The notes under the pieces: generated by a model | The model's input: only the letters and a program-made list of their open reading frames with translations | Told to the model about the DNA's origin: nothing | The model's database searches: none | Source of the DNA: an uncultured Eubacteriales bacterium | GTDB lineage: Bacteria; Bacillota; Clostridia; Christensenellales; Aristaeellaceae | Direction: 5' to 3' | Assembly (NCBI GenBank): GCA_902767565.1 | Contig: CACXHY010000003.1 | Location: 1 to 64,000, forward strand | DNA length: 64,000 bases | In this document: positions 1-64,000 of the stretch, piece after piece | Layout: the number at the start of each line of letters is the position of its first letter | How positions within the stretch are numbered: position 1 is the first letter of the stretch | Made by a program: the position numbers and the translations under genes

Positions 1-122
1 GGCGGGCGTGGTGTCCCAATCGAGAATTTCGTCAGCCAATCCACCTTCATCATAAAGGAAAAGCGAAGGCTGTAAAACCCTCGCTTATATATTACTAATC
101 GGGATTTGTAGGAGGAAACAGA
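1..122. other. Leading intergenic stretch with weak hairpin
   Basis: No gene can be assigned to these bases. A short imperfect inverted repeat (AAGCGAAGG near 61 with CCCTCGCTT near 86) followed by an AT-rich tract could be a terminator of a gene to the left. A GGAGG at about 111-115 belongs to the acetyltransferase that starts at 123. An open frame on the minus strand crosses the window edge, but it is too short to judge. Confidence 0.3.
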
Positions 123-998
123 ATGTCATTCGATAATATGATGCCTTGTTCTGAAGAAGACGCTGAATTGATTGAAGAACAGGCCAGCCGGGCGTTTGAT
201 ACCATCGCTCCGCCCGAAGAGGCTGCCGAGGAAGAAGAATTCGTGTATAAAGTCACAGATGAAAAAGGAAGCCTTCTCGGAGGGTGTATTCTGGCTGTCG
301 ATGCACGGAAAACAGCGTCGATTTTCGATCTGTGGGTGGAGGAAGCATACCGCTGTCAGGGAATTGCTTCCGCGCTGATCCAAGAGGCCGAGAAGAAAGC
401 AAGAGAGCTTGGCTGCTATCTCGCCATGGTCGGCACTTTCGATTTTCAGGCAAAACCGTTCTACGAAAACCATGGCTATATGGTGAATGACACAATGACG
501 GGTGTGCCGAAGGGACATGCGCACTATTTCATGACGAAAAGGCTCGACCGAACCGTTACCCAACATGATCCTTCAAATCCAAATCAATATGAGATTATCC
601 CAGGCAGCGAAGAAGATGCGAAGTTCCTCTCCGGCAGGCTGCGCAGGCACGATGAAGCATTCGCGCCGCGCGAGCACGAATACGTTTCCATCGGGAAAAA
701 GGTCATGGACGAGAACGGCAGGATCATTGCCGGCCTTGTCGGCGGCGTAGACGGATGGAATGGCACAGATATCGATGCGCTTTGGGTGGACGATCCGTAC
801 CGGAGGCAAGGGATCGGCACCCGGCTGCTCCGCCAGTTTGAGCGGGAGGCCAAAGAAAACGGCGCAAATGTTGTGTTTATTGAAGCATATGATTGGAACG
901 TGGGATTTTTCAGAAAGAACGGCTATGAGACAGTGACTGGCATGCTTGAGGATTATCCGAAAGGTCACACCATGTATTGCATGCAGAAGCCGCTTTGA
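123..998 (+). CDS. Tandem GNAT-family N-acetyltransferase
   Basis: A 291-residue protein made of two GNAT (Gcn5-related acetyltransferase) domains in series, roughly residues 1-140 and 150-291. Each half has the acetyl-CoA pyrophosphate-binding motif: RCQGIASALI around residue 80 and RRQGIGTRLL around residue 230. Each also ends with the FYENHGY / FFRKNGYE strand-turn typical of the fold, and both share the phrase YPKGH or VPKGH near the end, so the protein probably arose by internal duplication. The start has GGAGG 7 bases upstream. Double GNAT proteins acetylate small amines, antibiotics or ribosomal proteins; the substrate cannot be read from sequence. It stands alone, with a strong terminator-like hairpin 70 bases downstream. 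Confidence 0.88.
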   Translation: MSFDNMMPCSEEDAELIEEQASRAFDTIAPPEEAAEEEEFVYKVTDEKGSLLGGCILAVDARKTASIFDLWVEEAYRCQGIASALIQEAEKKARELGCYLAMVGTFDFQAKPFYENHGYMVNDTMTGVPKGHAHYFMTKRLDRTVTQHDPSNPNQYEIIPGSEEDAKFLSGRLRRHDEAFAPREHEYVSIGKKVMDENGRIIAGLVGGVDGWNGTDIDALWVDDPYRRQGIGTRLLRQFEREAKENGANVVFIEAYDWNVGFFRKNGYETVTGMLEDYPKGHTMYCMQKPL

Positions 999-1014
999 CT
1001 GGCGCACTGACCAA

Positions 1015-1115
1015 TTCCAGTTTGTCGAGCCGCTGTTGGAACGGAAAACTCGGGAATAACAGAGCATTAACTGAGGTATATCCGGAAAAACCGGATATAC
1101 CTCAGTTTCAAATGG
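1015..1115. repeat. Dispersed intergenic repeat, copy 1
   Basis: About 100 bases beginning TTCCAGTTTGTCGAGCC and running through a perfect hairpin recur at 22681-22777 with scattered substitutions. The shared order is the TTCCAG... opening, a GGAAAAC block, a GGGAATA block, then GAGGTATATCCG and CCGGATA. Both copies lie in gene-poor, decayed DNA. This is probably a remnant of a mobile element or a small non-autonomous repeat. The copy here keeps the full hairpin and the second does not. Confidence 0.7.
1069..1107. terminator. Perfect 17-bp inverted repeat (terminator-like)
   Basis: AACTGAGGTATATCCGG, a five-A loop, then the exact reverse complement. It lies inside the dispersed repeat and 70 bases after the acetyltransferase stop. 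Reading either way it is followed by only a short T or A tract, so it may act as a terminator or be the palindromic core of the repeat. Confidence 0.6.
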
Positions 1116-1227
1116 CAGCAGAGTCATCGTCTGTTTCTTCGTCGTCAAGCTCTTCGTCGCGCTGACTGCCATAGAGCTTTTTGATAACACCCTGCCAGAA
1201 GACCGGGATCTCCAGATCGATGAGCAC
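1108..1227 (-). pseudogene. C-terminal remnant of an acidic-tailed protein
   Basis: The minus strand reads VLIDLEIPVFWQGVIKKLYG then an acidic tail (DEELDDEETDDDSA) and a stop at 1108. The hydrophobic and basic run followed by a highly acidic tail looks like the end of a real protein, but no start, ribosome-binding site or upstream domain is present. I do not recognise the family. It overlaps the end of the dispersed repeat, suggesting that both belonged to the same lost element. Confidence 0.4.
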
Positions 1228-1240
1228 ACAGAACGATGAT

Positions 1241-1300
1241 AAAGCCCCTGTACCTGACCGGATTGATCACGCAATCCAAACTCAGGCACAGGGGCTTTTT
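1241..1300. terminator. Bidirectional terminator-like inverted repeat
   Basis: AAAGCCCCTGT at 1241-1251 pairs with ACAGGGGCTTT at 1288-1298 and is followed by TTTTT. Inner bases TACCTGA and TCAGGCA extend the stem partly. The rest of 1300-1544 is decayed sequence with a GGGGCTTGGGGGCGGAGCC block of the sort seen in Clostridial mobile elements; no gene is visible. Confidence 0.6.
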
Positions 1301-1544
1301 CCTATTATGGGCGAAAGCCAAACGGAGGATGACGCAGGCAGCCTTCTCAACCACAGAGCTATGCTCTGGCTTTCAGGGGCTTGGGGGCGGAGCCAACCAA
1401 CAAGCTATTGCACTTTGTCAGACAAGTGCATTGCTTGCCGCTATCAACTCGTTTGTTTTTATTTAACGGTTTGCTGCTCAGATTTGACGGAATAACACGG
1501 ACTTTTTCGAGACGCGGAAATATGTCAGATAACAGCTCCAGCAA

Positions 1545-2603
1545 TCAACTCGACTGTTGTTGATGAACGGTTTGCTGTTCCACCTTCCGAAAACGATCTG
1601 GTGTTACACCGAACATCTGCTTGAAGCTGCGGATGAATTGCCTCGTATCACTATAGCCAATCTCATCACATATCTGATCCAGTTTCCAGTTTTTCGTTTT
1701 CAGCAGTTCCGCTGCCTTTCGGAGCTTAAAATCTTTGACAGTCTCTGAGAATGACCGCCCGGCCTGCTCCTGAAACATTCGGCTCAAATAGGACGTATTG
1801 TAATGAAACTCTTCAGCCAGATCGTGGAGCGTGATCGTGCGATAATGATTGTACATGTAGTTGACCATGTCAAGCAGTCGCTTATCTCTAAGAGCAATAC
1901 TATAGAGTGGCTGCATCGTGTCCATATATCGCTGAAGAATATATGTGATCAGAGTGGTTGCAGTCGTTTCCATCAGTTCGTTTCGATAAGGAAGGCTGAG
2001 CTTTTGTTGCTCAAACAGAAAAAGCAGCATGCTTTCGGCAGCAGGGTCTTCACCGCACTGAAAACTGATCGGGTAGATCATGGAGGGCAAATGCGGAATG
2101 CTCATCTTCACGAAGTGGCTGAGCCTGATTTTCATGGTAAGACACAGCGAGTCGCCGACAGCAATGAGCTGGTGTCTGGTCGGAACCGGGATGAGAATAA
2201 AGCTGCCTTCCTGCTGGATCACCTCGTTCTCACCGACTCGATGAATACAACTGCCCCGAAGCACATAAGCGCATTCGATAAATTCGTGTGAGTGGGCAGG
2301 TATTTCAATGTAACGGAGCAGCTTTTCTATGGCAACGTTCATGTCAGACGGCATGAAGTCCGCCTCCGTCAGGCCGGTATTTCCATATCTTTCGTGGAAA
2401 GAGGCGACAATCTGTCCCTGCTCCCGAAGAGCAAGCGGGTCATTGATGGCTTCCAGGGTATGCCGGTCGGCTCCATGCATCACCAGATATAAATACTGAC
2501 CGTGCCGGAGCATGGTTCCTGTTCTGCGGAAGGAATCAAATCCTGCCTTCTCATACGGATCCAGACGAGACAACTCCCGAATCAGATGATTGTAGTTTGC
2601 CAA
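1545..2603 (-). CDS. AraC-family transcriptional regulator with cupin sensor
   Basis: A 352-residue protein. Residues about 80-180 form a cupin-like sugar-sensing domain (EIPAHSHEFIECAYVLRG). Residues about 245-345 are an AraC/XylS double helix-turn-helix, with the signatures LAEEFHYNTSYLSRMFQEQ and ICDEIGYSDTRQFIRSFKQ followed by the usual GVTPDRFR. The start is TTG, chosen because GGAGGG lies 7 bases upstream and no ATG fits. It is transcribed away from the esterase-GPH-glycosidase operon across a shared promoter region, so it is very probably that operon's sugar-responsive activator. Confidence 0.92.
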   Translation of the reverse strand: MANYNHLIRELSRLDPYEKAGFDSFRRTGTMLRHGQYLYLVMHGADRHTLEAINDPLALREQGQIVASFHERYGNTGLTEADFMPSDMNVAIEKLLRYIEIPAHSHEFIECAYVLRGSCIHRVGENEVIQQEGSFILIPVPTRHQLIAVGDSLCLTMKIRLSHFVKMSIPHLPSMIYPISFQCGEDPAAESMLLFLFEQQKLSLPYRNELMETTATTLITYILQRYMDTMQPLYSIALRDKRLLDMVNYMYNHYRTITLHDLAEEFHYNTSYLSRMFQEQAGRSFSETVKDFKLRKAAELLKTKNWKLDQICDEIGYSDTRQFIRSFKQMFGVTPDRFRKVEQQTVHQQQSS

Positions 2604-2648
2604 GGTGTCCCTCCGTTCTTTCCCATCCTTGCTTCTTGCACGTTCTAT

Positions 2649-2677
2649 ATTATATCTTCCCGAAAGGTAAAATTCAA
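2649..2677 (-). promoter_or_regulatory. Promoter of the AraC regulator gene
   Basis: On the minus strand TTGAAT (2672-2677) and TATAAT (2649-2654) are separated by 17 bases, an almost ideal sigma-70/SigA promoter. It lies 45 bases ahead of the TTG start. Confidence 0.75.
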
Positions 2678-2725
2678 CCTATCATAAGCGTAAAATGGCG
2701 GTATTATTTTATTTTATATTATGCC

Positions 2726-2731
2726 TATAAT
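2726..2731 (+). promoter_or_regulatory. -10 element of the carbohydrate operon
   Basis: A perfect TATAAT with no recognisable -35 hexamer: the position 17 bases upstream reads ATTATT within an AT-rich run. A good -10 without a -35, next to a divergent AraC gene, suggests activator-dependent transcription. The first gene starts 60 bases downstream behind GGAGG. Confidence 0.6.
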
Positions 2732-2790
2732 AGAATACAGACAGTAAGTGTACGAACCGGGAAATCGTTGGAATTCGCGGAGGTGCAGAT

Positions 2791-3756
2791 ATGGGAAAGC
2801 TCATCAACGATCTCAAATGTGAGGCAGTGCAAAAAGCGGTTTACGCAAAGCTCTACAAGGGACATAAGCCCAACGAATGGGAACCGTGGAACGCTCCGGA
2901 AGTGAAAATGCTGGAAAACGGCATGGTTTGCCGCAGCGACGTCAAATACGGCGAAACCTATCCCAACAGCTTCGCGGACATCTGGTATCCCGATGACAGC
3001 GGGAAAAAGCGGCCTGTTGTGGTGTACTTTCACGGTGGCGGATTTATCTTCGGCAACAAGTCCGCTGGCGACCCGCTGCAAACCGGTGGCGGCGGTGTGG
3101 GAAAACTGGAAGCCATCGTGAAAGCAGGGTATATTCTCGTGAATGCGGATTACGCGCTGGCGCCTGAGTATCGTTTTCCAGTCCCCATCCGGCAGTGCGA
3201 TGAACTGCTGCGTTACCTGATATCTCATGAAGAGGAACTTCATCTGGACATGTCTCATGTTTGTCTTTCCGGAGGAAGCGCCGGAGCCAATATGACAGTA
3301 ATCTATGCTGCCTGTGTCTGCAATCCCGACTACGCCGGCATGCTTGGTGTCAATCCCGCTATGACACAGGAAAACCTGAAGGTCCTGGCCATCGACGAAG
3401 CCGCACTGGACGCCAGCGTATTTGACAGCAATATGTACGCCATGCTGGGCTGTGCTGTTGGAGCGAAACACAACACGCCGGAGGCGGTTGGCATCATCAA
3501 CGCAAAGAGCTTTATTCGTTACACATTCATTCCCAGCTGGATCAACGCATCGAATGAGCCAAACGATGAATCTGGCTATTTCATCACAGAAGGACGCGGC
3601 CTCAAAAAGAAGCTGGACGAGATTGGCGTGCCCAATGATCTGGTCTTCTTCCCTGGCGCAAAGCTGCCGCATGGCTATATGGATCAAATGGATCATGAAC
3701 CTCATGCCAAAGAAGCCTTTAAGAGGATGATGGCGTTTATTCAAAAGTACGTTTAA
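2791..3756 (+). CDS. Alpha/beta hydrolase, HSL-type carboxylesterase
   Basis: A 321-residue cytoplasmic esterase of the hormone-sensitive-lipase-like alpha/beta hydrolase type. The oxyanion-hole motif HGGG is at about residue 77 (YFHGGGFIFGN), the nucleophile elbow GGSAGAN near residue 166, and the probable catalytic histidine in LPHGY close to the end. There is no signal peptide. It opens the glycosidase operon, just after the operon's promoter, and ends 14 bases before the symporter gene. Role inferred from context: removal of acetyl or other acyl groups from imported oligosaccharides. Confidence 0.88.
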   Translation: MGKLINDLKCEAVQKAVYAKLYKGHKPNEWEPWNAPEVKMLENGMVCRSDVKYGETYPNSFADIWYPDDSGKKRPVVVYFHGGGFIFGNKSAGDPLQTGGGGVGKLEAIVKAGYILVNADYALAPEYRFPVPIRQCDELLRYLISHEEELHLDMSHVCLSGGSAGANMTVIYAACVCNPDYAGMLGVNPAMTQENLKVLAIDEAALDASVFDSNMYAMLGCAVGAKHNTPEAVGIINAKSFIRYTFIPSWINASNEPNDESGYFITEGRGLKKKLDEIGVPNDLVFFPGAKLPHGYMDQMDHEPHAKEAFKRMMAFIQKYV

Positions 3757-3770
3757 AGGAGGATACGGCG

Positions 3771-5273
3771 ATGGCAAAGAAAGAACGTGTCAACAAGCAT
3801 CCAGACTGGCGTCTCAGCGCACGGGAGCGATTCAATTACTACCTCTCTGACAGCGGCAGGCTGTTCGGCACCTCTGTGTTTCAGACCTTCATGACCGCGT
3901 TCCTGGCCCTGCGGGGCGTGAATCTGGCCGTGCTGGCGGGGGTGCTGCTGGTGCTGAAGATCATCGACGCGGTGGACGATGTGGTTTTCGGCTACCTGAT
4001 CGACAAGCTCAAGATCACGGAATGGAAGGCCTTTCGCAAGCTGACCGGCGAGGGCAAGTATCTGCCTTGGTTCAGGCTGACTTTCTTCCTGTTCCCGCTG
4101 TTCACAATCGTATTCTATCTGATGCCCTCAACGCTGCCTGTCGGCGCGAAGATTGCCTGGTTTGTGGTGAGTTATCTGCTCTATGACTTCTCCTGCACCC
4201 TCAACGAGGTGCCGATGAATTCCCTGGTGATGACGCTGACGGACAACACAGAGGAGCGGACACACATCATCACTGTGAAGGGAATTATTACGGTTCTTGC
4301 GGCAGTGATCGTGGGCGTAGCTTTGAATTTCCTGGTAGATCCGGTGGCTGGCCCGGGCTTCAGCTTTACCTCTGTTTCCATCGGTGCCATGATCATCTGC
4401 ACCGCAATCATGATCCCGCTGGTGCGAAGCGGCAAGGAATACAACACGGAGCTGAAAAATGTAGAAGAAGAAAACCAGCACGACGGCTATACCCTGCGGG
4501 ATATGTGGAACTGCGTGAAAACCAACAAGTACATGATGGTCTACCTGGTTTCCACGCTGATTGCGGGCGTTACGGCCACGTCTGCCGCCGTCAGCTCCCT
4601 GATCTCGTTCTATCTCTTTGAGGGCAGGACGATGGTCACCTCCGTTCCGGTGCTGATCGCCTTCATTCCGGGTCTTGTCATCAATACGCAGGCGGACAAG
4701 ATCGCCAGACGGTTTGGCCGCCGGAATTCTCTGATCCTCCTTGGCCTTGTGTTCGGGGGAATGTACATTCTGCAGTATCTGGTGGGCTATGAAAACATCG
4801 GGGCCTTCATTGCCCTGAGCACCATTGCTGGACTTGCCAATTCCCTGCGCTATGTCTTTATGAACTTTATCGCGCCGGATACCATCGAATACACCCGCTA
4901 TAAGACCGGCAAGGACTGTGCCGGCATCTTCTACTCTCTCAACGCCTTTGTCAGCAAGGCCGTGGGCGGCGTAGGGGCCAGCATCGGTCTGCTGGTGATG
5001 GGGCTCTACGGCTGGCATGAAGTGCAGGCGGAGAGCTATCAGCAGCTGCTGGACATGGGCATGGCTGTCGGCCAGGCAGGCTATCAGACGCCCCAGGCTA
5101 TCCATGGCATGTGGGTGGTCTACGCCCTGATTCCCGGCATCGGGTTCCTGCTGTCCACGCTGGTTCTGCTGCTGTACAAGCTGAAGGATCGGGATGCGGA
5201 ACTGATGGCCAAGTGCAATGCCGGTCAGATCACCCGTGAGGAATGTGAAGCACAGCTTTCGAGGAAGTATTGA
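3771..5273 (+). CDS. GPH-family sugar:cation symporter
   Basis: A 500-residue membrane protein with about twelve hydrophobic segments, of the glycoside-pentoside-hexuronide:cation symporter family (MelB/XylP/UidB type) in the major facilitator superfamily. Typical features are the early run LKIIDAVDDVVFGYLIDK, where the aspartates match the cation/sugar site region of MelB-type proteins, and IAPDTIEYTRYKTGKDCAGIFYSLNAF in the second half. It has GGAGG ahead of the start and its TGA overlaps the next ATG by one base. It is the only sugar transporter in the operon and is therefore the likely importer of the oligosaccharide or glycoside degraded by the downstream enzymes. Confidence 0.93.
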   Translation: MAKKERVNKHPDWRLSARERFNYYLSDSGRLFGTSVFQTFMTAFLALRGVNLAVLAGVLLVLKIIDAVDDVVFGYLIDKLKITEWKAFRKLTGEGKYLPWFRLTFFLFPLFTIVFYLMPSTLPVGAKIAWFVVSYLLYDFSCTLNEVPMNSLVMTLTDNTEERTHIITVKGIITVLAAVIVGVALNFLVDPVAGPGFSFTSVSIGAMIICTAIMIPLVRSGKEYNTELKNVEEENQHDGYTLRDMWNCVKTNKYMMVYLVSTLIAGVTATSAAVSSLISFYLFEGRTMVTSVPVLIAFIPGLVINTQADKIARRFGRRNSLILLGLVFGGMYILQYLVGYENIGAFIALSTIAGLANSLRYVFMNFIAPDTIEYTRYKTGKDCAGIFYSLNAFVSKAVGGVGASIGLLVMGLYGWHEVQAESYQQLLDMGMAVGQAGYQTPQAIHGMWVVYALIPGIGFLLSTLVLLLYKLKDRDAELMAKCNAGQITREECEAQLSRKY

Positions 5274-7570
5274 TGAAACGGGAAAGCTTCAACAGCGGTT
5301 GGCTGTTTTGCCCTGGCAGCGGAACGGCTCTGGAACGCACGATCAATGGCGCGCAGACACCAATCCCGGTGACGCTGCCCCATGACGCTATGATTTGTCA
5401 AGAGCGGGATCCCCAAACGGCCACTGGTAATGCCTCCGGCTATTATCCCGCCCAAACCGTTCACTATACCAAGGAATTCACATGGGATGACCTTTCCGGT
5501 TTTGCGTACCTGGAGTTTGAGGGCATCTATCAGAATGCGGCAGTATACATCAACGGGTGTCTGGCGGCGCAGCATCAAAATGGCTATACCGCTTTTACAG
5601 TCGACATATCGCCCTTCCTGAAGGAGGGAAAGAATACAGTCAAGGTGCTGGTGCGGAACGGGATTCCTTCCAGCCGATGGTATACGGGCACCGGCATTTA
5701 TCGGGATGTATGGCTTCTTCGGGGCGGCAGCGTTCATATTGCGCCAAACGGTGTGAAAATCACCGTGATGGAAGCGGATGAGGAAGCGGCTGCGCTGATG
5801 ATCCACACCACACTGGTCAATCGGGAACAGCGGAAGCAGACAATCCGTCTGCGTCATCGGATCGGCGATACAGAGATCAGCGTTCCGGTAACGCTGCTGG
5901 CGGGAGAAACCAAGACGGTAACGCTGCGCTTTACACTGGATCATCCAAGAATATGGAATGTTGACGAACCCTACCTGTACGATTGTGAGACTGTGATGGA
6001 GGGACTGGACACCGAGCACACCCGCTTCGGCGTCCGAATGCTTTCACTGGACGCAAGGCGCGGACTGCGCCTGAATGGCAAGTCTATCAAGCTCCGGGGC
6101 GGCTGTATCCATCAGGATCACGGCTTGATTGGGACGACGGAGCACCAGGCTTTGACCTTCCGGCGCATCCGAAAGCTCAAGGAAGCGGGCTATAACGCAG
6201 TTCGCTGCGCCCACTTTCCCACGAGCCGAACAGTCCTGGATGCCTGTGATGAACTGGGAATGCTCGTTATGCTGGAGCTCTGTGATGCCTGGACGACACC
6301 GAAGGTGGACTTTGATTATTCCACCCACTTCCTTTCTTGCTGGAAGCAGGACGCCTCGGCGATGGTGGATCTGGCCTTCAATCATCCCTCGGTGGTTTTC
6401 TATTCCGTCGGCAATGAAATCTGCGAGGTCAGCAATCCCCGCGAAGCACAATACGGCCGACAAATCTGTGACCATATTCGAGCACTGGATCCTACCCGCT
6501 ATCTCACCAACTGTGTGAATCCGGCACTTTCCCTGATGGATCGCATTCCGGAACTGGCTGTCAAGGCCGGGGCAGACATCAATTCCATTTTGAACGGGAA
6601 TGCGGAGGAGCTGGCCAGACTGATGGCTTCCCGGGAGATCGGCGAGCCATTGGAAGAGGCATTCAGTTATCTGGACATAGCGGGCTACAATTACGCCACC
6701 TTCCGCTATGAAGCGGATGGTGCGCAATATCCCCATCGCATCATGCTGGGCGCGGAATGCTATCCCGGCGCTCTCTATGAGAACTGGAAGCTCTGCGAAA
6801 AGCTTCCGCAGCTGATCGGGGACTTTGGTTGGGCGGCCTGGGACTACCTGGGCGAGGCCGGTGTCGGGCAGCACCGCTACGGCGAAGCGTTGGGATACGA
6901 TCTGTACGGTGCTTACCCCTGGCGGAGTGCGGGCTGCGGCGATTTCGATCTGATCGGTGACCGCCGTCCGGTATCCTACTGGCGTCAGATCATCTGGAGG
7001 CTTCGGAAGGAGCCCTATCTTGCAGTGCAGGACCCGGCCCACTACGGAGAGAAGCAGTCTCCCACCCGCTGGGGATGGTCAGATGCCCTTCGAAGCTGGA
7101 ATCACCGGGATTATGAAGGCAAGCCCATCGTGGTGGAGGTCTATTCCGACGCCGATGAGGTCGAGCTGCTTGTCAATGGACACTCGGTCGGGAAACAAAA
7201 AACCGAGCGCTGCAAAGCGCTGTTTACTACCGTTTATGAGCCGGGCGAACTGACAGCAGTCAATCTGCGCGATGGACAGGCCGCAGAAAGAGATTCTTTG
7301 TTGACCGCCTCCGACGAAGTTCACCTGGAACAGACGGACTGCGGTGGAGGGATCATCGAGCTGTCCGTGAAGGACGAAAATGGAATCCCGAACCCGGAGG
7401 CCGTGCTGACACTCATGGCTGAAACGGATGGGGAGCGTACGATCCTGGGCTTTGGCACGGCAAACCCAAAGAGCGAGGAAAACTATTTCGACAAGACCAT
7501 CCAAACCTGGCATGGCCGTGCACTCATCGTGACGCGCGGTGACGGAGAATTGAAGATCGAGGTGCAATGA
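5273..7570 (+). CDS. Glycoside hydrolase family 2 (beta-galactosidase-like)
   Basis: A protein of about 765 residues with the GH2 order: N-terminal jelly-roll sugar-binding domain (to about 165), immunoglobulin-like domain (about 165-265), TIM barrel (about 265-560) and C-terminal DUF4982-like beta domains (ADEVELLVNGHSVGK). The general acid is the E in SVGNEICE near residue 371 and the probable nucleophile the E in MLGAECYPG near residue 492. The short NAVRCAHFPTS motif is the usual GH2 signature. I take the ATG at 5273, which overlaps the symporter stop. No signal peptide, so it acts on imported sugar. Beta-galactosidase or beta-glucuronidase specificity cannot be separated by eye. Confidence 0.92.
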   Translation: MKRESFNSGWLFCPGSGTALERTINGAQTPIPVTLPHDAMICQERDPQTATGNASGYYPAQTVHYTKEFTWDDLSGFAYLEFEGIYQNAAVYINGCLAAQHQNGYTAFTVDISPFLKEGKNTVKVLVRNGIPSSRWYTGTGIYRDVWLLRGGSVHIAPNGVKITVMEADEEAAALMIHTTLVNREQRKQTIRLRHRIGDTEISVPVTLLAGETKTVTLRFTLDHPRIWNVDEPYLYDCETVMEGLDTEHTRFGVRMLSLDARRGLRLNGKSIKLRGGCIHQDHGLIGTTEHQALTFRRIRKLKEAGYNAVRCAHFPTSRTVLDACDELGMLVMLELCDAWTTPKVDFDYSTHFLSCWKQDASAMVDLAFNHPSVVFYSVGNEICEVSNPREAQYGRQICDHIRALDPTRYLTNCVNPALSLMDRIPELAVKAGADINSILNGNAEELARLMASREIGEPLEEAFSYLDIAGYNYATFRYEADGAQYPHRIMLGAECYPGALYENWKLCEKLPQLIGDFGWAAWDYLGEAGVGQHRYGEALGYDLYGAYPWRSAGCGDFDLIGDRRPVSYWRQIIWRLRKEPYLAVQDPAHYGEKQSPTRWGWSDALRSWNHRDYEGKPIVVEVYSDADEVELLVNGHSVGKQKTERCKALFTTVYEPGELTAVNLRDGQAAERDSLLTASDEVHLEQTDCGGGIIELSVKDENGIPNPEAVLTLMAETDGERTILGFGTANPKSEENYFDKTIQTWHGRALIVTRGDGELKIEVQ

Positions 7571-7571
7571 C

Positions 7572-8480
7572 ATGGCGTTTATGGCAATCAAACGGGCGTT
7601 GATGAACGCCCGCTTCCATAAAATCAACAAGCATTATAAGACCGATCCCGTCGTCGGGGATCGCTGCTTTATCCAGCGCGAAGGCAAGGATCCGGTAGAA
7701 GTGCTCTTCTACTATCCCGAACAGCGGGAGAATATGCCGGTATTCGTCCAGATCCATGGCGGGGCCTGGGTTGGCCTGGACGCGGTGGACGATGACCGCT
7801 ACTGCCAGCGGTTGAGCGAAGAGTTGGGGGCTTTTGTTGTCAATGTGAACTACAAGCGGCTGTATGACAAGAGCTTCCCTTATCCGCAGGAGGAGGTCGT
7901 GGATACCGTCAAATGGCTCAAGGCTCACGCAAAGCAGCTGGGCATCGACCCCGACAGGATCATTCTTTCCGGCGGCAGCGCGGGCGGACACCTCACGGCA
8001 GGCTCCGCCATCCTGCTGGCACAGCAGGGCATACAGGTCGCGGGCCAGATCATGGAGGTGCCCTTTCTAGACTTTACGCACACGATCCCCATCGATTTTC
8101 CGGAGGGAGACAAGCTCTACAAAATGATGTTTGAGCTCTATCCGCCCAAGCTGCCTCTGGACAGCGAGGTGCTGTCCCCGGCGGCGAAGATCACAGAGGA
8201 AACGCTGGAAAAGCTCTCCCCGGCAGTCGTTATCGTCTGCGGTCGAGATCCGCTGCATCCCCAGGGAGAACATTATGCGGAGCTTCTGAAACGGCACGGC
8301 AAGCTGCTGGATCTGAAAATGTACGAAGACGGCTATCACGGCTTCGGTACCGACAAAGTTGAGGAAAAGCCGGCACAGGACAAGCTGCGGGAGGACTGCT
8401 TCCGCTATAAGGTGGAAAAGGCAAGGCAACTCTATGCGATGAGCGGGAGGGAAAACCATGGCAAAGCGGAAAACGCATAA
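7572..8480 (+). CDS. Alpha/beta hydrolase esterase
   Basis: A 302-residue esterase with the oxyanion motif QIHGGAWVG near residue 60, the nucleophile LSGGSAGGHL near residue 136, an aspartate in CGRDPLH and a histidine in YHGFG near the end: a complete Ser-Asp-His triad of the BD-FAE/alpha-beta hydrolase-3 type. It starts one base after the GH2 stop and its 3' end overlaps the next reading frame by 23 bases, so the genes are translationally coupled. The second of several esterases in the operon; a sugar-ester deacetylase is the likely role. Confidence 0.87.
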   Translation: MAFMAIKRALMNARFHKINKHYKTDPVVGDRCFIQREGKDPVEVLFYYPEQRENMPVFVQIHGGAWVGLDAVDDDRYCQRLSEELGAFVVNVNYKRLYDKSFPYPQEEVVDTVKWLKAHAKQLGIDPDRIILSGGSAGGHLTAGSAILLAQQGIQVAGQIMEVPFLDFTHTIPIDFPEGDKLYKMMFELYPPKLPLDSEVLSPAAKITEETLEKLSPAVVIVCGRDPLHPQGEHYAELLKRHGKLLDLKMYEDGYHGFGTDKVEEKPAQDKLREDCFRYKVEKARQLYAMSGRENHGKAENA

Positions 8481-9581
8481 GGAGGACCGGAAAGGCTGGC
8501 CTCTGTTCAACCGGCTTCTGGCGGACTATATCGAGCTGACCCGTTTCCCGGAGCTGCCGGAACGCCCGAAACTGAACAAAAACTATGAATACTGGCCGGA
8601 GGGTGCCCTCTGCGCCAACGGCAATCCCTTTCACGGCTGCATCCGCCTGGGCAGCGCCAACAAGCTGATGATCGGCTTTTCCGGCGGCGGTGTTTCCGTG
8701 GACGAACACACCGCGGCCAGGCCTCAGCGTGTGGGTGGGCAGGGCGAGATGTTCTACTCCGACGACGTGCGGTTCGGGGATATCATTCCCAGGATCGGCA
8801 CATTCGGCCGTTCGAAAAAGAACCCCTTCCGGGAATGGAACCTGTTGTTTGTGCCTTATGCCACCGGGGACTTTCACTGCGGAACCGGAGATTTTCTCTA
8901 TACGGACCCGGATGGAAACCTGCTGTACTGCATCACCACGGCTATACGAATTTCCAGTTGCTGCTGAAAAAGATCAAGGAACTGGTTCCAAATCCGGAAC
9001 AGATCCTGGTGACCGGATTTTCTGCGGGAGCCTTCGCAACATCCCTGCTGACCGACGCAGTCGCCGCCGCGTTCCCGAAGTACCGGGATATTACCGCCTG
9101 TGTGGACAGCGCCATGATGCATTACGACTGGCAGCGGGTGGCTCGGGATGTCTGGAAAGCGCCGGAGGAGATCACGGCGCGCCTTACTGGAAACGAGATT
9201 GTCTCCGACAGTCTGCTCGCACTTCATAGGAACCATCCCGAGATCAGGATCATGTACTGCTGCTCCGTGCGGGATGCAGCGCTGACACAGATGGAAATGT
9301 ATCTGGAGGATGGCCGCTGGATCCCGGACAAGGCGGCTGGCGTGAGCTTCCAGCGGAAGCTAAAAGAAATGTTGGAGCTTTTGCAAAATGAGATCCCGGA
9401 TTTGAGCACATTTCTATTTGATACTCCGGACAAAAACAGCAAGGACGCTGACCTGACCGTTCACTGCCTTTGTGGTTCCAATGCCGCTTTCACTACTGTG
9501 GTGGACGGGGTAAGCTGCACCGATTGGATGATGCGTGGAGTCAGCGGTGAGGTGTTGAAGCTGGGCCTCGGATTGCTTTGA
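8458..9581 (+). pseudogene. Pectin acetylesterase/Notum-like hydrolase, frameshifted
   Basis: Two overlapping frames together make one protein. The first (8458-8967) carries the N-terminal part with FSGGGVSVDE and PFREWNLLFVPYATGDFH. The second (in frame from about 8930 to 9581) continues HHGYTNFQ... with the nucleophile GFSAGAFATSLL and ends normally. The intact paralogue at 17831 shows the expected continuous order (YATGDFH, then HTGYSNY, then GFSAGGFATSLL). The break falls near 8928-8936, around TACTGCATCACC, where a one-base loss or two-base gain explains it. It may be a true lesion or a sequencing error; the codon quality on both sides is still good, so any inactivation is recent. Confidence 0.85.
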
Positions 9582-9595
9582 AGGGAGATTGCAAA

Positions 9596-10630
9596 ATGAA
9601 GGCACAAGAGATCTTTTTGAATGAAGATAGAAACGTTACGCTGACTGCTTATATCCAGGAAACGGACGGCGAGTTTGGCTTTTCCAGGCGGCCTGCCATG
9701 CTGGTCATCCCCGGCGGCGGTTATGCCATGTGTTCTGACCGTGAAGCCGATCCCGTGGCACTGGCGTATCTGAAAGCAGGATATCAGGCGTTTGTCTTGC
9801 GCTATACCTGCACACCCAAAGGAAAATGGCCTTTGCCGCTGGAGGATTATGAGCAGGCGATGGCACTCATTGAGGAGCGTGCGGATGAGTGGCATTTGGA
9901 CAAGGCAAGGATCGCAGTGGTCGGGTTCTCAGCCGGTGGTCACCTGGCGGCCTGCGCTGCTACGGTAGCAGAGCATAAGCCTTCCGCAGCTGTTCTGGTC
10001 TATCCCGCCATTCTCAAGGACATCTGTGATATGTGCCAGCCGGGGATGCCCTATCCCAATGAGCATGTCACAGCTCAGACCTGCCCTTGCTTTCTCGTTG
10101 CTGCCCGTGACGACCGCACGGTGGATATTTCCAACACCATCCGCATGGAACTGGCGCTGACGGAAAAGGGTGTTGCTTTTGAAAGTCATATTTATTCCTA
10201 TGGCGGGCACGGCTTTTCCACCGGCGAGGATTGGATCAATACCAATTCCGTATGCCCGCGCCTGCCCCGCTGGGTGCCGGACAGCATCGAGTGGCTGGGT
10301 GAGGTCATGGGAAAACTCACACGCGGCGGATTCACTGAGGCGGTAAGTGCGGGCTCCATGAACGGCATTTTTGCACCGGTGCTCAGTGTGGACTGTACGC
10401 TCTCTCATCTGCGCAGGCAAAGTGAAGAAGCGAAGACCATTCTCGCTCCAATGTTTGCGGCCATCGAGGCTGTTGCCAAAGCCCGGCAATTCTCGGCAGA
10501 GGGACTCATGGCGGCCGTGGGTAACAATACTGCCCGCGAAATCATGGAGATGGTGCAGATCCCTGCAGAAACGATTACCGAGATCGACAAAGCGCTGCAT
10601 CAGATGATCAACGAATTGGAGGATGAATGA
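9596..10630 (+). CDS. Alpha/beta hydrolase with C-terminal helical extension
   Basis: A 344-residue protein. Residues 1-235 are an acetyl-xylan-esterase-like alpha/beta hydrolase: VIPGGGYAMCS for the oxyanion hole, VGFSAGGHLAA for the nucleophile, AARDDRTV for the acid and YGGHGFS for the histidine. The last 100 residues or so are helical and probably outside the catalytic fold; I do not recognise them (KLTRGGFTEAV onward). ATG 9596 is preferred over the TTG six codons earlier because AAGGGAG lies correctly before it. Its stop overlaps the GH3 start by four bases (ATGA). Confidence 0.85.
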   Translation: MKAQEIFLNEDRNVTLTAYIQETDGEFGFSRRPAMLVIPGGGYAMCSDREADPVALAYLKAGYQAFVLRYTCTPKGKWPLPLEDYEQAMALIEERADEWHLDKARIAVVGFSAGGHLAACAATVAEHKPSAAVLVYPAILKDICDMCQPGMPYPNEHVTAQTCPCFLVAARDDRTVDISNTIRMELALTEKGVAFESHIYSYGGHGFSTGEDWINTNSVCPRLPRWVPDSIEWLGEVMGKLTRGGFTEAVSAGSMNGIFAPVLSVDCTLSHLRRQSEEAKTILAPMFAAIEAVAKARQFSAEGLMAAVGNNTAREIMEMVQIPAETITEIDKALHQMINELEDE

Positions 10631-13074
10631 ATATGATCAGAATCGATTCTCCTGAAGTACAGGCGTTTGAAAAAGAACATCTGGCAACGCTTCGCTCCCT
10701 TGCGCCGGAGTGCATGGTGCTGCTGAAAAAGAATGGAGATTTTCCGCTTTCTGCACCTTGTAAAGTTGCGCTGTACGGAGCCGGCGCAAGAGAAACCATC
10801 AAAGGCGGTACTGGCAGCGGTGATGTAAACGTGCGGCATTATGTCAGCGTTGAAGAAGGCTTGGAGAATGCAGGCTTCACTGTTACCACCAAGCTCTGGA
10901 TGGAAGGATATAAAGCCGCACGGGAATCGGTGATTCAGGGCTTCTACGAAGGCATTGCCAAAGAAGCAAAAGAACTCGGGAAATCAGTCTTCCTTGTCGG
11001 CATGGGACGTACGCCCGCTGAACCTCAATATGATCTTCCGATCGAGGGAGAAGGAGACGTCTGTATTTACGTCCTTTCCCGCAACTCCGGAGAAGGCGCT
11101 GATCGTCCCGGGAACGAGGGCGATTATCTGCTGACGGCAGATGAAAAAAGGGACATCCTCCGCTGTGTCAAACAGTACAAAAAATTCATGCTGGTGCTGA
11201 ACGTGGGCGGTCCGGTGGATATTTCGCCCGTGCTGGATCAGGTGGAAAATGTGCTGCTTCTGAGCCAGCTGGGCAGCGTGACCGGCGACGCCTTTGCGGA
11301 TGTGCTGCTGGGCAAGGCCAATCCCTCCGGCAAGCTCACCGCGACCTGGGCTAAAGCTGACGACATCATGGCGATTGGAGACTTTGCCGAGCGGGATGAT
11401 ACCCGGTATAAGGAAGGTGTTTTCGTCAGCTACCGCTATTATGATGCAGTGGGTACTCGCCCCATCTTTCCCTTCGGTTACGGCCTGAGCTATACAGAAT
11501 TTGAAACAGATTGCATGGGCTTTTCCGTGGAAAATGGAATCGTATCCATTAAAGCAAAAGTCAGGAACACCGGGAACTTCCCCGGGAAAGAGACCCTGCA
11601 GCTTTACTGTTCCGCACCGAACGGAAAACTTGTCAAGCCGCTTCGGGAACTCGCCGCGTATGCCAAGACCCGTGAACTTGCCCCCGGTGAGAGCGAAATG
11701 CTTGTGTTGGAACTGCCTTTGGAGAATATGGCAAGCTGGGATACGGAAAACGACTGCTGGCTGCTGGAGCAGGGCGAATATCTGTTTAGCATCGGCGATA
11801 CAGTCGTTGGGGTCGTATCTCTGGATGGGGATGCGACTTCCGCGACCCTCAGCCATTCCGGCGGAGAGGCGGACTTTGAAGACTGGCAGCCGCAGATTGC
11901 CCGCAAAGTCCCCGAAGGGCTGCCCCATATTCAGGTTGCTGCCACTTCACTGGGCCAAATTGGTCATTATGACAGGGAGAAAGCTTTCAGGGCACATATC
12001 GGTTTAGAAGATCTTTCTGATTTTTCGGTCAAGGAGCTGGCTACGATCTGTGCCGGTAAGCACTCTGACGCGGAGGGCATGGCGGCCATCATCGGCAATT
12101 CCGCCGCTCGCCTGGCCGGCGGAGCAGGCGAAACAGCTTCCATTGTAGCCGAGAAGGGGTATGGCGCAATCGTCATGGCGGACGGACCTGCGGGACTGCG
12201 CCTTGCCACCAAGTATATCGAGACGGAGGATGGACAGGAAGGTATGAACTCGGATGCCTTCAACAGCATTCTCAATATTCTTCCTCCCGAGATCCAGCAG
12301 CTGATCCACATGAAGCTGCAGCAGAACGAGGAAAAGGCAAAATCCAACACGGTTTTATATCATTATGCTTCCGCGATTCCCATCGGTACGGCATTGGCAC
12401 AGGCATGGAACCCAGCTGTTGCGGAAGCCTGCGGCGATCTGGTAGGCGAAGAGATGGAGCTTTTCGGGGCCAATGTCTGGCTGGCTCCCGCCCTGAACAT
12501 CCAACGGAGCCCTCTTTGCGGCCGGAACTTTGAATACTATTCGGAGGATCCTCTGATTTCCGGAAAAACCGCGGCGGCGATGACCAGAGGCGTACAGAAG
12601 CACGGGAAGTGCGCTGCCACCATCAAGCACTTTGCCTGCAACAATCAGGAGACCAACCGCTTTGGCTCCAACAGCGTCGTATCTCAGCGTGCCCTGCGCG
12701 AGATCTATCTTAAGGGCTTTGAAATCTGTATGAAGGAAGCCGCTCCAAAAGCGCTGATGACCTCCTATAACCTGCTCAACGGCACCCATACCGCAAACCG
12801 TCATGATCTGATCAGCACTGTGCTGCGTAAAGAGTGGGGCTTTACGGGCATTGTTATGACCGACTGGGGCACCACGAACGATAAGTTCAACCTGGGTGTT
12901 TACGGCTCTTCCAGCCCTGCGCTCTGCATCAAAGCAGGAAACGATCTGATGATGTCCGGATCGAAAGAAGATGTGGAGGGTATCCTGACAGGATTAAAGG
13001 ACGGAACGATTACCCGCGCCGAACTGGAAGCCTGCGCAGGACGGATTTTGGCACTTTCAGAGGAGCTAAGCTGA
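10627..13074 (+). CDS. Glycoside hydrolase family 3, domain-swapped
   Basis: An 815-residue beta-glucosidase-type GH3 enzyme with reversed domain order. The C-terminal alpha/beta sandwich (GH3_C) comes first (about 20-320; GTGSGDVN, ending FPFGYGLSYTEF), then a fibronectin-III-like domain (to about 415), then the catalytic TIM barrel (about 450-815). The barrel has MADGPAGLR, the substrate-binding KHFACNNQETNR and the nucleophile aspartate in VMTDWG. This circularly permuted layout is known in some Clostridial beta-glucosidases. No signal peptide; it sits mid-operon, its TGA overlapping the next ATG. Likely removes terminal beta-glucosyl or related residues. Confidence 0.92.
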   Translation: MNMIRIDSPEVQAFEKEHLATLRSLAPECMVLLKKNGDFPLSAPCKVALYGAGARETIKGGTGSGDVNVRHYVSVEEGLENAGFTVTTKLWMEGYKAARESVIQGFYEGIAKEAKELGKSVFLVGMGRTPAEPQYDLPIEGEGDVCIYVLSRNSGEGADRPGNEGDYLLTADEKRDILRCVKQYKKFMLVLNVGGPVDISPVLDQVENVLLLSQLGSVTGDAFADVLLGKANPSGKLTATWAKADDIMAIGDFAERDDTRYKEGVFVSYRYYDAVGTRPIFPFGYGLSYTEFETDCMGFSVENGIVSIKAKVRNTGNFPGKETLQLYCSAPNGKLVKPLRELAAYAKTRELAPGESEMLVLELPLENMASWDTENDCWLLEQGEYLFSIGDTVVGVVSLDGDATSATLSHSGGEADFEDWQPQIARKVPEGLPHIQVAATSLGQIGHYDREKAFRAHIGLEDLSDFSVKELATICAGKHSDAEGMAAIIGNSAARLAGGAGETASIVAEKGYGAIVMADGPAGLRLATKYIETEDGQEGMNSDAFNSILNILPPEIQQLIHMKLQQNEEKAKSNTVLYHYASAIPIGTALAQAWNPAVAEACGDLVGEEMELFGANVWLAPALNIQRSPLCGRNFEYYSEDPLISGKTAAAMTRGVQKHGKCAATIKHFACNNQETNRFGSNSVVSQRALREIYLKGFEICMKEAAPKALMTSYNLLNGTHTANRHDLISTVLRKEWGFTGIVMTDWGTTNDKFNLGVYGSSSPALCIKAGNDLMMSGSKEDVEGILTGLKDGTITRAELEACAGRILALSEELS

Positions 13075-15404
13075 TGGTTCAGTGGATCTGTCATCCGGAG
13101 GATCATAAGGGCAATCATTTGGTGCCGGTTTTCAGACGGAGATTTGACCTGCATCAGAAGGTTCAAAAAGCCGTTTTAAGGCTTTCAGCCCATGGTGTAT
13201 ATGAAGCGCAGGTCAATGGCAGAAGCGTGACGGAAAACCGCTTTATGCCGGGTCTGACGAGCTACTATTACCGCATCCAGATGCAGGAATATGACATTAC
13301 CGCCCTCTTAAGGGAGGGCGGTAACGAGCTGTGTGTGACCGTGGGCGACGGCTGGTGGCGCTGGAACAATAACTTTGGTTATACACTGGCGCTCTGGGGC
13401 GAGCTGAGACTCCTTTATGCCGATGGCAGCGAAGAGACGCTCTCCACGGATGAAAGCTGGGATGTCGGACTCGGCCCCATCGTTAGGACAGATCTGCAAA
13501 AGGGCGAAATCTATGATGCCCGCATTGAATCCCACGGCTGGCAAAAAGCCGCCCTCTGCACCGAGTATACCGAAGGCGAGCTGATCGAGAGTCAGAGCGT
13601 CCCTGTGCGGGAAAAGGAACGCTTTTCGGGCAAGCCCATTCATGACGCCGCTGGGAAGCTGATCATCGACTTCGGGCAGAACATCGCAGGATACGTTCAT
13701 ATGACGCTTCGCAATACGAAGCGCGGTCAGGTCATTCACCTGAAGCATGGCGAAGGGCTGGACAAGGAAGGAAGATTCTCCACCGCCAACTGTGACGGCG
13801 GAAGGGCGGAATTTCAGGAGATCACCTATATCTGTAAAGGCGCAGAGGTCGAGGAGTACACGCCGCATTTTGCCGTGTTCGGCTTCCGGTACGTACTTGT
13901 GGAGGGCATCGAAGATGCGGTTTTCGAGGCTATCGCCGTCTACTCCGACATGGAGGAAACCGGCGATTTCCGCTGCTCCAATCCTCTCGTCAATAAGCTG
14001 GTAGAAAACGCCCGCTGGAGTCAGAAGGGTAATTTCCTGGATGTACCGGTGGATTGTCCCACCCGCGAGCGCAACACCTGGACCGGAGACGCCATGATCT
14101 ACTGCCGCACGGCAGCGTACTTCATGGATGTGCGGCACTTTTTCAAAAAGTGGCTGGTGGATCAGTCTATTGAGCAGTACGCCTCCGGCAAGGTGGGTAT
14201 CACCTTCCCGTCCACCTCCAGCGTCCACAATCCGGAAGAGCTGAAGGCGGTACAGAAAACGAACCCCGCCATGGCCCTGGCCGGGCCCACCGGTGAAGGC
14301 AACATCGGTGAGGACAGCGTGGGCTGGGGCGACAGCGCCGTGTGGATTCCGTATCAGATGTATCTCATGTATGGCGACAGAGTCTTTCTGGAGGAGCACT
14401 ACGACACTGCGAAGAAGTGGGTCGAGTTCTCCCTGCGCTGCATGAAGGAACAAAAACCTCTGCATGCGGACAAGCCCTGGTATGCAAACGGCGACGGAAA
14501 TTATATCTACGACACCCGCTTCCACTACGGTGAGTGGAATGAGCCGCTCCCTCCCGCACCGGAGGTCATTGAGCTTTTTGCAAAAGGCGGCACGGCAGCC
14601 GACTTTGTAAAGCACATGGCGAAGTATGGTAAGCCGGAGGTTGCTACGGCCTACACCAAGCGAAGCTGCGAAAATCTGGCTGTAATGGCGAAAATCCTTG
14701 GAAAAACCGAGGATGCAGATCATTATGCGGCGCTTTCTGAAAAGATAAAAGCCGCCTATGACAAGTACCTCATCAGCGATGACGGGGAGATCCAAAAGGG
14801 ACATCAGGCAGCGTATATCCGCGCCTTGGCGCTGGATATGGTGAGCGAAGCAAAGAAGCCGCTGGTGATTGCCCAGCTAAAAAAGGAGCTTGAAGCAGCA
14901 AACTACCACCTGAATACAGGCTTCCTCTCCACCGTCTATCTCCTGCCCACGCTGTGTGACAATGGGCTGGTGGACGAAGCGTTTCGTATCCTGGAACAGA
15001 CCACCGCACCTGGCTGGCTGCACCCGATCACTCTTGGCGCGACAACGATGCTGGAAAACTGGGACGGCATGGGCGCTTTCCGGGACAGCTTCAATCACTA
15101 CAGCTTCGGCGCGGTGTGCCAGTTTCTCTTTGAGTATGTGGCAGGAATCCGCCCCCTCTTCGACGCACCGGGCTTCAAAGAGTTTGAACTGCATCCTATC
15201 ATCGGCAGCAGCCTGACTTGGGCGGAAGGCAGCTACAAGACCCAGTATGGAACAATCTGTTCCCGGTGGGAGCGCGACGAAAAGAGCTTTGTCTATACCT
15301 GTACGGTTCCGGACGGAACGACGGCTTATCTGACTCTGCCGGACGGAAGCACAAAGACGCTGAGAGAAGGACACTATCGCTTTGAAGGAGAACACCATGG
15401 ATAA
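13074..15404 (+). CDS. Glycoside hydrolase family 78 alpha-L-rhamnosidase
   Basis: A 776-residue enzyme of the Bac_rhamnosid (GH78) type. The N-terminal part has the carbohydrate-binding jelly rolls (SAHGVYEAQVNGRSV; IIDFGQNIAGYVH), and the (alpha/alpha)6 barrel starts near residue 300 with the hallmark DVPVDCPTRERNTWTGDA, which contains the acidic catalytic/binding residues. Further hallmarks are GWGDSAVW and TMLENWDGMGAFRDSFNHYSFG, followed by a C-terminal beta domain. There is no signal peptide. It directly identifies rhamnose as a component of the operon's substrate. Its end overlaps the following gene by eight bases. Confidence 0.95.
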   Translation: MVQWICHPEDHKGNHLVPVFRRRFDLHQKVQKAVLRLSAHGVYEAQVNGRSVTENRFMPGLTSYYYRIQMQEYDITALLREGGNELCVTVGDGWWRWNNNFGYTLALWGELRLLYADGSEETLSTDESWDVGLGPIVRTDLQKGEIYDARIESHGWQKAALCTEYTEGELIESQSVPVREKERFSGKPIHDAAGKLIIDFGQNIAGYVHMTLRNTKRGQVIHLKHGEGLDKEGRFSTANCDGGRAEFQEITYICKGAEVEEYTPHFAVFGFRYVLVEGIEDAVFEAIAVYSDMEETGDFRCSNPLVNKLVENARWSQKGNFLDVPVDCPTRERNTWTGDAMIYCRTAAYFMDVRHFFKKWLVDQSIEQYASGKVGITFPSTSSVHNPEELKAVQKTNPAMALAGPTGEGNIGEDSVGWGDSAVWIPYQMYLMYGDRVFLEEHYDTAKKWVEFSLRCMKEQKPLHADKPWYANGDGNYIYDTRFHYGEWNEPLPPAPEVIELFAKGGTAADFVKHMAKYGKPEVATAYTKRSCENLAVMAKILGKTEDADHYAALSEKIKAAYDKYLISDDGEIQKGHQAAYIRALALDMVSEAKKPLVIAQLKKELEAANYHLNTGFLSTVYLLPTLCDNGLVDEAFRILEQTTAPGWLHPITLGATTMLENWDGMGAFRDSFNHYSFGAVCQFLFEYVAGIRPLFDAPGFKEFELHPIIGSSLTWAEGSYKTQYGTICSRWERDEKSFVYTCTVPDGTTAYLTLPDGSTKTLREGHYRFEGEHHG

Positions 15405-17817
15405 GCTGCCTTATCAATTCGACGACGAACAGAGGATAATCCGATTTAACCGCTTTGATCTGCCTGCTCCGTGGATCAATTATCTTTCTAACGGCAGGAT
15501 GCACGCCTTTGTGTCTCAGGCAGGCGGCGGCATGGCCTGGTGGCTCTCGCCCATGATGTTCCGCCTGACCAGGTATCGGTTTTACAACATGCCAATTGAC
15601 TCTCCGGGCTTTTATGTGTATCTCCGAATGGAAGACGGCACTGAGTGGTCTCCCACATTTCGCCCCTGTGAAACAAAGGTTGATACTCGCGAAGCATCCC
15701 ACACGCCGGGATTTTCCACCTTTACCGCGAAAAAGAACGGCCTGACCGCCACCTTGAAGCTCTTCATGGCGCAGGATTATGACACGCTGGTGTGGGATTT
15801 GAAGCTCATAAACGAAAGCGGCGAGGAAATCTCCTGCGATGTCTTTGCTTATGTGGAACTCAGCCAGTATCTTGCGCGGGAGGAAAATATCCTCGGCTAT
15901 TATCTCAAGTGGAACACCCGCGCGGTGTTTGACGAGGACTTGCAGGCCATCACCTATGCCTATACCGCATGGATGCACCCGCGCAAGGACGAATCCCCAC
16001 TGGTGTATTTCGGCTCAGATGCAAAGATCAAATCGTTCTGTTGCAACCGGGATGTATTCTGCGGCAATTACCGGGATGAGAGAAATCCGGTTGAAATCCA
16101 AAATGGGCACCTCTCCAACACCAATTTGCAGGGCGGCGAGCCCTGCGGTGCGCTGCATACGCACATCAGTCTGCAAGCAGGCGCAAAAAAACAAATTCAC
16201 TTCTTCCTTGGCATGACCGAGGGAGCTCTGTCCGATTATGGCAAGGCTGTTGCCGGCGCAAACGAGACGCTGACTGCACTCCGGAAAGACGGCGAGGCGG
16301 ATCGGCAGTTTGCAAAGCTCCAACGCTGGTGGAACGAGCATCTGGCTGTGTATCAATGCGATCTTCCCGACGCAGACGCCAAGCGGATGATCAACACCTG
16401 GAACCCGCTGCAGAGTGTCCAGACCGCCCGTTATTCCCGTTCCATCAGTTCGGACGCCTCCGGCGTGCGGGGCATCGGCTTCCGGGATACGGCTCAGGAC
16501 ATGCTGGCCCAGGCTTACCGCAAGCCGGAGTGGGCAAAGGAGATGCTCTTCTATCTGGCCTCCCAGCAGCTGGAGGACGGTCATGCCGTCCACACCGCTT
16601 GGCCCGAGGAAAAACGCCCGCCGCAGGATATCACCCGCTCGGACGACCACATCTGGATGGTGTATCTGGCTTACGCCATTGCTGCCGAAACAGGAGATCT
16701 GGACTTCCTGGATAAGGAAATCCCGTTCCTCGGGACAGATCTTGTCACGCCTGTTGGTTCTGCCACGCTGTGGGAGCATCTGCTTCGCGGCGTGGACTTC
16801 ACCGAAAAGCACCTGGGCGCGCATAACTTGCCGCTGATTCTCTTTTCTGATTGGAACGACCATCTCGGTCCCTTTGGCCGAAAAGGCAAGGGAGAGAGTA
16901 TTATGGTTTCTCAGCAGCACATCTACGCCCTGCGTCAGCTTTCCGAGCTGGCTGAAAAACGCGGTGAAAGTGCAGAGCCCTTCCGTCTTCTCATTGAGAA
17001 GCAGGAAAAGGCGCTGGAACAATACGCCTGGGACGGAGAATGGGTCCTGCGCGGTATGGATGACGATGCTCAGCCCATTGGTACGCATACTCAGGAGCAT
17101 GCCCGGATCTGGCTGAACGCTCAGAGCTGGATGGTGATTGCGGACGCCTGCAAGGAGCATCAGGTCAATGCGATGGACAGCGCCGCCCGAGAGCTTGACA
17201 CCGGCATGGGTCTCCTGCTCAACACCCCCGGTTATCCCGGCTGGCCAAGCAAAGAGGCGGCGATGGTCAATGGACTGCCTGCGGGGTATTCCGAAAACGG
17301 CGGTGTTTTCTGTCAGGCCAACTGCTGGGCTATCATGGCGGAAGCTCTTTTGGGCCGTGGCGATCGAGCCTGGAAGTATTACAAACAGATCATGCCGAAC
17401 GAGGTCATAAATAAGGTCGGTGTGGAGCGCTATCACGTAGAAGCCTATGCTTACTGCTCCACCATGCTGGGCAAGGATAATGAAAAGTTCGGCTGGGGCT
17501 GCGTATCCCAAGTGACAGGCACCGCAGCCTGGATGGATGTTGTGGCGACTCAGTACCTGTTGGGTATCCGGCCCACGCTCAAAGGATTGCTGATCGACCC
17601 GTCGATCCCGGCCGATTGGGATGGCTTTACAGTGGAGCGTACTTACCGCGGCTGTAAGCTGACAATTATGGTGGAGAACCCCGACCACATCCAGCACGGG
17701 GTCAAAGAAATACGGGTCGATGGGAAAAGAATCGACAGGGAGAACGTGCCGCTTCTGACAGATATAATCCTGAGTGGCCGGACAAATGCAAGCATTCAGG
17801 TAACCATGGGATCATAA
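15397..17817 (+). CDS. GH94-type glycoside phosphorylase
   Basis: An 806-residue protein with the GH94 (formerly GT36) architecture: an N-terminal beta-sandwich (SNGRMHAFVSQAGGGMAWW; DGTEWSPTFRP), a helical linker, an (alpha/alpha)6 barrel (ARYSRSISSDASGVRGIGFRDTAQD) and a C-terminal beta domain. The conserved acid is the D in FSDWNDHLG near residue 490, matching the GDWND motif of cellobiose and chitobiose phosphorylases. The ATG at 15397 has AAGGAG seven bases upstream. Such enzymes cleave beta-glycosidic bonds with phosphate to give a sugar 1-phosphate, saving ATP. The substrate is unknown and the sequence is divergent, so a hydrolase of the related GH families is possible. Confidence 0.82.
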   Translation: MDKLPYQFDDEQRIIRFNRFDLPAPWINYLSNGRMHAFVSQAGGGMAWWLSPMMFRLTRYRFYNMPIDSPGFYVYLRMEDGTEWSPTFRPCETKVDTREASHTPGFSTFTAKKNGLTATLKLFMAQDYDTLVWDLKLINESGEEISCDVFAYVELSQYLAREENILGYYLKWNTRAVFDEDLQAITYAYTAWMHPRKDESPLVYFGSDAKIKSFCCNRDVFCGNYRDERNPVEIQNGHLSNTNLQGGEPCGALHTHISLQAGAKKQIHFFLGMTEGALSDYGKAVAGANETLTALRKDGEADRQFAKLQRWWNEHLAVYQCDLPDADAKRMINTWNPLQSVQTARYSRSISSDASGVRGIGFRDTAQDMLAQAYRKPEWAKEMLFYLASQQLEDGHAVHTAWPEEKRPPQDITRSDDHIWMVYLAYAIAAETGDLDFLDKEIPFLGTDLVTPVGSATLWEHLLRGVDFTEKHLGAHNLPLILFSDWNDHLGPFGRKGKGESIMVSQQHIYALRQLSELAEKRGESAEPFRLLIEKQEKALEQYAWDGEWVLRGMDDDAQPIGTHTQEHARIWLNAQSWMVIADACKEHQVNAMDSAARELDTGMGLLLNTPGYPGWPSKEAAMVNGLPAGYSENGGVFCQANCWAIMAEALLGRGDRAWKYYKQIMPNEVINKVGVERYHVEAYAYCSTMLGKDNEKFGWGCVSQVTGTAAWMDVVATQYLLGIRPTLKGLLIDPSIPADWDGFTVERTYRGCKLTIMVENPDHIQHGVKEIRVDGKRIDRENVPLLTDIILSGRTNASIQVTMGS

Positions 17818-17830
17818 GGGAGAATGTCAA

Positions 17831-18946
17831 ATGGAAAAGAAAAAACACAGAAAACTGAAAAAGATACTGCTTGTCCTCGGTTGTGTCATTGTTATACTTG
17901 CAATCGGCACGTTTGTCTTGCTGAAAAATACCTTCCTCAAAAGTTTTCCGAAGCTGACGGGCGAGCCGGAAATCGGAAAATGGTATGAGGTGGCGGTAGA
18001 GGGTCCCCAATCCTCTGACGGAAGCGAATGGCACGGAATTTTCAAAAAGGGCACCGCGAATAAAGTCGTCGTCTATTTCTTTGGCGGCGGCGTGAGCATA
18101 ACACCGGAAACCTCGGAAGGTGGAAACATGTTCTATGCCACAAACATGACAGGGCAGGACTTCGTGGCGCAGGGAGGAATCGGCAGCAGCGCGGAGAACA
18201 ATCCCTTCAGGGATTGGAGCTTCATTGTAATTCCTTACGCCACCGGTGACTTCCATTCAGGTACAGGGATCTATGAGGGGAAAAAGACGGTTTACCACAC
18301 CGGCTACAGCAATTATGCCGCTTTCGTGGAGCAAATGAAGCCCTATGTGGGCGAGCCGGACACACTACTGATAACAGGCTTTTCAGCGGGCGGCTTTGCT
18401 ACCTCACTTCTGGCTGACGATGTGATTGACCGTTTTCCCAGCGCGAAAAACATCACGGTCTGTGTGGACAGCTCACTGCTTCTCTATGATGGATGGCACG
18501 AAACAGCAGTGAATCTTTGGCAGTCGCCCAAAGAGATTTCTGACCGCCTGACGACAGACAATCTGGTATTGGATAGCCTGACCGCGCAGCATGAGAAGCG
18601 CGGTGACGCAGTCAAGATTCTGTTCGACTGCTCCTACCGGGATGATACGCTTCAGCAGTATCAGGCGTATATCCGCACGGGCACGATGACAAAGAGCAAA
18701 GAAAACGGCGACCTGTTTCAAAAAGATCTTACCGAAATGGTCAAAGGCCTTCAGAAAAATATCCCGGGTATCGGCATCTATATCTGGAAGCATGCCGAAG
18801 ACACCAAAACCCATAACACACAGCACACCAACATATCCAGCAATGTGTTTGACAAGCTGGAGGACAGTGTGAGTGTTGCGGATTGGATTTACGCCGCCGT
18901 AAACGGCGATGTGCAAAGTCACGGTCTTGCGTTGCTTGAAAGATAA
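17831..18946 (+). CDS. Pectin acetylesterase/Notum-like hydrolase, membrane-anchored
   Basis: A 371-residue protein with a basic N-terminus (MEKKKHRKLKK) followed by one hydrophobic segment at about 12-30, a signal anchor that would put the enzyme outside the membrane. The catalytic part carries VYFFGGGVSI, IPYATGDFH, the nucleophile GFSAGGFATSLLAD near residue 183, and a histidine late in the chain: the pectin acetylesterase/Notum pattern. It is the intact paralogue of the frameshifted gene at 8458, which lacks the anchor. It follows the phosphorylase by 13 bases and likely deacetylates polysaccharide at the cell surface before import. Confidence 0.86.
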   Translation: MEKKKHRKLKKILLVLGCVIVILAIGTFVLLKNTFLKSFPKLTGEPEIGKWYEVAVEGPQSSDGSEWHGIFKKGTANKVVVYFFGGGVSITPETSEGGNMFYATNMTGQDFVAQGGIGSSAENNPFRDWSFIVIPYATGDFHSGTGIYEGKKTVYHTGYSNYAAFVEQMKPYVGEPDTLLITGFSAGGFATSLLADDVIDRFPSAKNITVCVDSSLLLYDGWHETAVNLWQSPKEISDRLTTDNLVLDSLTAQHEKRGDAVKILFDCSYRDDTLQQYQAYIRTGTMTKSKENGDLFQKDLTEMVKGLQKNIPGIGIYIWKHAEDTKTHNTQHTNISSNVFDKLEDSVSVADWIYAAVNGDVQSHGLALLER

Positions 18947-18961
18947 GAAAGCAGGGGCAAA

Positions 18962-19924
18962 ATGAATAAAGTGCTGAAAATCGTATTGATTTTGGCGGTG
19001 ATACTCATTGTACTGGGTATCGCTGCGTTCCATTACATCAAGTCTGTGATGCCCAGTGGAAACGGAAACAACGACATCATAGAGGGCTATTACAAGAAAT
19101 TCCATTCCAATGCTCCGCTGGAAATGAAGTATTCCCAGCTCGGAGCCTATGAAACTGCCTATACAGAGTTTCCTTCTGCCAATGAAGCCATCGGGAAAGT
19201 GCGTGTTTGGTACCCAAGGGAATTGGAAAACGGCGCTAAAACCTGGCCGATGATCATAGTGGTCAACGCCAGCGGTACGCCTGCTTCCTCCTACGAGCCG
19301 TTTTTCCCTCGCCTTGCCAGTTGGGGGTTTATCGTGGTTGGCAACGAGGACGGGCAGACCGGAAACGGGAAAACGGCTTCATTAACCTTGGATTTCATGC
19401 TGGATCTGCCTTCCGACAGTATGCTTTTCGATAAAATCGACTATGACAGCATGGGCATTATCGGCTATTCTCAGGGCGGAGCCGGAGCAATCTGTGCCGT
19501 GACAAATTACGAAAACGGCTCATGCTACAAGGCTATGTTTACAGGGAGCGCCGCCTATCCTACGCTTGCAAAGAACATGGGCTGGGAGTATGATGCCTCC
19601 AAAATCGCGATTCCGTATTTCATGGCTGCAGGCACCGGCAAGTCTGATGATTCAGGCAATGATCCGGAAAAAAGCTATGGCGGGGTCTCGCCTCTCTCGT
19701 CGTTGATCGCAAATTATAACAGCATTGGTGAGGACGTGCAAAAGGTCCGGGCAAGAGCTGTCGGAGCAGAGCATGAGCAGATGCTGATGCGCTCGGACGG
19801 ATACATGACCGCCTGGATGCTCTTCCTACTCTCCGGCGATGAGGAGGCGGGATCGGTGTTCGTCGGAGAAAACGCAGAAATCCTTCACAATGCCAACTGG
19901 CAGGATGTGGAGAAAAATCGCTGA
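18962..19924 (+). CDS. Chlorophyllase/PET-hydrolase-like alpha/beta hydrolase
   Basis: A 320-residue protein with an N-terminal hydrophobic segment at about 5-25 (signal anchor), then an alpha/beta hydrolase domain. It shows MIIVVNASGTPAS (oxyanion region), the nucleophile GYSQGGAGA near residue 168, and GAEHEQM near the end for the histidine. The dienelactone/chlorophyllase/cutinase-like group matches best. It is the second surface-anchored hydrolase of the operon and starts 15 bases after the previous one, so it is probably co-transcribed and acts on the same extracellular ester-containing material. Confidence 0.8.
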   Translation: MNKVLKIVLILAVILIVLGIAAFHYIKSVMPSGNGNNDIIEGYYKKFHSNAPLEMKYSQLGAYETAYTEFPSANEAIGKVRVWYPRELENGAKTWPMIIVVNASGTPASSYEPFFPRLASWGFIVVGNEDGQTGNGKTASLTLDFMLDLPSDSMLFDKIDYDSMGIIGYSQGGAGAICAVTNYENGSCYKAMFTGSAAYPTLAKNMGWEYDASKIAIPYFMAAGTGKSDDSGNDPEKSYGGVSPLSSLIANYNSIGEDVQKVRARAVGAEHEQMLMRSDGYMTAWMLFLLSGDEEAGSVFVGENAEILHNANWQDVEKNR

Positions 19925-19980
19925 AACGAATTGTCGCTGCATTATAACCAGCAGTATGGAAAAATAGGTGGCGAAACGAT

Positions 19981-20697
19981 ATGAAGCTTAAAGCAGTGTT
20001 GTTTGATCTGGATGGGACACTCCTGCCGATGGATCAGAATGCATTCACTAAGGGCTATTTCAAACTCCTTGCAAAGAAGCTCTTTCCACATGGCTATGAA
20101 CCGGATGCGTTGGTCAAAGCCATCTGGCATGGCACGGCTGCAATGGTACAGAACAACGGCTCCTGCACCAACGAAGAAGCCTTCTGGAAGGACTTTGCGA
20201 ATATCTATGGTGCCAAAGCACTCGCAGATCGTCCACTTTTCGAGGAATTCTATACTGTAGATTTCCAAGAAGCAAAGGCGTTTTGCGGCTATACACAAGC
20301 GGCGTTTGAAACGGTTGCAATGCTAAAGGCAGAGGGAATAAGAGTAGCTTTGGCCACTAATCCGATCTTCCCAGCGGTCGCTACAGAGAGCCGTATTCGT
20401 TGGGCCGGCCTGTCGCCGGAGGACTTTGAGCTTTACACCACCTATGAAAACATAGGATATTGCAAGCCGAATCTTGACTACTACCGGGAGATCCTGCGCC
20501 GACTGAATCTGACAGCGGAGGATTGCATGATGGTCGGAAACGATGTTCGTGAGGATATGGTAGCCGCACAACTCGGCATGGAGGCCTTTCTTCTGACTGA
20601 CTGCGTTATCAATCCAGAAGGAGTGCCCGTCGAACAGTGGTCTCACGGAGGATTTGCTACTCTGCAAGATTATTTGAAGGAGAACCTGCACCTTTGA
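19981..20697 (+). CDS. HAD-superfamily phosphatase
   Basis: A 238-residue HAD hydrolase. Motif I is FDLDGTLLP with the nucleophile aspartate at residue 9, motif II is ATNPIF near residue 121, the motif III lysine is in CKPNLDYY, and motif IV is VGNDVREDM near residue 188. A helical cap lies between motifs I and II. It could dephosphorylate sugar phosphates released by the operon, for example the product of the phosphorylase, but HAD substrate range is broad. Separated from the hydrolase genes by 56 bases; it may be the last operon gene or independent. Confidence 0.88.
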   Translation: MKLKAVLFDLDGTLLPMDQNAFTKGYFKLLAKKLFPHGYEPDALVKAIWHGTAAMVQNNGSCTNEEAFWKDFANIYGAKALADRPLFEEFYTVDFQEAKAFCGYTQAAFETVAMLKAEGIRVALATNPIFPAVATESRIRWAGLSPEDFELYTTYENIGYCKPNLDYYREILRRLNLTAEDCMMVGNDVREDMVAAQLGMEAFLLTDCVINPEGVPVEQWSHGGFATLQDYLKENLHL

Positions 20698-21387
20698 TTC
20701 GTTATGAAAGAATGAAATCAACGGAGCTTTTGCTTAACAGGTGATAGTTCACCTTCCGCCTCAAATTGAGTGAAGCAATCAAATGACTGAATATTCTACC
20801 TTTGGAATCTTTGTTTGATGAAGCAATCAGAGTTTCATGATGGAATTGGACCTAGGAATATGCTATACTTCTGGCAGTCTGCTCGACAAACCAGGGCTTG
20901 CGGGAGGTGGGCAGGATGATGCCGGCGAAGATCTGGATACTTCCGGATCAATGAGCGGCGGCAGGAAGGAAAAGCGCGAATCCATGATGTCAGGCTGGCT
21001 GGCTTCAGGATCCACCGGACGGCAAAAGCAAGCGAGAATGCGACTGTCTGCGCGGCTTTGCGGGCTGCCGGTCACGCGGTTTCCGCCGCCAATATGAGCG
21101 AGCATGCGATGGTGGCCTCCGACTATGCGGTAAAAGTGATCTGTCTGCTGCATCCTGACTGTATGGAAGCAGTCCGACAGGAACGTCTGTGGCAGATTCA
21201 TCATCTGCAGGAAATCAAGAGTACAATCCAGCAGGCGTCAGTTCAGTGAATGGCCCGACAAATCGGAATTGGTGGGCATATGACAGACTGCGGCGCGTAT
21301 TCTGCCACCGGCATCGTTGCAGGGTTTATTCAGCTTCGGACCGTGCCCGCCAATATGAGAATTCCGGACGAAAGAGACTGAAAGAAC
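20698..21387. other. Gene-poor region with a degraded coding remnant
   Basis: About 690 bases without an intact gene. A motif TGAAGCAATCA occurs twice (near 20772 and 20819). From about 21058 to 21249 the plus strand reads a plausible protein tail (SAANMSEHAMVASDYAVKVICLLHPDCMEA, shown only in part elsewhere) with no start or upstream domain, and neighbouring frames at 20837-21097 look like its broken continuation. I do not recognise the family. It is best described as a pseudogene remnant before the transporter gene. Confidence 0.4.
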
Positions 21388-22527
21388 ATGAGCATGCTAT
21401 TGCTGATCGTTATCTACGCGGCCTTCATTGGCCTTGGCCTGCCGGACTCTCTTTTCGGCACTGCCTGGCCGGCCATCTACACGGATTTTCATCTGCCTAT
21501 CGCTTATGGAAGCTTTGTCAGCGTCACCGTAGCCTGTGGCACGATCATCTCCAGTCTCATGAGTACCCGCCTGATCAAGCGCTTCGGCACCAGCAAAGTC
21601 GCAGCATTCAGTACGCTGCTGACAGCGGTGGCACTGCTGGGGTTCGCCTTTGTGCCGAATATCTGGTTCATGGTACTTCTGGCTGTGCCTCTCGGGATTG
21701 GTGCCGGCAGCATCGATGTGGGGCTGAACAATTATGTGGCGCTGCACTATTCCGCCACAGTGATGAGCTTCCTGCACTGTTTCTATGGCATTGGCGTTTC
21801 CATCAGCCCGTACATTCTTTCTCTGGTGATCAGCGGGGAAGGCGGATGGCGAAGGGGCTACCTGATTGCGGCGGCCATACAGACCGGTATTACCGTTTTG
21901 CTGTTTGTTACCCTTCCTGTCTGGAAGAAAGCGCATCCGGAGCGTCTGTCAGAGGAAGCGGAGGACATGAAGGTGCTCTCCCTGAAGGAGGCGCTTTCCA
22001 CCCCCGGCGTCCGCTCTATGTGCAGCCTTTTCTTTGCTTCCTGCGCGATCGAATGCAGCTGCAGCGGGTGGGGCAGTACCTTTCTTGTGGAACACCGGCA
22101 TCTGACAACGGAACAGGCGGCCCGGGTGATCCTGCTGTACTTTGTCGGCATGGCCGTGGGCAGATTCCTGTCCGGGGTGCTGGCTGCGAAGCTGCACAGC
22201 TGGAAGATTGTCAAAATAGGCCTGATCGTTCTGGGCGCAGCCGTGATTCTGTTGTTCATCCCGGGTTCGGGAATCCTCTATGCCCTTGCATTTTTCCTAG
22301 TGGGATTGGGGAACGGCCCGATGTACCCGAATTTCAACTATCTTACGCCTGAAAGCTTTGGAAAAGATGTCTCCCAATCCATCATCAGTGTGCAAATGGC
22401 CTTTTCCTATGTTGGAATCATGCTTGGACCGATGCTCTGCGGACTGATCGGGCAGGCATGGGGCATGTTCATTTTCCCGCCGTATCTGCTGCTGCTTTAT
22501 GCGGCCATGGCTGTGATCACGCTGTGA
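21388..22527 (+). CDS. MFS transporter
   Basis: A 379-residue protein with about twelve hydrophobic segments and the major-facilitator pattern: LPDSLFGTAWPAIYTD at the first helix, STRLIKRFGTSKV as the loop 2-3 motif, and a second half opening with SMCSLFFASCAIE. It resembles the FucP/Bypass-of-Stop-codon group of sugar or efflux MFS proteins. The chain ends at VITL within or just after the last helix, a little shorter than usual, so the extreme C-terminus may be lost to the decayed sequence that follows. The substrate cannot be predicted. Confidence 0.82.
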   Translation: MSMLLLIVIYAAFIGLGLPDSLFGTAWPAIYTDFHLPIAYGSFVSVTVACGTIISSLMSTRLIKRFGTSKVAAFSTLLTAVALLGFAFVPNIWFMVLLAVPLGIGAGSIDVGLNNYVALHYSATVMSFLHCFYGIGVSISPYILSLVISGEGGWRRGYLIAAAIQTGITVLLFVTLPVWKKAHPERLSEEAEDMKVLSLKEALSTPGVRSMCSLFFASCAIECSCSGWGSTFLVEHRHLTTEQAARVILLYFVGMAVGRFLSGVLAAKLHSWKIVKIGLIVLGAAVILLFIPGSGILYALAFFLVGLGNGPMYPNFNYLTPESFGKDVSQSIISVQMAFSYVGIMLGPMLCGLIGQAWGMFIFPPYLLLLYAAMAVITL

Positions 22528-23061
22528 TCACTTGGCGGGTTATAAGAATTGTGAGAAAGTGAAACCAGATCTGTTATTCTGACTATTCCGGTTTGTCGGG
22601 GTGGGACATAGCCGATTATCTCGGAAGTCTTTGGGAATCAACGATTTCCACTTGACAATGTGGGGAGTTAATCTTACAACTTCCAGTTTGTCGAGCCACT
22701 GATGGAGCGGAAAACAGGGAATAGCCAGAGCAGCAAGTGAGGTATATCCGAAAAAACCGGATAATCCCGCCATTTGAATGTAACCTGTCCATTCCTGACA
22801 TTCAGGATTCGGTTGTTGGAAATGGCCACGCGGTGGGTGTATCGTCCGAGATAATGGATTTGAGAAAATCGCGGGGATCCTCATACGATCAATCACACTT
22901 TCAGTCTGTATCCTTTTCATCATGGCAGCAAACCTTCTTATCGAGGAGAATTACAGGAGAGAGTAAGGTGCAGATCGACTGCCGATCAATCGGAACTCAG
23001 TATGGAAGGATATCATCGTGCTTCCTGACGATCAATCATGAAGAAAGGCAGGCAATGGATC
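22528..23061. other. Intergenic region holding the second dispersed repeat
   Basis: No gene seen in these 530 bases. TTGACA (near 22652) followed 17 bases later by TACAAC is a possible promoter. The dispersed repeat is at 22681-22777. The remainder has no recognised feature. Confidence 0.4.
22681..22777. repeat. Dispersed intergenic repeat, copy 2
   Basis: It matches 1015-1115 over its full length, starting at the same TTCCAGTTTGTCGAGCC. The hairpin arm GAGGTATATCCG is kept, but the closing arm is eroded (CCGGATAATCCC), so the perfect palindrome of copy 1 is lost. The adjoining DNA is pseudogene-rich, as at copy 1. Confidence 0.7.
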
Positions 23062-23499
23062 ATGAAAACTGTTCTGTTTCTGACGGATGATTACTGGCAT
23101 CACGCGGACACCATTCAGCCCTTGGCCGAGATTTTGTTCCCGTCGGAGGAATGGAATCTCTGTTTTTCAAAAGATCCCCGGGATTTGTTTGCTTATCCCG
23201 ACCTGGATCTGCTTGTTTCTTTCAAGGATCCGATTGAAAACGATCAGATCCCTACGCCTGTCTGGTGCGATCCGGAATGGACAGAAACCATCCTGGAAAA
23301 GATCAGATCAGGCCTCGGCTTTATCGCAGTTCATGCTGCCGTCACTGATCTGGAGGAAAGGCATCCGATTGTGAAGCAACTGATCCATTCGGTTTTTCTG
23401 TCTCATCCTCTACGCTTGCATTTTGGCCCGCTTTGTACTCATTTGTATACTCTGGCAAATTGCGATACACCGCACCGCATGTGGCTTCCAGTGTCATGA
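23062..23499 (+). pseudogene. ThuA-like protein, 3' truncated
   Basis: About 145 residues. The first 120 match the beginning of ThuA/trehalose-utilisation-type glutamine-amidotransferase-fold proteins: LFLTDDYWHHADTIQPLAE, then a Rossmann-like continuation to GLGFIAVHAAVTDLEE, the strand-turn that ThuA proteins share, and HSVFLSHP. After that point the expected second half, including the DEHYF-type motif, is missing and the last 30 residues look unrelated. ThuA proteins are usually over 200 residues, so this is probably a truncated gene in the decaying segment. Confidence 0.6.
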
Positions 23500-23619
23500 T
23501 TATCACGAATTTCTGCTCCCAAATGTTTCCCATCATAAATCAGTAACAGATTTTTTGGTGCTTAAATCATGTAGGCAAAAATAGAAATAAGCACCAACAC
23601 CACCCAAAAAAACCGGAGA

Positions 23620-23874
23620 CATCTGATACCGGATCGATTTTCAGGCCGTGGCCGTAATCTCGTTTCCTCTCTCACTTTTCGAAACGGAGGAGCCGGGAAT
23701 TCACAATGTCCGGCTGTGCGGTTTTGACGCCCTGGCGGTGTCCGAGGTCTTTGAACTGACGGAAACATCATTCCGGTCATGATGTTCGCCGTGGGCTGCC
23801 CTTCGGAAAAAGCCAGGCCCAACGCCCGGCGTTTCAGGCGGATGCCCCCGGAAGAGTTTGTGACAGAGTTGTAA
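23620..23874 (+). pseudogene. 3' fragments including a nitroreductase-type C-terminus
   Basis: In one frame the DNA reads ISFPLSLFETEEPGIHNV and CGFDALAVSEVFELTE. After a frame change near 23762 it continues as IIPVMMFAVGCPSEKA and RRFRRMPPEEFV to a TAA at 23874. The last part is the usual end of nitroreductase-family proteins; the earlier part I cannot name, and the two may be separate relics. No start or ribosome-binding site precedes them. Between 23500 and 23620 nothing recognisable is seen. Confidence 0.5.
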
Positions 23875-23941
23875 GCGGGAGGCCGCTATACAAGAAAATC
23901 AATTCTTCGCAGCATGCCTTGAAGAGTTATGTTTCTCAGCG

Positions 23942-24047
23942 TATAATAGTAATCGGTAACTAACAAGTCCTTTTCGCCCATCCTGCAAAGGAATTCAAGA
24001 TGGACGGCTGCGGAAGGGGCTTTCATTCAAACCGGTGGTTAGTTACC
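23942..24047 (+). promoter_or_regulatory. Promoter -10 and widely spaced operator-like repeat
   Basis: TATAAT at 23942-23947 is followed by GGTAACTAAC at 23955-23964. Its exact reverse complement, GTTAGTTACC, is at 24038-24047, just before the methyltransferase start. A 10-base perfect inverted repeat 73 bases apart, one arm next to the -10, fits a pair of repressor half-operators with DNA looping, or a long-range leader stem in the RNA. No regulator gene is adjacent. Confidence 0.55.
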
Positions 24048-24090
24048 GCTAACATTAGCGTGGCAAATCCATACAATAACGAGAATCGTC

Positions 24091-24741
24091 ATGATGGGAG
24101 CGAGAGATTTGAAAGATTACGAAGCCTTATCCAGGAAGCATTTTGACGGGCAGGCCGCTGAATATGACCGGCGGGACACTTATTCCTATTCACAGAACGG
24201 AAAAATCAGCTGCCGCGACATTGCGCAGCGGATCCAGGGCGTTCCCTACGAAGCGCTGTTGGACGTCGGCTGCGGAACCGGGTTTCTGATCGATATGCTC
24301 GCCGGACAGCGAAAGGCAAGATACTGCGGCCTGGATCTGTCTGAAGGGATGATCCGCATGGCAAAGGGAAAAGGGATTCCCGGCGCGGAGTTTGTCTCCG
24401 GTTCCGCCGATAAACTGCCCTATCCGGATAAAAGCTTCGATATCGTCACCTGCTCCCAAAGCTTCCATCACTATCCTTATCCCGAAAAGGCCATGCGGGA
24501 AGCAATGCGCGTACTGAAACCCGGCGGTCTGTATATCCTCTCCGATACCGGGATCGGCGGCCTCGGCGCGTGGATCGACAATCACATTCTCTTCAAACTG
24601 GCAAGAAGCGGCGATTGCCATACCACGAACCGAAAAGGCATTGAAAAGATGATGGCAAACGCGGGATTTACCGTCACGGATTCCCGGCAGATCAAGGGCA
24701 TGATCTATACCGTCACGGGGAAAAAGAAGGGAACCCGGTGA
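24091..24741 (+). CDS. Class I SAM-dependent methyltransferase
   Basis: A 216-residue methyltransferase. Motif I is LLDVGCGTGFLIDML near residue 53, motif II is YCGLDLSEGMIRMA, motif III is DIVTCSQSFHHYPYPEKAM, then LKPGGLYILSDTG: the UbiE/Methyltransf_11 type. The start has no strong ribosome-binding site, and ATG 24094 is equally possible. It sits after a promoter with an operator-like inverted repeat and before a hydrolase, which follows after 60 bases. The substrate is not predictable. Confidence 0.88.
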   Translation: MMGARDLKDYEALSRKHFDGQAAEYDRRDTYSYSQNGKISCRDIAQRIQGVPYEALLDVGCGTGFLIDMLAGQRKARYCGLDLSEGMIRMAKGKGIPGAEFVSGSADKLPYPDKSFDIVTCSQSFHHYPYPEKAMREAMRVLKPGGLYILSDTGIGGLGAWIDNHILFKLARSGDCHTTNRKGIEKMMANAGFTVTDSRQIKGMIYTVTGKKKGTR

Positions 24742-24801
24742 GGAAACCGGAGGGCGCGGTGCGATGAGGAAGGATCCTTGCGTCGCTCCGGCAGGAGGTT
24801 T

Positions 24802-25725
24802 ATGATGAAAAACAAGATATTCAGGATCGATTCCGATGGATTTAACGGCGCGTGGTATCCGGCTCCGGACAAAAGCAGCAGAGGGCTGATCATCATGCTG
24901 GGCGACAGCTCGGAGGATTATATGGCCAGGACTGCGGCGAAATGGCTGAACCGGCAGGGCCTCCATGCAATGGCCATGTCGCCGGACAGGAAGGACTACG
25001 GACACCACAGCTATCCGTTGGAGCGGTTTGGCAAAGCGATCGCGTTCATGAAGACGCAGGGCTGCAAAAAGCTTGGGGTGGTCGGCGCTTCCACCACCGG
25101 AATGCTGGCGCTGCTGGCGGCATCCTGCTATCCGGAACTGTCGCTGACGGTCGCGATCTCCCCTTCGGACTTTGTCATGGAGGGCTTTTATCGCGACGGC
25201 AAGGACGGCGCGGCAGAAAGGCCGGGCGACAATGAGTCCTCCGTGTTCTGGCAGGGAAAGCCGCTTCCTTATCTGCCCTCTGCCTATCGGCATCCGGAAT
25301 ACTGGCAGAAGATCCGGGAGGAATCCAAAGCGGGAGGCGACAAGGTCGCTTCGCGGAAGCTGTTTGACGAATCCGAGAAGCGCCATCCCATCCAGGAAGA
25401 GGAACGGATCAGGGTGGAAAACATCCACGGAAAGCTCATCTTCATCGGCGCGGAGGACGACGTGCTGTGGGACACCTGCAGATACATCCGCCGGATGGAG
25501 AAACGCCTCGGTTCTCTGCCGCATCAAAGTACATATGAAAGCTGGCTCTATGAGCACGGGACGCACTTCGCTTTCCCGGAATCCATGCTGAAGATGATGC
25601 TGCCGGTGGGCTCCGGACTGCTGGTTTCCTTTATGTTCAGGGCGGGAAGAGAACACAAGAAGGAATGCAGGGATACCCGGATCGACATTGACCGGAGGCT
25701 GAAGAAAGCTCTGGCGGAATGGTAA
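24802..25725 (+). CDS. BAAT-like alpha/beta hydrolase
   Basis: About 307 residues of an alpha/beta hydrolase resembling the C-terminal domain of acyl-CoA thioester hydrolase/bile acid-CoA:amino acid N-acyltransferase (BAAT_C). Features are LIIMLGDSSEDYMA at the oxyanion position, the nucleophile region VVGASTTGMLAL near residue 97, FIGAEDDVLWDT for the acid and YEHGTHFAFPESM for the histidine. The canonical serine position reads GASTTG, with threonine or serine as possible nucleophile, worth noting. The start at 24802 (ATGATG) follows GGAGG. It may form an operon with the methyltransferase upstream. Confidence 0.8.
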   Translation: MMKNKIFRIDSDGFNGAWYPAPDKSSRGLIIMLGDSSEDYMARTAAKWLNRQGLHAMAMSPDRKDYGHHSYPLERFGKAIAFMKTQGCKKLGVVGASTTGMLALLAASCYPELSLTVAISPSDFVMEGFYRDGKDGAAERPGDNESSVFWQGKPLPYLPSAYRHPEYWQKIREESKAGGDKVASRKLFDESEKRHPIQEEERIRVENIHGKLIFIGAEDDVLWDTCRYIRRMEKRLGSLPHQSTYESWLYEHGTHFAFPESMLKMMLPVGSGLLVSFMFRAGREHKKECRDTRIDIDRRLKKALAEW

Positions 25726-25749
25726 AGGAGAATAACCGTCATGGCCGCC

Positions 25750-26599
25750 ATGGGGAAAAGCATGGCTCTCCGAGGAATCCCGGAACCGCGCGGCGGAGAA
25801 GGCGATGGAGATCCGGACCGTGCTGGTGGTCTCGGAGGTGCGGCTGGACTATGCTCCGCTGCTGGAAAAGCTGAGCGCGGGCAGCCCCAGCCTGCTGCAG
25901 GCGGCCGCCTGGTATGACCAGGCAGACCGGCAGATGCTGCTGCGCCTGGCCGGCAAGCCCTTTGACCGCAGTCACCGGATCCTGTTCGATAATTCCATGC
26001 TGGATGCCAACGGCATCTACGAACCGTCGCGGAACACCATCTACCTTATGGCCGGCATCCTGATGAAGGAATTCTGCAATCCCGCTTCCCGGGAGACCCT
26101 GCTGGCCGGCATCGGGCAGACCATCGGCCACGAGATCTCCCACGGCTTCGACCCCAACGGCGTGCAGTTTGACAAGGTCGGCGAGTACAACCCCGTGCTG
26201 ACGGAGGAAGACCAGCCGAAACACCTGGAGCGGGTCCAGCGCCTGATCGACGGCATGAGCCGCATCGAGCTGGCGGACGGCGTCCATGTGGACGGCAATC
26301 ACGTGATCCACGAAGCCGCGGCGGACCTGCTTGGCTTCCGCCTGACCCTGGACCTGGCCGCGAAGACGGAGGGCTTCGACTACGACCTCTTCTTCCGCGA
26401 GTTCGCCATGAAGTACTACCGCAGTTACCAGAATCGGGAGAGGGCCCTGGAGGACTATGCCGGCAACTACCATCCGGCCTGCTATGTCCGGGTCAACTTC
26501 ACGGTGGCCCAGCAGGACGAGTTCTACCGGACCTACCCCGCCGTCACGGAGGGAACGGCCATGTACTATGCCCCGGCGGACCGGGTGTGCATCTGGTGA
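25750..26599 (+). pseudogene. M13 (neprilysin-like) metallopeptidase, N-terminally truncated
   Basis: The C-terminal 270 residues or so of an M13 zinc endopeptidase. They include HEISHGFD (HExxH zinc site), HEAAADLLGFRL (third ligand, replacing the family's usual NEAxAD, so H instead of N), and the terminal YAPADRVCIW that matches the family's closing C-x-W. Reading frame with M13-type sequence extends upstream to about 25750 (GKAWLSEESRNRAAEKAM), where it meets an in-frame stop with no start codon. Full M13 proteins have about 650-700 residues. The longest in-frame ATG is 25805, but it lacks a ribosome-binding site. Likely a 5'-deleted pseudogene. Confidence 0.75.
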
Positions 26600-26628
26600 A
26601 GACGGCCGTACCGGTCCCTGAGGCCTGA

Positions 26629-26684
26629 AAAAGAGACTGTGAGAGAAGGGCATGCGGAAGATGCCCGGGCATCACAGTCTCTTT
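26629..26684 (+). terminator. Rho-independent-type terminator
   Basis: AAAGAGACTGTGA (26629-26641) pairs exactly with TCACAGTCTCTTT (26672-26684), with a further GC-rich stem inside the loop. It lies 30 bases after the M13 remnant. The next 200 bases, up to the promoter at 26900, hold nothing recognisable. Confidence 0.75.
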
Positions 26685-26899
26685 GCGCAGCCGGCGGAAG
26701 GCTGGAAACGCGCCTCACGCGCCAAATGACGGCAGGGCGGGGTGCGCATGGGTACGGGGACAGGGAGGGCGAAGCGGATGCGGAGCCGTGAGATCGAAGA
26801 CAGGATCCCATGGCCCCGCTGCCCGCGCGGCTAACGCCGATCTCCGGGAAGCCCCGAGGAATCCCGGGCCCCCAGGTTCCGGATCCGTCACGGCGGCTG

Positions 26900-26928
26900 T
26901 TGAAAACCCTGTGACAACCTGCTATAAT
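26900..26928 (+). promoter_or_regulatory. Promoter of the LRR protein gene
   Basis: TTGAAA (26900-26905), 17-base spacer, TATAAT (26923-26928). Transcription would begin near 26935, which excludes the in-frame GTG at 26931 as start and supports TTG 26967. Confidence 0.82.
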
Positions 26929-26966
26929 GCGTGGGCTGCAAAACTGATAACAGGGAGGCGCTTACC

Positions 26967-28268
26967 TTGAGGAAACATCTGCTGACTGTCCTGCCGGCGG
27001 CGCTGCTGCTGGCGGTAATGCTGCTGACGGCCGCGGCTGTCTCGGCGGAGACATCGGGAGATTATGAATACATTCTGGAGGACGGCCGGGCGACCGTCAC
27101 CGGCTACACCGGCACGGACAGCGTGCTCACCGTCCCGTCCTCGCTGGGCGGATGCCCCGTGACGGCTGTCGGTGAATCGGCCTTTGCCGGCTGCTATGAC
27201 CTGGTCTCGGTCACGCTGTCCGAGGGGATCACGGACATCGGGGACAGTGCCTTCTTCAACTGCACAGCGCTGACCTCGGTCACGCTGCCGGAGAGCCTGG
27301 TCCGCGTGAATGCGGACGCTTTTTGCGGCTGTACCGCGCTGGAAGCGATCACCCTGCCGAAGAACGTGGCCGCGCTGACGGGCAACCCCTTCTCCGGCTG
27401 CGCGTCGCTGACGGCGATCACCGTGGCTTCCGGAAACAGCGCGCTGGAGGTTCGGAACGGCCTGCTGTACAACCGTGCGGGCAATGAACTCGCATGCTGG
27501 CCGCAGGGACTGGCCGCCGGGGTCTGTACCGTGCCCGACGGCACCGCGGCCATCGGGACGGGCGCCTTCTTCCTGTGCGAGGATGTCACCGCCGTGGTCC
27601 TGCCGGACAGTGTCACCGCCGTCGGAGACGACGCCTTCCGCTACTGCCTGGGCATGACGTCCGTCCGACTGCCTGCGGGGATCACGGCCCTGGGGCGCAG
27701 CGCCTTTGAGGGCTGCGGCAATCTCACGGAGATCACGCTGCCGCAGGGCATTACCGCCATCGAGCCATGGCTGCTGCGGGATTGCGACAGCCTCACGGCC
27801 GTGACGGTGCCGGAGGGCGTGCGGAGCATCGGCATGGATGCCTTTGAGGGCTGTGACAGCCTGGCCCGGGTGATCCTCCCCCGCGGCCTGACGGAGGTGG
27901 GCATCTTCGCCTTCTATGGCTGTGACAGCCTGACGGACGTGTACTTCCGCGGCAGCCGGGAGCAGTGGAATGCGGTGAACGTGGACGATCTGAACGATCC
28001 CCTGACCGAAGCCGCGCTGCATCTGCCCGCTCCCCGGGCGGCGGACGCGGACCTGCCCGAGGATCTGGCGGTCATCGAAAGCCAGGCCTTCCGGGATCTG
28101 GCGGCCGGCACCCTGGTGCGCCTGCCCGCCTCCCTGGCGGAGATCGCAGACGACGCCTTCCCGTCCGCTGAGGGAGAGAACTCCGTCGCCTTCATCGCCC
28201 CGCCCGGCAGCTATGCCGAGGCCTGGGGCCTGGCCCACGGATACACCGTGTGGTTCGACGCGCCCTGA
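26967..28268 (+). CDS. Secreted BspA-like leucine-rich repeat protein
   Basis: About 433 residues. The N-terminus is a clear signal peptide (basic start, hydrophobic run LLTVLPAALLLAVMLL, cleavage after AVSA). The body is a series of roughly 23-residue LRR_5/BspA-type repeats with the pattern I.A.AF.GC..L..V.LP..; at least eight units can be followed between residues 60 and 330, and a ninth, degenerate one near 385. There is no cell-wall anchor or C-terminal domain, so it is released or loosely bound. The start is TTG with GGGAGG eight bases upstream. Such proteins usually bind host or matrix proteins; function here is inferred only. Confidence 0.9.
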   Translation: MRKHLLTVLPAALLLAVMLLTAAAVSAETSGDYEYILEDGRATVTGYTGTDSVLTVPSSLGGCPVTAVGESAFAGCYDLVSVTLSEGITDIGDSAFFNCTALTSVTLPESLVRVNADAFCGCTALEAITLPKNVAALTGNPFSGCASLTAITVASGNSALEVRNGLLYNRAGNELACWPQGLAAGVCTVPDGTAAIGTGAFFLCEDVTAVVLPDSVTAVGDDAFRYCLGMTSVRLPAGITALGRSAFEGCGNLTEITLPQGITAIEPWLLRDCDSLTAVTVPEGVRSIGMDAFEGCDSLARVILPRGLTEVGIFAFYGCDSLTDVYFRGSREQWNAVNVDDLNDPLTEAALHLPAPRAADADLPEDLAVIESQAFRDLAAGTLVRLPASLAEIADDAFPSAEGENSVAFIAPPGSYAEAWGLAHGYTVWFDAP

Positions 28269-28391
28269 GCGAGGCCGCGGAAAAGCCGAAAAAGCCATTG
28301 CGCGGGAACCGCTGCCGTGGAAAGGGCATCCGGCGGGCCCGGATAATGGGCGGCAGCCTCCGCAGTGCGCATAGGGTCCAATCAAACAAGG

Positions 28392-28431
28392 CCGGGCAGA
28401 GAGCCTTCTTCAGCCTCTGTCCGGTCTTTTC
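28392..28431 (+). terminator. Rho-independent terminator
   Basis: CCGGGCAGAG at 28392-28401 pairs with CTCTGTCCGG at 28415-28424, followed by TCTTTTCTGTTT. It ends the LRR transcript. The 200 bases to the next gene show no further feature. Confidence 0.75.
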
Positions 28432-28638
28432 TGTTTCGCTTCATTGTTCCTGGGTCGGGTTTACCGGTCCGGGAACATCCGGATGCCGCGAGCTTCCCCG
28501 GGAATGGATAAGCAGCCTGCGGCTGCACTCAGGACCCGCAGCACATCGGCAAAGCATCTGCGGCTGCTTCGGTTTGGTTCGGAACCATCGTACAGGCCGC
28601 ATATGCCGGCAACCGGTTTCTGACCATGGGCAGGCTTT

Positions 28639-30042
28639 TCAGTCGACCGTGATCCGGATCCTATAGGGCATCTGGAAATCCGTGCGTTCGTCTTCATCCC
28701 AAGGATTCGGAACCACCCGGTCGGCGGCCCCGACGACCACGAACATTACGCGGTCAGCGCCTTCGGGCACGGCAACCCGAACGGTATCCTGCTGATTGCG
28801 GTGCATTTCACCGTATCGCACGGAGCCGTCGTCCATCAGGATCACGATGCCGTAGCGCCAGCCGGGATCGACGTCGGACGGATTATAGGCATCTGTCCGC
28901 CCTGCCGCTGCCGGCACGCCGGCTTCATCGCCTGCCGCATGCCATACGCCGGGGTCATCCGGCGCCAGCGGGCTGCCCGGGGCCAGCCCCTCGAAGGCGA
29001 CGGCGAGCGCTGCGCCCGGGGCCGCGTCGATCTCCACAACGTTGAAGCCGCCCTCCTGGGGACAGGAGGCGTAGCCGACCTGCAGCCAGCCGCCGCCCGC
29101 ATCGCAGAGGACCGTATGGTAGGTGCCAATCCCCACCTGCCGCCAGGGCTGAAGGGAGGGGAGGTCATAGGTCGCCATGTGCGCGGCATAATCGTACAGC
29201 ATTTCGTTCAGCCGATCCGTGTCTCCGCCGCAGAAAAGACGCAGGTATGCGCCGAGGGCGTCCTCCGGCCGGCGGCTCTCCAGCCACAGCCGTGATACCG
29301 TGTCCTCATCGCAAATGTCCGTCCAGTACAGGGGCAGCCAATAGCTCTGGTAGCGCGTCCATTCATGCTCGAAGGCGCGGTGGGCGTTCTCCGGCCATCC
29401 GGCGAAATCCGCACCCGTCAGCGCTTCCTGCGGATAAGCCTCGAAGGCTGCCCACTGGGCGCATTGTTCCCAGAAGCCGTTCCCGATCCCGTGGCCGTAA
29501 CGAAAGCCGTGGCGGCCGTCGTCCGCCATGCCGCCGAGCAGCTGGTCGCAATAGACCTGGTATTGGAAGCAGTGGCCGATCTCGTGGGCAATCACGCTGC
29601 CGATGGGCCGGCAAGCCGCGGGGCTGACCCACAGCGCGCCGATCATATTGTCATAGCCCGAACCGGCGGCGACCCATTCTTCGGTATAGAGCAGGTAGAT
29701 CTGCATCTTATAGCTGTCCAGCCGGGAAGGCCGGGTCAGCATGCCCAGTGTCCGGGCGTTGAGCTGCCACAAGGGCTCGACCGCCTCGGCCAGCGCCGCC
29801 ACATCGACACGCATGGCTTCAGGCACCGACTCACCGGCGGGATCCTCACCGAAGCCAGCCTCCCAGAAGATGAAGAAGTGATCCGTCTCAACCGAGCGCT
29901 GCCAACACCAGCGGGAGGCCGCATCCTCCATATCCATGCCGGCGAATTCCTCCGGCCTATAGAAGGCTGCGGGCTCACCGGCGGCGGCCACGGCCCACAG
30001 GAGGGTTAGAACAAGGACAAGCAGCAGGAATTTCATTTTCAT
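28639..30042 (-). CDS. Secreted HEIGH metallopeptidase-like protein (DUF6055-like)
   Basis: About 467 residues. A signal peptide is evident (MKMKFLLLVLVLTLLWAVAAAG). The central part has SVETDHFFIFWEAGFG, the zinc-protease signature SVIAHEIGHCFQYQ near residue 165, and GFWEQCAQWAAFEAYP about 30 residues on, with an E that could be the third zinc ligand (gluzincin-like). A C-terminal beta-rich region follows. The layout resembles DUF6055-type secreted proteins. The start at 30042 has GGAGG eight bases upstream, and the longer frame from 30126 lacks one. Transcribed from its own consensus promoter, away from the RNA repair locus. Confidence 0.78.
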   Translation of the reverse strand: MKMKFLLLVLVLTLLWAVAAAGEPAAFYRPEEFAGMDMEDAASRWCWQRSVETDHFFIFWEAGFGEDPAGESVPEAMRVDVAALAEAVEPLWQLNARTLGMLTRPSRLDSYKMQIYLLYTEEWVAAGSGYDNMIGALWVSPAACRPIGSVIAHEIGHCFQYQVYCDQLLGGMADDGRHGFRYGHGIGNGFWEQCAQWAAFEAYPQEALTGADFAGWPENAHRAFEHEWTRYQSYWLPLYWTDICDEDTVSRLWLESRRPEDALGAYLRLFCGGDTDRLNEMLYDYAAHMATYDLPSLQPWRQVGIGTYHTVLCDAGGGWLQVGYASCPQEGGFNVVEIDAAPGAALAVAFEGLAPGSPLAPDDPGVWHAAGDEAGVPAAAGRTDAYNPSDVDPGWRYGIVILMDDGSVRYGEMHRNQQDTVRVAVPEGADRVMFVVVGAADRVVPNPWDEDERTDFQMPYRIRITVD

Positions 30043-30135
30043 GTCGGACGCCTCCGGAGACATGTCTTTCGCGATGCCGATTGCCGGCAAGTGTATCCTC
30101 GCGAGTGCGGAATGATCGCCGTTCACGGCTCCTCC

Positions 30136-30164
30136 ATTATAGTCTCATTGAACGACAATTGCAA
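30136..30164 (-). promoter_or_regulatory. Promoter of the metallopeptidase-like gene
   Basis: On the minus strand TTGCAA (30159-30164), 17 bases, TATAAT (30136-30141). Well placed, about 95 bases before the start codon at 30042. Confidence 0.75.
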
Positions 30165-30202
30165 TGAAACGGCGGCCCCGATCAGAGCGGAGATGCATAT
30201 TC

Positions 30203-30233
30203 AGTTGCATTTTTCTGCAACTCTGATTATGAT
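30203..30233 (+). promoter_or_regulatory. Promoter and palindromic operator of the RNA repair locus
   Basis: TTGCAT (30205-30210), 17 bases, TATGAT (30228-30233). A perfect 7-bp inverted repeat AGTTGCA/TGCAACT (30203-30209 and 30216-30222) covers the -35 and half of the spacer, an ideal position for a repressor or activator site. The first WYL gene starts 115 bases further on, so autoregulation by the WYL proteins is a reasonable inference. The 300 bases between the divergent genes contain nothing else recognised. Confidence 0.7.
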
Positions 30234-30347
30234 TGTCGACAGGATGAATCTCAACGGCTTTTTGAGCGGTCTTGCAAGGGAGAACCGTCGGGTTTGACAT
30301 CCGGGCGGGCCGAAGCGAAGGGATCGCCGATACGGAGGTGAATCGTC

Positions 30348-31577
30348 ATGGCCTACAGTGAGCTGATCAAAAATTCTGAAAAGATCCGCTCGTATATGCG
30401 GGACTTCTATGTCTATGGCTTCAAAGGCCGTGACGCCTTTGAAGACAAGAGCAAACGGGTTTATGACGACGAATCCAGGCGTGTGAAGGGTTGGCTGGAG
30501 GGATATATCGATTCCTACTATGATGATTCCGGCAAGAAGGTCTTCCTGTCCATTGACAGCCGGACCATTTCACGCAATCCGCTGTATGTGGCCTTCAGGA
30601 CCAGGAGTTTCACGGACTGGGACATCACGCTGCACTTCTTCCTGCTGGATATCCTGGCGGACGGACCGGCCACGGTGAAGCAGTGCATGGATCGCATCAC
30701 GGAGACGCTCCCGGATGCTTCTGCCAGAGAGCTGCCGGATGAAGGAACCGTTCGGAACAAGCTGAAGGAATACGAGCAGATGGGGGTCGTCACAGCACGC
30801 AAAGAAGGGCGAACGCTGGTCTATGCCCTGGCAAATGATTTCGGTGAAAAACTGTGCTGGCAGGACGCCGTCGATTTCTTCTCGGAGACCGCTCCGATGG
30901 GTGTCGTCGGCAGCTATTTCCCGACCGGTCACAGTTCGCCTTTTGAATTCAAGCATCAGTATCTGCTCAGCGCGCTGGACAGCGAAATCATGGCGGATCT
31001 GTGTGGATGCATGAACCAGCACCGGGGGGCCGAGCTGACCATCTTCTCCCGGAGAAGGAACCGGGAACGCGCGCACACAATCTATCCGTTGCGCTTCTAT
31101 TTCTCCACGCAAAGCGGACGGCAGTATATCCTGGGATACCACTACATTTTCAAAAAGCCCATGTTTTTCCGCCTGGATGGGATACGTAAAGTAAAACAGC
31201 TGGGGATTGAAAAGAATCCGGAGCGCTATGAGGAATATTGGGAGGCGTTTGATCAGAACCTTTGGGGTGTTTCTCCAGGAGAGCAGACATTGGACCATGT
31301 CAGGATGTGGGTCCATGTCGGAGCAGACGAACTCCATATCCCGGAACGGCTTGACCGGGAAAAGCGCCACGGGAGCATCCGGCAGATCGATGAGGAAACC
31401 TGGGAGTTTACGGCGGATGTGTATGATGCGTCTGAGATGCTGCCTTGGCTGAGGACCTTTATCGGACGTATTGTGGAATTCGAGTGTTCCAACGCGTTTG
31501 TGACTCAGCGCTTCTGCGAGGATATAGACGCTATGCGGCAGTTGTACCGGGGAGGTGATGACGGTGCTATTCAGTGA
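30348..31577 (+). CDS. WYL-domain transcriptional regulator (first)
   Basis: A 409-residue regulator. Residues about 80-180 form a winged helix-turn-helix-like DNA-binding part (LPDEGTVRNKLKEYEQMGVVTARKEGRTLVYAL is the recognition and wing region, here quoted only for position). Residues about 200-305 are a WYL ligand domain, with TIYPLRFYFSTQSGRQYILGYH as its core, and about 320-400 the WYL C-terminal domain (WLRTFIGRIVEFE). GGAGG lies before the ATG. WYL domains sense nucleic-acid-derived or nucleotide ligands in several defence and DNA-damage regulators. Placed directly before the RNA array, rsr and rtcB, it is a good candidate for the switch that responds to RNA damage. Confidence 0.88.
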   Translation: MAYSELIKNSEKIRSYMRDFYVYGFKGRDAFEDKSKRVYDDESRRVKGWLEGYIDSYYDDSGKKVFLSIDSRTISRNPLYVAFRTRSFTDWDITLHFFLLDILADGPATVKQCMDRITETLPDASARELPDEGTVRNKLKEYEQMGVVTARKEGRTLVYALANDFGEKLCWQDAVDFFSETAPMGVVGSYFPTGHSSPFEFKHQYLLSALDSEIMADLCGCMNQHRGAELTIFSRRRNRERAHTIYPLRFYFSTQSGRQYILGYHYIFKKPMFFRLDGIRKVKQLGIEKNPERYEEYWEAFDQNLWGVSPGEQTLDHVRMWVHVGADELHIPERLDREKRHGSIRQIDEETWEFTADVYDASEMLPWLRTFIGRIVEFECSNAFVTQRFCEDIDAMRQLYRGGDDGAIQ

Positions 31578-32493
31578 ATACTACGGGGATTATTACGCCT
31601 GCGTCACCGAAATCATCTCGGAAGCTCTGGTCGGTGAACTGACCAGGGAGAAGATCAATGCAATCATTCAAAAAACTGGATACGCGGAGAGCACGCTGAC
31701 TATTCCCGAGAAATTGCGGGACGGTTCCTGGCCGCTACTCACCGGGGATTTTCAAACGCCACTGAAGCACACACCGCCTCATCCGGTGACACTGTTGCAG
31801 AAACAATGGCTCAAATCGCTGCTGGCCGATCCGAGAATCCGCTTGTTCGGTGTATCGGATATGGGCTTGGAGGATATCGAACCGCTGTTTGATCCGAGTA
31901 AATTCATTTACTACGATCAGTACAGCGATGGAGACCCATATGAGGATGAAGGCTACATTACCCGATTCAGGCTATTGCTTCAGGCTGTGAAGAGCAAGAG
32001 AAAAGCCGAAGTCGCGTTTGTCAGTCACAGAGGGAAGCACTGCATCTGGACGGTCGTTCCGTATCGGTTGGAATACTCTGCTACAGACGATAAGTTCCGT
32101 CTTCTCTGCCAGAGCGAGAAATGGAATAACCGCACCCTGAATCTGGGTCGGATCCATTCGGTCAGGTTGCGCGAAACCTATGATCAGGAGCGCTATCCTG
32201 TGCCCACGCTTCAGAACGAAACAGTGGTCACGGAGATCACAGATGAACGGAACGCGCTTGAACGGGCGATGCTTCAATTCTCTTATCTGGCTAAGAAGAC
32301 GGAGCGGATCGGCGAGAAAACCTACCGGATGACACTATACTACCGGCAGGAGGACGAAACAGAACTGGTCATCAAGCTCCTCTCCTTTGGCCCTGTGTTG
32401 AAAGTCGTCGAACCTGAGGCGTTTGTTTCCCTGATTCGTGAGCGCATCGACCGTCAGTACAGCCTTCAGCATTCAAAGGATAACCCTGCCTGA
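31558..32493 (+). CDS. WYL-domain regulator (second)
   Basis: About 311 residues. It overlaps the end of the first WYL gene by 20 bases, so it is translationally coupled. Start choice: GTG 31555 is too close to GGGGAGG, ATG 31558 is used here, and GTG 31564 has the best spacing and cannot be excluded. The WYL core is at about 140-215 (FVSHRGKHCIWTVVPYRLEYSATDDKFRLLC), with the WYL C-terminal domain at about 230-300 (LLSFGPVLKVVEP). The N-terminal part is shorter and less obviously DNA-binding, so the two proteins may work as a heteromer. A terminator follows. Confidence 0.83.
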   Translation: MTVLFSEYYGDYYACVTEIISEALVGELTREKINAIIQKTGYAESTLTIPEKLRDGSWPLLTGDFQTPLKHTPPHPVTLLQKQWLKSLLADPRIRLFGVSDMGLEDIEPLFDPSKFIYYDQYSDGDPYEDEGYITRFRLLLQAVKSKRKAEVAFVSHRGKHCIWTVVPYRLEYSATDDKFRLLCQSEKWNNRTLNLGRIHSVRLRETYDQERYPVPTLQNETVVTEITDERNALERAMLQFSYLAKKTERIGEKTYRMTLYYRQEDETELVIKLLSFGPVLKVVEPEAFVSLIRERIDRQYSLQHSKDNPA

Positions 32494-32508
32494 TCCTGGA
32501 ATTTAGGG

Positions 32509-32547
32509 CATGCGGATTCTCAAAACAGAGAGTTCGCATGTTTTTTT
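32509..32547 (+). terminator. Terminator after the WYL genes
   Basis: CATGCGGATTCTC (from 32509) pairs, with mismatches, with GAGAGTTCGCATG (to 32540), followed by seven T residues. This implies that the RNA array and rsr are not simply read through from the WYL promoter, although I see no clear promoter between here and the first unit. AGGAT/ATCCT (32591-32595, 32611-32615) forms a hairpin immediately before unit 1. Confidence 0.7.
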
Positions 32548-32615
32548 CCATGATCTTTTATATACGCTGTGATATGGTGATGCTGCAGAGAGGATCTTCC
32601 GACCAGGACGATCCT

Positions 32616-32734
32616 AAAGGCGCTGACAGCAATTCCGCCATCGATCCGGGAAGCGGGAGCTTGCTCCTCTGGTGAAAGGCCACCGGTCTGGAGAAGATGC
32701 CCTGTAACGCTTCATAGCAGGGAATGCGCGCCTT
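32616..32734 (+). ncRNA. Y-RNA-like unit 1
   Basis: The 5' strand AAAGGCGC followed by tgACAGCAA is closed by GCGCCTT at 32728-32734. Inside are two hairpins (GGAGC/GCTCC near 32656, CCCTG/CAGGG at 32699-32722). No T-arm-like GTTCGAATCC is present, so this unit keeps the end-stem and ACAGCAA motif but not the canonical tRNA-like module. Assignment to bacterial Y RNAs rests on the adjacent rsr gene and the similarity to unit 7. Confidence 0.6.
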
Positions 32735-32739
32735 GTCTT

Positions 32740-32842
32740 AAAGATGCCAGCAGCATGATCTTTGGATTCGACGGCCTGTATTGGTGTGGGCACCGGTTTC
32801 CGGAGATATGTGGGTTCGATTCCCATCGGGTCTAAGCATCTT
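32740..32842 (+). ncRNA. Y-RNA-like unit 2 with T-arm
   Basis: AAAGATGCc then AGCAGCA opens the unit and GCATCTT (32836-32842) closes it, 103 bases. A T-arm-like hairpin GTGGG-TTCGATT-CCCAT precedes the closing strand, and a D-loop-like TTGGTGTGGG lies 30 bases earlier. The anticodon-arm position carries only a short CCGG-TTT-CCGG hairpin. It therefore mimics tRNA in the T and D regions without a usable acceptor end. Five bases separate it from unit 1. Confidence 0.72.
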
Positions 32843-32851
32843 GCAGATCAT

Positions 32852-32893
32852 CAGATACCGACAGCAAAAAACTTCAGTATTGAACGGTATCTG
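32852..32893 (+). ncRNA. Y-RNA-like unit 3, minimal hairpin
   Basis: CAGATACC then gACAGCAA opens and GGTATCTG (32886-32893) closes: an exact 8-bp stem around a 26-base loop, only 42 bases in all. It has the putative Ro-binding stem and motif but no tRNA-like module. Nine bases separate it from unit 2 and six from unit 4. It may be a processed spacer, a decoy or a decayed unit. Confidence 0.6.
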
Positions 32894-32899
32894 GCCGGG

Positions 32900-33055
32900 A
32901 AAGATGTGAACCGCAATCACCACAGTAGGCGCCTCAGAGCTTCTGTCATTCGACAGGCACATACGGATCGGAAACGTATGCGGCTTTAGGAGGCATCCGC
33001 ATACCGCGGAGAAACGGCGTGAGAGACGCTGATCCTGCAAGTGGAATCGCATCTT
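32900..33055 (+). ncRNA. Y-RNA-like unit 4, long and divergent
   Basis: AAAGATGTG opens and CGCATCTT (33048-33055) closes with one G-U pair. After the opening strand the sequence is aacCGCAATC, a weak version of ACAGCAA. The 156-base unit holds hairpins CTGTC/GACAG (near 32943) and CATACG/CGTATG (near 32960). No T-arm motif. The following 54 bases contain two further hairpins (CTGGT/ACCAG and GCACA/TGTGC) that belong to no unit. Confidence 0.45.
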
Positions 33056-33109
33056 GAGTCCTGGTTCCTCTCTGTATCTCTGAGACCAGCACAATTATGT
33101 GCGGTGATG

Positions 33110-33200
33110 AAAGGCACGTACAGCAAGCCAACACCTGAGAAGTTCGCTAAATCTTCATCGTTGAGCTGAAATAAAATCAGCTTAAGAAAGATCGCGCCTT
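33110..33200 (+). ncRNA. Y-RNA-like unit 5
   Basis: AAAGGCACG then tACAGCAA opens and CGCGCCTT (33193-33200) closes with one A-C mismatch, 91 bases. An internal hairpin AGCTGA-loop-TCAGCT (near 33163-33183) has a seven-base loop, like a stem-loop arm. No recognisable T-loop sequence. Confidence 0.58.
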
Positions 33201-33207
33201 GTATTTG

Positions 33208-33322
33208 AAAGATGCGGACAGCAACCATGACAATGTCTCGCGATTCCTCCCTTGAAGGAGGAGCCGCCTCATAAGCGGACTGTTGCCCGGTGAGATCCCG
33301 GGCCTGCGAAAAAACGCATCTT
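33208..33322 (+). ncRNA. Y-RNA-like unit 6 with CAT anticodon-like loop
   Basis: AAAGATGCG then gACAGCAA opens and CGCATCTT (33315-33322) closes exactly. Inside are, in tRNA order, a D-arm-like hairpin CCTCC/GGAGG (near 33247-33262), an anticodon-arm-like hairpin CCGC-CTCATAA-GCGG (33264-33278) whose seven-base loop is identical to that of initiator/elongator tRNA-Met (CAT at 33270-33272), and a third arm CCCGG-TGAGATC-CCGGG in the T-arm position. The T-loop sequence itself is not canonical. Seven bases separate it from units 5 and 7. Confidence 0.7.
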
Positions 33323-33329
33323 GAATCCC

Positions 33330-33425
33330 AAAGGCACCCACAGCAACTGCCGATAGCTTAATTGGTGAAGCAGCTGATTCATCATCAGCCAATTTGGGTT
33401 CGAATCCCGATCGATATGGTGCCTT
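33330..33425 (+). ncRNA. Y-RNA-like unit 7, full tRNA-like module
   Basis: AAAGGCACC then cACAGCAA opens and GGTGCCTT (33418-33425) closes exactly. Between them are a D arm (TAGCTTAATTGGTGAAGCA), an anticodon arm GCTGA-TTCATCA-TCAGC with CAT at 33380-33382, and a T arm TTGGG-TTCGAAT-CCCGA: a complete tRNA core. The acceptor position is wrong for a tRNA, since only three base pairs next to the core form, and the longer closing stem lies outside it. This is the layout described for bacterial YrlA-type Y RNAs, a Ro-binding stem plus tRNA-mimicking module. It ends 35 bases before the rsr start. Confidence 0.78.
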
Positions 33426-33460
33426 GTCTTCAAAATCACACCCGTAAGGAGGGGAGAATC

Positions 33461-34951
33461 ATGTTGAATTACCTCAAGCAGGAAGCCAACCGGACAATGA
33501 CGGAGAACGGAGCGGTTACCCGTGCCACAGCGGGATCCGATTGTCTGGACTTTTTCGCGACCGTCGGCGCCCTGCGCAGACAGCCGGACGATGACATCGT
33601 CACCCGCTTTGTCCGCGCCTGGTCTGAAAATCCGGATCTTGCCATGAAGATTCTCTTCTACGCACGGGATATTCGCGGCGGTCTTGGTGAGCGCCGCATC
33701 TTCCGGGTAATCATGGAATGGCTGGCAGTCAATGTGCCGGCTTCCGTGAGAAAAAACCTGGTCAATGTCGCGGAGTATGGACGCTGGGATGACTTGCTGA
33801 CCTTGCTGAACACGCCCTGCGAAAAAGAGATGCTTTCCATTTTGCATAAGCAGTTTGAAATGGATATGAAAGCAATGGCGGCAGATGAGCCGGTGTCCCT
33901 GCTGGGAAAATGGCTGCCCTCTGTCAACACTTCCAACAGGCAGGCTGTTGCCCATGCAAAGCGGATCGCCCGGGTGTTGAATCTGACCGATGCGGAATAC
34001 CGTAAGGCGCTGACCGCCTTGCGGGCGCGCATCCGGATCATCGAAAACTATCTCCGCGAAAAGGATTACACTTTTGACTATGCCAAGCAGCCTTCCAGGG
34101 CCATGTTTAAGTACAAGAAGGCTTTCATCCGTAATGATGGAGAGCGTTATTCGCAGTTTCTGTCGGCTGTACAAAAGGGCGAGGCAAAACTCCACGCCGA
34201 TACCATGATGCCATATGAACTGGTGGCCCCGTATCTGACTTATGGTTGGAGTAATGGGAACAGGTCTTTCATGCGGGACATCACGCCCGAGGAAAAAGAG
34301 ACCCTGAATGCGACCTGGGCTTCCTTGCCTGACTTCGGCGGGGATGAGAATGCCCTGGCTGTCATTGATACCTCCGGTTCCATGTATGTAGAGACGGATC
34401 CGAAGCCTGCCGCAGTGGCGCTGTCTTTGGGCCTGTATTTTGCGGAGCGTAACAAAGGTGCTTTTGCCAACCATTTCATTGAGTTTTCGGCACACCCTGA
34501 GCTTATTGAAATCAAAGGCCAGACCTTTGCAGACCGGCTGCGGTATGTAGCATCTTTCAACGAAATCGCCAATACGAATCTCGAGTCGGTATTTGACCTG
34601 ATTCTTTCGGCAGCGGTAAAAAACCATGTGCCTCAGAAGGAACTCCCGGCCAAGCTGATCCTGATCTCTGATATGGAGTTTGACTGTTGCGTACAGAACG
34701 CCAATGCCACCAATTTCGAGAATGCGAAACGGAAGTTCGAAGCCTTTGGCTACGATTTGCCTCAGATCGTGTTCTGGAATGTGGCTTCCCGGAATCGTCA
34801 GCAGCCAGTCACGATGAATGAGCAGGGAGTTGCATTGGTGTCCGGCGCAACGCCCCGGCTGTTCTCCATGGTGGCAGGCGAATTGGCTACCCCTTATGCC
34901 CTGATGATGGAGATTCTGAGCAGCGAACGGTATGCGAAGATCTGCGCCTGA
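33461..34951 (+). CDS. rsr: Ro60 homologue (Rsr), TROVE and vWA protein
   Basis: A 496-residue bacterial Ro60/Rsr. The N-terminal two thirds are the helical-repeat TROVE ring that binds Y RNAs and misfolded RNA (ILFYARDIRGGLGERRIFR; WLPSVNTSNRQAVAHAKRI). The C-terminal part, from about residue 300, is a von Willebrand A domain with the MIDAS motif AVIDTSGSMY. The ATG at 33461 follows AAGGAGGGG; a 33-codon in-frame extension would run through RNA unit 7 and is rejected. Together with the upstream RNA array and downstream rtcB this is an RNA quality-control/repair locus. In other bacteria Rsr with Y RNA guides PNPase in rRNA and structured-RNA decay; no pnp gene lies here. Confidence 0.95.
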   Translation: MLNYLKQEANRTMTENGAVTRATAGSDCLDFFATVGALRRQPDDDIVTRFVRAWSENPDLAMKILFYARDIRGGLGERRIFRVIMEWLAVNVPASVRKNLVNVAEYGRWDDLLTLLNTPCEKEMLSILHKQFEMDMKAMAADEPVSLLGKWLPSVNTSNRQAVAHAKRIARVLNLTDAEYRKALTALRARIRIIENYLREKDYTFDYAKQPSRAMFKYKKAFIRNDGERYSQFLSAVQKGEAKLHADTMMPYELVAPYLTYGWSNGNRSFMRDITPEEKETLNATWASLPDFGGDENALAVIDTSGSMYVETDPKPAAVALSLGLYFAERNKGAFANHFIEFSAHPELIEIKGQTFADRLRYVASFNEIANTNLESVFDLILSAAVKNHVPQKELPAKLILISDMEFDCCVQNANATNFENAKRKFEAFGYDLPQIVFWNVASRNRQQPVTMNEQGVALVSGATPRLFSMVAGELATPYALMMEILSSERYAKICA

Positions 34952-34974
34952 CCCCAATGATTATGTTCACTGTT

Positions 34975-35049
34975 TCGGCTGCTAAGTTGCCCGGGGACAA
35001 TGGACGCATAACCCATGCAGGTCGGTTCGACTCAGAATGCTACAGCCGA
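34975..35049 (+). ncRNA. tRNA-like element between rsr and rtcB
   Basis: TCGGCTG (34975-34981) pairs exactly with CAGCCGA (35043-35049), a 7-bp acceptor-type stem enclosing 75 bases in total. Inside are a D-like hairpin (TTG...CAA), an anticodon-like arm ATGGA-CGCATAA-CCCAT whose seven-base loop again carries CAT (35007-35009; one A-C mismatch in the stem), and a T-loop-like GGTTCGACTC whose stem pairs poorly. Five extra bases separate the T-like arm from the closing strand. It is not a functional tRNA by eye; a tRNA mimic or a further Y-type RNA is likely. Confidence 0.5.
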
Positions 35050-35113
35050 TTCATTCTGTAAATCCTGCGGACGCGGCGGGACGAAACAGACAACTAAACA
35101 GAGGAGCTTGCTT

Positions 35114-36316
35114 ATGGAAATCCGAGGCAAATATACCACCGCGATCTCCTATGCGAAGGAGATAGAAGAAGTCGCGGAACAGCAAATCAAAACCATGTGT
35201 GACCAGGCGTTCACAGAGGGCTGCCGTGTGCGAATCATGCCCGACGTGCACGCGGGAAAGGGCTGCACTATCGGCACCACCATGACCGTCCGGGGGAAAG
35301 CCGTTCCCAACGTGGTCGGTGTGGATATCGGCTGCGGGATGCTGACCACAAAGCTGGGCAACAAGCGGATCGACTGTGCCCGGGTCGATGAGATCTGCCA
35401 CTGGATCCCCAGCGGGATGAATGTCTGGGATTCACCCCGGGAACCCTTTGACCTGGAACAGCTGCGGTGCTATGAAAAGTTGTACAAGAAGACATGGCTG
35501 AAAAACTCCCTGGGCACTTTGGGCGGCGGCAATCATTTCATCGAAATCGACCGTTCGGAGAACGGCACGTACTGGCTTGTCATCCACTCCGGCAGCCGCA
35601 ATCTGGGGAAACAGGTCTGCGAATATTATCAGCAGCTGGCCATCGATATCGCGGAAGGCAAAGAAGCGTATTTTGAAGCAATGCCCAAGTTGATTGCCCG
35701 TCTGAAGGCTGAGGGACGGCAGACAGAAATCCAGAGTCAGCTGGAGCAGCTGAAGATCGAACTGAACCGGAAGGTTTCACCGGACAATCTGTGCCACCTC
35801 GAAGGGCAGCATCTGGAGGACTATCTGCATGATGTCAGGATTTGCCAGGCTTTTGCCCGCCGGAACCGGGAGATCATGACGGAGCTGATTCTGAAGAAGA
35901 CTGGCATGGTCGGTTTGGAAAGCTTCCATACGATCCACAACTACATCGATACGGATGAAATGATCCTGCGCAAAGGTGCTATTGCCGCTCATAAGGGCGA
36001 GCGTGTGCTGATTCCGATCAACATGCGGGACGGCAGCATCATCGCCATCGGCAGGGGGAACGAAGAATGGAATTACTCCGCTCCCCATGGGGCCGGCCGT
36101 ATCATGTCCCGAAAGAAAGCCCGGGACACGCTCAGCCTGGATGAATACAAAGCGTCCATGCAGGGAATCTATACCACTACCGCAACCTTGGAAACCATCG
36201 ATGAAGCGCCGATGGCCTATAAGCGAATGGACGACATCATTGATGCGATCCGTGAAGCTGTCGATATCGTGGAGATCATCAAGCCGGTTTACAACTTCAA
36301 GGCTGCGGAGAAATAG
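35114..36316 (+). CDS. rtcB: RtcB 3'-phosphate RNA ligase
   Basis: A 400-residue RtcB-family ligase, which joins RNA 2',3'-cyclic-phosphate or 3'-phosphate ends to 5'-OH ends using GTP and Mn2+. Metal and GTP site motifs are all present: VVGVDIGCGM (catalytic C), TLGGGNHFIEI, VIHSGSRNLG and YSAPHGAGRIMSR with the guanylylated histidine. Length is normal for the bacterial RtcB2-like group. ATG 35114 has GAGGAG upstream; the 33-codon extension from 35015 would overlap the tRNA-like element and is rejected. Co-location with rsr suggests repair of tRNAs or other RNAs cut by ribotoxins that leave cyclic-phosphate ends. Confidence 0.95.
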   Translation: MEIRGKYTTAISYAKEIEEVAEQQIKTMCDQAFTEGCRVRIMPDVHAGKGCTIGTTMTVRGKAVPNVVGVDIGCGMLTTKLGNKRIDCARVDEICHWIPSGMNVWDSPREPFDLEQLRCYEKLYKKTWLKNSLGTLGGGNHFIEIDRSENGTYWLVIHSGSRNLGKQVCEYYQQLAIDIAEGKEAYFEAMPKLIARLKAEGRQTEIQSQLEQLKIELNRKVSPDNLCHLEGQHLEDYLHDVRICQAFARRNREIMTELILKKTGMVGLESFHTIHNYIDTDEMILRKGAIAAHKGERVLIPINMRDGSIIAIGRGNEEWNYSAPHGAGRIMSRKKARDTLSLDEYKASMQGIYTTTATLETIDEAPMAYKRMDDIIDAIREAVDIVEIIKPVYNFKAAEK

Positions 36317-36893
36317 GTCTGTGTATGCAAGAAGGGACAGAAGAATGATTCTGCAGGGGCTTTCACCGGACAGAGCTCACAGATGATTCTCTGCAATTGG
36401 CAGCGAGAGACCGGACAGAAATGCAAAAACAGCGCATAATCGACATGGGAGAGTCCGCTTGCTGAGTTGATCCATGATCCAATCACCGCATAGGCCTCGT
36501 TACTGTTCACAGTTATTTCGAACGGTTTTGCAAAAAATGAAAGAGACCTGCATTCCAGCAGGCCCTCCATCAGATGAAAACGGGAAACGGTTGCCTGATC
36601 AGTCACCAAAGAAGAAATTCACCACTGAGGCAACGGCGCCCATAGCACCCCCAACCGCTGCTACGATCGCACCGCCGGGCCTGTGCGTGCCATTGGCAGA
36701 AAAAACTGTGAATAGCAGCCGGACCTCATGGGATGTTTGAGAAATCAAGCATCCCATTTGCTATGACGAAGACGCGGGAATCGAGATATCTACAGCAGGA
36801 AAATGTCACTTTCCGGGCGACCCCGAAACCCGGGAACCGGCTATCATGGCATTGTCGGAGAACCGAGACAGACAAAGCAAGGAGGAGCAGACC
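36317..36893. other. Intergenic region after rtcB
   Basis: No convincing gene. A hairpin GACCTG..CAGGCC near 36547-36567 may be a terminator. A minus-strand 47-codon frame ending near 36606 has a glycine-rich hydrophobic tail (AVGGAMGAVASVVNFFFGD) but no ribosome-binding site. The right end contains the hairpin-promoter repeat at 36730-36780. Confidence 0.4.
36730..36780 (+). repeat. Hairpin-plus-promoter repeat, copy 1
   Basis: GGGATG, about 15 bases, CATCCC, then TTTGCTATGAC and GAAGACGCGGGAA. The same 51-base arrangement returns at 37573-37623. TATGAC/TATGAT looks like a -10 box, so the unit may combine a terminator hairpin with the promoter of the following gene (SIMPL protein here). Confidence 0.6.
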
Positions 36894-37553
36894 ATGTCCA
36901 GAACCATTCGCGTCACCGGAAAAGGCACCATCCGCGTCAAGCCGGACATGACCCGGCTGACCATCGACCTGAAGGGACAGGAAAAGGAATACGACGCCGT
37001 CATGCGGCGCTCCGCGGAGGACACCCGGAGTCTCCGGAATGCCATGGAGGGCCTCGGGTTCCGGGCCGAAGACCTGAAAACCCTGTCCTTTGACGTTGAC
37101 ACAAAATACGAGAACTATCGGGACAGGCACGACGACTGGAAGAACCGCTTTGTCGGCTACGAGTATGAACACCGGATGAAGTTGGAATTCCCGAGCGACA
37201 ACACCCTGCTGGGGCGTGTGCTCTGCGCCCTGGCCCACGCCCCCGTGAACCCCGAATTCGCCATCGGCTATTTCGTCCGCGATCCCGAGCCCGTTAAGAA
37301 CGAATTGCTGGGCAAAGCCGTCGCGGACGCCGTCGCCAAGTCCACCGTGCTGGCCAAAGCGGCAGGCGTGACCCTGGGCGCCATCCAAAGCATCGATTAC
37401 TCCTGGACCCGCGTCGACTTTGAGGTCGACGTCACGGACAGAAGCCCCAAGCTGATGGCCTGCGAAAGCGTCTCCGACGGCTATGCCGTTGACATTGAGC
37501 CGGACGAGGTCGACGCGTCGGACACGGTGACGGTGGTGTGGAAAATCGGGTGA
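36894..37553 (+). CDS. SIMPL-domain (DUF541) protein
   Basis: A 219-residue protein of the SIMPL/DUF541 family (oxidative-stress-defence BP26/YggE-like). It opens with RTIRVTGKGTIRVKPDMTRLTIDL, the usual start of the domain, and continues with the paired region VSTDVDTKYENY-like (LSFDVDTKYENY). YggE-type proteins form oligomeric rings and are usually exported; this one has no signal peptide, as is common in Clostridia. ATG 36894 follows AAGGAGG; the 16-codon extension is rejected. Monocistronic, bounded by the two hairpin-promoter repeats. Confidence 0.87.
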   Translation: MSRTIRVTGKGTIRVKPDMTRLTIDLKGQEKEYDAVMRRSAEDTRSLRNAMEGLGFRAEDLKTLSFDVDTKYENYRDRHDDWKNRFVGYEYEHRMKLEFPSDNTLLGRVLCALAHAPVNPEFAIGYFVRDPEPVKNELLGKAVADAVAKSTVLAKAAGVTLGAIQSIDYSWTRVDFEVDVTDRSPKLMACESVSDGYAVDIEPDEVDASDTVTVVWKIG

Positions 37554-37572
37554 GAAGACCCCTAAGCATGAC

Positions 37573-37623
37573 GGGATGCCCGAAAAATCGAACATCCCGT
37601 TTGCTATGATGAAGATGCGGGAA
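37573..37623 (+). repeat. Hairpin-plus-promoter repeat, copy 2
   Basis: GGGATG, 16 bases, CATCCC, TTTGCTATGATGAAGATGCGGGAA: nearly identical to 36730-36780. It lies between the SIMPL and HIRAN genes, ending one and starting the other. A related GCTATGATGAAA also precedes the small frame at 38124. Confidence 0.6.
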
Positions 37624-37680
37624 CGAAGATGAAGGCAAGCCCGCTTCACCGACCGGGATCAGCGGCAAGGAGGATGCGCC

Positions 37681-37980
37681 ATGAAGATCTATTTCACCAT
37701 CGCGGGCACGAAGCACCACTACGGGCAGGAGTTCATGGAAAAGGACATGAAAGTCCGCCTGAAGAAGGAGCCGAACAACGAGTATGACGCCGAGGCCATC
37801 AAGGTCATGATGGAAGGGCTCGGACATGTCGGCTATGTCGCGAACAGCCCGTACACCGTGCTGGGCGAGAGCTACAGCGCCGGTAGGCTGTACGACAAGA
37901 TCGGCGACACGGCCGAGGGCGCGATCCTGTATGTGCTGGACAAGGGCGTGCTGTGCTTCCTGGAGATGGAGGACGCCTGA
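37681..37980 (+). CDS. HIRAN-domain protein
   Basis: A 99-residue single-domain protein. The fold signature is IAGTKHHYGQEFM, then VRLKKEPNNEYDAEAIKV with the conserved N-x-x-D-x-x-A-I of HIRAN domains, and GHVGYVANSPYTV. HIRAN domains bind single-stranded DNA ends or 3' termini in SNF2/HLTF helicases; stand-alone bacterial versions are frequent near nucleases and helicases. GGAGG precedes the start. Function here is unknown; a link to the nearby nucleic-acid repair genes is only suggested by position. Confidence 0.85.
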   Translation: MKIYFTIAGTKHHYGQEFMEKDMKVRLKKEPNNEYDAEAIKVMMEGLGHVGYVANSPYTVLGESYSAGRLYDKIGDTAEGAILYVLDKGVLCFLEMEDA

Positions 37981-38123
37981 TCCGGCAGGATGATCGGGAT
38001 CGTGCCGGCGGTTCCCGGACTCAGCTGCAAAAAGTATACCACAGGTTTCTTTACAATCACCGCCATATGCGCTATGATGAAATCGGATCAGGGATCACAA
38101 AGCAACGAAAGGAGGGACCCGGG

Positions 38124-38258
38124 ATGATCCGCAACACGACCGCCATACGCTTCGGGTATCCTGCGTTCCTGCTGTGCAGTTTCAGTCATGAGCTGTGCAA
38201 TGCTTTGCAGTGCCCTGAAAAGATGCGCGTGAGAGACCTGAAGCACCCTGCCCGTTAA
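38124..38258 (+). CDS. Possible 44-residue small protein
   Basis: A short frame MIRNTTAIRFGYPAFLLCSF continuing to a cysteine-containing, basic tail. Support: AGGAGGGA at 38109-38116 with good spacing, a TATGAT -10-like box near 38073 (the same GCTATGATGAAA as in the repeats), and a strong terminator 17 bases after the stop. No homology recognised. It could instead be a small regulatory RNA between promoter and terminator. Confidence 0.4.
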   Translation: MIRNTTAIRFGYPAFLLCSFSHELCNALQCPEKMRVRDLKHPAR

Positions 38259-38274
38259 GCGCGGGGATCCATTG

Positions 38275-38317
38275 CGAAGGCCGCTTGTCCGTATTCGGGG
38301 CAAGCGGCCTTCGTCTG
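38275..38317 (+). terminator. Rho-independent terminator
   Basis: CGAAGGCCGCTTG (38275-38287) pairs exactly with CAAGCGGCCTTCG (38301-38313), followed by TCTGTTTT. Confidence 0.8.
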
Positions 38318-38349
38318 TTTTGGAACACATTGCTTCAGGGGTGAATGAA

Positions 38350-38604
38350 ATGGGAACCTTGCCCGTCATCGACATGGCCGCCACGGGGGCCAACATCGCC
38401 CGGCTGCGGCGTCAGGCTGGATTGTCCGTGCAGGCGCTTCAGGAGATCTTCGGCTTCTCCACGCCGCAGGCCATCTACAAGTGGCAGCGGGGGTCGGCCT
38501 TGCCGACCCTGGACAACATGCTGATCCTTTCCGCTGTCTTCAACACGACCATCGACGCGATCGTCGTCCGGGCGGAGGCGCCCGCTGGACGGCAAAGCGC
38601 CTGA
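38350..38604 (+). CDS. XRE-family helix-turn-helix protein
   Basis: An 84-residue protein consisting of one Cro/C1-type helix-turn-helix: GANIARLRRQAGLSVQALQEIFGF followed by TPQAIYKWQRGSALPTLDNMLILSAVF, where the Q-x-I-Y-K-W-x-x-G recognition helix is typical. A short C-terminal tail with no further domain follows. Start ATG 38350; GTG 38341 is an alternative. It stands immediately before the tRNA cluster on the same strand. Small XRE proteins often regulate mobile or defence genes; the target is unknown. Confidence 0.85.
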   Translation: MGTLPVIDMAATGANIARLRRQAGLSVQALQEIFGFSTPQAIYKWQRGSALPTLDNMLILSAVFNTTIDAIVVRAEAPAGRQSA

Positions 38605-38626
38605 GTCAGCCCGGCCGGGCTGATTG

Positions 38627-38699
38627 GATCCCTTCGTTCAATCGGACAGGACACCGCCCATCTGAGGCGGTCATGTGGGTTCGAGTCCCTCAGGGATTG
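38627..38699 (+). tRNA. tRNA-like, anticodon TCT (Arg?), atypical
   Basis: Acceptor GATCCCT pairs with AGGGATT (one G-U), D arm GTTC...GGAC, anticodon arm CCGCC-CATCTGA-GGCGG, T arm GTGGG-TTCGAGT-CCCTC with one T-T mismatch. The loop places A instead of the near-universal U at position 33, and the anticodon would be TCT (Arg). The fold is complete but the loop is abnormal, so it may be non-functional or a mimic. Confidence 0.6.
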
Positions 38700-38700
38700 C

Positions 38701-38771
38701 AGCAGGATGGTGCAGCGACAGCACGGCCGGCTTTGACCCGGCAGACAAAGGTTCGAATCCTTTTCCCGACG
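38701..38771 (+). tRNA. tRNA-Gln(TTG)-like with defective acceptor stem
   Basis: D arm GTGC-AGCGACA-GCAC, anticodon arm GCCGG-CTTTGAC-CCGGC giving TTG (Gln), and T arm AAAGG-TTCGAAT-CCTTT are all perfect. The acceptor strand AGCAGGA matches TCCCGAC at only four of seven positions. Either the gene is decaying or the product is a tRNA mimic. It begins one or two bases after the preceding element. Confidence 0.65.
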
Positions 38772-38774
38772 TTT

Positions 38775-38848
38775 GGTTCCGTAGCCGAGAGGTCAGGCAG
38801 CAGACTGCAAATCTGTGTACATCCGTTCGAATCGGATCGGAACCTCCA
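38775..38848 (+). tRNA. tRNA-Cys(GCA)
   Basis: Acceptor GGTTCCG pairs exactly with CGGAACC. The anticodon loop is CTGCAAA (GCA), T arm ATCCG-TTCGAAT-CGGAT, discriminator T as expected for Cys, followed by an encoded CCA (38846-38848). Confidence 0.92.
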
Positions 38849-38851
38849 TAT

Positions 38852-38936
38852 GGAGTGATAGTCTAATGGGAAGGCACCTCCCTGCTAAGGAGGCGGCGCA
38901 GCAATGTGCCTGAGCGTTCGAGTCACTCTCACTCCG
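38852..38936 (+). tRNA. tRNA-Ser(GCT)
   Basis: Acceptor GGAGTGA pairs with TCACTCC. Anticodon arm CCTCC-CTGCTAA-GGAGG (GCT), a long class II variable arm, and discriminator G typical of Ser. The T stem has one mismatch. Confidence 0.9.
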
Positions 38937-38941
38937 TTTCT

Positions 38942-39024
38942 GCGCAGGTGGCGGAATGGCAGACGCGCCGGAATCAGACTCCGGTGTCCGCGAGGACGTG
39001 CGGGTTCAAGTCCCGCCCTGCGCG
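38942..39024 (+). tRNA. tRNA-Leu(CAG)
   Basis: Acceptor GCGCAGG pairs exactly with CCTGCGC. Anticodon arm CCGGA-ATCAGAC-TCCGG (CAG), class II variable arm, T arm GCGGG-TTCAAGT-CCCGC. The discriminator reads G rather than the usual A of Leu tRNAs. Confidence 0.88.
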
Positions 39025-39027
39025 CAT

Positions 39028-39100
39028 ACGCCTTTAGCTCAGCGGTCAGAGCACTTGCCTTATAAGCAAGCGGTCACAGGTTCGATTCCTGTAAGGCGCA
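39028..39100 (+). tRNA. tRNA-Ile(TAT)
   Basis: Acceptor ACGCCTT against AAGGCGC pairs at six of seven positions (A-C at the first). D arm GCTC...GAGC, anticodon arm CTTGC-CTTATAA-GCAAG giving TAT, T arm ACAGG-TTCGATT-CCTGT. A TAT anticodon for AUA is unusual in bacteria, which normally use a lysidine-modified CAT tRNA; it is met mainly on phages and other elements and in a few lineages. Confidence 0.82.
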
Positions 39101-39103
39101 CAT

Positions 39104-39177
39104 GTTGGGGGCAGCTCAATTGGAAGAGCGCCGGATTGTGGCTCCGGAGGCTGCCGGTTCGAACCCGGTCCCTCAAC
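39104..39177 (+). tRNA. tRNA-His(GTG)
   Basis: Anticodon arm CCGGA-TTGTGGC-TCCGG (GTG), acceptor TTGGGGG with CCCTCAA, plus the His-specific extra pair G-1 (39104) with C73 (39177). T arm GCCGG-TTCGAAC-CCGGT. It is the last gene of the cluster, and the convergent minus-strand operon ends 100 bases further on. Confidence 0.9.
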
Positions 39178-39279
39178 CTTTTTCGAATCGATAAGCAATA
39201 GCAATGTGTGTTTTGCCCGGCATACATTCTGCATCTTTTGCGAGGCGCATATCATACAATTGTTATCTCGTGTCCTGAA

Positions 39280-41121
39280 TCAGTTGACATGAATCGTCCC
39301 TGCAGTTCGTAAATGCTCTCCGACAGAACCGATAATAATCCTGTCAAATTCGTGATCGTAGCAATAGTATATCCGCTGGTGCTCGGCGCCGGCTTTATGC
39401 GCACGCAGCTTAACGTGAGGCTCCATGGAAACCTCTTTGCCTTCATAAACATCCTTGCGCAGGTTCATGATCTTGTTGTCTTTTCGTGACTGGTTTCCTT
39501 CGCCCATCGCCGCTTCGATGCCGGTTGCGGCCATGAACTCGCTTTCCACATCCGGCCTGTGAGCGTGATGCAGGTCATACAGCGCGGTGGCCATCTGATA
39601 AAGGTAATACCACAAGCCTTCGGGCTTGATCTCGCATCTGCATGCTGTTTTGATCCCGCGTTCCGTAAAAGCGATGCGGTCTCCGAAGACATTCAAGAAA
39701 TAGTTGACCACTTCTTCGTTTGTCGCGGGGAGTTCCTGCATGCTTCGAAGCGTTTCGACGGCTGAACGGATCGCTCTGGCTTCCCGGTTTTCCTGCTCCA
39801 GATGCAGGATCCGGGCGTTTGCGGTTCGCAGTTCTGCTTCGTGTTCTTCATATTCTCTGTAGAGCTGCTCGTTCCGCGCCTTTTCCGCGGCCTCCCCGCG
39901 CTTATACTCAGACAAGAGCTGTTCACGGAGTTCATCGATTTTGCGGGCTTTGTTGTCGCTCTCTGCCTGAAGCTGGTCGATTTTCAGGTTCAACTTGTCA
40001 AGTTTTTCTTCAGTCTTCAAATTACCCGAAGCTCTGATCTGGTTGATCTGTTCCCGGCTTTCGATGCTTCGCGCATCGTATTCAAACACCACACCACCAA
40101 AGGTGTATTTCCGGTCTTTGGAGAAAGCGTGCGTATACTGCCAGATCTGCTGCATTACATCCCTGCCGTCTTTCCCGAGGATTCGGATCGTTCTCCCAAA
40201 CCGCTTTGGTTCCACAAGAAGGACGTCGCCTGGGGTGTAATCCTTCTTCAGGCGCTTTACCAGCTGCGCATGCATTTGTTCGGAAACCCGAAATGTGATC
40301 GCATGCCCGAAACTGTGAGATGCGATGTCGTCTGCATCAAAAGGATAATACTGTTCCAAAATCGGGATGGGCAGACATGCGGTAGGAAACAGCACAGGAG
40401 GCGGCACAGGCATGTTTGCGGGAAACGGTATCCTGTTCGGGTTGGCATTGGACTTCTCCTGAGGCAGACGGATGGCCTGTGTAATCAGGACAACTGGCAT
40501 CGTGCACTCGCTGCTCTCCAGAAGATTCCTTAAGGGACGCAACTGTTCCTCGTTCTCCGCAATCAGTGCCTTTTGATATGGCAGTTCTGTTGTTGCGTGC
40601 GTCAGCGTGATGTCCTGTGCCGCGTGCAGAACGCGCACAAAACGCGGTCTGAAAGCAAAATCGACTTCGGGCGTCTCATCCGGATCCGTCACAACAATTC
40701 TGATTCCAAGCTCAACCTGCTGATTATTCATCACATGCAGGCCAACGTTGGTTGTAAAGAATCGTCCGGGGACGGCTTTGCGCTGGCTTGTATCTGAATC
40801 AGGCTCCTTCAGGCGCAAAGACCAAATTCCATGCTCCGGCAATGAAACCACATATGCCGAAAACCCGGAGTTGATCGTAAACGATTTCAAGTCCGATGGA
40901 TTGATGGCAAAGGAAGACTGCTGCCCGGGGAGTTTCAAGATCTCTTCCGGAATCACATCCGTTTCCCGGAGACGCTGCTTCAGCCAGTCAATAACACACA
41001 GAACACCGAAGCAGAAGCATTCTTCAGCAGATGCATTCTGTTTTTGCATCGTACAGTAAAACTGATATCCGGGATACTCACGAGCCCGGGGCAATTTGCG
41101 AGCAGGAAAAAACTCGGACAT
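39280..41121 (-). CDS. Large coiled-coil protein of unknown function
   Basis: About 613 residues, not recognised. The N-terminal 330 residues are mixed alpha/beta (FSAYVVSLPEHGIWSLRLKEPD; YPFDADDIASHSFGHAITF) with repeated beta-rich patterns. Residues about 360-445 form a long charged coiled coil (EKLDKLNLKIDQLQAESDNK; YREYEEHEAELRTANARI). The C-terminal end has KLRAHKAGAEHQRIYYCYD and IIIGSVGEHLRT, reminiscent of a small RelE/ParE-like toxin fold, but only weakly. ATG 41121 is preferred over 41130, as AGGAG lies directly before the latter. It is last in an operon with the PLD-helicase and DUF6998 genes, 34 bases downstream, which suggests a common, perhaps defensive, task. Confidence 0.6.
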   Translation of the reverse strand: MSEFFPARKLPRAREYPGYQFYCTMQKQNASAEECFCFGVLCVIDWLKQRLRETDVIPEEILKLPGQQSSFAINPSDLKSFTINSGFSAYVVSLPEHGIWSLRLKEPDSDTSQRKAVPGRFFTTNVGLHVMNNQQVELGIRIVVTDPDETPEVDFAFRPRFVRVLHAAQDITLTHATTELPYQKALIAENEEQLRPLRNLLESSECTMPVVLITQAIRLPQEKSNANPNRIPFPANMPVPPPVLFPTACLPIPILEQYYPFDADDIASHSFGHAITFRVSEQMHAQLVKRLKKDYTPGDVLLVEPKRFGRTIRILGKDGRDVMQQIWQYTHAFSKDRKYTFGGVVFEYDARSIESREQINQIRASGNLKTEEKLDKLNLKIDQLQAESDNKARKIDELREQLLSEYKRGEAAEKARNEQLYREYEEHEAELRTANARILHLEQENREARAIRSAVETLRSMQELPATNEEVVNYFLNVFGDRIAFTERGIKTACRCEIKPEGLWYYLYQMATALYDLHHAHRPDVESEFMAATGIEAAMGEGNQSRKDNKIMNLRKDVYEGKEVSMEPHVKLRAHKAGAEHQRIYYCYDHEFDRIIIGSVGEHLRTAGTIHVN

Positions 41122-41155
41122 AGTAGTCATCTCCTGACGAAAGTACTTTAGCAGT

Positions 41156-44100
41156 TTACCCCATCGCCTGCTGCACCGTCCGCAGATACTTTGCCGGGAT
41201 CGGCTTTTCCAGCTGCCACACGATGCTCATGGGCTTGCTGCCGCTGTGATAGAGGTAGGTGGCCTGGCCGAGGAAGGTGTAAGGCGCTGTGCCGAGGGCG
41301 TCGCGCTTGAACTCGCGGACGAAGAGCAGGATGCGGCCATGCTTTTCGGCATGGTGGATGTAGCGCTGACCGGTGGGGCTGTCGGCAGCTGTGGTGGACT
41401 GGCTCTGCCAGTGGAAGAGTGTCGGGCTGATGGCGTAGTCCTCGTAGAGCGTGGTGGGAGAATAATCCTTGTCGCTCTTGTTGAGCGTGATGAGGAAGAC
41501 GTCCGTCTTCTTGTCCGGCAGGTAGAGCACGCCCTGTCGCATGGCGCTGTAATTCCTGTAGTCAAGGGCCGCCAGGAGCTGGCGCTGGGTGTAGGTGCAG
41601 TGGACGTCCAGCGGGCATTCGAAGCCCAGGTCGGTGGTGGAGTCCACAAAGTCGATGTGGTTGTACTGCCAGCGGAGCAGATCCCGGAGCTCCGCCAGAA
41701 GGACGGGGCTGTCCGCCAGGGTGTAGAGGCGCTCCAGCACCTCGTCGCTGTCCCAATCTTCGGCGTATTCGTCCCAGACGGTCATGTAAAACATCTGCAG
41801 CATCCGCTGCTCCAGCGGCGGCAGGCGGGCGAAATCCACGTTATCCAGACGGGAGAGGATGTCCAGCAGGAAGGCGATCCAGCGGCGGCTGTCGAAGGCG
41901 GTGAAGCGGTACATGACCCGGCTGAGCAGGGGCTCGACCGCTTCTGAGAAGTCGTCCCGGGCATCGGCCTCCACGCAGAGCCGGGAGAAGGTGAGGCCCT
42001 TGCCGTAGATGTGGGTGGGCGTCAGGTGATACCAATCCAGGAAGCCGTCGAATGTCAACGGCCTGCCTGTGTCCTCAGTGTAGGTGCGGAGACGGCTGAC
42101 CAGCTCGCTGTGACCGCGGAAGCTCCTGCTGATGTTGTCCAGCACCGCCCGGGCAGCCTTCTTCTCCAGCTGGATATAGCAGCCCCGGGGTGCGCCGGTG
42201 AAGCCGCGCTCGATCTCTTCCCGGACGCTGTGGTGATGATCGCGCAGCAGGGCAGCGAACTTCTCCTCGAAGTTGTAGCGGCGGTTGGCGGCGCCAATGA
42301 AGTCCAGCACGGTCAGGCAGTCCTTGCCCTCGCTCAAGCGCAGACCGCGGCCCAGCTGCTGCAGGAAGATGGTCAGAGACTCCGTCGGCCGCAGGAACAG
42401 CACGGTGTTGACCTCGGGGATATCAACGCCCTCGTTGTACAGATCCACCACGAAGATGACCTTGACCTCACCCCTGACCAGCCGATCCCGGGCGGTGCGA
42501 CGGTCCTCGTCAGAGGAGTGGCTGTCCAGCGCCATGGACGGGATGCCGACAGCGTTGAAGCGATCCGCCATGAAATGTGCGTGCTCCACCGTCACGCAGA
42601 AGCCGAGGGCCTTCACCTCGTCCATGTCAGCGGCATAGCGAACCATGCTCTGCGCCACATGCTCAGCGCGGCGCAGGGCTGCGGCGCCGGACAGGGTGTA
42701 GCGGTTGCTGAGCTCCGCCCGGTCGTAACCGCCGCGCGCCCATTTCAAGTCATCCAAGTCGATGGTGTCCGACACGCCGAAGTATTGGAAGGGGCAGAGG
42801 AGCTTCCGGTCGATGGCTTCCGGCAAGCGGATCTCCGCGGCGATCCGGTGGTTGAAGAAGGCCAGGATGCTCTTGCCGTCCATGCGCTCCGGTGTGGCGG
42901 TCAGGCCCAGCAGCACCTTCGGCGTGAAGGTCTCCAGCGCTTCCGCATAGGAATCCGCGGCGGCGTGATGCGTCTCGTCGATGACGATGTAGTCGTAATA
43001 GTCCGGCGGAAGCCGCTTCCACAGGGCCTGGGAATTCATCGTCTGCACGGAGACGAACAGATTGTCGAGGTGCTCCGCCTGATGACCGCCCACCCAAAGC
43101 TCGCCGAAATTGGCGTCCTTCAGCACGCCCTGGAAGGTGGCCAGGCTCTGCTTGAGGATCTCCTCCCGGTGGGCGATGAAGAGAAGGCGGTTGTTTTCCC
43201 TCGGATGCGCCTTCCGCCAGCCGCGGTAATCCAGTGCTGCGATGACGGTCTTGCCGGTGCCGGTGGCTGCTACCACCAGGTTCCGCCAGGAGCCCCGCAC
43301 CTCGCGCTCCGCCCGGAGCTGGTCCAGGATCGCCTGCTGGTAGGGATAGGGACGGATGTCGAACAGAAGAAGCTGCTGCTCACCCTTGTGTTTCTCGCCC
43401 TTCAGCGCCTCCGCCAGCCGCGGGTGCGCATCGGTGGTGTAGGGTTCAAACTCATCCGAGTTCCAATAGCTGTCAAAGGTAGCGTTGATCTTTCGCAGCG
43501 TGTCTGGCTGATCCACCGCCGTCAGCTTCAGGTTCCACTCCAGGCCGTTGCTCATGGCAGCGTTGGATAGGTTGGAGGAGCCCACATAGGCCGTGGTGAA
43601 ACCGGTGTCCCGGCAGAAGACATAGGTCTTGGCGTGCAGCCGGGTGCGCTTCGTATCATAGCTGACCTTGATCTCGGTGTGCGGCAGCGCGGCCAGCTCG
43701 TCGATGGCTTTTACCTCCGTCGCACCCATGTAGGACGTGGTGATGACCCGCAGCAGGCCGCCCCGCGCCGTGAATTCCCGTAGGGCGTCGATGATCAGCC
43801 GGAGTCCGCTCCACTTGACGAAGGATACCAGCATGTCGATCCGGTCGGCGCTGACGATCTCCTTCTGCAGCTCTGTGAACATCTGCGGCTCGTGCGGCGC
43901 GCCGGTGAAAAGGCTGCTGACGGCCATGGGCGTCTCCGGCCGTGGCAGCTTAGCCGCTGTGTTCCCGGCGATGCGCTCCGGGTCGTTCTCCCGCAGGATC
44001 CGCAGCAGTTTCTCCGCCCGCTCGTCCACGGACTTCTCCGCGATGTCCTCCCGTTGCTCCGACAGCACCCCCAGCACCCGGTTCACCAGCGCGATCTGCT

Positions 44101-44284
44101 CCCCGGTGCCCGCCGGCATGGCTTCCAGCGCCGTCCGCACAGCCTCCGCCACATATCCGGCCAGGGCCTGCGGCGCTTCGGTTTCATCCAGCTTTTCGAC
44201 GTGCTTGCAGGCATCGGAAACCGTAGCCAACTCGCGGGACAGCGATTGGCTGATAATTTGGTCGTAGAGGCCGGGTTTCAGCAT
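41156..44284 (-). CDS. PLD nuclease-helicase with DUF3427 domain
   Basis: A 1,042-residue protein. Residues about 110-290 form a phospholipase-D-like nuclease domain (FTGAPHEPQMFTELQKEI; HAKTYVFCRDTGFTTAYVGSSNLSNAAM is its HxK...GSSN active-site region). About 320-770 is an SF2 helicase with Walker A VVAATGTGKT, IDETHH as motif II, GLTATPERMDG, and C-terminal motifs LFLRPTESLTIFLQQLGRGLR. The last 300 residues are DUF3427 (ISPTLFHWQSQSTT). Start 44284 follows AAGGAGG; the upstream extension is rejected. Helicases of this composition occur in defence islands and may process foreign DNA. It lies between a DUF6998-like gene and a coiled-coil gene in one operon. Confidence 0.92.
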   Translation of the reverse strand: MLKPGLYDQIISQSLSRELATVSDACKHVEKLDETEAPQALAGYVAEAVRTALEAMPAGTGEQIALVNRVLGVLSEQREDIAEKSVDERAEKLLRILRENDPERIAGNTAAKLPRPETPMAVSSLFTGAPHEPQMFTELQKEIVSADRIDMLVSFVKWSGLRLIIDALREFTARGGLLRVITTSYMGATEVKAIDELAALPHTEIKVSYDTKRTRLHAKTYVFCRDTGFTTAYVGSSNLSNAAMSNGLEWNLKLTAVDQPDTLRKINATFDSYWNSDEFEPYTTDAHPRLAEALKGEKHKGEQQLLLFDIRPYPYQQAILDQLRAEREVRGSWRNLVVAATGTGKTVIAALDYRGWRKAHPRENNRLLFIAHREEILKQSLATFQGVLKDANFGELWVGGHQAEHLDNLFVSVQTMNSQALWKRLPPDYYDYIVIDETHHAAADSYAEALETFTPKVLLGLTATPERMDGKSILAFFNHRIAAEIRLPEAIDRKLLCPFQYFGVSDTIDLDDLKWARGGYDRAELSNRYTLSGAAALRRAEHVAQSMVRYAADMDEVKALGFCVTVEHAHFMADRFNAVGIPSMALDSHSSDEDRRTARDRLVRGEVKVIFVVDLYNEGVDIPEVNTVLFLRPTESLTIFLQQLGRGLRLSEGKDCLTVLDFIGAANRRYNFEEKFAALLRDHHHSVREEIERGFTGAPRGCYIQLEKKAARAVLDNISRSFRGHSELVSRLRTYTEDTGRPLTFDGFLDWYHLTPTHIYGKGLTFSRLCVEADARDDFSEAVEPLLSRVMYRFTAFDSRRWIAFLLDILSRLDNVDFARLPPLEQRMLQMFYMTVWDEYAEDWDSDEVLERLYTLADSPVLLAELRDLLRWQYNHIDFVDSTTDLGFECPLDVHCTYTQRQLLAALDYRNYSAMRQGVLYLPDKKTDVFLITLNKSDKDYSPTTLYEDYAISPTLFHWQSQSTTAADSPTGQRYIHHAEKHGRILLFVREFKRDALGTAPYTFLGQATYLYHSGSKPMSIVWQLEKPIPAKYLRTVQQAMG

Positions 44285-44312
44285 GGGGAGACCTCCTTGA
44301 TGATGGCTTCTT

Positions 44313-44771
44313 TCAGGTTCCGTGCGGTGAATCTCCCAAATCAGAGGTGGCTTTAATTCGGTCAGAAGGTTGAACACGTATGCTCTTAAGGATACTCAAA
44401 CGAATTGTCCGATAACCGTTTTTCTGCATTTTGCCGCTCATTTCCCAAGGAATCCTACCTGGGCCGTTGTAAATCTCCTCAATCAGTCCGCTTTGATCGA
44501 CTCGAAGCACAATCAGGCACTCGGGCATGCTGGATAGCACGATCCGATCCCTCTGCGTGGTTTTGATTTGCACTTCATGACCATCTTTGTCATATGCATC
44601 ATGCTTCTTATGACTGGCTTCATAGAGCTCAAGGGCATAGTTTTCCTTTGCGTAAACTTCGCCAATACTCCCGAGCATGTGACCGTCTGGTGTAAAGTGA
44701 CGTCCCGGATAATGACGCTCCAATTCATTTGATAAAGCGAATATTTGCCGGATGATTTCTGTAACTGTCAT
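44313..44771 (-). CDS. DUF6998-like protein
   Basis: A 152-residue protein with a helical start and the core TPDGHMLGSIGEVYAKENYAL, then HDAYDKDGHEVQIKTTQRD and CLIVLRVD, NGPGRIPWE. The arrangement E...D-G-x-x-V-Q-I-K-T resembles the D-(x)-ExK heart of restriction-endonuclease-like folds and matches the DUF6998 group as I recall it; nuclease activity is inferred only. First gene of the three-gene minus-strand operon, directly after its promoter. Confidence 0.75.
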   Translation of the reverse strand: MTVTEIIRQIFALSNELERHYPGRHFTPDGHMLGSIGEVYAKENYALELYEASHKKHDAYDKDGHEVQIKTTQRDRIVLSSMPECLIVLRVDQSGLIEEIYNGPGRIPWEMSGKMQKNGYRTIRLSILKSIRVQPSDRIKATSDLGDSPHGT

Positions 44772-45101
44772 GATGGATCAGCCTTTCTTTATGTAACGCA
44801 AGCATCTCTCTTTGCGCCGTTTTCATCCCTATAATCCGTATTCACTGCCAAGAAGATTCTACTATTGGCGTCCGAGAATGTCAATCGATTCATGTCCGCA
44901 AATGAGCAGGAACAATATGATGCTGACAAATTGCAGCATCGTGCATTGTAGAATGGTAAACGACAAAGGTGAGGATTCGCAGGAGCACGGCACGATCGGG
45001 CCGATATTTCCACTTTTCCGCCAGTGTGTTTTATGGTATCATATGGCCAAACCTCCATTATGATCCGGCAGCGCTAGAATACTGCCTGAAAGGGATCCGT
45101 C
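44772..45101. other. Divergent intergenic region
   Basis: 330 bases between divergent operons. It contains the strong minus-strand promoter at 44856-44884. For the plus strand a TATCAT box near 45037 is a weak -10 candidate. Nothing else is seen. Confidence 0.5.
44856..44884 (-). promoter_or_regulatory. Promoter of the putative defence operon
   Basis: On the minus strand TTGACA (44879-44884), 17 bases, TAGAAT (44856-44861), a near-consensus vegetative promoter 85 bases before the DUF6998-like gene. No operator palindrome is visible, so expression may be constitutive. Confidence 0.8.
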
Positions 45102-45992
45102 ATGATCGTCAGCAAATCCGCAGTGATCGTAGAAGTAAAGAAGCCATCAAAAGAGATTGTTGATATCCGGGATTCCCTCCTCACCGCCCGCGACACCCCT
45201 CTCTCCGTCTGGCAGACCCTCATGCAAAACCCTGCTTTCGGCTGGGAAGCCATCTGCATGGTCTGGCAGTCGGAGGGGCGGCGGTTTTCCGTGTCCCGCG
45301 GCGGGATCTGCCGGGGTGCGGACGGGTGTGTGATGCAGCCGGCGGGGCCGGTCAGCCTGGCGCATCCGGTGGAGATGGACGCAGCGGAGATCATGCACTG
45401 GCGTCGGTGGCTGTGGGAGGAGCATCTGACGCAGCCCGTCCTGCAAATGATGGAGCCGGTGGTGCTGCAGAACGGGCGGATCCCCGGAGAGTATCGGACG
45501 GTGGCGTCCGCCGGCACGGAGTACGAGATGTGCGCACGGTATGAGGGTTATCGGTTGTATCTGACCGCCATGCCTGAGCTGGAGGCGATGGGCTGCCGGT
45601 TTGTCGTGCGGCGGCGCTGGGACGATGACGCGCATACCTGGGCGGAGATCGAGCTGGTCCACATCATCACCCCGGCAGGGATCCTGTACGGATGCAAGCC
45701 GAACCAGAAGATGAAAGAGCTGGGAGCGAGCAAGAACCGCGGGCTGCGCCTGGGGCTCTTTTACCCGTTCCCGGGGACGCGCTTGCGCGTGCTGAACCAT
45801 GTGACGGCCATGCTGGAAACGCATCTTCTGCAGGAGTGCCTGACGCGGGATGACCTGGAAATGCTCCTGCCGCACCTGTCCTGCATGACGGAGGAGGAGC
45901 TGCTCGCGTTTCGTCAGCGGAGCAAGCCGGGCTCCCGATGCCGCGCCATGCTGGAGCGGATCCTCGCCCGAAAGGAGGCCTCGCCATGCTGA
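45102..45992 (+). CDS. Hypothetical protein (DUF4132-like fragment?)
   Basis: A 296-residue protein. Motifs such as LAHPVEMDAAEIMHWRRWLW, LTQPVLQMMEPVVLQNGR, and RRRWDDDAHTWAEIELVHI faintly recall the C-terminal part of DUF4132 (WGR/SWIM-associated) proteins, where a substrate-like beta domain follows a helix pair. I would not assign a function. It heads a co-directional cluster with a SWIM protein, a DUF2779 protein and a VWA protein, overlapping the SWIM gene by seven bases, so they should be produced together. Confidence 0.6.
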   Translation: MIVSKSAVIVEVKKPSKEIVDIRDSLLTARDTPLSVWQTLMQNPAFGWEAICMVWQSEGRRFSVSRGGICRGADGCVMQPAGPVSLAHPVEMDAAEIMHWRRWLWEEHLTQPVLQMMEPVVLQNGRIPGEYRTVASAGTEYEMCARYEGYRLYLTAMPELEAMGCRFVVRRRWDDDAHTWAEIELVHIITPAGILYGCKPNQKMKELGASKNRGLRLGLFYPFPGTRLRVLNHVTAMLETHLLQECLTRDDLEMLLPHLSCMTEEELLAFRQRSKPGSRCRAMLERILARKEASPC

Positions 45993-46525
45993 AGTGGACA
46001 GACCGGTTCGACGGTCCGATCATCGGACGCGGCAGGACGTTGGTGAAGGAAGGCGCAGTGGTCGGCCTGCACCGCTCGCCGCCAGGCTGGCAGGCGATGG
46101 TGGTGGGAACGGAGCTCTACAGCGTCACGGTGCAGATCGAGAGAGGGCAGGCGGCTGGCACCGGCTGCACCTGTCCCTACGCGGCGCACGGGGAGAACTG
46201 CAAGCACATGGCCGCCGTCTTCTTCATCCTCGAGGGGCGCTTCCCGGACATCATCAAAGACGATGACGCCGCCCTGACTGCCCGGCTGGATGAGCTTTCG
46301 CCGGACGAAGTCGAGGATGCCCTGCAGTTCGCCATCGAGTGCGGGAGCACCCGGTGCATCGCGATCCTGCTGAACCGCCGGAGCGCGGCCGATCAGCCGA
46401 AGTTCTCCCCCGACGAGTTCACGCTGGATGATATCCCGGAGGACGCGCTGCCCGGCACAAGGGCCGACGTGCAGGGCGATAATGATCCGATGAAACTGCT
46501 GTTTCCCGAAGACTATGCGGTCTGA
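45986..46525 (+). CDS. SWIM zinc-finger protein
   Basis: A 179-residue protein. Residues about 40-75 contain a SWIM zinc finger, GCTCPYAAHGENCKHMAAV (C-x-C-x8-C-x-H), preceded by the beta strands common to SWIM proteins (YSVTVQIERG). The C-terminal half is acidic and helical. SWIM domains bind DNA or proteins and accompany SWI2/SNF2 helicases and VWA/MoxR systems. ATG 45986 has AAAGGAGG upstream and overlaps the previous gene. Probably a component of the same complex as the VWA protein downstream. Confidence 0.85.
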   Translation: MLKWTDRFDGPIIGRGRTLVKEGAVVGLHRSPPGWQAMVVGTELYSVTVQIERGQAAGTGCTCPYAAHGENCKHMAAVFFILEGRFPDIIKDDDAALTARLDELSPDEVEDALQFAIECGSTRCIAILLNRRSAADQPKFSPDEFTLDDIPEDALPGTRADVQGDNDPMKLLFPEDYAV

Positions 46526-46543
46526 TCCGCAGGAGGATGTGCC

Positions 46544-48022
46544 ATGCTGTACCTGTCCAAATCCAAATACTGCTCCGCCGTCCAGTGCCCGAAGCTGCTC
46601 TGGCTCTCGAAGTACATGCCCGAGACAGTGGAGGCCGACCCCGCCAACCAGGCCGTGCTGGATCGGGGCAGCGCCGTGGGCGACCTTGCCATGGGGCTCT
46701 TCGGCGAGTATGTGGAAGTGCCCTTTGGCGATTTGACGGACATGATCCGGGAGACGGAGCGCCTGCTGGAAGCCGGCACGCCGGTCATCACCGAGGCCTC
46801 CTTCTCGCTGAACGGCCTGTTCTGCAGCGTGGACATCCTGCTGAACCACGGCGGGAAGCGCGTCTCCGTGGTGGAGGTCAAGAGCGCCACCCATGTGTCC
46901 GACATTAACCGGCACGACGCGTCCTTCCAGTACTATGTGCTGACCGGGCTGGGCTACGACGTGACCCAGATCAGCCTCTGCTGCCTGAACCCGGCTTATG
47001 TGCGGCAGGGACCGCTGGAGCTGGACAAGCTCTTCCTGCTGACGGATGTCACGGCCGATGTGCGGGCGATGCAGGTCGGCGTCGCGGAGCGCATCGATAT
47101 GCTCCGCACCTACATGGAGCAGACGGATGAGCCGCCGCGGGAGATCGGCGAGCAGTGCTTCTCGCCCTATGCCTGCCCGTGCTTCGGCTGGTGCACGAGG
47201 GCACTCCCCAGGCCGAACATCTTTGACATCAGCGGGATCCAGACGCGGACGAAGCTGGCAAACTACCGCAAGGGCATCGTTTCGTTTGAGGACATCGAGG
47301 CGAAAAAGGCGCTGAAGCCCGACCGCCTGATCGAGGTCAGCCAGGCTCTGCGCGACCTTCCGCCGGTGATCGACCGGGAGGCGATCCGCGGCTTTCTAGA
47401 TCAGCTGACGTATCCGCTGTATTTCCTGGACTTCGAGTCCTTCATGCCCGCCGTGCCGCTGTACGACGGCTGCCGGCCCTATGAGCAGATCGTCTTCCAG
47501 TACTCCCTGCACTGCATCGAACGCGAGGGCGGCGAACTGCAGCACCGGGAGTTCCTGGCCCAGCCCGGCGAGGACCCGCGCCGCGGCGTGGCGGAGCAGC
47601 TGTGCCGGGACATTCCGCGGAATGTCTGCGTGCTCGCCTACAACATGACCTTCGAGAAGACCCGCATCAAGGGCCTGGCCGCGCTGTATCCCGACCTGGC
47701 GGATCATCTGATGAACATCCATGACCACATCGTCGACCTGATGGTGCCCTTCCAGAAGAAGCACTACTACACCCGCGCCATGCAGGGCTCCTACTCCATC
47801 AAGTACGTCCTGCCGGCCCTCTTCCCGGACGATCCGTCGCTGGATTACCACAACCTGGAGGGCGTCCACAACGGCAGCGAGGCCTCCGCGGCTTTTGAGA
47901 GCATGGACAAAATGGACCCGGATGAGCGGGAAGAATTCAGGCGGAACCTGCTCAAATACTGTGGGCTGGATACTTTGGCGATGGTGAAGGTGTGGGAGAA
48001 ACTGAGGGAAGTGACGCAATGA
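46544..48022 (+). CDS. DUF2779 nuclease-like protein
   Basis: A 492-residue protein. The N-terminal half has a Cas4/RecB-like PD-(D/E)xK pattern: SFSLNGLFCSVDILL, then SVVEVKSATHVSD, and cysteines at CFSPYACPCFGWC that could hold an iron-sulfur cluster with the N-terminal C in YCSAVQCPKL. The C-terminal half is DUF2779, an RNase-H-like exonuclease-type fold with LYFLDFESFMPAVPLY, LAYNMTFEKTRIKGLA, HDHIVDLMVPF and YCGLDTLAMVKV supplying the acidic residues. GGAGG precedes the ATG. Probably a DNA-processing enzyme; the pathway is unknown. Its stop overlaps the next start (ATGA). Confidence 0.85.
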   Translation: MLYLSKSKYCSAVQCPKLLWLSKYMPETVEADPANQAVLDRGSAVGDLAMGLFGEYVEVPFGDLTDMIRETERLLEAGTPVITEASFSLNGLFCSVDILLNHGGKRVSVVEVKSATHVSDINRHDASFQYYVLTGLGYDVTQISLCCLNPAYVRQGPLELDKLFLLTDVTADVRAMQVGVAERIDMLRTYMEQTDEPPREIGEQCFSPYACPCFGWCTRALPRPNIFDISGIQTRTKLANYRKGIVSFEDIEAKKALKPDRLIEVSQALRDLPPVIDREAIRGFLDQLTYPLYFLDFESFMPAVPLYDGCRPYEQIVFQYSLHCIEREGGELQHREFLAQPGEDPRRGVAEQLCRDIPRNVCVLAYNMTFEKTRIKGLAALYPDLADHLMNIHDHIVDLMVPFQKKHYYTRAMQGSYSIKYVLPALFPDDPSLDYHNLEGVHNGSEASAAFESMDKMDPDEREEFRRNLLKYCGLDTLAMVKVWEKLREVTQ

Positions 48023-49461
48023 ATGCCGTGCAGGCACGGACGGAGATCTCCGAGCGCGTCTTTTCGCAGGTGAAGACGATCCTGATCCTGAACATGCGCT
48101 TTCTGGACATGGCCGTTTTCCGCTTGCAGCCGATACCGGCGGAGGTCTCGCTGGCAACGGATGGCGCGCGGCTATATTACAAGCCGGACTGGCTGCTGCG
48201 GCGCTACCGGGATGAGAGCGCGGCGGTGGTTCGGGATTATCTGCACGTGCTCCTCCACTGCATCTTCCGCCATCCCTTCGTCCATACGCTGGTGGATCAT
48301 AACCTATGGAACCTCGCCTGCGACATGGCGGTGGAAGCCATGATCTGCGACTTCCATCTCTCCCAGGCTGCGACTGCCGACGAGGCGAAGAAGAAGGCCG
48401 CCCTGGCGCAGATCCAGGCACAGGTGAGGCCCTTCACCGCGGAGAAGCTCTATCATCACTTCCAGACACACAAGCTGAATGCAGCCTGGGCGAAACTTTT
48501 TCATGCCGATGAGCACGATATCTGGTACAAGCCGCAGGAGCAGGCCAATACTCCGTCGGGCGGATCAGGCAATGGAAAGCCGCAGTCCAGCCCGGACCGA
48601 TCCTCCGAAAACAATAGCAATGGCGATCCGCAGGCGGACAGCGGAGCGGGTGATCCGAATCAGACGGACATGCCCGAAAACCAATCCGGCGGGGACGGCA
48701 ACGCGACGAATCAGCCCATCACCCGGGATCAGCTGGAGCAGGAGTGGCGGGACATCAGCGAGCATGTGCAGATGGATTTGGAGACCTTCGCCAGTCAGCA
48801 GGGCACTGAAGCCGGGCATATGCTCCAGATGCTCAGCGAGCTCAACCGGGAGCGATACAACTACGAGACCTTCCTGAAGAAGTTCGCCACCCTCGGCGAG
48901 GTAATGAAGATCAACGACGATGAGTTCGACTACATCTTCTACACCTACGGCCTGAAGCTCTTCGGCAACATGCCGCTGATTGAGCCGCTGGAATACAAGG
49001 AGGTCAAGCGCGTCCGGGAGTTCGTCATCGCCATCGACACCTCCGGCTCCACCAGCGGTGAACTGGTTGCGATATTTCTTAACAAGACATACAATATCCT
49101 CATGAGCACGGAGAGCTTTTTCTCCAAGGTGAACATCCACATCATCCAGTGCGACGCGCAGATACAAGAGGCCGCAAAAATAACCGACCGCGCCGACTTC
49201 GAGGCTTACCTGAAGCGCATGACCATTAAGGGCCTCGGCGGCACGGACTTCCGCCCGGTGTTCAGCTATGTCGATCAGCTGATCCGGCAACATGAGTTCC
49301 GCCACCTGAAGGGCCTTATCTACTTCACCGACGGTTACGGCACCTTCCCGGAGCAAAAGCCGGAGTACAAGACAGCGTTTGTGTTCATGCAGGATGAGTT
49401 TGAGAACGTGAAGGTGCCCGGGTGGGCGATGAAGGTGGTTTTGGAGAGGGACGAAGTGTAG
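48019..49461 (+). CDS. VWA-like / metallopeptidase-fold protein (DUF2201)
   Basis: About 480 residues. The N-terminal domain (to about 160) is the putative metallopeptidase fold of DUF2201 proteins; its helix reads VRDYLHVLLHCIFRHPF, a partial HxxxH arrangement. A low-complexity linker (about 180-230, rich in S, G, N, Q) follows. The C-terminal part is a VWA-like domain with FVIAIDTSGSTSG as its metal site and GGTDFRPVFSYVD and IYFTDGYGTFP. Such proteins pair with a MoxR-type AAA+ ATPase. That partner is present only as a stub at 50004, so the system appears incomplete here. Confidence 0.86.
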   Translation: MNAVQARTEISERVFSQVKTILILNMRFLDMAVFRLQPIPAEVSLATDGARLYYKPDWLLRRYRDESAAVVRDYLHVLLHCIFRHPFVHTLVDHNLWNLACDMAVEAMICDFHLSQAATADEAKKKAALAQIQAQVRPFTAEKLYHHFQTHKLNAAWAKLFHADEHDIWYKPQEQANTPSGGSGNGKPQSSPDRSSENNSNGDPQADSGAGDPNQTDMPENQSGGDGNATNQPITRDQLEQEWRDISEHVQMDLETFASQQGTEAGHMLQMLSELNRERYNYETFLKKFATLGEVMKINDDEFDYIFYTYGLKLFGNMPLIEPLEYKEVKRVREFVIAIDTSGSTSGELVAIFLNKTYNILMSTESFFSKVNIHIIQCDAQIQEAAKITDRADFEAYLKRMTIKGLGGTDFRPVFSYVDQLIRQHEFRHLKGLIYFTDGYGTFPEQKPEYKTAFVFMQDEFENVKVPGWAMKVVLERDEV

Positions 49462-49576
49462 ATAGCAGCCGATATCAACTGCGAAGAACAAAAGGCATCC
49501 ATATATTCTTGAAATGCTTGGCAATACTCGCGCTTCGATAAGATAAACGGTAGAAAACACGAAAAGAGGAACGCTC

Positions 49577-49951
49577 ATGAAAGGAGATTTCAACCCGGCA
49601 AATGAGCATGAATACCATATAATGTCCGCCATAATGGACACGCGTCCCGCGCAGATTCCTATCCAGGCTGACCGGTTCGAGTATCTCACTCAGCACTATA
49701 AGCCAGGTGCTACGGACAGCAGATGGATTATGTTTCATCATCCCGGACATTTTATGATTTATGACAATGAATCTCGGCACTGCGTTTTTGACGGTGCATA
49801 TGCCATGCTCAAAGATCCTGAGAACCAGTCATGTGATGAATTGGTGGCATTTGTATACGATATCAGAATTGATCAAGATAAACTCAGATCAGTTATACCC
49901 GATGGAGATGAGTTCGAACTTTTCGCTGACTTAATCTGTGAAAACCTATGA
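49577..49951 (+). CDS. Hypothetical protein
   Basis: A 124-residue protein, not recognised. It has no signal peptide or transmembrane segment; aromatic-rich stretches such as RWIMFHHPGHFMIYDNESRH and CVFDGAYAML suggest a small globular beta domain. The start ATG follows a GAGGAACG. AT-richer than the neighbours, which hints at acquired DNA. It lies 115 bases after the VWA gene. Confidence 0.55.
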   Translation: MKGDFNPANEHEYHIMSAIMDTRPAQIPIQADRFEYLTQHYKPGATDSRWIMFHHPGHFMIYDNESRHCVFDGAYAMLKDPENQSCDELVAFVYDIRIDQDKLRSVIPDGDEFELFADLICENL

Positions 49952-50003
49952 CATTAACAGAAAACAGGTAAAGCATCAGTGAATCAGACGGGAGTACAAC
50001 CAC

Positions 50004-50141
50004 ATGAACATCAAACAAGCCAAAGACCAGATCAAGCAGGCCGTCAGCGCTTACCGTACGAAGAAACCGGAAACAAGCCCGGGTCCGTATGCCCGATACG
50101 CCAGGTATCATGATAGAACGCCGTCAGCCCGGCCGGCGTGA
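50004..50141 (+). pseudogene. Stub of a MoxR-type AAA+ ATPase gene
   Basis: The frame begins MNIKQAKDQIKQAVSAYRTK, which matches the characteristic opening of the MoxR-family ATPases that accompany DUF2201/VWA proteins. It has a GGAG ribosome-binding site. After about 20 codons the sequence becomes unrelated (PETSPGPYARYARYHD) and stops at 50141; the Walker A and all later domains are missing. The break coincides with the end of an opposite-strand small frame, so a deletion has joined two genes. Confidence 0.6.
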
Positions 50142-50190
50142 TCTCAAACCCGGCCTGTCGGGCGAGCACAATGATTTCGTTCAGTGTCAT
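50044..50190 (-). CDS. Small protein or 5' gene fragment
   Basis: On the minus strand a 48-codon frame starts MTLNEIIVLARQAGFEITPA with a perfect GGAGGA ribosome-binding site upstream. The last 15 codons overlap the ATPase stub and may lie beyond the deletion junction, so this is probably the beginning of a longer lost gene. No family recognised. The rest of 50190-50423 shows no gene. Confidence 0.45.
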   Translation of the reverse strand: MTLNEIIVLARQAGFEITPAGLTAFYHDTWRIGHTDPGLFPVSSYGKR

Positions 50191-50423
50191 CGGGACATTC
50201 CTCCATCATGAACGGCATCACACCGATATTGTGATGAATTGATAATGATATTATACCATACACTGCGCGGAAATCAAATGCCGTTTCCATTCAACCGCGG
50301 GTTCAATGACAAAGCCCCCCTTTTGTGCTAACCTACGCATGCCCAGAGTATCAGAAAGCGAGGCCGTCTCTGTAAAACGCAAATTGTATCCGCGCAACCG
50401 AAGGGAAGATCGGAGGGATCCAC

Positions 50424-50696
50424 ATGGCGCTTCACAGCGACCCCACGGCCAACCTGGCCACCGGGAACGTTCAGCAGGAATGGATCGAGATGGCGATCTT
50501 GGCCGTCCGGATCCGCCGGTCACAGGATCACGCGTGGAAAGAGGCACAGGAAAGACGCTTCACCGGGATCTTTCGCAGGATGCTGGAGGACCCGGAGGAG
50601 GAACTGATGGCGGAGATCCCGGCAAAGGTGAGGAAGAGAGGGGGATTTGAATGGCGGCGGCAACAGGATGACGAAATTCTGCAGCATCGGATTTGA
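50424..50696 (+). CDS. Hypothetical protein
   Basis: A 90-residue protein, highly charged and helical (WIEMAILAVRIRRSQDHAWK; PEEELMAEIPAKVRKRGGFE). GGAGGGATCC lies at a good distance before the ATG. No known domain recognised and no membrane segment. Possibly a leftover of the same island as the flanking broken genes. Confidence 0.5.
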   Translation: MALHSDPTANLATGNVQQEWIEMAILAVRIRRSQDHAWKEAQERRFTGIFRRMLEDPEEELMAEIPAKVRKRGGFEWRRQQDDEILQHRI

Positions 50697-50831
50697 TAGA
50701 CTGTAGACAGGAGGCAAAGGCTTTCACCCACTCCGTACGCTGACCGGTGGCACGAAACGACGAAATATAAGGGAAGAAACCGGGCATTTGCCGACGGATG
50801 GCACTCGAATACCCGACTGTGAGGAACTGCA

Positions 50832-51542
50832 ATGATTCTATGGACAATCCAACCTCGGGTGGTTTGGAATCTCATTCAGCAGACCGGTGTTTACCGCTGC
50901 GATCCGATTCTGTGCTCCATGCCGGAGCAACAGTTCACGGAGAAATACCGATGGCTGATTGATCAGATGAGCCGACGCATCGGTCCTCCACCGGAAGGCG
51001 TGGCCTATCCGGTGTGGGCTTGGCACACGCAAAACCGGAAGCATAAGAAGCCCGATCTGCGCAGTGAGCGCTGGTGCAACGGACCGGGCGGCGAGCACTA
51101 TGTGTGCATTGAACTGGAAGTGCCGGATGATCAAGTGGTCCTGTCGGATTTTGACTCCTGGTGCACGATCCTCAACAATGGTCTGCTCGACGACTCGAAG
51201 GAAGAATCGGAACAGCTCAATGCTTCCTTTGAAGCCATGAACCCCGTGGCACAAAAGGTCTTCAAATACCGGAACTGGGAAAGAGTCTTCGATGTCTCAC
51301 CGCTTGACAATGAATGGATCCGGCGCGGTAAATGGATCCAGGGTACCTTCTGGGAACTCCGGAAAGATATGATCCGGAATGCATGGTTCTTTGTGACAGG
51401 TAGAAAAAAGATGGGATATGGGATGACCGGAGATCAGGATACATTTGCCGTAAGATGGGTTTTCCTGGACGAGACACACGACACCGAACTGTACATGTAC
51501 ATTAACGGGGTGAATGTTCTGGCGTTTGAACGGGATGGGTAG
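50832..51542 (+). CDS. DUF3841 protein with fused, interrupted C-terminus
   Basis: A 236-residue frame. Residues 1-185 or so are a DUF3841 protein: MILWTIQPRVVWNLIQQTG at the start, VAYPVWAWHT, and LEVPDDQVVLSDFDSWCTIL, ending FWELRKDMIRNAWFF. The last 50 residues (DTELYMYINGVNVLAFERDG) do not belong to DUF3841 and read like the start of another protein that continues in the same frame after the TAG at 51540. Function of DUF3841 is unknown. GAGG precedes the ATG. Confidence 0.72.
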   Translation: MILWTIQPRVVWNLIQQTGVYRCDPILCSMPEQQFTEKYRWLIDQMSRRIGPPPEGVAYPVWAWHTQNRKHKKPDLRSERWCNGPGGEHYVCIELEVPDDQVVLSDFDSWCTILNNGLLDDSKEESEQLNASFEAMNPVAQKVFKYRNWERVFDVSPLDNEWIRRGKWIQGTFWELRKDMIRNAWFFVTGRKKMGYGMTGDQDTFAVRWVFLDETHDTELYMYINGVNVLAFERDG

Positions 51543-51953
51543 GAACTGACCACACGCTGGAATCTGGATGGTTTAACAGCTTGGCTGTGTGCGTTCATCG
51601 AGAACATGCAGGAAGATCCCTTTCCTGTTGAGGCGAAAGGTGAATACGCGGCACAAAAAGATGATGCCGCCCGGGATTTTGAAACAGATGATGAGGAGAT
51701 CATGGAAGCATACTATGATGCATTGTACGAATGGAATCTTCGCCACAGATGGCACCATGCCTCTTATGGTGGGATCCTGGCAGATGTATGGTTTCAACTT
51801 GTCGGGAATCAGATCGAAATTTCCTGGGATAACAGGGACGCGGAGCGGGGTGTTCACTTTCTCAGCCTAAGTGGTGGGGCGCGCATTCCGAAGAATGTTT
51901 TCAGATTGATTGTGGATTCATTTCTGCAGTCTTATGAACAGCATTGGTCATAG
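51543..51953 (+). pseudogene. In-frame continuation after a TAG stop
   Basis: The same frame as the DUF3841 gene stays open from the TAG at 51540-51542 to 51953 and reads ELTTRWNLDGLTAWLCAFIE, EDPFPVEAKGEYAAQKDDAA and WNLRHRWHHASYGGILADV, a coherent domain that continues naturally from the INGVNVLAFERDG end of the previous frame. The first ATG (51606) has no ribosome-binding site. So a single ancestral domain is cut by one stop codon; read-through or recoding is possible, pseudogenisation more likely. The family is not recognised. Confidence 0.6.
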
Positions 51954-52040
51954 CAGATACCAAAGCCTGTCCTTCACAAGCTGCTGACACTTCACCCGCA
52001 AACACGTTTTATGAACAACCGTACGAACGGAGGAAACCTC

Positions 52041-52661
52041 ATGAGCGATCACCTCGTGGCGCAGCCGGTCATCGTGGAACTGCCCAACAACAACCTGCCC
52101 AACCCGGACCACGTGTCCTACTACGCCCTGGAGAAGGAGCGGAAATTCTACCTGGACACCGGCATCGGACCGGACAACATGTGCCTCCACCGGATGATCC
52201 TGCGGTGGAACATGGAGGACGCCGGCAAGCCCGCCGAGGAGCGCAGGCCGATCAAAATCTACATCATGTCCTATGGCGGAGACCTGGACTACATGTGGGC
52301 GATCGTGGACATCATCAACACCTCGAAGACGCCGGTGTACACCATCAACGTGGGCGTCGCTGCCTCCGCCGCATCGCTGATCTTCATCTCCGGGCACAAG
52401 CGCATCATGATGCCCAGCAGCAAGGTCATCATCCACGAGGGCAGCGCCCAGATGGCCGGCGACGCGGTGAAGGTCATGGACGCCACTGACTCTTATCGCA
52501 AGGAGCTCAAGCGAATGAAGGAGTACATCCTTTCGAAGACCCGCATCCCCCAGCAGACCCTGATCCGGCGCAAGAACAACGACTGGACCCTCGACGCCGC
52601 CTACTGCCTGGAAAATGGGGTGTGCGATGTGATCGCGGAGTCGGTGGAGGATATCCTCTGA
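52041..52661 (+). CDS. ClpP-like serine protease
   Basis: A 206-residue ClpP/crotonase-fold peptidase. The nucleophile region is GVAASAASLIFISGHKR, where one of the serines around residue 118 is catalytic, and the histidine is in VIIHEGSAQMAGDA. The strand IKIYIMSYGGDLDYMWAIVDII supplies the oxyanion glycines. It differs from housekeeping ClpP in lacking the MSQ-type N-terminal loop consensus and in the DYMWAI helix; it resembles stand-alone ClpP homologues of phages and islands. ATG 52041 follows CGGAGGA. Monocistronic; the next gene starts 120 bases on. Confidence 0.85.
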   Translation: MSDHLVAQPVIVELPNNNLPNPDHVSYYALEKERKFYLDTGIGPDNMCLHRMILRWNMEDAGKPAEERRPIKIYIMSYGGDLDYMWAIVDIINTSKTPVYTINVGVAASAASLIFISGHKRIMMPSSKVIIHEGSAQMAGDAVKVMDATDSYRKELKRMKEYILSKTRIPQQTLIRRKNNDWTLDAAYCLENGVCDVIAESVEDIL

Positions 52662-52784
52662 TCAATTCATAAGAATGTGAAACAATCGGGCCGAAAACAA
52701 CCCTTTCGCATCGGCCCGATTTGTGGTATGATAGGGCATAAAGCAATGCAATCTGATATATCTCTTACGATGAGGTGAATCGTT

Positions 52785-53171
52785 ATGGACCCGAAGCGTG
52801 TCAACAGCGTCCCCGGCATTTTCGGCGGAACGGACCACTGCGACGAGGACGGCAATTATCTGGGCTACAGCATGCCCGGCATCGTGGGCGGAACCGTCCA
52901 TACCAGCGCGGACGGAACCCCGGCCGGATACAGCACGGACGGCATCTTTGGGGGAACGATCCATCATCATGCGGACGGCTCTTCGGCCGGGTACAGCACG
53001 GACAGCATCTTCGGCGGCCGCAACCACTACAATGATGATGGGGAGTTCGTCGGGTACAGTACACCCAGCCCCTTCGGCGGGAGCGCGTCGTATTTTGAGC
53101 GTGACAGGGATGATGCCGGCATGGGGATGTTCGACGACGGGCCGGACGACAGCTTCGGCGGATGGGATTGA
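52785..53171 (+). CDS. Short tandem-repeat protein (GYS-GIFGGT repeats)
   Basis: A 128-residue protein built from four to five repeats of about 24 residues. Each has the order GY-S-x-x-GIFGGT-x-H-x-x-x-DG; clear units start near residues 9, 33, 57 and 81 (GIFGGTDHCDEDGNYLGYS, GIVGGTVHTSADGTPAGYS, GIFGGTIHHHADGSSAGYS, SIFGGRNHYNDDGEFVGYS). A glycine- and aspartate-rich tail ends GGWD. No signal peptide. Not recognised as a named family; it looks like a self-stacking or metal-binding scaffold. It lies four bases before the helicase gene and has GAGG before its ATG. Confidence 0.72.
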   Translation: MDPKRVNSVPGIFGGTDHCDEDGNYLGYSMPGIVGGTVHTSADGTPAGYSTDGIFGGTIHHHADGSSAGYSTDSIFGGRNHYNDDGEFVGYSTPSPFGGSASYFERDRDDAGMGMFDDGPDDSFGGWD

Positions 53172-53175
53172 GATA

Positions 53176-55824
53176 ATGGACAGGGAAAGACAGCCGAATC
53201 AGGAGCAGCAGGCAGTCATCGACGAGCTGGACCGCAACATCATCCTGTTCGCCAGCGCGGGGACGGGCAAGACCTTTACCGTGGCGCAGCGCGTGCGGCG
53301 GATCATCGAATCCGGCAAGGCGCTGCCGGAGGAGATCCTGTGCCTGACCTTCACGATCAAGGCCGCGGATGAGATGAAGGACGACATCCTGCGCTATGTG
53401 GGAGAGCCCGGGAAGCAGGTCAACACCCGCACGATCCACAGCTTCGCTTACCAAGTGCTGAAGGAGGAGAGCGTCCGGGATCCGGAGTACGTGTCTCTGC
53501 CGGGTGTATGTGACGAGGTGGAGGCGGCCGCGCTCCTGAAGCGGACATGGAAGGATTGCGGACTGAAGGAAGACGCGGCCATCTTGAACAGCGACACCGC
53601 GCTGACGAACTTCACAAGCATCATCAAGCACAAGCGCGAACTGCTTCAGCAGTACGGCGAGGACGAGGCTGACGACTTCAATGAGGTCTACCGCCGGATC
53701 CGCGATCAGAAGCCCGATGTGTTTGCGAAGATGCACACGTTTTACGACTATGCCAGGAAGACGGAGCGGCAGGATCCCGTCTTTGTCGAATTCATGGATC
53801 AGAAGGCCGGACAAGCCCTCCACAGCTATAACCGGGCCCTCCGGCAGAGCAACCTGCTGGATTTCGACGACCTGATCTGCCTCACGCACAAGCTGTTCCG
53901 GGACCCGGCGGCGCTGGAGCGTTGGCAGGCACGGTACCGCTACATCATCGTGGACGAGATGCAGGACACCAGCGAGCTGGAGTACGACACGCTCCGCCAA
54001 CTGTTCCGGACAGCCCGGGTGATGATGTGCGGGGACTTCTTCCAGACCATTTACCAGTGGCGCGGGTCGAATCCGGAGAAGGTCCTGAACGAGTACATTG
54101 AGGAGTTCCGCGCGGCCCGGTTCATGTTCGCGCAGAACTACCGGTCGACCCGGACGCTTACAGCCGCCAGCTTCGGCTACCTTCAGAACACCTATCCCAA
54201 TCTGATGGGCGTGTACTGTCCGCCGGACGTGATCCCGAAGAGCGATGCGGCCGGCGAGCCCATCCTGAACGTCCGCCTCAAAACACCGGAGGACGAGGCC
54301 CTCTGGATCTACAACTATCTCGAGCGTCATCGGCCGGAGGACGTGACGAAGGTCTGCATCATGGCGAGGTCGAACCCGTACATCGCGAAGCTGTATGACG
54401 CGCTGACCGGGATCAGCACAGCCAGGGCCGACGGGAATGAGCTCCGGTTCTTCTCAATCGACAAGGACGCCAAGTTCTTCCGGCGCGAGGTGATCCGGGA
54501 CATCCTCGCCTTCCTCCGGATCCTGGTCAATCCGACCGACGCCGTGGGCTTCGAGCGGATCGTCGACAAGTATGTGGCCGGCGTCGGCAAGAAGCGGATC
54601 CAGCTTGTTCGGGAGAAGGGTGAACTCGGGCTCTCGCTGGCCTCGTTCGCAGATGACGGCCTGTACCGGGATGATGACCCGTATGCGGCGCTGATCCGAG
54701 CCTTCGACGCCGGGAACGTCGTCATCTATGACACCGAAACCACCGGGCTCGATCTCAGCCGCGACCAGATCATCCAGATCTCGGCCATCCGCCTGAACGC
54801 CGACGGCGGGATCACAGAGACGTTCGACCAGATGGTCATCCCGACGATCCCGATCAGCGAAGGCGCGAAGGCTACCCACCATCAGACAATGGAGGACATC
54901 ATCGCGCGCGGCGGGATCGGGATCCGGGAAGCGCTGAAGAAGTTCCTGGCCTTCTGCGACGGCGCGGTCCTGGTCGGGCACAACAGCCTCCGCTTCGATG
55001 CGCCGCTCCTGAGCCGGCAGCTGCGCGAGAACGGCCTTCCCAAGCCGAACATCCTCGCGGAATACGACACCCTGCCGATGGCGCAGCAGCTTCTCCCCAA
55101 ATCGAAGAACTACAAGCTGGACACGCTGTGCGGGACGTTTGGGATCGTCAACGAGGCCGCACACGACGCCCTGGGCGACATCACGGCCACAGGCAAGGTG
55201 TTGACCTGTCTTCTGAAAAGGTTTATCATACCCCACAGTGAAGAACACCGGCAGTTCCTCGGCGAGTGGCGGCCGAAGTTCGAGAAGATCCATGCCTTCC
55301 TCTGTGAGCTGCGCAGCGGTTTCCTGGACAGGAACGATATCCCGGGCATGGTGGAGCACATCATCGAAAGGCTCAGCCTCCGCACCCGTTACCCGGAGCC
55401 GATCCACCAGCGCACTTTGGACGATTTCCTCTTCGCGCTAAAGGATGTCAGGCCGGATGATCCGTGGCTTTACCTGAGAGAGCTCCTGGCCGACGCCGCG
55501 CTCTCGGGCAGCCAGATGGACATGCTGATTCGGAAGCTGAAAAAGATCCCCATTATCACCGTCCATCAGTCCAAGGGCTGTGAGTTCGACACCGTGATCA
55601 TCGCCGGCGCGGATGATGACAATTTCCCCACATACCAGGCGAAAGTCCACAATGCGCTTGAAGAAGAGAAACGGGTCTTCTATGTGGCAATCTCGCGGGC
55701 CAAGAGGACGCTGATTATGACTTCAACAACACAGAAGGTCAATCGCGGCGGAACATGGCCGCTTGAACAGAGCCGGTGGATCCAGAACATACCGCAGGAG
55801 TTTGTGAAGACGATCAGCGGATAG
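53176..55824 (+). CDS. UvrD-type helicase with embedded DnaQ-like exonuclease
   Basis: An 882-residue SF1 helicase. Walker A FASAGTGKT (about 27), LCLTFTIKAADEM, DFDDLICLTHKLF, motif II IIVDEMQDTSELE, GDFFQTIYQWRGS and RSTRTL fill the first 350 residues. Residues about 515-690 carry a DEDDh exonuclease: VIYDTETTGLDLSRDQIIQIS, VLVGHNSLRFDAPLLSRQL, and HDALGDITATGKVL. The helicase then resumes with ITVHQSKGCEFDTVIIAGAD and EEEKRVFYVAISRAKRTLIM. Both activities in one chain would unwind and trim DNA. Start 53176 ATG directly after the repeat-protein stop suggests co-translation. Confidence 0.9.
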   Translation: MDRERQPNQEQQAVIDELDRNIILFASAGTGKTFTVAQRVRRIIESGKALPEEILCLTFTIKAADEMKDDILRYVGEPGKQVNTRTIHSFAYQVLKEESVRDPEYVSLPGVCDEVEAAALLKRTWKDCGLKEDAAILNSDTALTNFTSIIKHKRELLQQYGEDEADDFNEVYRRIRDQKPDVFAKMHTFYDYARKTERQDPVFVEFMDQKAGQALHSYNRALRQSNLLDFDDLICLTHKLFRDPAALERWQARYRYIIVDEMQDTSELEYDTLRQLFRTARVMMCGDFFQTIYQWRGSNPEKVLNEYIEEFRAARFMFAQNYRSTRTLTAASFGYLQNTYPNLMGVYCPPDVIPKSDAAGEPILNVRLKTPEDEALWIYNYLERHRPEDVTKVCIMARSNPYIAKLYDALTGISTARADGNELRFFSIDKDAKFFRREVIRDILAFLRILVNPTDAVGFERIVDKYVAGVGKKRIQLVREKGELGLSLASFADDGLYRDDDPYAALIRAFDAGNVVIYDTETTGLDLSRDQIIQISAIRLNADGGITETFDQMVIPTIPISEGAKATHHQTMEDIIARGGIGIREALKKFLAFCDGAVLVGHNSLRFDAPLLSRQLRENGLPKPNILAEYDTLPMAQQLLPKSKNYKLDTLCGTFGIVNEAAHDALGDITATGKVLTCLLKRFIIPHSEEHRQFLGEWRPKFEKIHAFLCELRSGFLDRNDIPGMVEHIIERLSLRTRYPEPIHQRTLDDFLFALKDVRPDDPWLYLRELLADAALSGSQMDMLIRKLKKIPIITVHQSKGCEFDTVIIAGADDDNFPTYQAKVHNALEEEKRVFYVAISRAKRTLIMTSTTQKVNRGGTWPLEQSRWIQNIPQEFVKTISG

Positions 55825-56057
55825 AGCAGGAACTGGGGCGTTATCATTTGACCGACAGTGCGGCAGATATACGGCAAGCCCATGACACCGGCAGGAAACC
55901 GATCACTCTTGTCGAAATTATGAGATTGGACTGGCATACGCCGTCAACCAAGCGGTCCAAAGGCAAATTCCCCCAAGGGAATCCTTTCAAACGGCTTCCT
56001 CAGGTACCAAAAAAGACCCCGGATTTTTTGGGGCCACACTTGTACCACGAAAATAAA
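55825..56057. other. Intergenic, hairpin-rich
   Basis: No gene. GACCCCGGATTTTTTGGGGCC near 56013-56033 forms a short hairpin that may terminate the helicase transcript. The remainder shows no recognised feature. Confidence 0.4.
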
Positions 56058-56147
56058 AATGGCTCTCCGGCCCTTGTAAAATCAGGGCCGGAGAGCCATT
56101 GGCCATTATTCCCACTCAATCGTAGCCACCGGTTTCTCGCTCACGTC
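56058..56147 (-). pseudogene. guaA: guaA 3' end with its terminator
   Basis: On the minus strand the bases from 56147 to 56105 read DVSEKPVATIEWE and stop, the nearly invariant C-terminus of GMP synthase (glutamine-hydrolysing). It is followed by a perfect 17-bp hairpin (arms 56058-56074 and 56084-56100) with a T-rich tail on the minus strand, a typical terminator. Only about 14 codons remain; upstream the sequence changes to a MOSC fragment on the other strand. So this is the tail of a housekeeping gene left by a rearrangement, or an assembly chimera. Confidence 0.7.
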
Positions 56148-56328
56148 CCGGGAAGCGGTCCTCGAGGTGACCCAGATCGGCAAGGAGTGCCATCAGGCGT
56201 GCGCCATCCGCCAACGGGTCGGCACCTGCATCATGCCGCATCAGGGCATCTTCGCCCGTGTGCTGACCGGCGGCACGGTCAGGGAAGGCGACACGATCAC
56301 CGCCGAGGTCCCGGGCGAAGAAGGATGA
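56148..56328 (+). pseudogene. MOSC-domain protein, C-terminal fragment
   Basis: The plus strand reads REAVLEVTQIGKECHQACAI, GTCIMPHQGIFARVL and GGTVREGDTITAEV to a TGA at 56328. This is the C-terminal half of a bacterial MOSC-domain protein (molybdenum-cofactor sulfurase C-terminal domain) with the conserved cysteine in KECH. No start codon or N-terminal half exists; the fragment begins exactly where the guaA tail ends. Between 56329 and 56513 nothing else is recognised. Confidence 0.65.
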
Positions 56329-56513
56329 CACCGATCCCTGTTAAGTGTACCGGACCCCGGCAAAGGGATTTCGCTCTGCGGAGCGACCCGGGGGCTTTGC
56401 GATCGCCCCCGGGACCCCTTCGCAGCCGGCGCTCAGGGTTCAGCCTTCTTCACCGAAGAAACAAAGGAAGAAAGCCGGACCGCGGCGGCGGGTGACCCGG
56501 CGGAGGATTGGGT

Positions 56514-57590
56514 ATGAGCGACCTGACGTTTGTCTTTGTGCACGGACTGTCCGGCTGGGGCAGCTATGACGTCGCCTACCGGAGGATGCCCTACTGGGGC
56601 ATGCGCGGCGGCGACCTGATGGCCTTCCTGCGGGAGAAGGGCTTCTCCTGCCATGCCGCCTCCGTCGCGCCCACCGGCAGCGCATGGGACAGGGCTTGCG
56701 AACTGTATGCCCAGATCGCCGGGACGCGGACAGACTACGGCAAGGCCCACAGCGGGACCTTCCGCCATCCGCGCTTCGGGCGGGATTTTTTGGGCTGCCC
56801 GCTGATCCCCGCGTGGAATGATGACACCCGACTGGTCCTGCTCGGGCATTCCTTCGGCGGGGCGACCGTGCGCATGTTCTCGGAGCTGCTGGCGAACGGA
56901 GACCCGGACGAGCGGGCCGCGGCGCCGGACGGGGATCTGTCGCCCCTCTTCGCAGGAGGCTTCGGCAGCCGGATCCGCGCTGTCGTCACCCTCGCATCCC
57001 CGTTGAACGGCACGACGGCTTACGATATGTTCGCCGACCCGGACTTCGACCCGCGCGGCGTGAAGGTCTCCCTGCGGAGCCGGGCGCTGGCCCGCATGAT
57101 GTCCGCCGGGACAAAGCCGAGACCGGACGGGCGGGATCCGCGGGACTATGCCGACCATGACATGCACATTGACAATGCGCTCGCCATGAACCGCAGGCTC
57201 GCGCCGCTGCCGGGCGTCTTCTATTTCTCCGTGCCGTGCAGCTTCACACAGGAGGAGCCGGACGGCACACATACGCCCCGGAAGGGCATCGAGCCGCTGT
57301 TCACGATGCGCTCGCGGCAGATCGGCGCCTACACGGGTAGGACGGCGGGCGGGTTTGCCGTCGATGCGACCTGGCGGGAGAACGACGGGCTGGTGAACAC
57401 GGTCTCCGCCTCGTTCCCGCTAGGCGCACCGTGGAAGCCCCTGGACCGGGAGCGGATCGGGCCCGGCGTATGGAACGTCTTCCCGATCCTGCGGGGCGAT
57501 CACATGTACCTGCAGGGCGGCCTGCTCCACCGGCACGACATCCGCGGCTTCTACCTCGACCTCCTGACCTTGATCGCCGGCCTGCGGTGA
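56514..57590 (+). CDS. Lipase-like alpha/beta hydrolase
   Basis: A 358-residue protein resembling the triacylglycerol lipase/I.5-type family of Bacillota: FVFVHGLSGWGSYD opens the chain, LVLLGHSFGGATVRMFSELL holds the nucleophile serine near residue 111, an aspartate lies in WRENDGLVNTVSASFP, and the histidine is in RGDHMYLQG near the end. No signal peptide, unlike most secreted lipases of that group. GGAGG lies seven bases before ATG 56514. It stands alone, followed by a glutaredoxin-like gene after 135 bases. Confidence 0.88.
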   Translation: MSDLTFVFVHGLSGWGSYDVAYRRMPYWGMRGGDLMAFLREKGFSCHAASVAPTGSAWDRACELYAQIAGTRTDYGKAHSGTFRHPRFGRDFLGCPLIPAWNDDTRLVLLGHSFGGATVRMFSELLANGDPDERAAAPDGDLSPLFAGGFGSRIRAVVTLASPLNGTTAYDMFADPDFDPRGVKVSLRSRALARMMSAGTKPRPDGRDPRDYADHDMHIDNALAMNRRLAPLPGVFYFSVPCSFTQEEPDGTHTPRKGIEPLFTMRSRQIGAYTGRTAGGFAVDATWRENDGLVNTVSASFPLGAPWKPLDRERIGPGVWNVFPILRGDHMYLQGGLLHRHDIRGFYLDLLTLIAGLR

Positions 57591-57725
57591 CGGCGTCCCT
57601 TCAGCTCTCCGGCGTCCGCGCCGGGGGCTTTTTGCAAAAGACTTCCATTCTTCCGCTTTCTGCGGTATACTGACGACACAGACACATCAAAGACAAATCA
57701 TCTGCCGGAACCGGAGGTGCGGACA

Positions 57726-58037
57726 ATGATCAGAATCTACGGAATGCCCACATGCCCTTACTGCGATTATGTCCACGAGCAGATCGCGGGCCGCGGGGAC
57801 GAGTTTGAGTACATCGATATCGGTGAGAACATCCGGAACCTGAGCGCCTTTATCCGCCTGCGCGACACGAATCCCGTGTTCGACCGCATGAAGGAGATCG
57901 GGGACGTCGGCGTGCCCGCCTTTGTATTTGAGGACGGGCGGGTATCCATCGACCCGGCGGACGCGGGGCTGATCGAATTCGGCACCCCGAACGCCTGCTC
58001 GGTGGAGGACCACAAGAGCGGCCGGAAGGGCTGCTGA
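57726..58037 (+). CDS. Glutaredoxin-like protein
   Basis: A 103-residue thioredoxin-fold protein with the redox motif MPTCPYCDYV (CPYC at 9-12), cis-proline in GVPAFVFEDG and the C-terminal GxD-like region. It differs from classical glutaredoxin in the middle (LSAFIRLRDTNPVFDRMKE), a pattern seen in Clostridial glutaredoxin-related proteins. ATG 57726 has GGAGG upstream. Probably a cytoplasmic thiol-disulfide reductant; neighbours are redox genes too. Confidence 0.88.
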   Translation: MIRIYGMPTCPYCDYVHEQIAGRGDEFEYIDIGENIRNLSAFIRLRDTNPVFDRMKEIGDVGVPAFVFEDGRVSIDPADAGLIEFGTPNACSVEDHKSGRKGC

Positions 58038-58092
58038 CCGAAGACACGGCAGGACCGGGGCTGCGGCCCCGCGGTGCGGAGCGGAAAGAAAG

Positions 58093-58653
58093 ATGACAAA
58101 GAGAAGAAACGTGAAGCCCGTCTATTCCATGTGCGTGCAGCCGTCATTCATCATCGGGACAAACAATGAGGACGGCTCGCCCAACTTCGCGCCGATCACC
58201 TGGGTCAGCGTCACCCACGAGGCGGGCGACGGCTACCTGCTGGTCATCAGCATGTCCGGGACGAAGGCGACGAAGCTGAACGTGCTGCGGACGGGGATCT
58301 TCAGCGCGAACCTGGTCAGCACGGACATGCTGCCGCTGATGGATTACTTCGGCTCCCGCCACGCGAAGGACGGGAAAAAGGACGGGATCGCCTGCGCGGT
58401 CAGCCGCGGCGAGGTCCTGGACGTCCCCGTGCTGGACCTGAGCCGCTGGGTCTACGAGTGCGAGGTGTCGCGAGCCGTGGAGACGGGCGACTCCGTGACC
58501 TTCTTCTGTGCGATCCGGAACATCCAGATGGACGAGCGGCTCGTGTGCAAGGATCCGTTCGACGTCGACCTGACGGTGCTCAACCCGGTGATCTATTCCG
58601 GCAAATACCACAGCCTCGGCAAGCTGCTCGGCGGCATCGGGGATTTCCTGTAA
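58093..58653 (+). CDS. Flavin reductase-like protein
   Basis: A 186-residue protein of the flavin-reductase/DIM6-NTAB split-barrel family, which binds FMN. The opening MCVQPSFIIGTNNEDGSPNFAPITWVSVT and LLVISMSGTKATKLNVLRTGIFSANLVS (quoted in part) are the FMN-phosphate contact regions, followed by the CEVSRAVETGDSVTFFCAI strand. Start ATG follows GAAAG. Likely a small NAD(P)H:FMN oxidoreductase or flavin-binding electron carrier; no partner oxygenase is nearby. Confidence 0.85.
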   Translation: MTKRRNVKPVYSMCVQPSFIIGTNNEDGSPNFAPITWVSVTHEAGDGYLLVISMSGTKATKLNVLRTGIFSANLVSTDMLPLMDYFGSRHAKDGKKDGIACAVSRGEVLDVPVLDLSRWVYECEVSRAVETGDSVTFFCAIRNIQMDERLVCKDPFDVDLTVLNPVIYSGKYHSLGKLLGGIGDFL

Positions 58654-58720
58654 GCGGAGCGCCCGCGGAGGCCGGCCGCGGCGCTGAAGGAACGAAAGGC
58701 CGGAATCCCGCGGCGAGGGC

Positions 58721-58763
58721 TTGACAACCGCAATTATGTTTGATACAATCAATTTGTATCAAA
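58721..58763 (+). promoter_or_regulatory. MarR promoter with overlapping operator
   Basis: TTGACA (58721-58726), 17 bases, TACAAT (58744-58749): near consensus. A 10-bp inverted repeat TTTGATACAA (58739-58748) / TTGTATCAAA (58754-58763) covers the -10 and start site. This is the standard place and size for a MarR dimer site, so autorepression of the downstream redox operon is very likely. Confidence 0.85.
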
Positions 58764-58782
58764 CAGATCGAGGGGACGAGCC

Positions 58783-59241
58783 ATGGAGTACGATGATCAT
58801 GAGGCGATGAAGCTGAGCAACCAGCTCTGCTTCCCGCTCTACGCCGCCGCACGGCAGGTGACGGGCCTCTACACCCCCTGGCTGAAGCCGCTGGGGCTGA
58901 CCTACACGCAGTACATTGTCCTGCTGGTGCTGTGGGAGAAGGACAGCGTGCCCGTCTCCCGAATCGGGGAGCGGCTGATGCTGGACAACGGCACCCTTTC
59001 CCCGCTGCTGAAGAAGCTGGAGCAGGCCGGCTATGTGGAGCGCCGCCGGTGCCGCAGGGATGACCGCGTGGTCGAGATCACCCTGACCGAAGCCGGACGC
59101 GCCCTGCGGGAGCGGGCGAAGGACATCCCCCTGAAGGTCGCGGGCTGCGTGAATCTGCCTCCGGAGAAAGCCGGACAGCTGTACGCGCTGCTCTACGAGC
59201 TGCTGGGAGCGGGGAAGAAGACGGAAGGGACGGAGGCGTAG
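58783..59241 (+). CDS. MarR-family transcriptional regulator
   Basis: A 152-residue winged-helix repressor. Helices are as usual: LTYTQYIVLLVLWEKDSVPV, the recognition helix MLDNGTLSPLLKKLEQAGYV and the wing ERRRCRRDDRVVEITLTEAG. A cysteine occurs early (LCFPLYAAARQ), in the position used for peroxide sensing in OhrR, which fits the downstream glutathione peroxidase. Its promoter carries a matching palindrome. First gene of an operon of redox enzymes, with a one-base gap to the radical SAM gene. Confidence 0.93.
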   Translation: MEYDDHEAMKLSNQLCFPLYAAARQVTGLYTPWLKPLGLTYTQYIVLLVLWEKDSVPVSRIGERLMLDNGTLSPLLKKLEQAGYVERRRCRRDDRVVEITLTEAGRALRERAKDIPLKVAGCVNLPPEKAGQLYALLYELLGAGKKTEGTEA

Positions 59242-59242
59242 C

Positions 59243-60361
59243 ATGGAGCAGGGATTCGACATTCAGTCCTATATGGCCCGCGGCGTGGAGCGCGTGGTGG
59301 GGGACATCGTGAAGGCGACGCTGCGCAACCCGCGGGAGAGCGCCTACATGGCAAAGTTCGCCCTGGCCAGCCGCGCCGCGACCCGCAGACGCCGGAAGGC
59401 CGAGGAGGTGGGAGAGCACATCCCGCCCTTCCTGATCGCGAGCATCACCAGCCAGTGCAACCTCCACTGCGCGGGCTGCTACTCCCGCTGCAACCACGCC
59501 ACCGTGGACGCCGAGCCGGTGCGGCAGCTGTCCGCGGAGGAGTGGCTGCGCATCTTCGCGGAGGCGGATGACCTGGGCGTCAGCTTCATCCTGCTGGCGG
59601 GCGGCGAGCCCATGATCCGGCGCGACATCATCGATGCGGCGGGCAAGCGGCCGAACATCCTCTTTCCGGTCTTTACCAACGGGACCTTCATGGACGACTG
59701 GTACTTCCGCCTGTTCGACCGCTGCCGGAACCTGGTGCCGATCATGAGCATCGAGGGGGAGCGTGGGACGACGGATGCCCGCCGCGGCGAGGGCGTCTAC
59801 GACACCCTGATCGGCAACATGGACGAGCTCAGCCAGCGGGGCCTGATCTTCGGCGCGTCCGTCACGGTCACCACGAAAAACACCGGGGAGGTGACCTCCG
59901 ACGCCTTCCTGAAGAAGCTCTCCGACCGGGGCTGCAAGGCGGTCATCTTCGTGGAGTTCGTTCCCGTGACCGACGACAGCCGCGAGTTCGCGCCGGGCGA
60001 AAAGGAGCGGGAGATCCTGAGCGCGCAGATCGCCCGCCTGCGCAGGGAGCGCCCGGAGATGGTGTACATCGCCTTTCCCGGCGACGAGAAATCGAGCGGC
60101 GGCTGCGTGGCGGCGGGGCGCGGGTTCTTCCACATCAACGCCCACGGCGGCGCCGAGCCGTGCCCCTTCTCCCCCTACTCGGATATCAATGTGCGGGATA
60201 CCTCCCTGCGGGAAGCCCTGCGGTCGCCCCTGTTCCGGGCGCTGCGCAGCGGCGGCTTCCTGGACGACGACCACGCGGGCGGCTGCGTGCTGTATAAGAA
60301 GCGCGTGCTGGTGGAAGCGCTGCTGAATAAAGAGACGACGAATGACGGAAAGGAAGGCTGA
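59243..60361 (+). CDS. Radical SAM protein with SPASM-like C-terminus
   Basis: A 372-residue radical SAM enzyme. The N-terminal helical part is followed by ITSQCNLHCAGCYSRCN (the C-x3-C-x2-C cluster motif CNLHCAGC near residues 72-79), LAGGEPMIRRDI (GGEP SAM site), and a late cysteine cluster (GGCVAAGRGF, EPCPFSPY, GGCVLYKK), which could bind a further 4Fe-4S cluster. It is co-transcribed with MarR and a glutathione peroxidase. Substrate unknown; peptide or cofactor modification possible. Confidence 0.87.
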   Translation: MEQGFDIQSYMARGVERVVGDIVKATLRNPRESAYMAKFALASRAATRRRRKAEEVGEHIPPFLIASITSQCNLHCAGCYSRCNHATVDAEPVRQLSAEEWLRIFAEADDLGVSFILLAGGEPMIRRDIIDAAGKRPNILFPVFTNGTFMDDWYFRLFDRCRNLVPIMSIEGERGTTDARRGEGVYDTLIGNMDELSQRGLIFGASVTVTTKNTGEVTSDAFLKKLSDRGCKAVIFVEFVPVTDDSREFAPGEKEREILSAQIARLRRERPEMVYIAFPGDEKSSGGCVAAGRGFFHINAHGGAEPCPFSPYSDINVRDTSLREALRSPLFRALRSGGFLDDDHAGGCVLYKKRVLVEALLNKETTNDGKEG

Positions 60362-60364
60362 ACC

Positions 60365-60904
60365 ATGATTTACGATTACTCCGTTACCACAGGCAAGGGC
60401 GAGACGCTGAACCTCTCGGATTACAGGGGCAAGGTGATCCTCGTGGTCAACACGGCGACCGGCTGCGGCTTCACGCCCCAGTATGCGCCCATCGAGCAGC
60501 TGTACAGGGATTATCACGAACGCGGCCTGGAGATCCTCGACATCCCCTGCAACCAGTTCGGCGGTCAGGCTCCCGGCACGGACGAGGAGATCCACGAGTT
60601 CTGCACCATGCACTTCAACACCACCTTCCCGCAGATGAAGAAGGCGGACGTCAACGGTGCCGACGAGCTGCCCCTGTACACCTTCCTGAAGGCGCAGAAG
60701 GGCTTCGCCGGCTTTGACGAGCACCCCTACAAGGCCCTGCTGGAGAACATGTTCGCCCAGGCCGACCCGGACTGGGACAAGAAGGCCGACATCAAGTGGA
60801 ATTTCACCAAGTTCGTCATCGACCGCGAGGGGAACGTCGTCGCCCGCTTCGAGCCCACCGCCGACATGGCCGCGGTGGAGGCCTGCGTCAAGGCCCTGCT
60901 GTGA
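60365..60904 (+). CDS. Glutathione peroxidase family protein
   Basis: A 179-residue thiol peroxidase. The active-site segment NTATGCGFTPQYAPIEQLY has the peroxidatic cysteine near residue 36 (plants and most bacteria NVASxCG). FPCNQFGGQAPGT and the KWNFTKFVIDREG motif (W and N of the catalytic tetrad) follow. It reduces hydrogen peroxide or lipid hydroperoxides, usually with thioredoxin in bacteria. Start three bases after the radical SAM stop, ATG behind GGAAGG. Confidence 0.93.
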   Translation: MIYDYSVTTGKGETLNLSDYRGKVILVVNTATGCGFTPQYAPIEQLYRDYHERGLEILDIPCNQFGGQAPGTDEEIHEFCTMHFNTTFPQMKKADVNGADELPLYTFLKAQKGFAGFDEHPYKALLENMFAQADPDWDKKADIKWNFTKFVIDREGNVVARFEPTADMAAVEACVKALL

Positions 60905-60916
60905 GGGAGGCGCCGA

Positions 60917-61732
60917 ATGACCGCACTGCTGGAAACGATCAGGGGCAGGAAGAGCGTCCGCTCCTTTGACGGACGGCCCGTCAGCGCGGAGGACAGGGCC
61001 ATGCTGGAGGCGTACATCGCAACGGTCGGAAACCCGTTCGGTGTCCCGGTCCGCTTCGTCCTGCTGGACGCCAAAGAGCACGGCCTTTCCAGCCCCGTGA
61101 TCACCGGGGAATCCCTGTACGCGGCGGGCATGGTCGGCAAGGTGCCCAACGCGGAGGCGGCCTACGGCTTCGCCTTCGAGAAGCTGGTGCTGTATGCGTG
61201 GTCGCTCGGGATCGGCACCACCTGGATCGGCGGCACGATGAAGCGTGAGCTCTTCGAGCGGGCCGCCGGGCTCGGGGAGGATGAGTTGATGCCCTGCGTC
61301 ACCCCGCTGGGCTATCCCGCGAAGAAGCGCTCGATCCGGGAGACCCTCATGCGCAAGGGCGTCGGCGCCGATACGCGGCTGCCGGCGGAGAAGCTGTTCT
61401 TCGGCGGCGCGTGGGGCGACCCGCTGCCGGCCGAAGAGCGGGCGAAAGACGCGGACCTGATCGAGATGGTCCGCTGGGCGCCCTCCGCCGTGAACAAACA
61501 GCCCTGGCGGATCATTGTCACGGAGGATGCCCGGCACTTTTACGAGCGGCGCGACATGCGCTACACCGGCGAAAGGACCGGCGACCTGCAGAAAATCGAC
61601 GTCGGGATCGCGCTGTGCCATTTCGTGCTGGGCCTGGAGGAGCGCGGAGAGAAACCGGAGGTCACCGTGGACGACCCGGGCCTCGCCGTGCCGGAGGGCG
61701 CGGAGTACATCGCGACGGTCCGGATCCGCTGA
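60917..61732 (+). CDS. Nitroreductase-family protein
   Basis: A 271-residue protein that contains the nitroreductase/TM1586-type FMN-binding fold: TIRGRKSVRSFDGRPV at the start, AWSLGIGTTWIGGT in the middle, and MVRWAPSAVNKQPWRIIV, the usual RxAPSxxNxQPW motif, in the second half. The late position of that motif is typical of the TM1586 (putative nitroreductase) subgroup, in which two half-domains form an intramolecular dimer. It likely reduces quinones or nitro compounds with NAD(P)H. It starts 12 bases after the peroxidase behind GGGAGG. Confidence 0.9.
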   Translation: MTALLETIRGRKSVRSFDGRPVSAEDRAMLEAYIATVGNPFGVPVRFVLLDAKEHGLSSPVITGESLYAAGMVGKVPNAEAAYGFAFEKLVLYAWSLGIGTTWIGGTMKRELFERAAGLGEDELMPCVTPLGYPAKKRSIRETLMRKGVGADTRLPAEKLFFGGAWGDPLPAEERAKDADLIEMVRWAPSAVNKQPWRIIVTEDARHFYERRDMRYTGERTGDLQKIDVGIALCHFVLGLEERGEKPEVTVDDPGLAVPEGAEYIATVRIR

Positions 61733-61772
61733 CCGCCGCCGACTGACCGAAAACAGAGCAGGAGGAAACACC

Positions 61773-62246
61773 ATGAAAGCACTCGTCGCCTATTTTTCCG
61801 CAAGCGGCGTCACGGCCGCGCTGGCGAAGCGCCTTGCGGAGGCCGTCGGCGCGCCTCTGTATGAGATCAGGCCCGCCGTTCCCTACACCGCCGATGACCT
61901 GGACTGGCGGAACAGGCAGTCCCGCTCCACCCTGGAGATGCTGGACAAGAACTGCCGCCCCGCGCTGGCGGACACGGACGCTCCCGTGGCGGACGCCGAC
62001 CTGATCTTTGTGGGCTACCCGGTGTGGTGGTACCGCGAGCCGTCCGTCGTCGACAGCTTCCTGGACGCCTATGACTTCACCGGCAGGAAGATCGTGCTAT
62101 TCGCCACCTCCGGCAGCAGCGATCTGGGTGAGGAAGCCCCCGCCCGCGCGGCCGAAATCACCGGGGCGGAGATCCTCCCGGGCAGGCGTTTCCCCGCCGA
62201 CACGTCGGCCGACGCGCTGAAGGCCTGGGCGGAGCGGTTCTGCTGA
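61773..62246 (+). CDS. Flavodoxin
   Basis: A 157-residue flavodoxin-like protein. The FMN phosphate loop is AYFSASGVTAALAK near the start, aromatic stacking positions lie in VGYPVWWYREPSVV, and the second loop is FATSGSSDLGEEAP. Long N-terminal frame extensions are shadows of the nitroreductase gene; ATG 61773 has GGAGG nine bases upstream. Such flavodoxins reduce or act as NAD(P)H quinone reductases. Same operon as the nitroreductase. Confidence 0.92.
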   Translation: MKALVAYFSASGVTAALAKRLAEAVGAPLYEIRPAVPYTADDLDWRNRQSRSTLEMLDKNCRPALADTDAPVADADLIFVGYPVWWYREPSVVDSFLDAYDFTGRKIVLFATSGSSDLGEEAPARAAEITGAEILPGRRFPADTSADALKAWAERFC

Positions 62247-62294
62247 CGGACCCATCCCCGGAGCGGGACCGAGCGAGACACCGAGGTGAACCCG

Positions 62295-62978
62295 ATGGAT
62301 CTGAGCCATGTGTATTTTGTGATCGGGACGTCCTACGCGGGCAAATCGACCGTGGTCAGGAACCTGGCCGCAAAGCATCACGGCATCGAGCTGAACGAGA
62401 ACTACCACGACGCAAAGCTGCCCGAGCTGGACAGCCGGGAGTTCCCCAACCTGACCTATACCCGCGACCTGAAGGACTGGCACGAGTTCATCCGCCGCAC
62501 GCCGGACGAGTACGTCACCTGGCTGGTCAACGTGAAGAAGGAGTGCGAGACCGTCGAGCTGCGGATCCTCGGAGAACTCCTCGACAGGCCGGAGGCAAAG
62601 GGCAGGCCGGTCTTCGCGGACACCAACATCTGCGTCGAGACCCTGCACCGCATCACGGACGAGCGGCATGTGCTGGTGATGCTGGCCGACCCGGAGATCG
62701 GCATCCGCCGCTTCTTCGACCGGCCGGACCCGGAAAAGCAGTTCCTCTACCGGCTGATGCTGGAGGAGCCGGATCCGCAGGCAGCTTTGGACAACTACCG
62801 GGAGATCCTGACACGGGTCTGCTCGAGAGAGAATTACGACGCGCTCCTCAACGCCGGCTTCCCCGTGCTCTTCCGCGACGAGAAGAGAAGCGAGGAGGAG
62901 ACGGTCCGCCTGGCGGAGGAGATCTTCGGCCTGGCGCAGGAACAGGATACCGGAACAGAACGACAGCATTTGAGGTGA
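62295..62978 (+). CDS. P-loop kinase-like protein
   Basis: A 227-residue nucleoside/shikimate-kinase-like P-loop protein. Walker A is IGTSYAGKSTVVR near residue 10, a LID-like segment RRFFDRPDPEKQF carries arginines, and ADTNICVETLHRI may form the Walker B/base site. The substrate is unknown. The ATG at 62295 is used; GTG 62286 three codons earlier is possible. It lies between a flavodoxin and another flavodoxin-fold gene in the same operon, four bases before the next start. Confidence 0.8.
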   Translation: MDLSHVYFVIGTSYAGKSTVVRNLAAKHHGIELNENYHDAKLPELDSREFPNLTYTRDLKDWHEFIRRTPDEYVTWLVNVKKECETVELRILGELLDRPEAKGRPVFADTNICVETLHRITDERHVLVMLADPEIGIRRFFDRPDPEKQFLYRLMLEEPDPQAALDNYREILTRVCSRENYDALLNAGFPVLFRDEKRSEEETVRLAEEIFGLAQEQDTGTERQHLR

Positions 62979-62982
62979 GAGC

Positions 62983-63618
62983 ATGAGCGGAAGAATCATC
63001 GCCGTCAACGCGGGCCCAAGGAGGGGCTGGAACACGGATACCCTGATCACGGAGGCCTCCCGCGGCGCGGAATCCGCCGGAGCCGCGGTGGAGCGCTTCG
63101 ACCTGTTCCGCCTGGAGCGGTACACGGGCTGCATCTCCTGCTTCGGCTGCAAGCGGGAGAAGAACAAGGGGCACTGCATCTGCCGGGACGGCCTGACGCC
63201 GGTCCTCGACGCGATCCGGGAGGCGGACGGTCTGATCATCGGCTCCCCGAACTATCTCAGCGAGCTGACCGCATCCTTCCGCGCCCTGTATGAGCGGCTG
63301 ATCTTCCAAAGCCTGACATACAACCGGGAAACGCCCTGCTGCAACCCGCGGCCCATCCCGGTGCTGCTGATCATGACGAGCAACGCGCCGGATACGATGT
63401 ATCGGGGCCTTGCCGAGAACTACCGGCAGACGCTGAGCCGCTTCGTCGGCCCGACGGAGGTCCTCGTCAGCGGCGACACCCTGCAGCTGAAGGACTACGG
63501 CAGGACGGACTGGCCCTGGACGATGTTCGATCCGGAGGCAAAGCAAAAGCGCCATGAGACGGTCTTCCCGGAGGAGTGCCGGAAAGCCTTCGACATGGGC
63601 GCTGCGCTGGTGCGATGA
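62983..63618 (+). CDS. Iron-sulfur flavoprotein-like NAD(P)H oxidoreductase
   Basis: A 211-residue flavodoxin-fold protein of the NADPH-dependent FMN reductase/iron-sulfur flavoprotein group. The FMN loop is NAGPRRGWNTDTLI (GSPR-type). A compact cysteine motif CISCFGCKREKNKGHC follows near residue 48, typical of Isf proteins holding a 4Fe-4S cluster. GSPNYLSELTASFRALYERL completes the flavin site. End of the redox operon, followed by a terminator. Confidence 0.9.
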   Translation: MSGRIIAVNAGPRRGWNTDTLITEASRGAESAGAAVERFDLFRLERYTGCISCFGCKREKNKGHCICRDGLTPVLDAIREADGLIIGSPNYLSELTASFRALYERLIFQSLTYNRETPCCNPRPIPVLLIMTSNAPDTMYRGLAENYRQTLSRFVGPTEVLVSGDTLQLKDYGRTDWPWTMFDPEAKQKRHETVFPEECRKAFDMGAALVR

Positions 63619-63644
63619 TCACTGAAACAGGACGGAACCCGACA

Positions 63645-63682
63645 GGCAGCGGGTACATACGGCTCCCGCTGCCTTTTCGCTT
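63645..63682 (+). terminator. Operon terminator
   Basis: GGCAGCGGG (63645-63653) pairs exactly with CCCGCTGCC (63665-63673), followed by TTTTCGCTTT. It ends the redox operon and may also serve the convergent methyltransferase gene. Confidence 0.8.
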
Positions 63683-63703
63683 TCGGATGAAGGTCTGCCG
63701 GAG

Positions 63704-64000
63704 TCACGTTTTCCGGCAGATATACAGCAGATGATTGGTGTGGCCGAGCAGCTCGCGCTTTTCGGCGAAATGCAGATACCAGGCGGCGAAAGCGCCGAAA
63801 TCCTCATCCCGGATCAGGAAATCCGCGCGGTCCTCGAGCGGCTCCAGCAGGCCGTCCACGCCCGCCGTCGTGATCCGCGCGACCGGTTTGCCGTCGAACA
63901 GGCGCTCAAATTCTTCCACGTCATACCCGGTGAACAGCTGCTCCTTGAAGTGCCGGATCCGGTAGTCCTCCGTGAAATTCTCCTCCTGGCCGGCCGCCCA
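63704..64000 (-). CDS. SAM-dependent methyltransferase, C-terminal part
   Basis: The open minus-strand frame enters from the window edge (AAGQEENFTEDYRIRHFKEQ) and ends TNHLLYICRKT at 63704. The pattern FTGYDVEEFERLF, TTAGVDGLLEPLEDRADF and WYLHFAEKRELLGHTNHLLYI is the usual C-terminus of a class I methyltransferase family of Clostridia. The catalytic N-terminal part lies outside. A GTG inside the frame is not taken as the start, since the frame continues to the edge. Confidence 0.75.
   Translation of the reverse strand, partial: WAAGQEENFTEDYRIRHFKEQLFTGYDVEEFERLFDGKPVARITTAGVDGLLEPLEDRADFLIRDEDFGAFAAWYLHFAEKRELLGHTNHLLYICRKT

Follow-up and report, generated by a model that had tools for sequence, protein, structure and literature searches.

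A compact run of three genes on the minus strand of the 64,000-nucleotide stretch of DNA analysed here (the window), which comes from an uncultured member of the Clostridia of gut type, was proposed, in an original prediction made from the letters alone, to be a three-gene defence operon that matches no nameable defence system. The locus raises the question of whether the three genes constitute one conserved system, or whether separate modules with individual functions have come to lie side by side.

Layout of the locus

The three minus-strand open reading frames were confirmed and are tightly spaced downstream of a sigma-70-like promoter (Table 1), with intergenic gaps of 28 nt between genes 1 and 2 and 34 nt between genes 2 and 3. 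Gene 2 most likely starts with the ATG at 44284, which is preceded by AAGGAGG, and gene 3 at 41121. The near-consensus promoter of the original prediction is present, with a score of 11/12 that was equalled in 14/5000 shuffles of the 300 bp upstream region; scanning both strands of the window gave three sites of this score in total. The promoter of gene 1 exceeds chance expectation, and genes 1 to 3 may share a common transcript in this genome.

Table 1. Features of the locus, with positions in the window or residue numbers
Feature	Position	Strand	Description or basis
Gene 1	44313..44771	(-)	DUF6998 protein, 152 aa; PF22522
Gene 2	41156..44284	(-)	SauUSI-like type IV restriction enzyme (by sequence), 1042 aa
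Gene 3	39280..41121	(-)	HEC-07-family protein, 613 aa
Promoter ahead of gene 1	44856..44884	(-)	TTGACA-17-TAGAAT, 11/12 match
Conserved N-terminal region of gene 3 (residues 1-405), proposed as sensor	39907..41121	(-)	Homologue conservation
Helical and coiled-coil linker of gene 3 (residues 351-460)	39742..40071	(-)	Model helices 351-363, 371-460
Gene 3 residues 459-613, predicted RelE/YoeB-like (BECR) domain	39283..39747	(-)	AF2 model, structure matches
Gene 2 PLD nuclease motifs	HAK at 217, GSSNLS at 235		By sequence
Gene 2 SF2 helicase motifs	TGTGKT 341, DETHH 436, TATP 462, QLGRG 643		By sequence
Seven-tRNA cluster bordering the locus, possible insertion site	38627..39178	(+)	ARAGORN, Rfam

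The restriction enzyme and the DUF6998 protein

In gene 2, Pfam places PLDc_2, ResIII, Helicase_C and DUF3427 in this order in one chain, and gene 1 matches PF22522 (DUF6998) with an E-value of 8.6e-45 (152.5 bits, cut-off 27); the domains of both proteins had been rightly read. Gene 2 further matches the PADLOC profile mREase_IV (PDLC03659) with 786 bits over residues 113-1033, and the SauUSI structure 7CLG with an E-value of 4.4e-85 over residues 141-763. Judged from its sequence, gene 2 belongs over its full length to the SauUSI-like type IV restriction enzymes and can therefore be named as a defence gene, contrary to the original description of the locus; it normally stands alone. Its architecture is that of an enzyme that would restrict modified foreign DNA, an activity taken from the family.

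The core of gene 1, HDAYDKDGHEVQIKTTQ, probably represents a PD-(D/E)XK nuclease site as read by eye; the one further pointer to this reading is a weak match to PADLOC mREase_II (E-value 0.0019). The gene is rare, with 7/200 genomes of the family sample, 1/245 of the class sample and 3/388 of the phylum sample (own genome counted), and gene 1 queries gave no match in viral contigs. Where the downstream side is readable, DUF6998 genes often precede an SF2-helicase enzyme, which we treat as a lead, as counter-examples exist. DUF6998, a MazG-like protein and an SF2 helicase form a tight operon with overlapping ends in L062 (108-3339), and follow one another in the same order in L057 (3641-6833); in L058, DUF6998 lies upstream of HNH and SNF2 helicase, and on a Roseomonas plasmid (L107) it is found 114 bp upstream of a type ISP enzyme.

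This recurrence raises the possibility of a functional link between genes 1 and 2, in which DUF6998 would assist the SauUSI-like enzyme as a nuclease or regulate it, gene 3 being a neighbour only. While the 28-nt spacing and the helicase, HNH/SNF2 and type ISP contexts just described favour such cooperation, about 20 relatives of gene 2 in the family have no DUF6998 alongside, the helicases adjoining DUF6998 belong to different families, and several plasmid DUF6998 genes have no annotated helicase alongside; we regard this explanation as rather doubtful.

Gene 3 and its relatives

Gene 3, originally held to be unrecognised, falls in the PADLOC family HEC-07 (PDLC04161), which it matches in an N-terminal and a C-terminal stretch with an E-value of 5.5e-25 (the measure by which the match was judged), and its C-terminus matches that of Menshen NsnC with an E-value of 4.4e-9. 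HEC-07 was also matched by 9/10 of the gene 3 relatives tested, and end to end by a 529-aa relative from a Klebsiella plasmid. The HECs are Hma-embedded candidates found by guilt-by-embedding, of which some members have been validated (PMC12988326); the literature covered, which did not include the preprint 10.1101/2024.01.29.577857, held no published mechanism for HEC-07.

Searches of genome contigs with gene 3 yielded two full relatives and one fragment. In viral contigs, gene 3 found one fragment (L077) and the other gene 3 queries no match; in plasmids, neither the full length nor the N-terminus gave a match, and the C-terminus gave weak matches only, including the Klebsiella plasmid relative. 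Sequence searches of the PDB with gene 3 profiles returned chance matches or none.

The length of 613 residues and the coiled coil had been correctly called, the latter lying at about residues 351-460. When the relatives are aligned, the first 405 residues are conserved and the coiled-coil linker is of variable length. Two unrelated C-terminal modules occur among relatives sharing the N-terminal region, namely the type present in the window, also found in L049, L050, L089 and L090, and a second type with the motif GHYK...TxSDxRxxKN, found in L051-L054, which also terminates the proteins of L093 and L094; in L093, it is joined to a HEC-07-like N-terminus. As the C-terminus is exchanged while the N-terminus is kept, a layout of sensor and exchangeable effector is suggested. 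More tentatively, and with less than even confidence, HEC-07 proteins in general might be single-chain immune receptors composed of a conserved N-terminal sensor, a coiled coil and a killing domain that can be exchanged; of the two kinds of killing domain, the RelE/YoeB-like one would occur here, and the other, so far unnamed, has the GHYK-type motif.

A HicA-like assignment of the second module was supported by neither Pfam nor the PDB. The full-length model of gene 3 was poor (pLDDT 49, with residues 1-405 mostly under 50), and for this reason thioredoxin and START-like matches of the N-terminus were discarded.

In L050, the gene 3 relative (7646-9499) is located directly behind a 1083-aa SbcC/RAD50-like ATPase (4350-7601) with LmuB similarity; the two could represent a two-gene variant.

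The C-terminal domain of gene 3

The C-terminal module (residues 459-613, 155 residues) was modelled alone by AF2 from three sequences, with a pLDDT of 79.5 and a pTM of 0.77. Among the PDB structural matches listed, 50/50 belong to the RelE/ParE superfamily, with Z-scores of 4.5-6.7, including RelE (2kc8; Z 6.7, rmsd 3.2, 89 aligned), YafQ (4mmj; Z 6.7) and the CARF-RelE protein Cami1 (Z 4.9); the best Foldseek matches were to the same families (E-values 0.035-0.1). That all Z-scores are below 8 and no Foldseek E-value is better than 0.035 speaks against a BECR assignment; the scores are moderate, yet a merely common arrangement would not usually be expected to fill the list with one superfamily. 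Pfam searches with five C-termini gave no match at E-values up to 10, and no RelE-family profile, which marks the domain as divergent. The faint RelE-type resemblance noticed in the original prediction is backed by structure prediction, which supports a RelE/YoeB/YafQ (BECR) fold for the last 155 residues.

Further support comes from PtuZ, encoded by the third gene of its operon alongside a DUF262 protein and an ATPase, for whose C-terminus a YoeB-like BECR prediction has been published (PMC11980606). Partners of these two kinds are also found in Menshen (PMC10952713), so that NsnC is probably PtuZ, and as the C-terminus of NsnC matches gene 3, the call for PtuZ would constitute independent support for the fold proposed here.

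FTERGxK stands at the start of the module, where the first strand and helix lie, and H569, K571, R583 and H603 are candidate active-site residues. In an unsupervised sequence alignment, R583 and H603 align with Arg and His of Citrobacter YoeB; a comparison of the C-terminus with one YoeB by hhalign did not yield a usable score. A BECR fold devoid of RNase activity, as in a ParE-like gyrase inhibitor or an inactive RNA-binding domain, would accord with ParE toxins sharing the fold (listed at lower Z) and with a catalytic assignment drawn from sequence alignment alone. We consider it unlikely, given that R583 and H603, at the positions of the catalytic Arg and His of YoeB, are conserved in 10/10 and 9/10 homologues, respectively, and that the top structural matches are mostly RNases (RelE, YafQ, YoeB).

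A type II toxin-antitoxin module was also considered and rejected, the RelE-like part being the end of a 613-aa protein and not a small toxin. No antitoxin-size gene lies between gene 3 and either the tRNA cluster or gene 2; control must therefore lie within gene 3 or come from another factor.

Distribution of the three genes

Each of the three proteins was searched for in one and the same set of 200 genomes from the family of the window (Aristaeellaceae). Gene 2 was found in 27/200, gene 3 in 9/200 and gene 1 in 7/200, and any two of them are adjacent in the window's own genome only. Genes 2 and 3 are on separate contigs in G044, G192 and G139, as are genes 1 and 3 in G175; adjacency is most nearly approached in G108, where 9 kb separates genes 1 and 2 on a shared contig. 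In ORF maps of about 36 neighbourhoods, combined with tblastn, by which fragments were detectable, no partner was found beside any homologue, and about 20 gene 2 relatives of the family genomes have unrelated neighbours. When 308 family genomes were searched, G630 (68% identity) and G617 were found to carry further relatives of gene 3, with genes 1 and 2 absent beside them, and the closest gene 3 homologue (L089, 68% identity) has neither on its 6.5-kb contig. As some neighbourhoods stop at contig edges, single cases are weak, but the whole set is consistent. Occurrence of genes 2 and 3 in a common genome is slightly above expectation (3/8, Fisher p 0.07). GC3 is 46% for gene 1, 86% for gene 2 and 59% for gene 3, against mostly 78-89% for close neighbours; by this contrast, gene 2 looks long-resident, and genes 1 and 3 look like later arrivals.

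A conserved three-gene system was rejected on the basis of the 200 family genomes, the neighbourhood maps and tblastn, as the genes do not co-occur, an outcome that the original prediction had itself named as refuting it. What stands of the proposed defence operon is that all three genes look defence-related; that they form a single compact system does not survive the comparison of genomes. We consider it likely that the locus is a grouping of separate modules of the defence-island type, made up of a stand-alone SauUSI-like enzyme, a HEC-07-type abortive-infection protein and a probable small nuclease, although the close spacing and the one strong promoter are compatible with a functional operon in this genome. 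A true but lineage-specific three-gene system, in which restriction would come first and the RelE-like gene 3 would serve as a fail-safe that halts translation once restriction is overwhelmed, has in its favour the one strand, the 28- and 34-nt gaps and the single strong promoter, but is very improbable, as none of the searched genomes held a second example, base composition differs between the genes, and the contig of the closest gene 3 homologue carries neither gene 1 nor gene 2. Unless neighbours are compared across genomes, the compactness and good promoter of an operon can give the false impression of a system.

Surroundings of the locus

At the tRNA cluster bordering the locus, relatives were too divergent for an empty-site comparison. 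On contig C5 of the same genome, a 44-residue remnant of another gene 3 C-terminus (L056:6702-6827, 68-71% identity) lies at a distance of about 4 kb from a further tRNA cluster, which is consistent with turnover of gene 3 near tRNA genes. Just upstream of the seven-tRNA cluster, a stand-alone 99-aa HIRAN-domain protein is encoded (37681-37980, plus strand), with a weak match to PADLOC PDC-M03B. Adjoining the locus on its other side, a divergent cluster (45102-49461, plus strand) encodes DUF4132-like, SWIM zinc finger, DUF2779 and DUF2201/VWA proteins, of which the SWIM zinc finger protein weakly matches PADLOC PDC-S62; this is possibly another conflict or stress system.

A further element (33331-33426, plus strand) contains a 'tRNA-Met' (33347-33418) flanked by the inverted repeat AAGGCACC...GGTGCCTT, and is located about 35 nt upstream of a DUF2828/DUF7788 gene (33461-34951), which is followed by RtcB (35015-36316). 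In its RNA fold, a tRNA-like shape is enclosed by an outer stem, and Rfam identifies it as tRNA only. This stem and the T-arm (AAAGGCACC..AGCAA ... GGTTCGAATCCC ... GGTGCCTT) recur ahead of the homologous DUF2828/DUF7788 gene in two other genomes (L154 and L155), where ARAGORN calls no tRNA. The element resembles a YrlA-like Y-RNA, a mimic of tRNA that would belong to an RNA-repair operon.

Proposed mechanism

With the locus read as a grouping of separate modules, gene 2 would destroy modified foreign DNA, and gene 3 would act separately when triggered. The C-terminal domain of gene 2 would recognise modified bases of incoming DNA, whereupon the SF2 motor would translocate using ATP and the PLD nuclease would cut; gene 1 may be a small accessory nuclease that accompanies helicase-type restriction enzymes. 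The N-terminal region of gene 3 is presumed to sense an infection signal, which the coiled coil would relay, unless it serves to oligomerise the protein. The RelE/YoeB-like domain, kept inactive by the protein's own N-terminal part until triggered, would then cleave mRNA, probably in the ribosomal A-site, where RelE-type enzymes act (PMC11980606), so that translation would stop and growth would halt in an abortive outcome.

Gene 2 and the gene grouping are in themselves ordinary. The main new point is a plausible, testable mechanism for HEC-07, a catalogued but apparently unexplained family of defence candidates, whose proteins appear to carry at their C-terminus a toxin domain amenable to expression and mutagenesis on its own, and whose domain-swapping relatives point to the remainder of gene 3 as the infection sensor.

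Comparison with known systems

SauUSI comprises a PLD nuclease, an SF2 ATPase and a C-terminal recognition domain annotated as DUF3427 (PMC7913695; PMC3874153). Gene 2 likewise combines a PLD nuclease, an SF2 helicase-like ATPase and a C-terminal DUF3427-type recognition region in a single polypeptide, but has about 95 additional N-terminal residues; its match to SauUSI stops at residue 763, short of the SauUSI recognition domain, and the last E of the SauUSI PLD motif HxK(x)4E, represented in gene 2 by HAK at 217, is replaced by C.

The C-terminal domain of gene 3 is homologous to that of Menshen NsnC and, by prediction, of the YoeB-like kind proposed for PtuZ. PtuZ has a PIN-like N-terminus and two partner genes, whereas the N-terminus of gene 3 is of another kind and DUF262 or ATPase partners are missing, and Menshen membership was rejected, as the DUF262 protein and the OLD-type ATPase are missing and only the NsnC C-terminal domain is in common. 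In Cami1, as proposed for gene 3, a sensor domain is fused to a RelE-type domain, but no CARF domain was detected in gene 3. CoCoNuTs, which are McrBC-related type IV systems, are built on McrB and McrC (PMC11090510); membership in CoCoNuT or McrBC systems was rejected, as genes 1-3 contain no McrB GTPase or McrC domain, while the occurrence of coiled coils together with RelE-like domains in the context of type IV restriction is shared. HEC-07, finally, is named for embedding in Hma systems, a context that this locus does not provide, whereas gene 3 itself matches both the N-terminal and the C-terminal part of the family profile.
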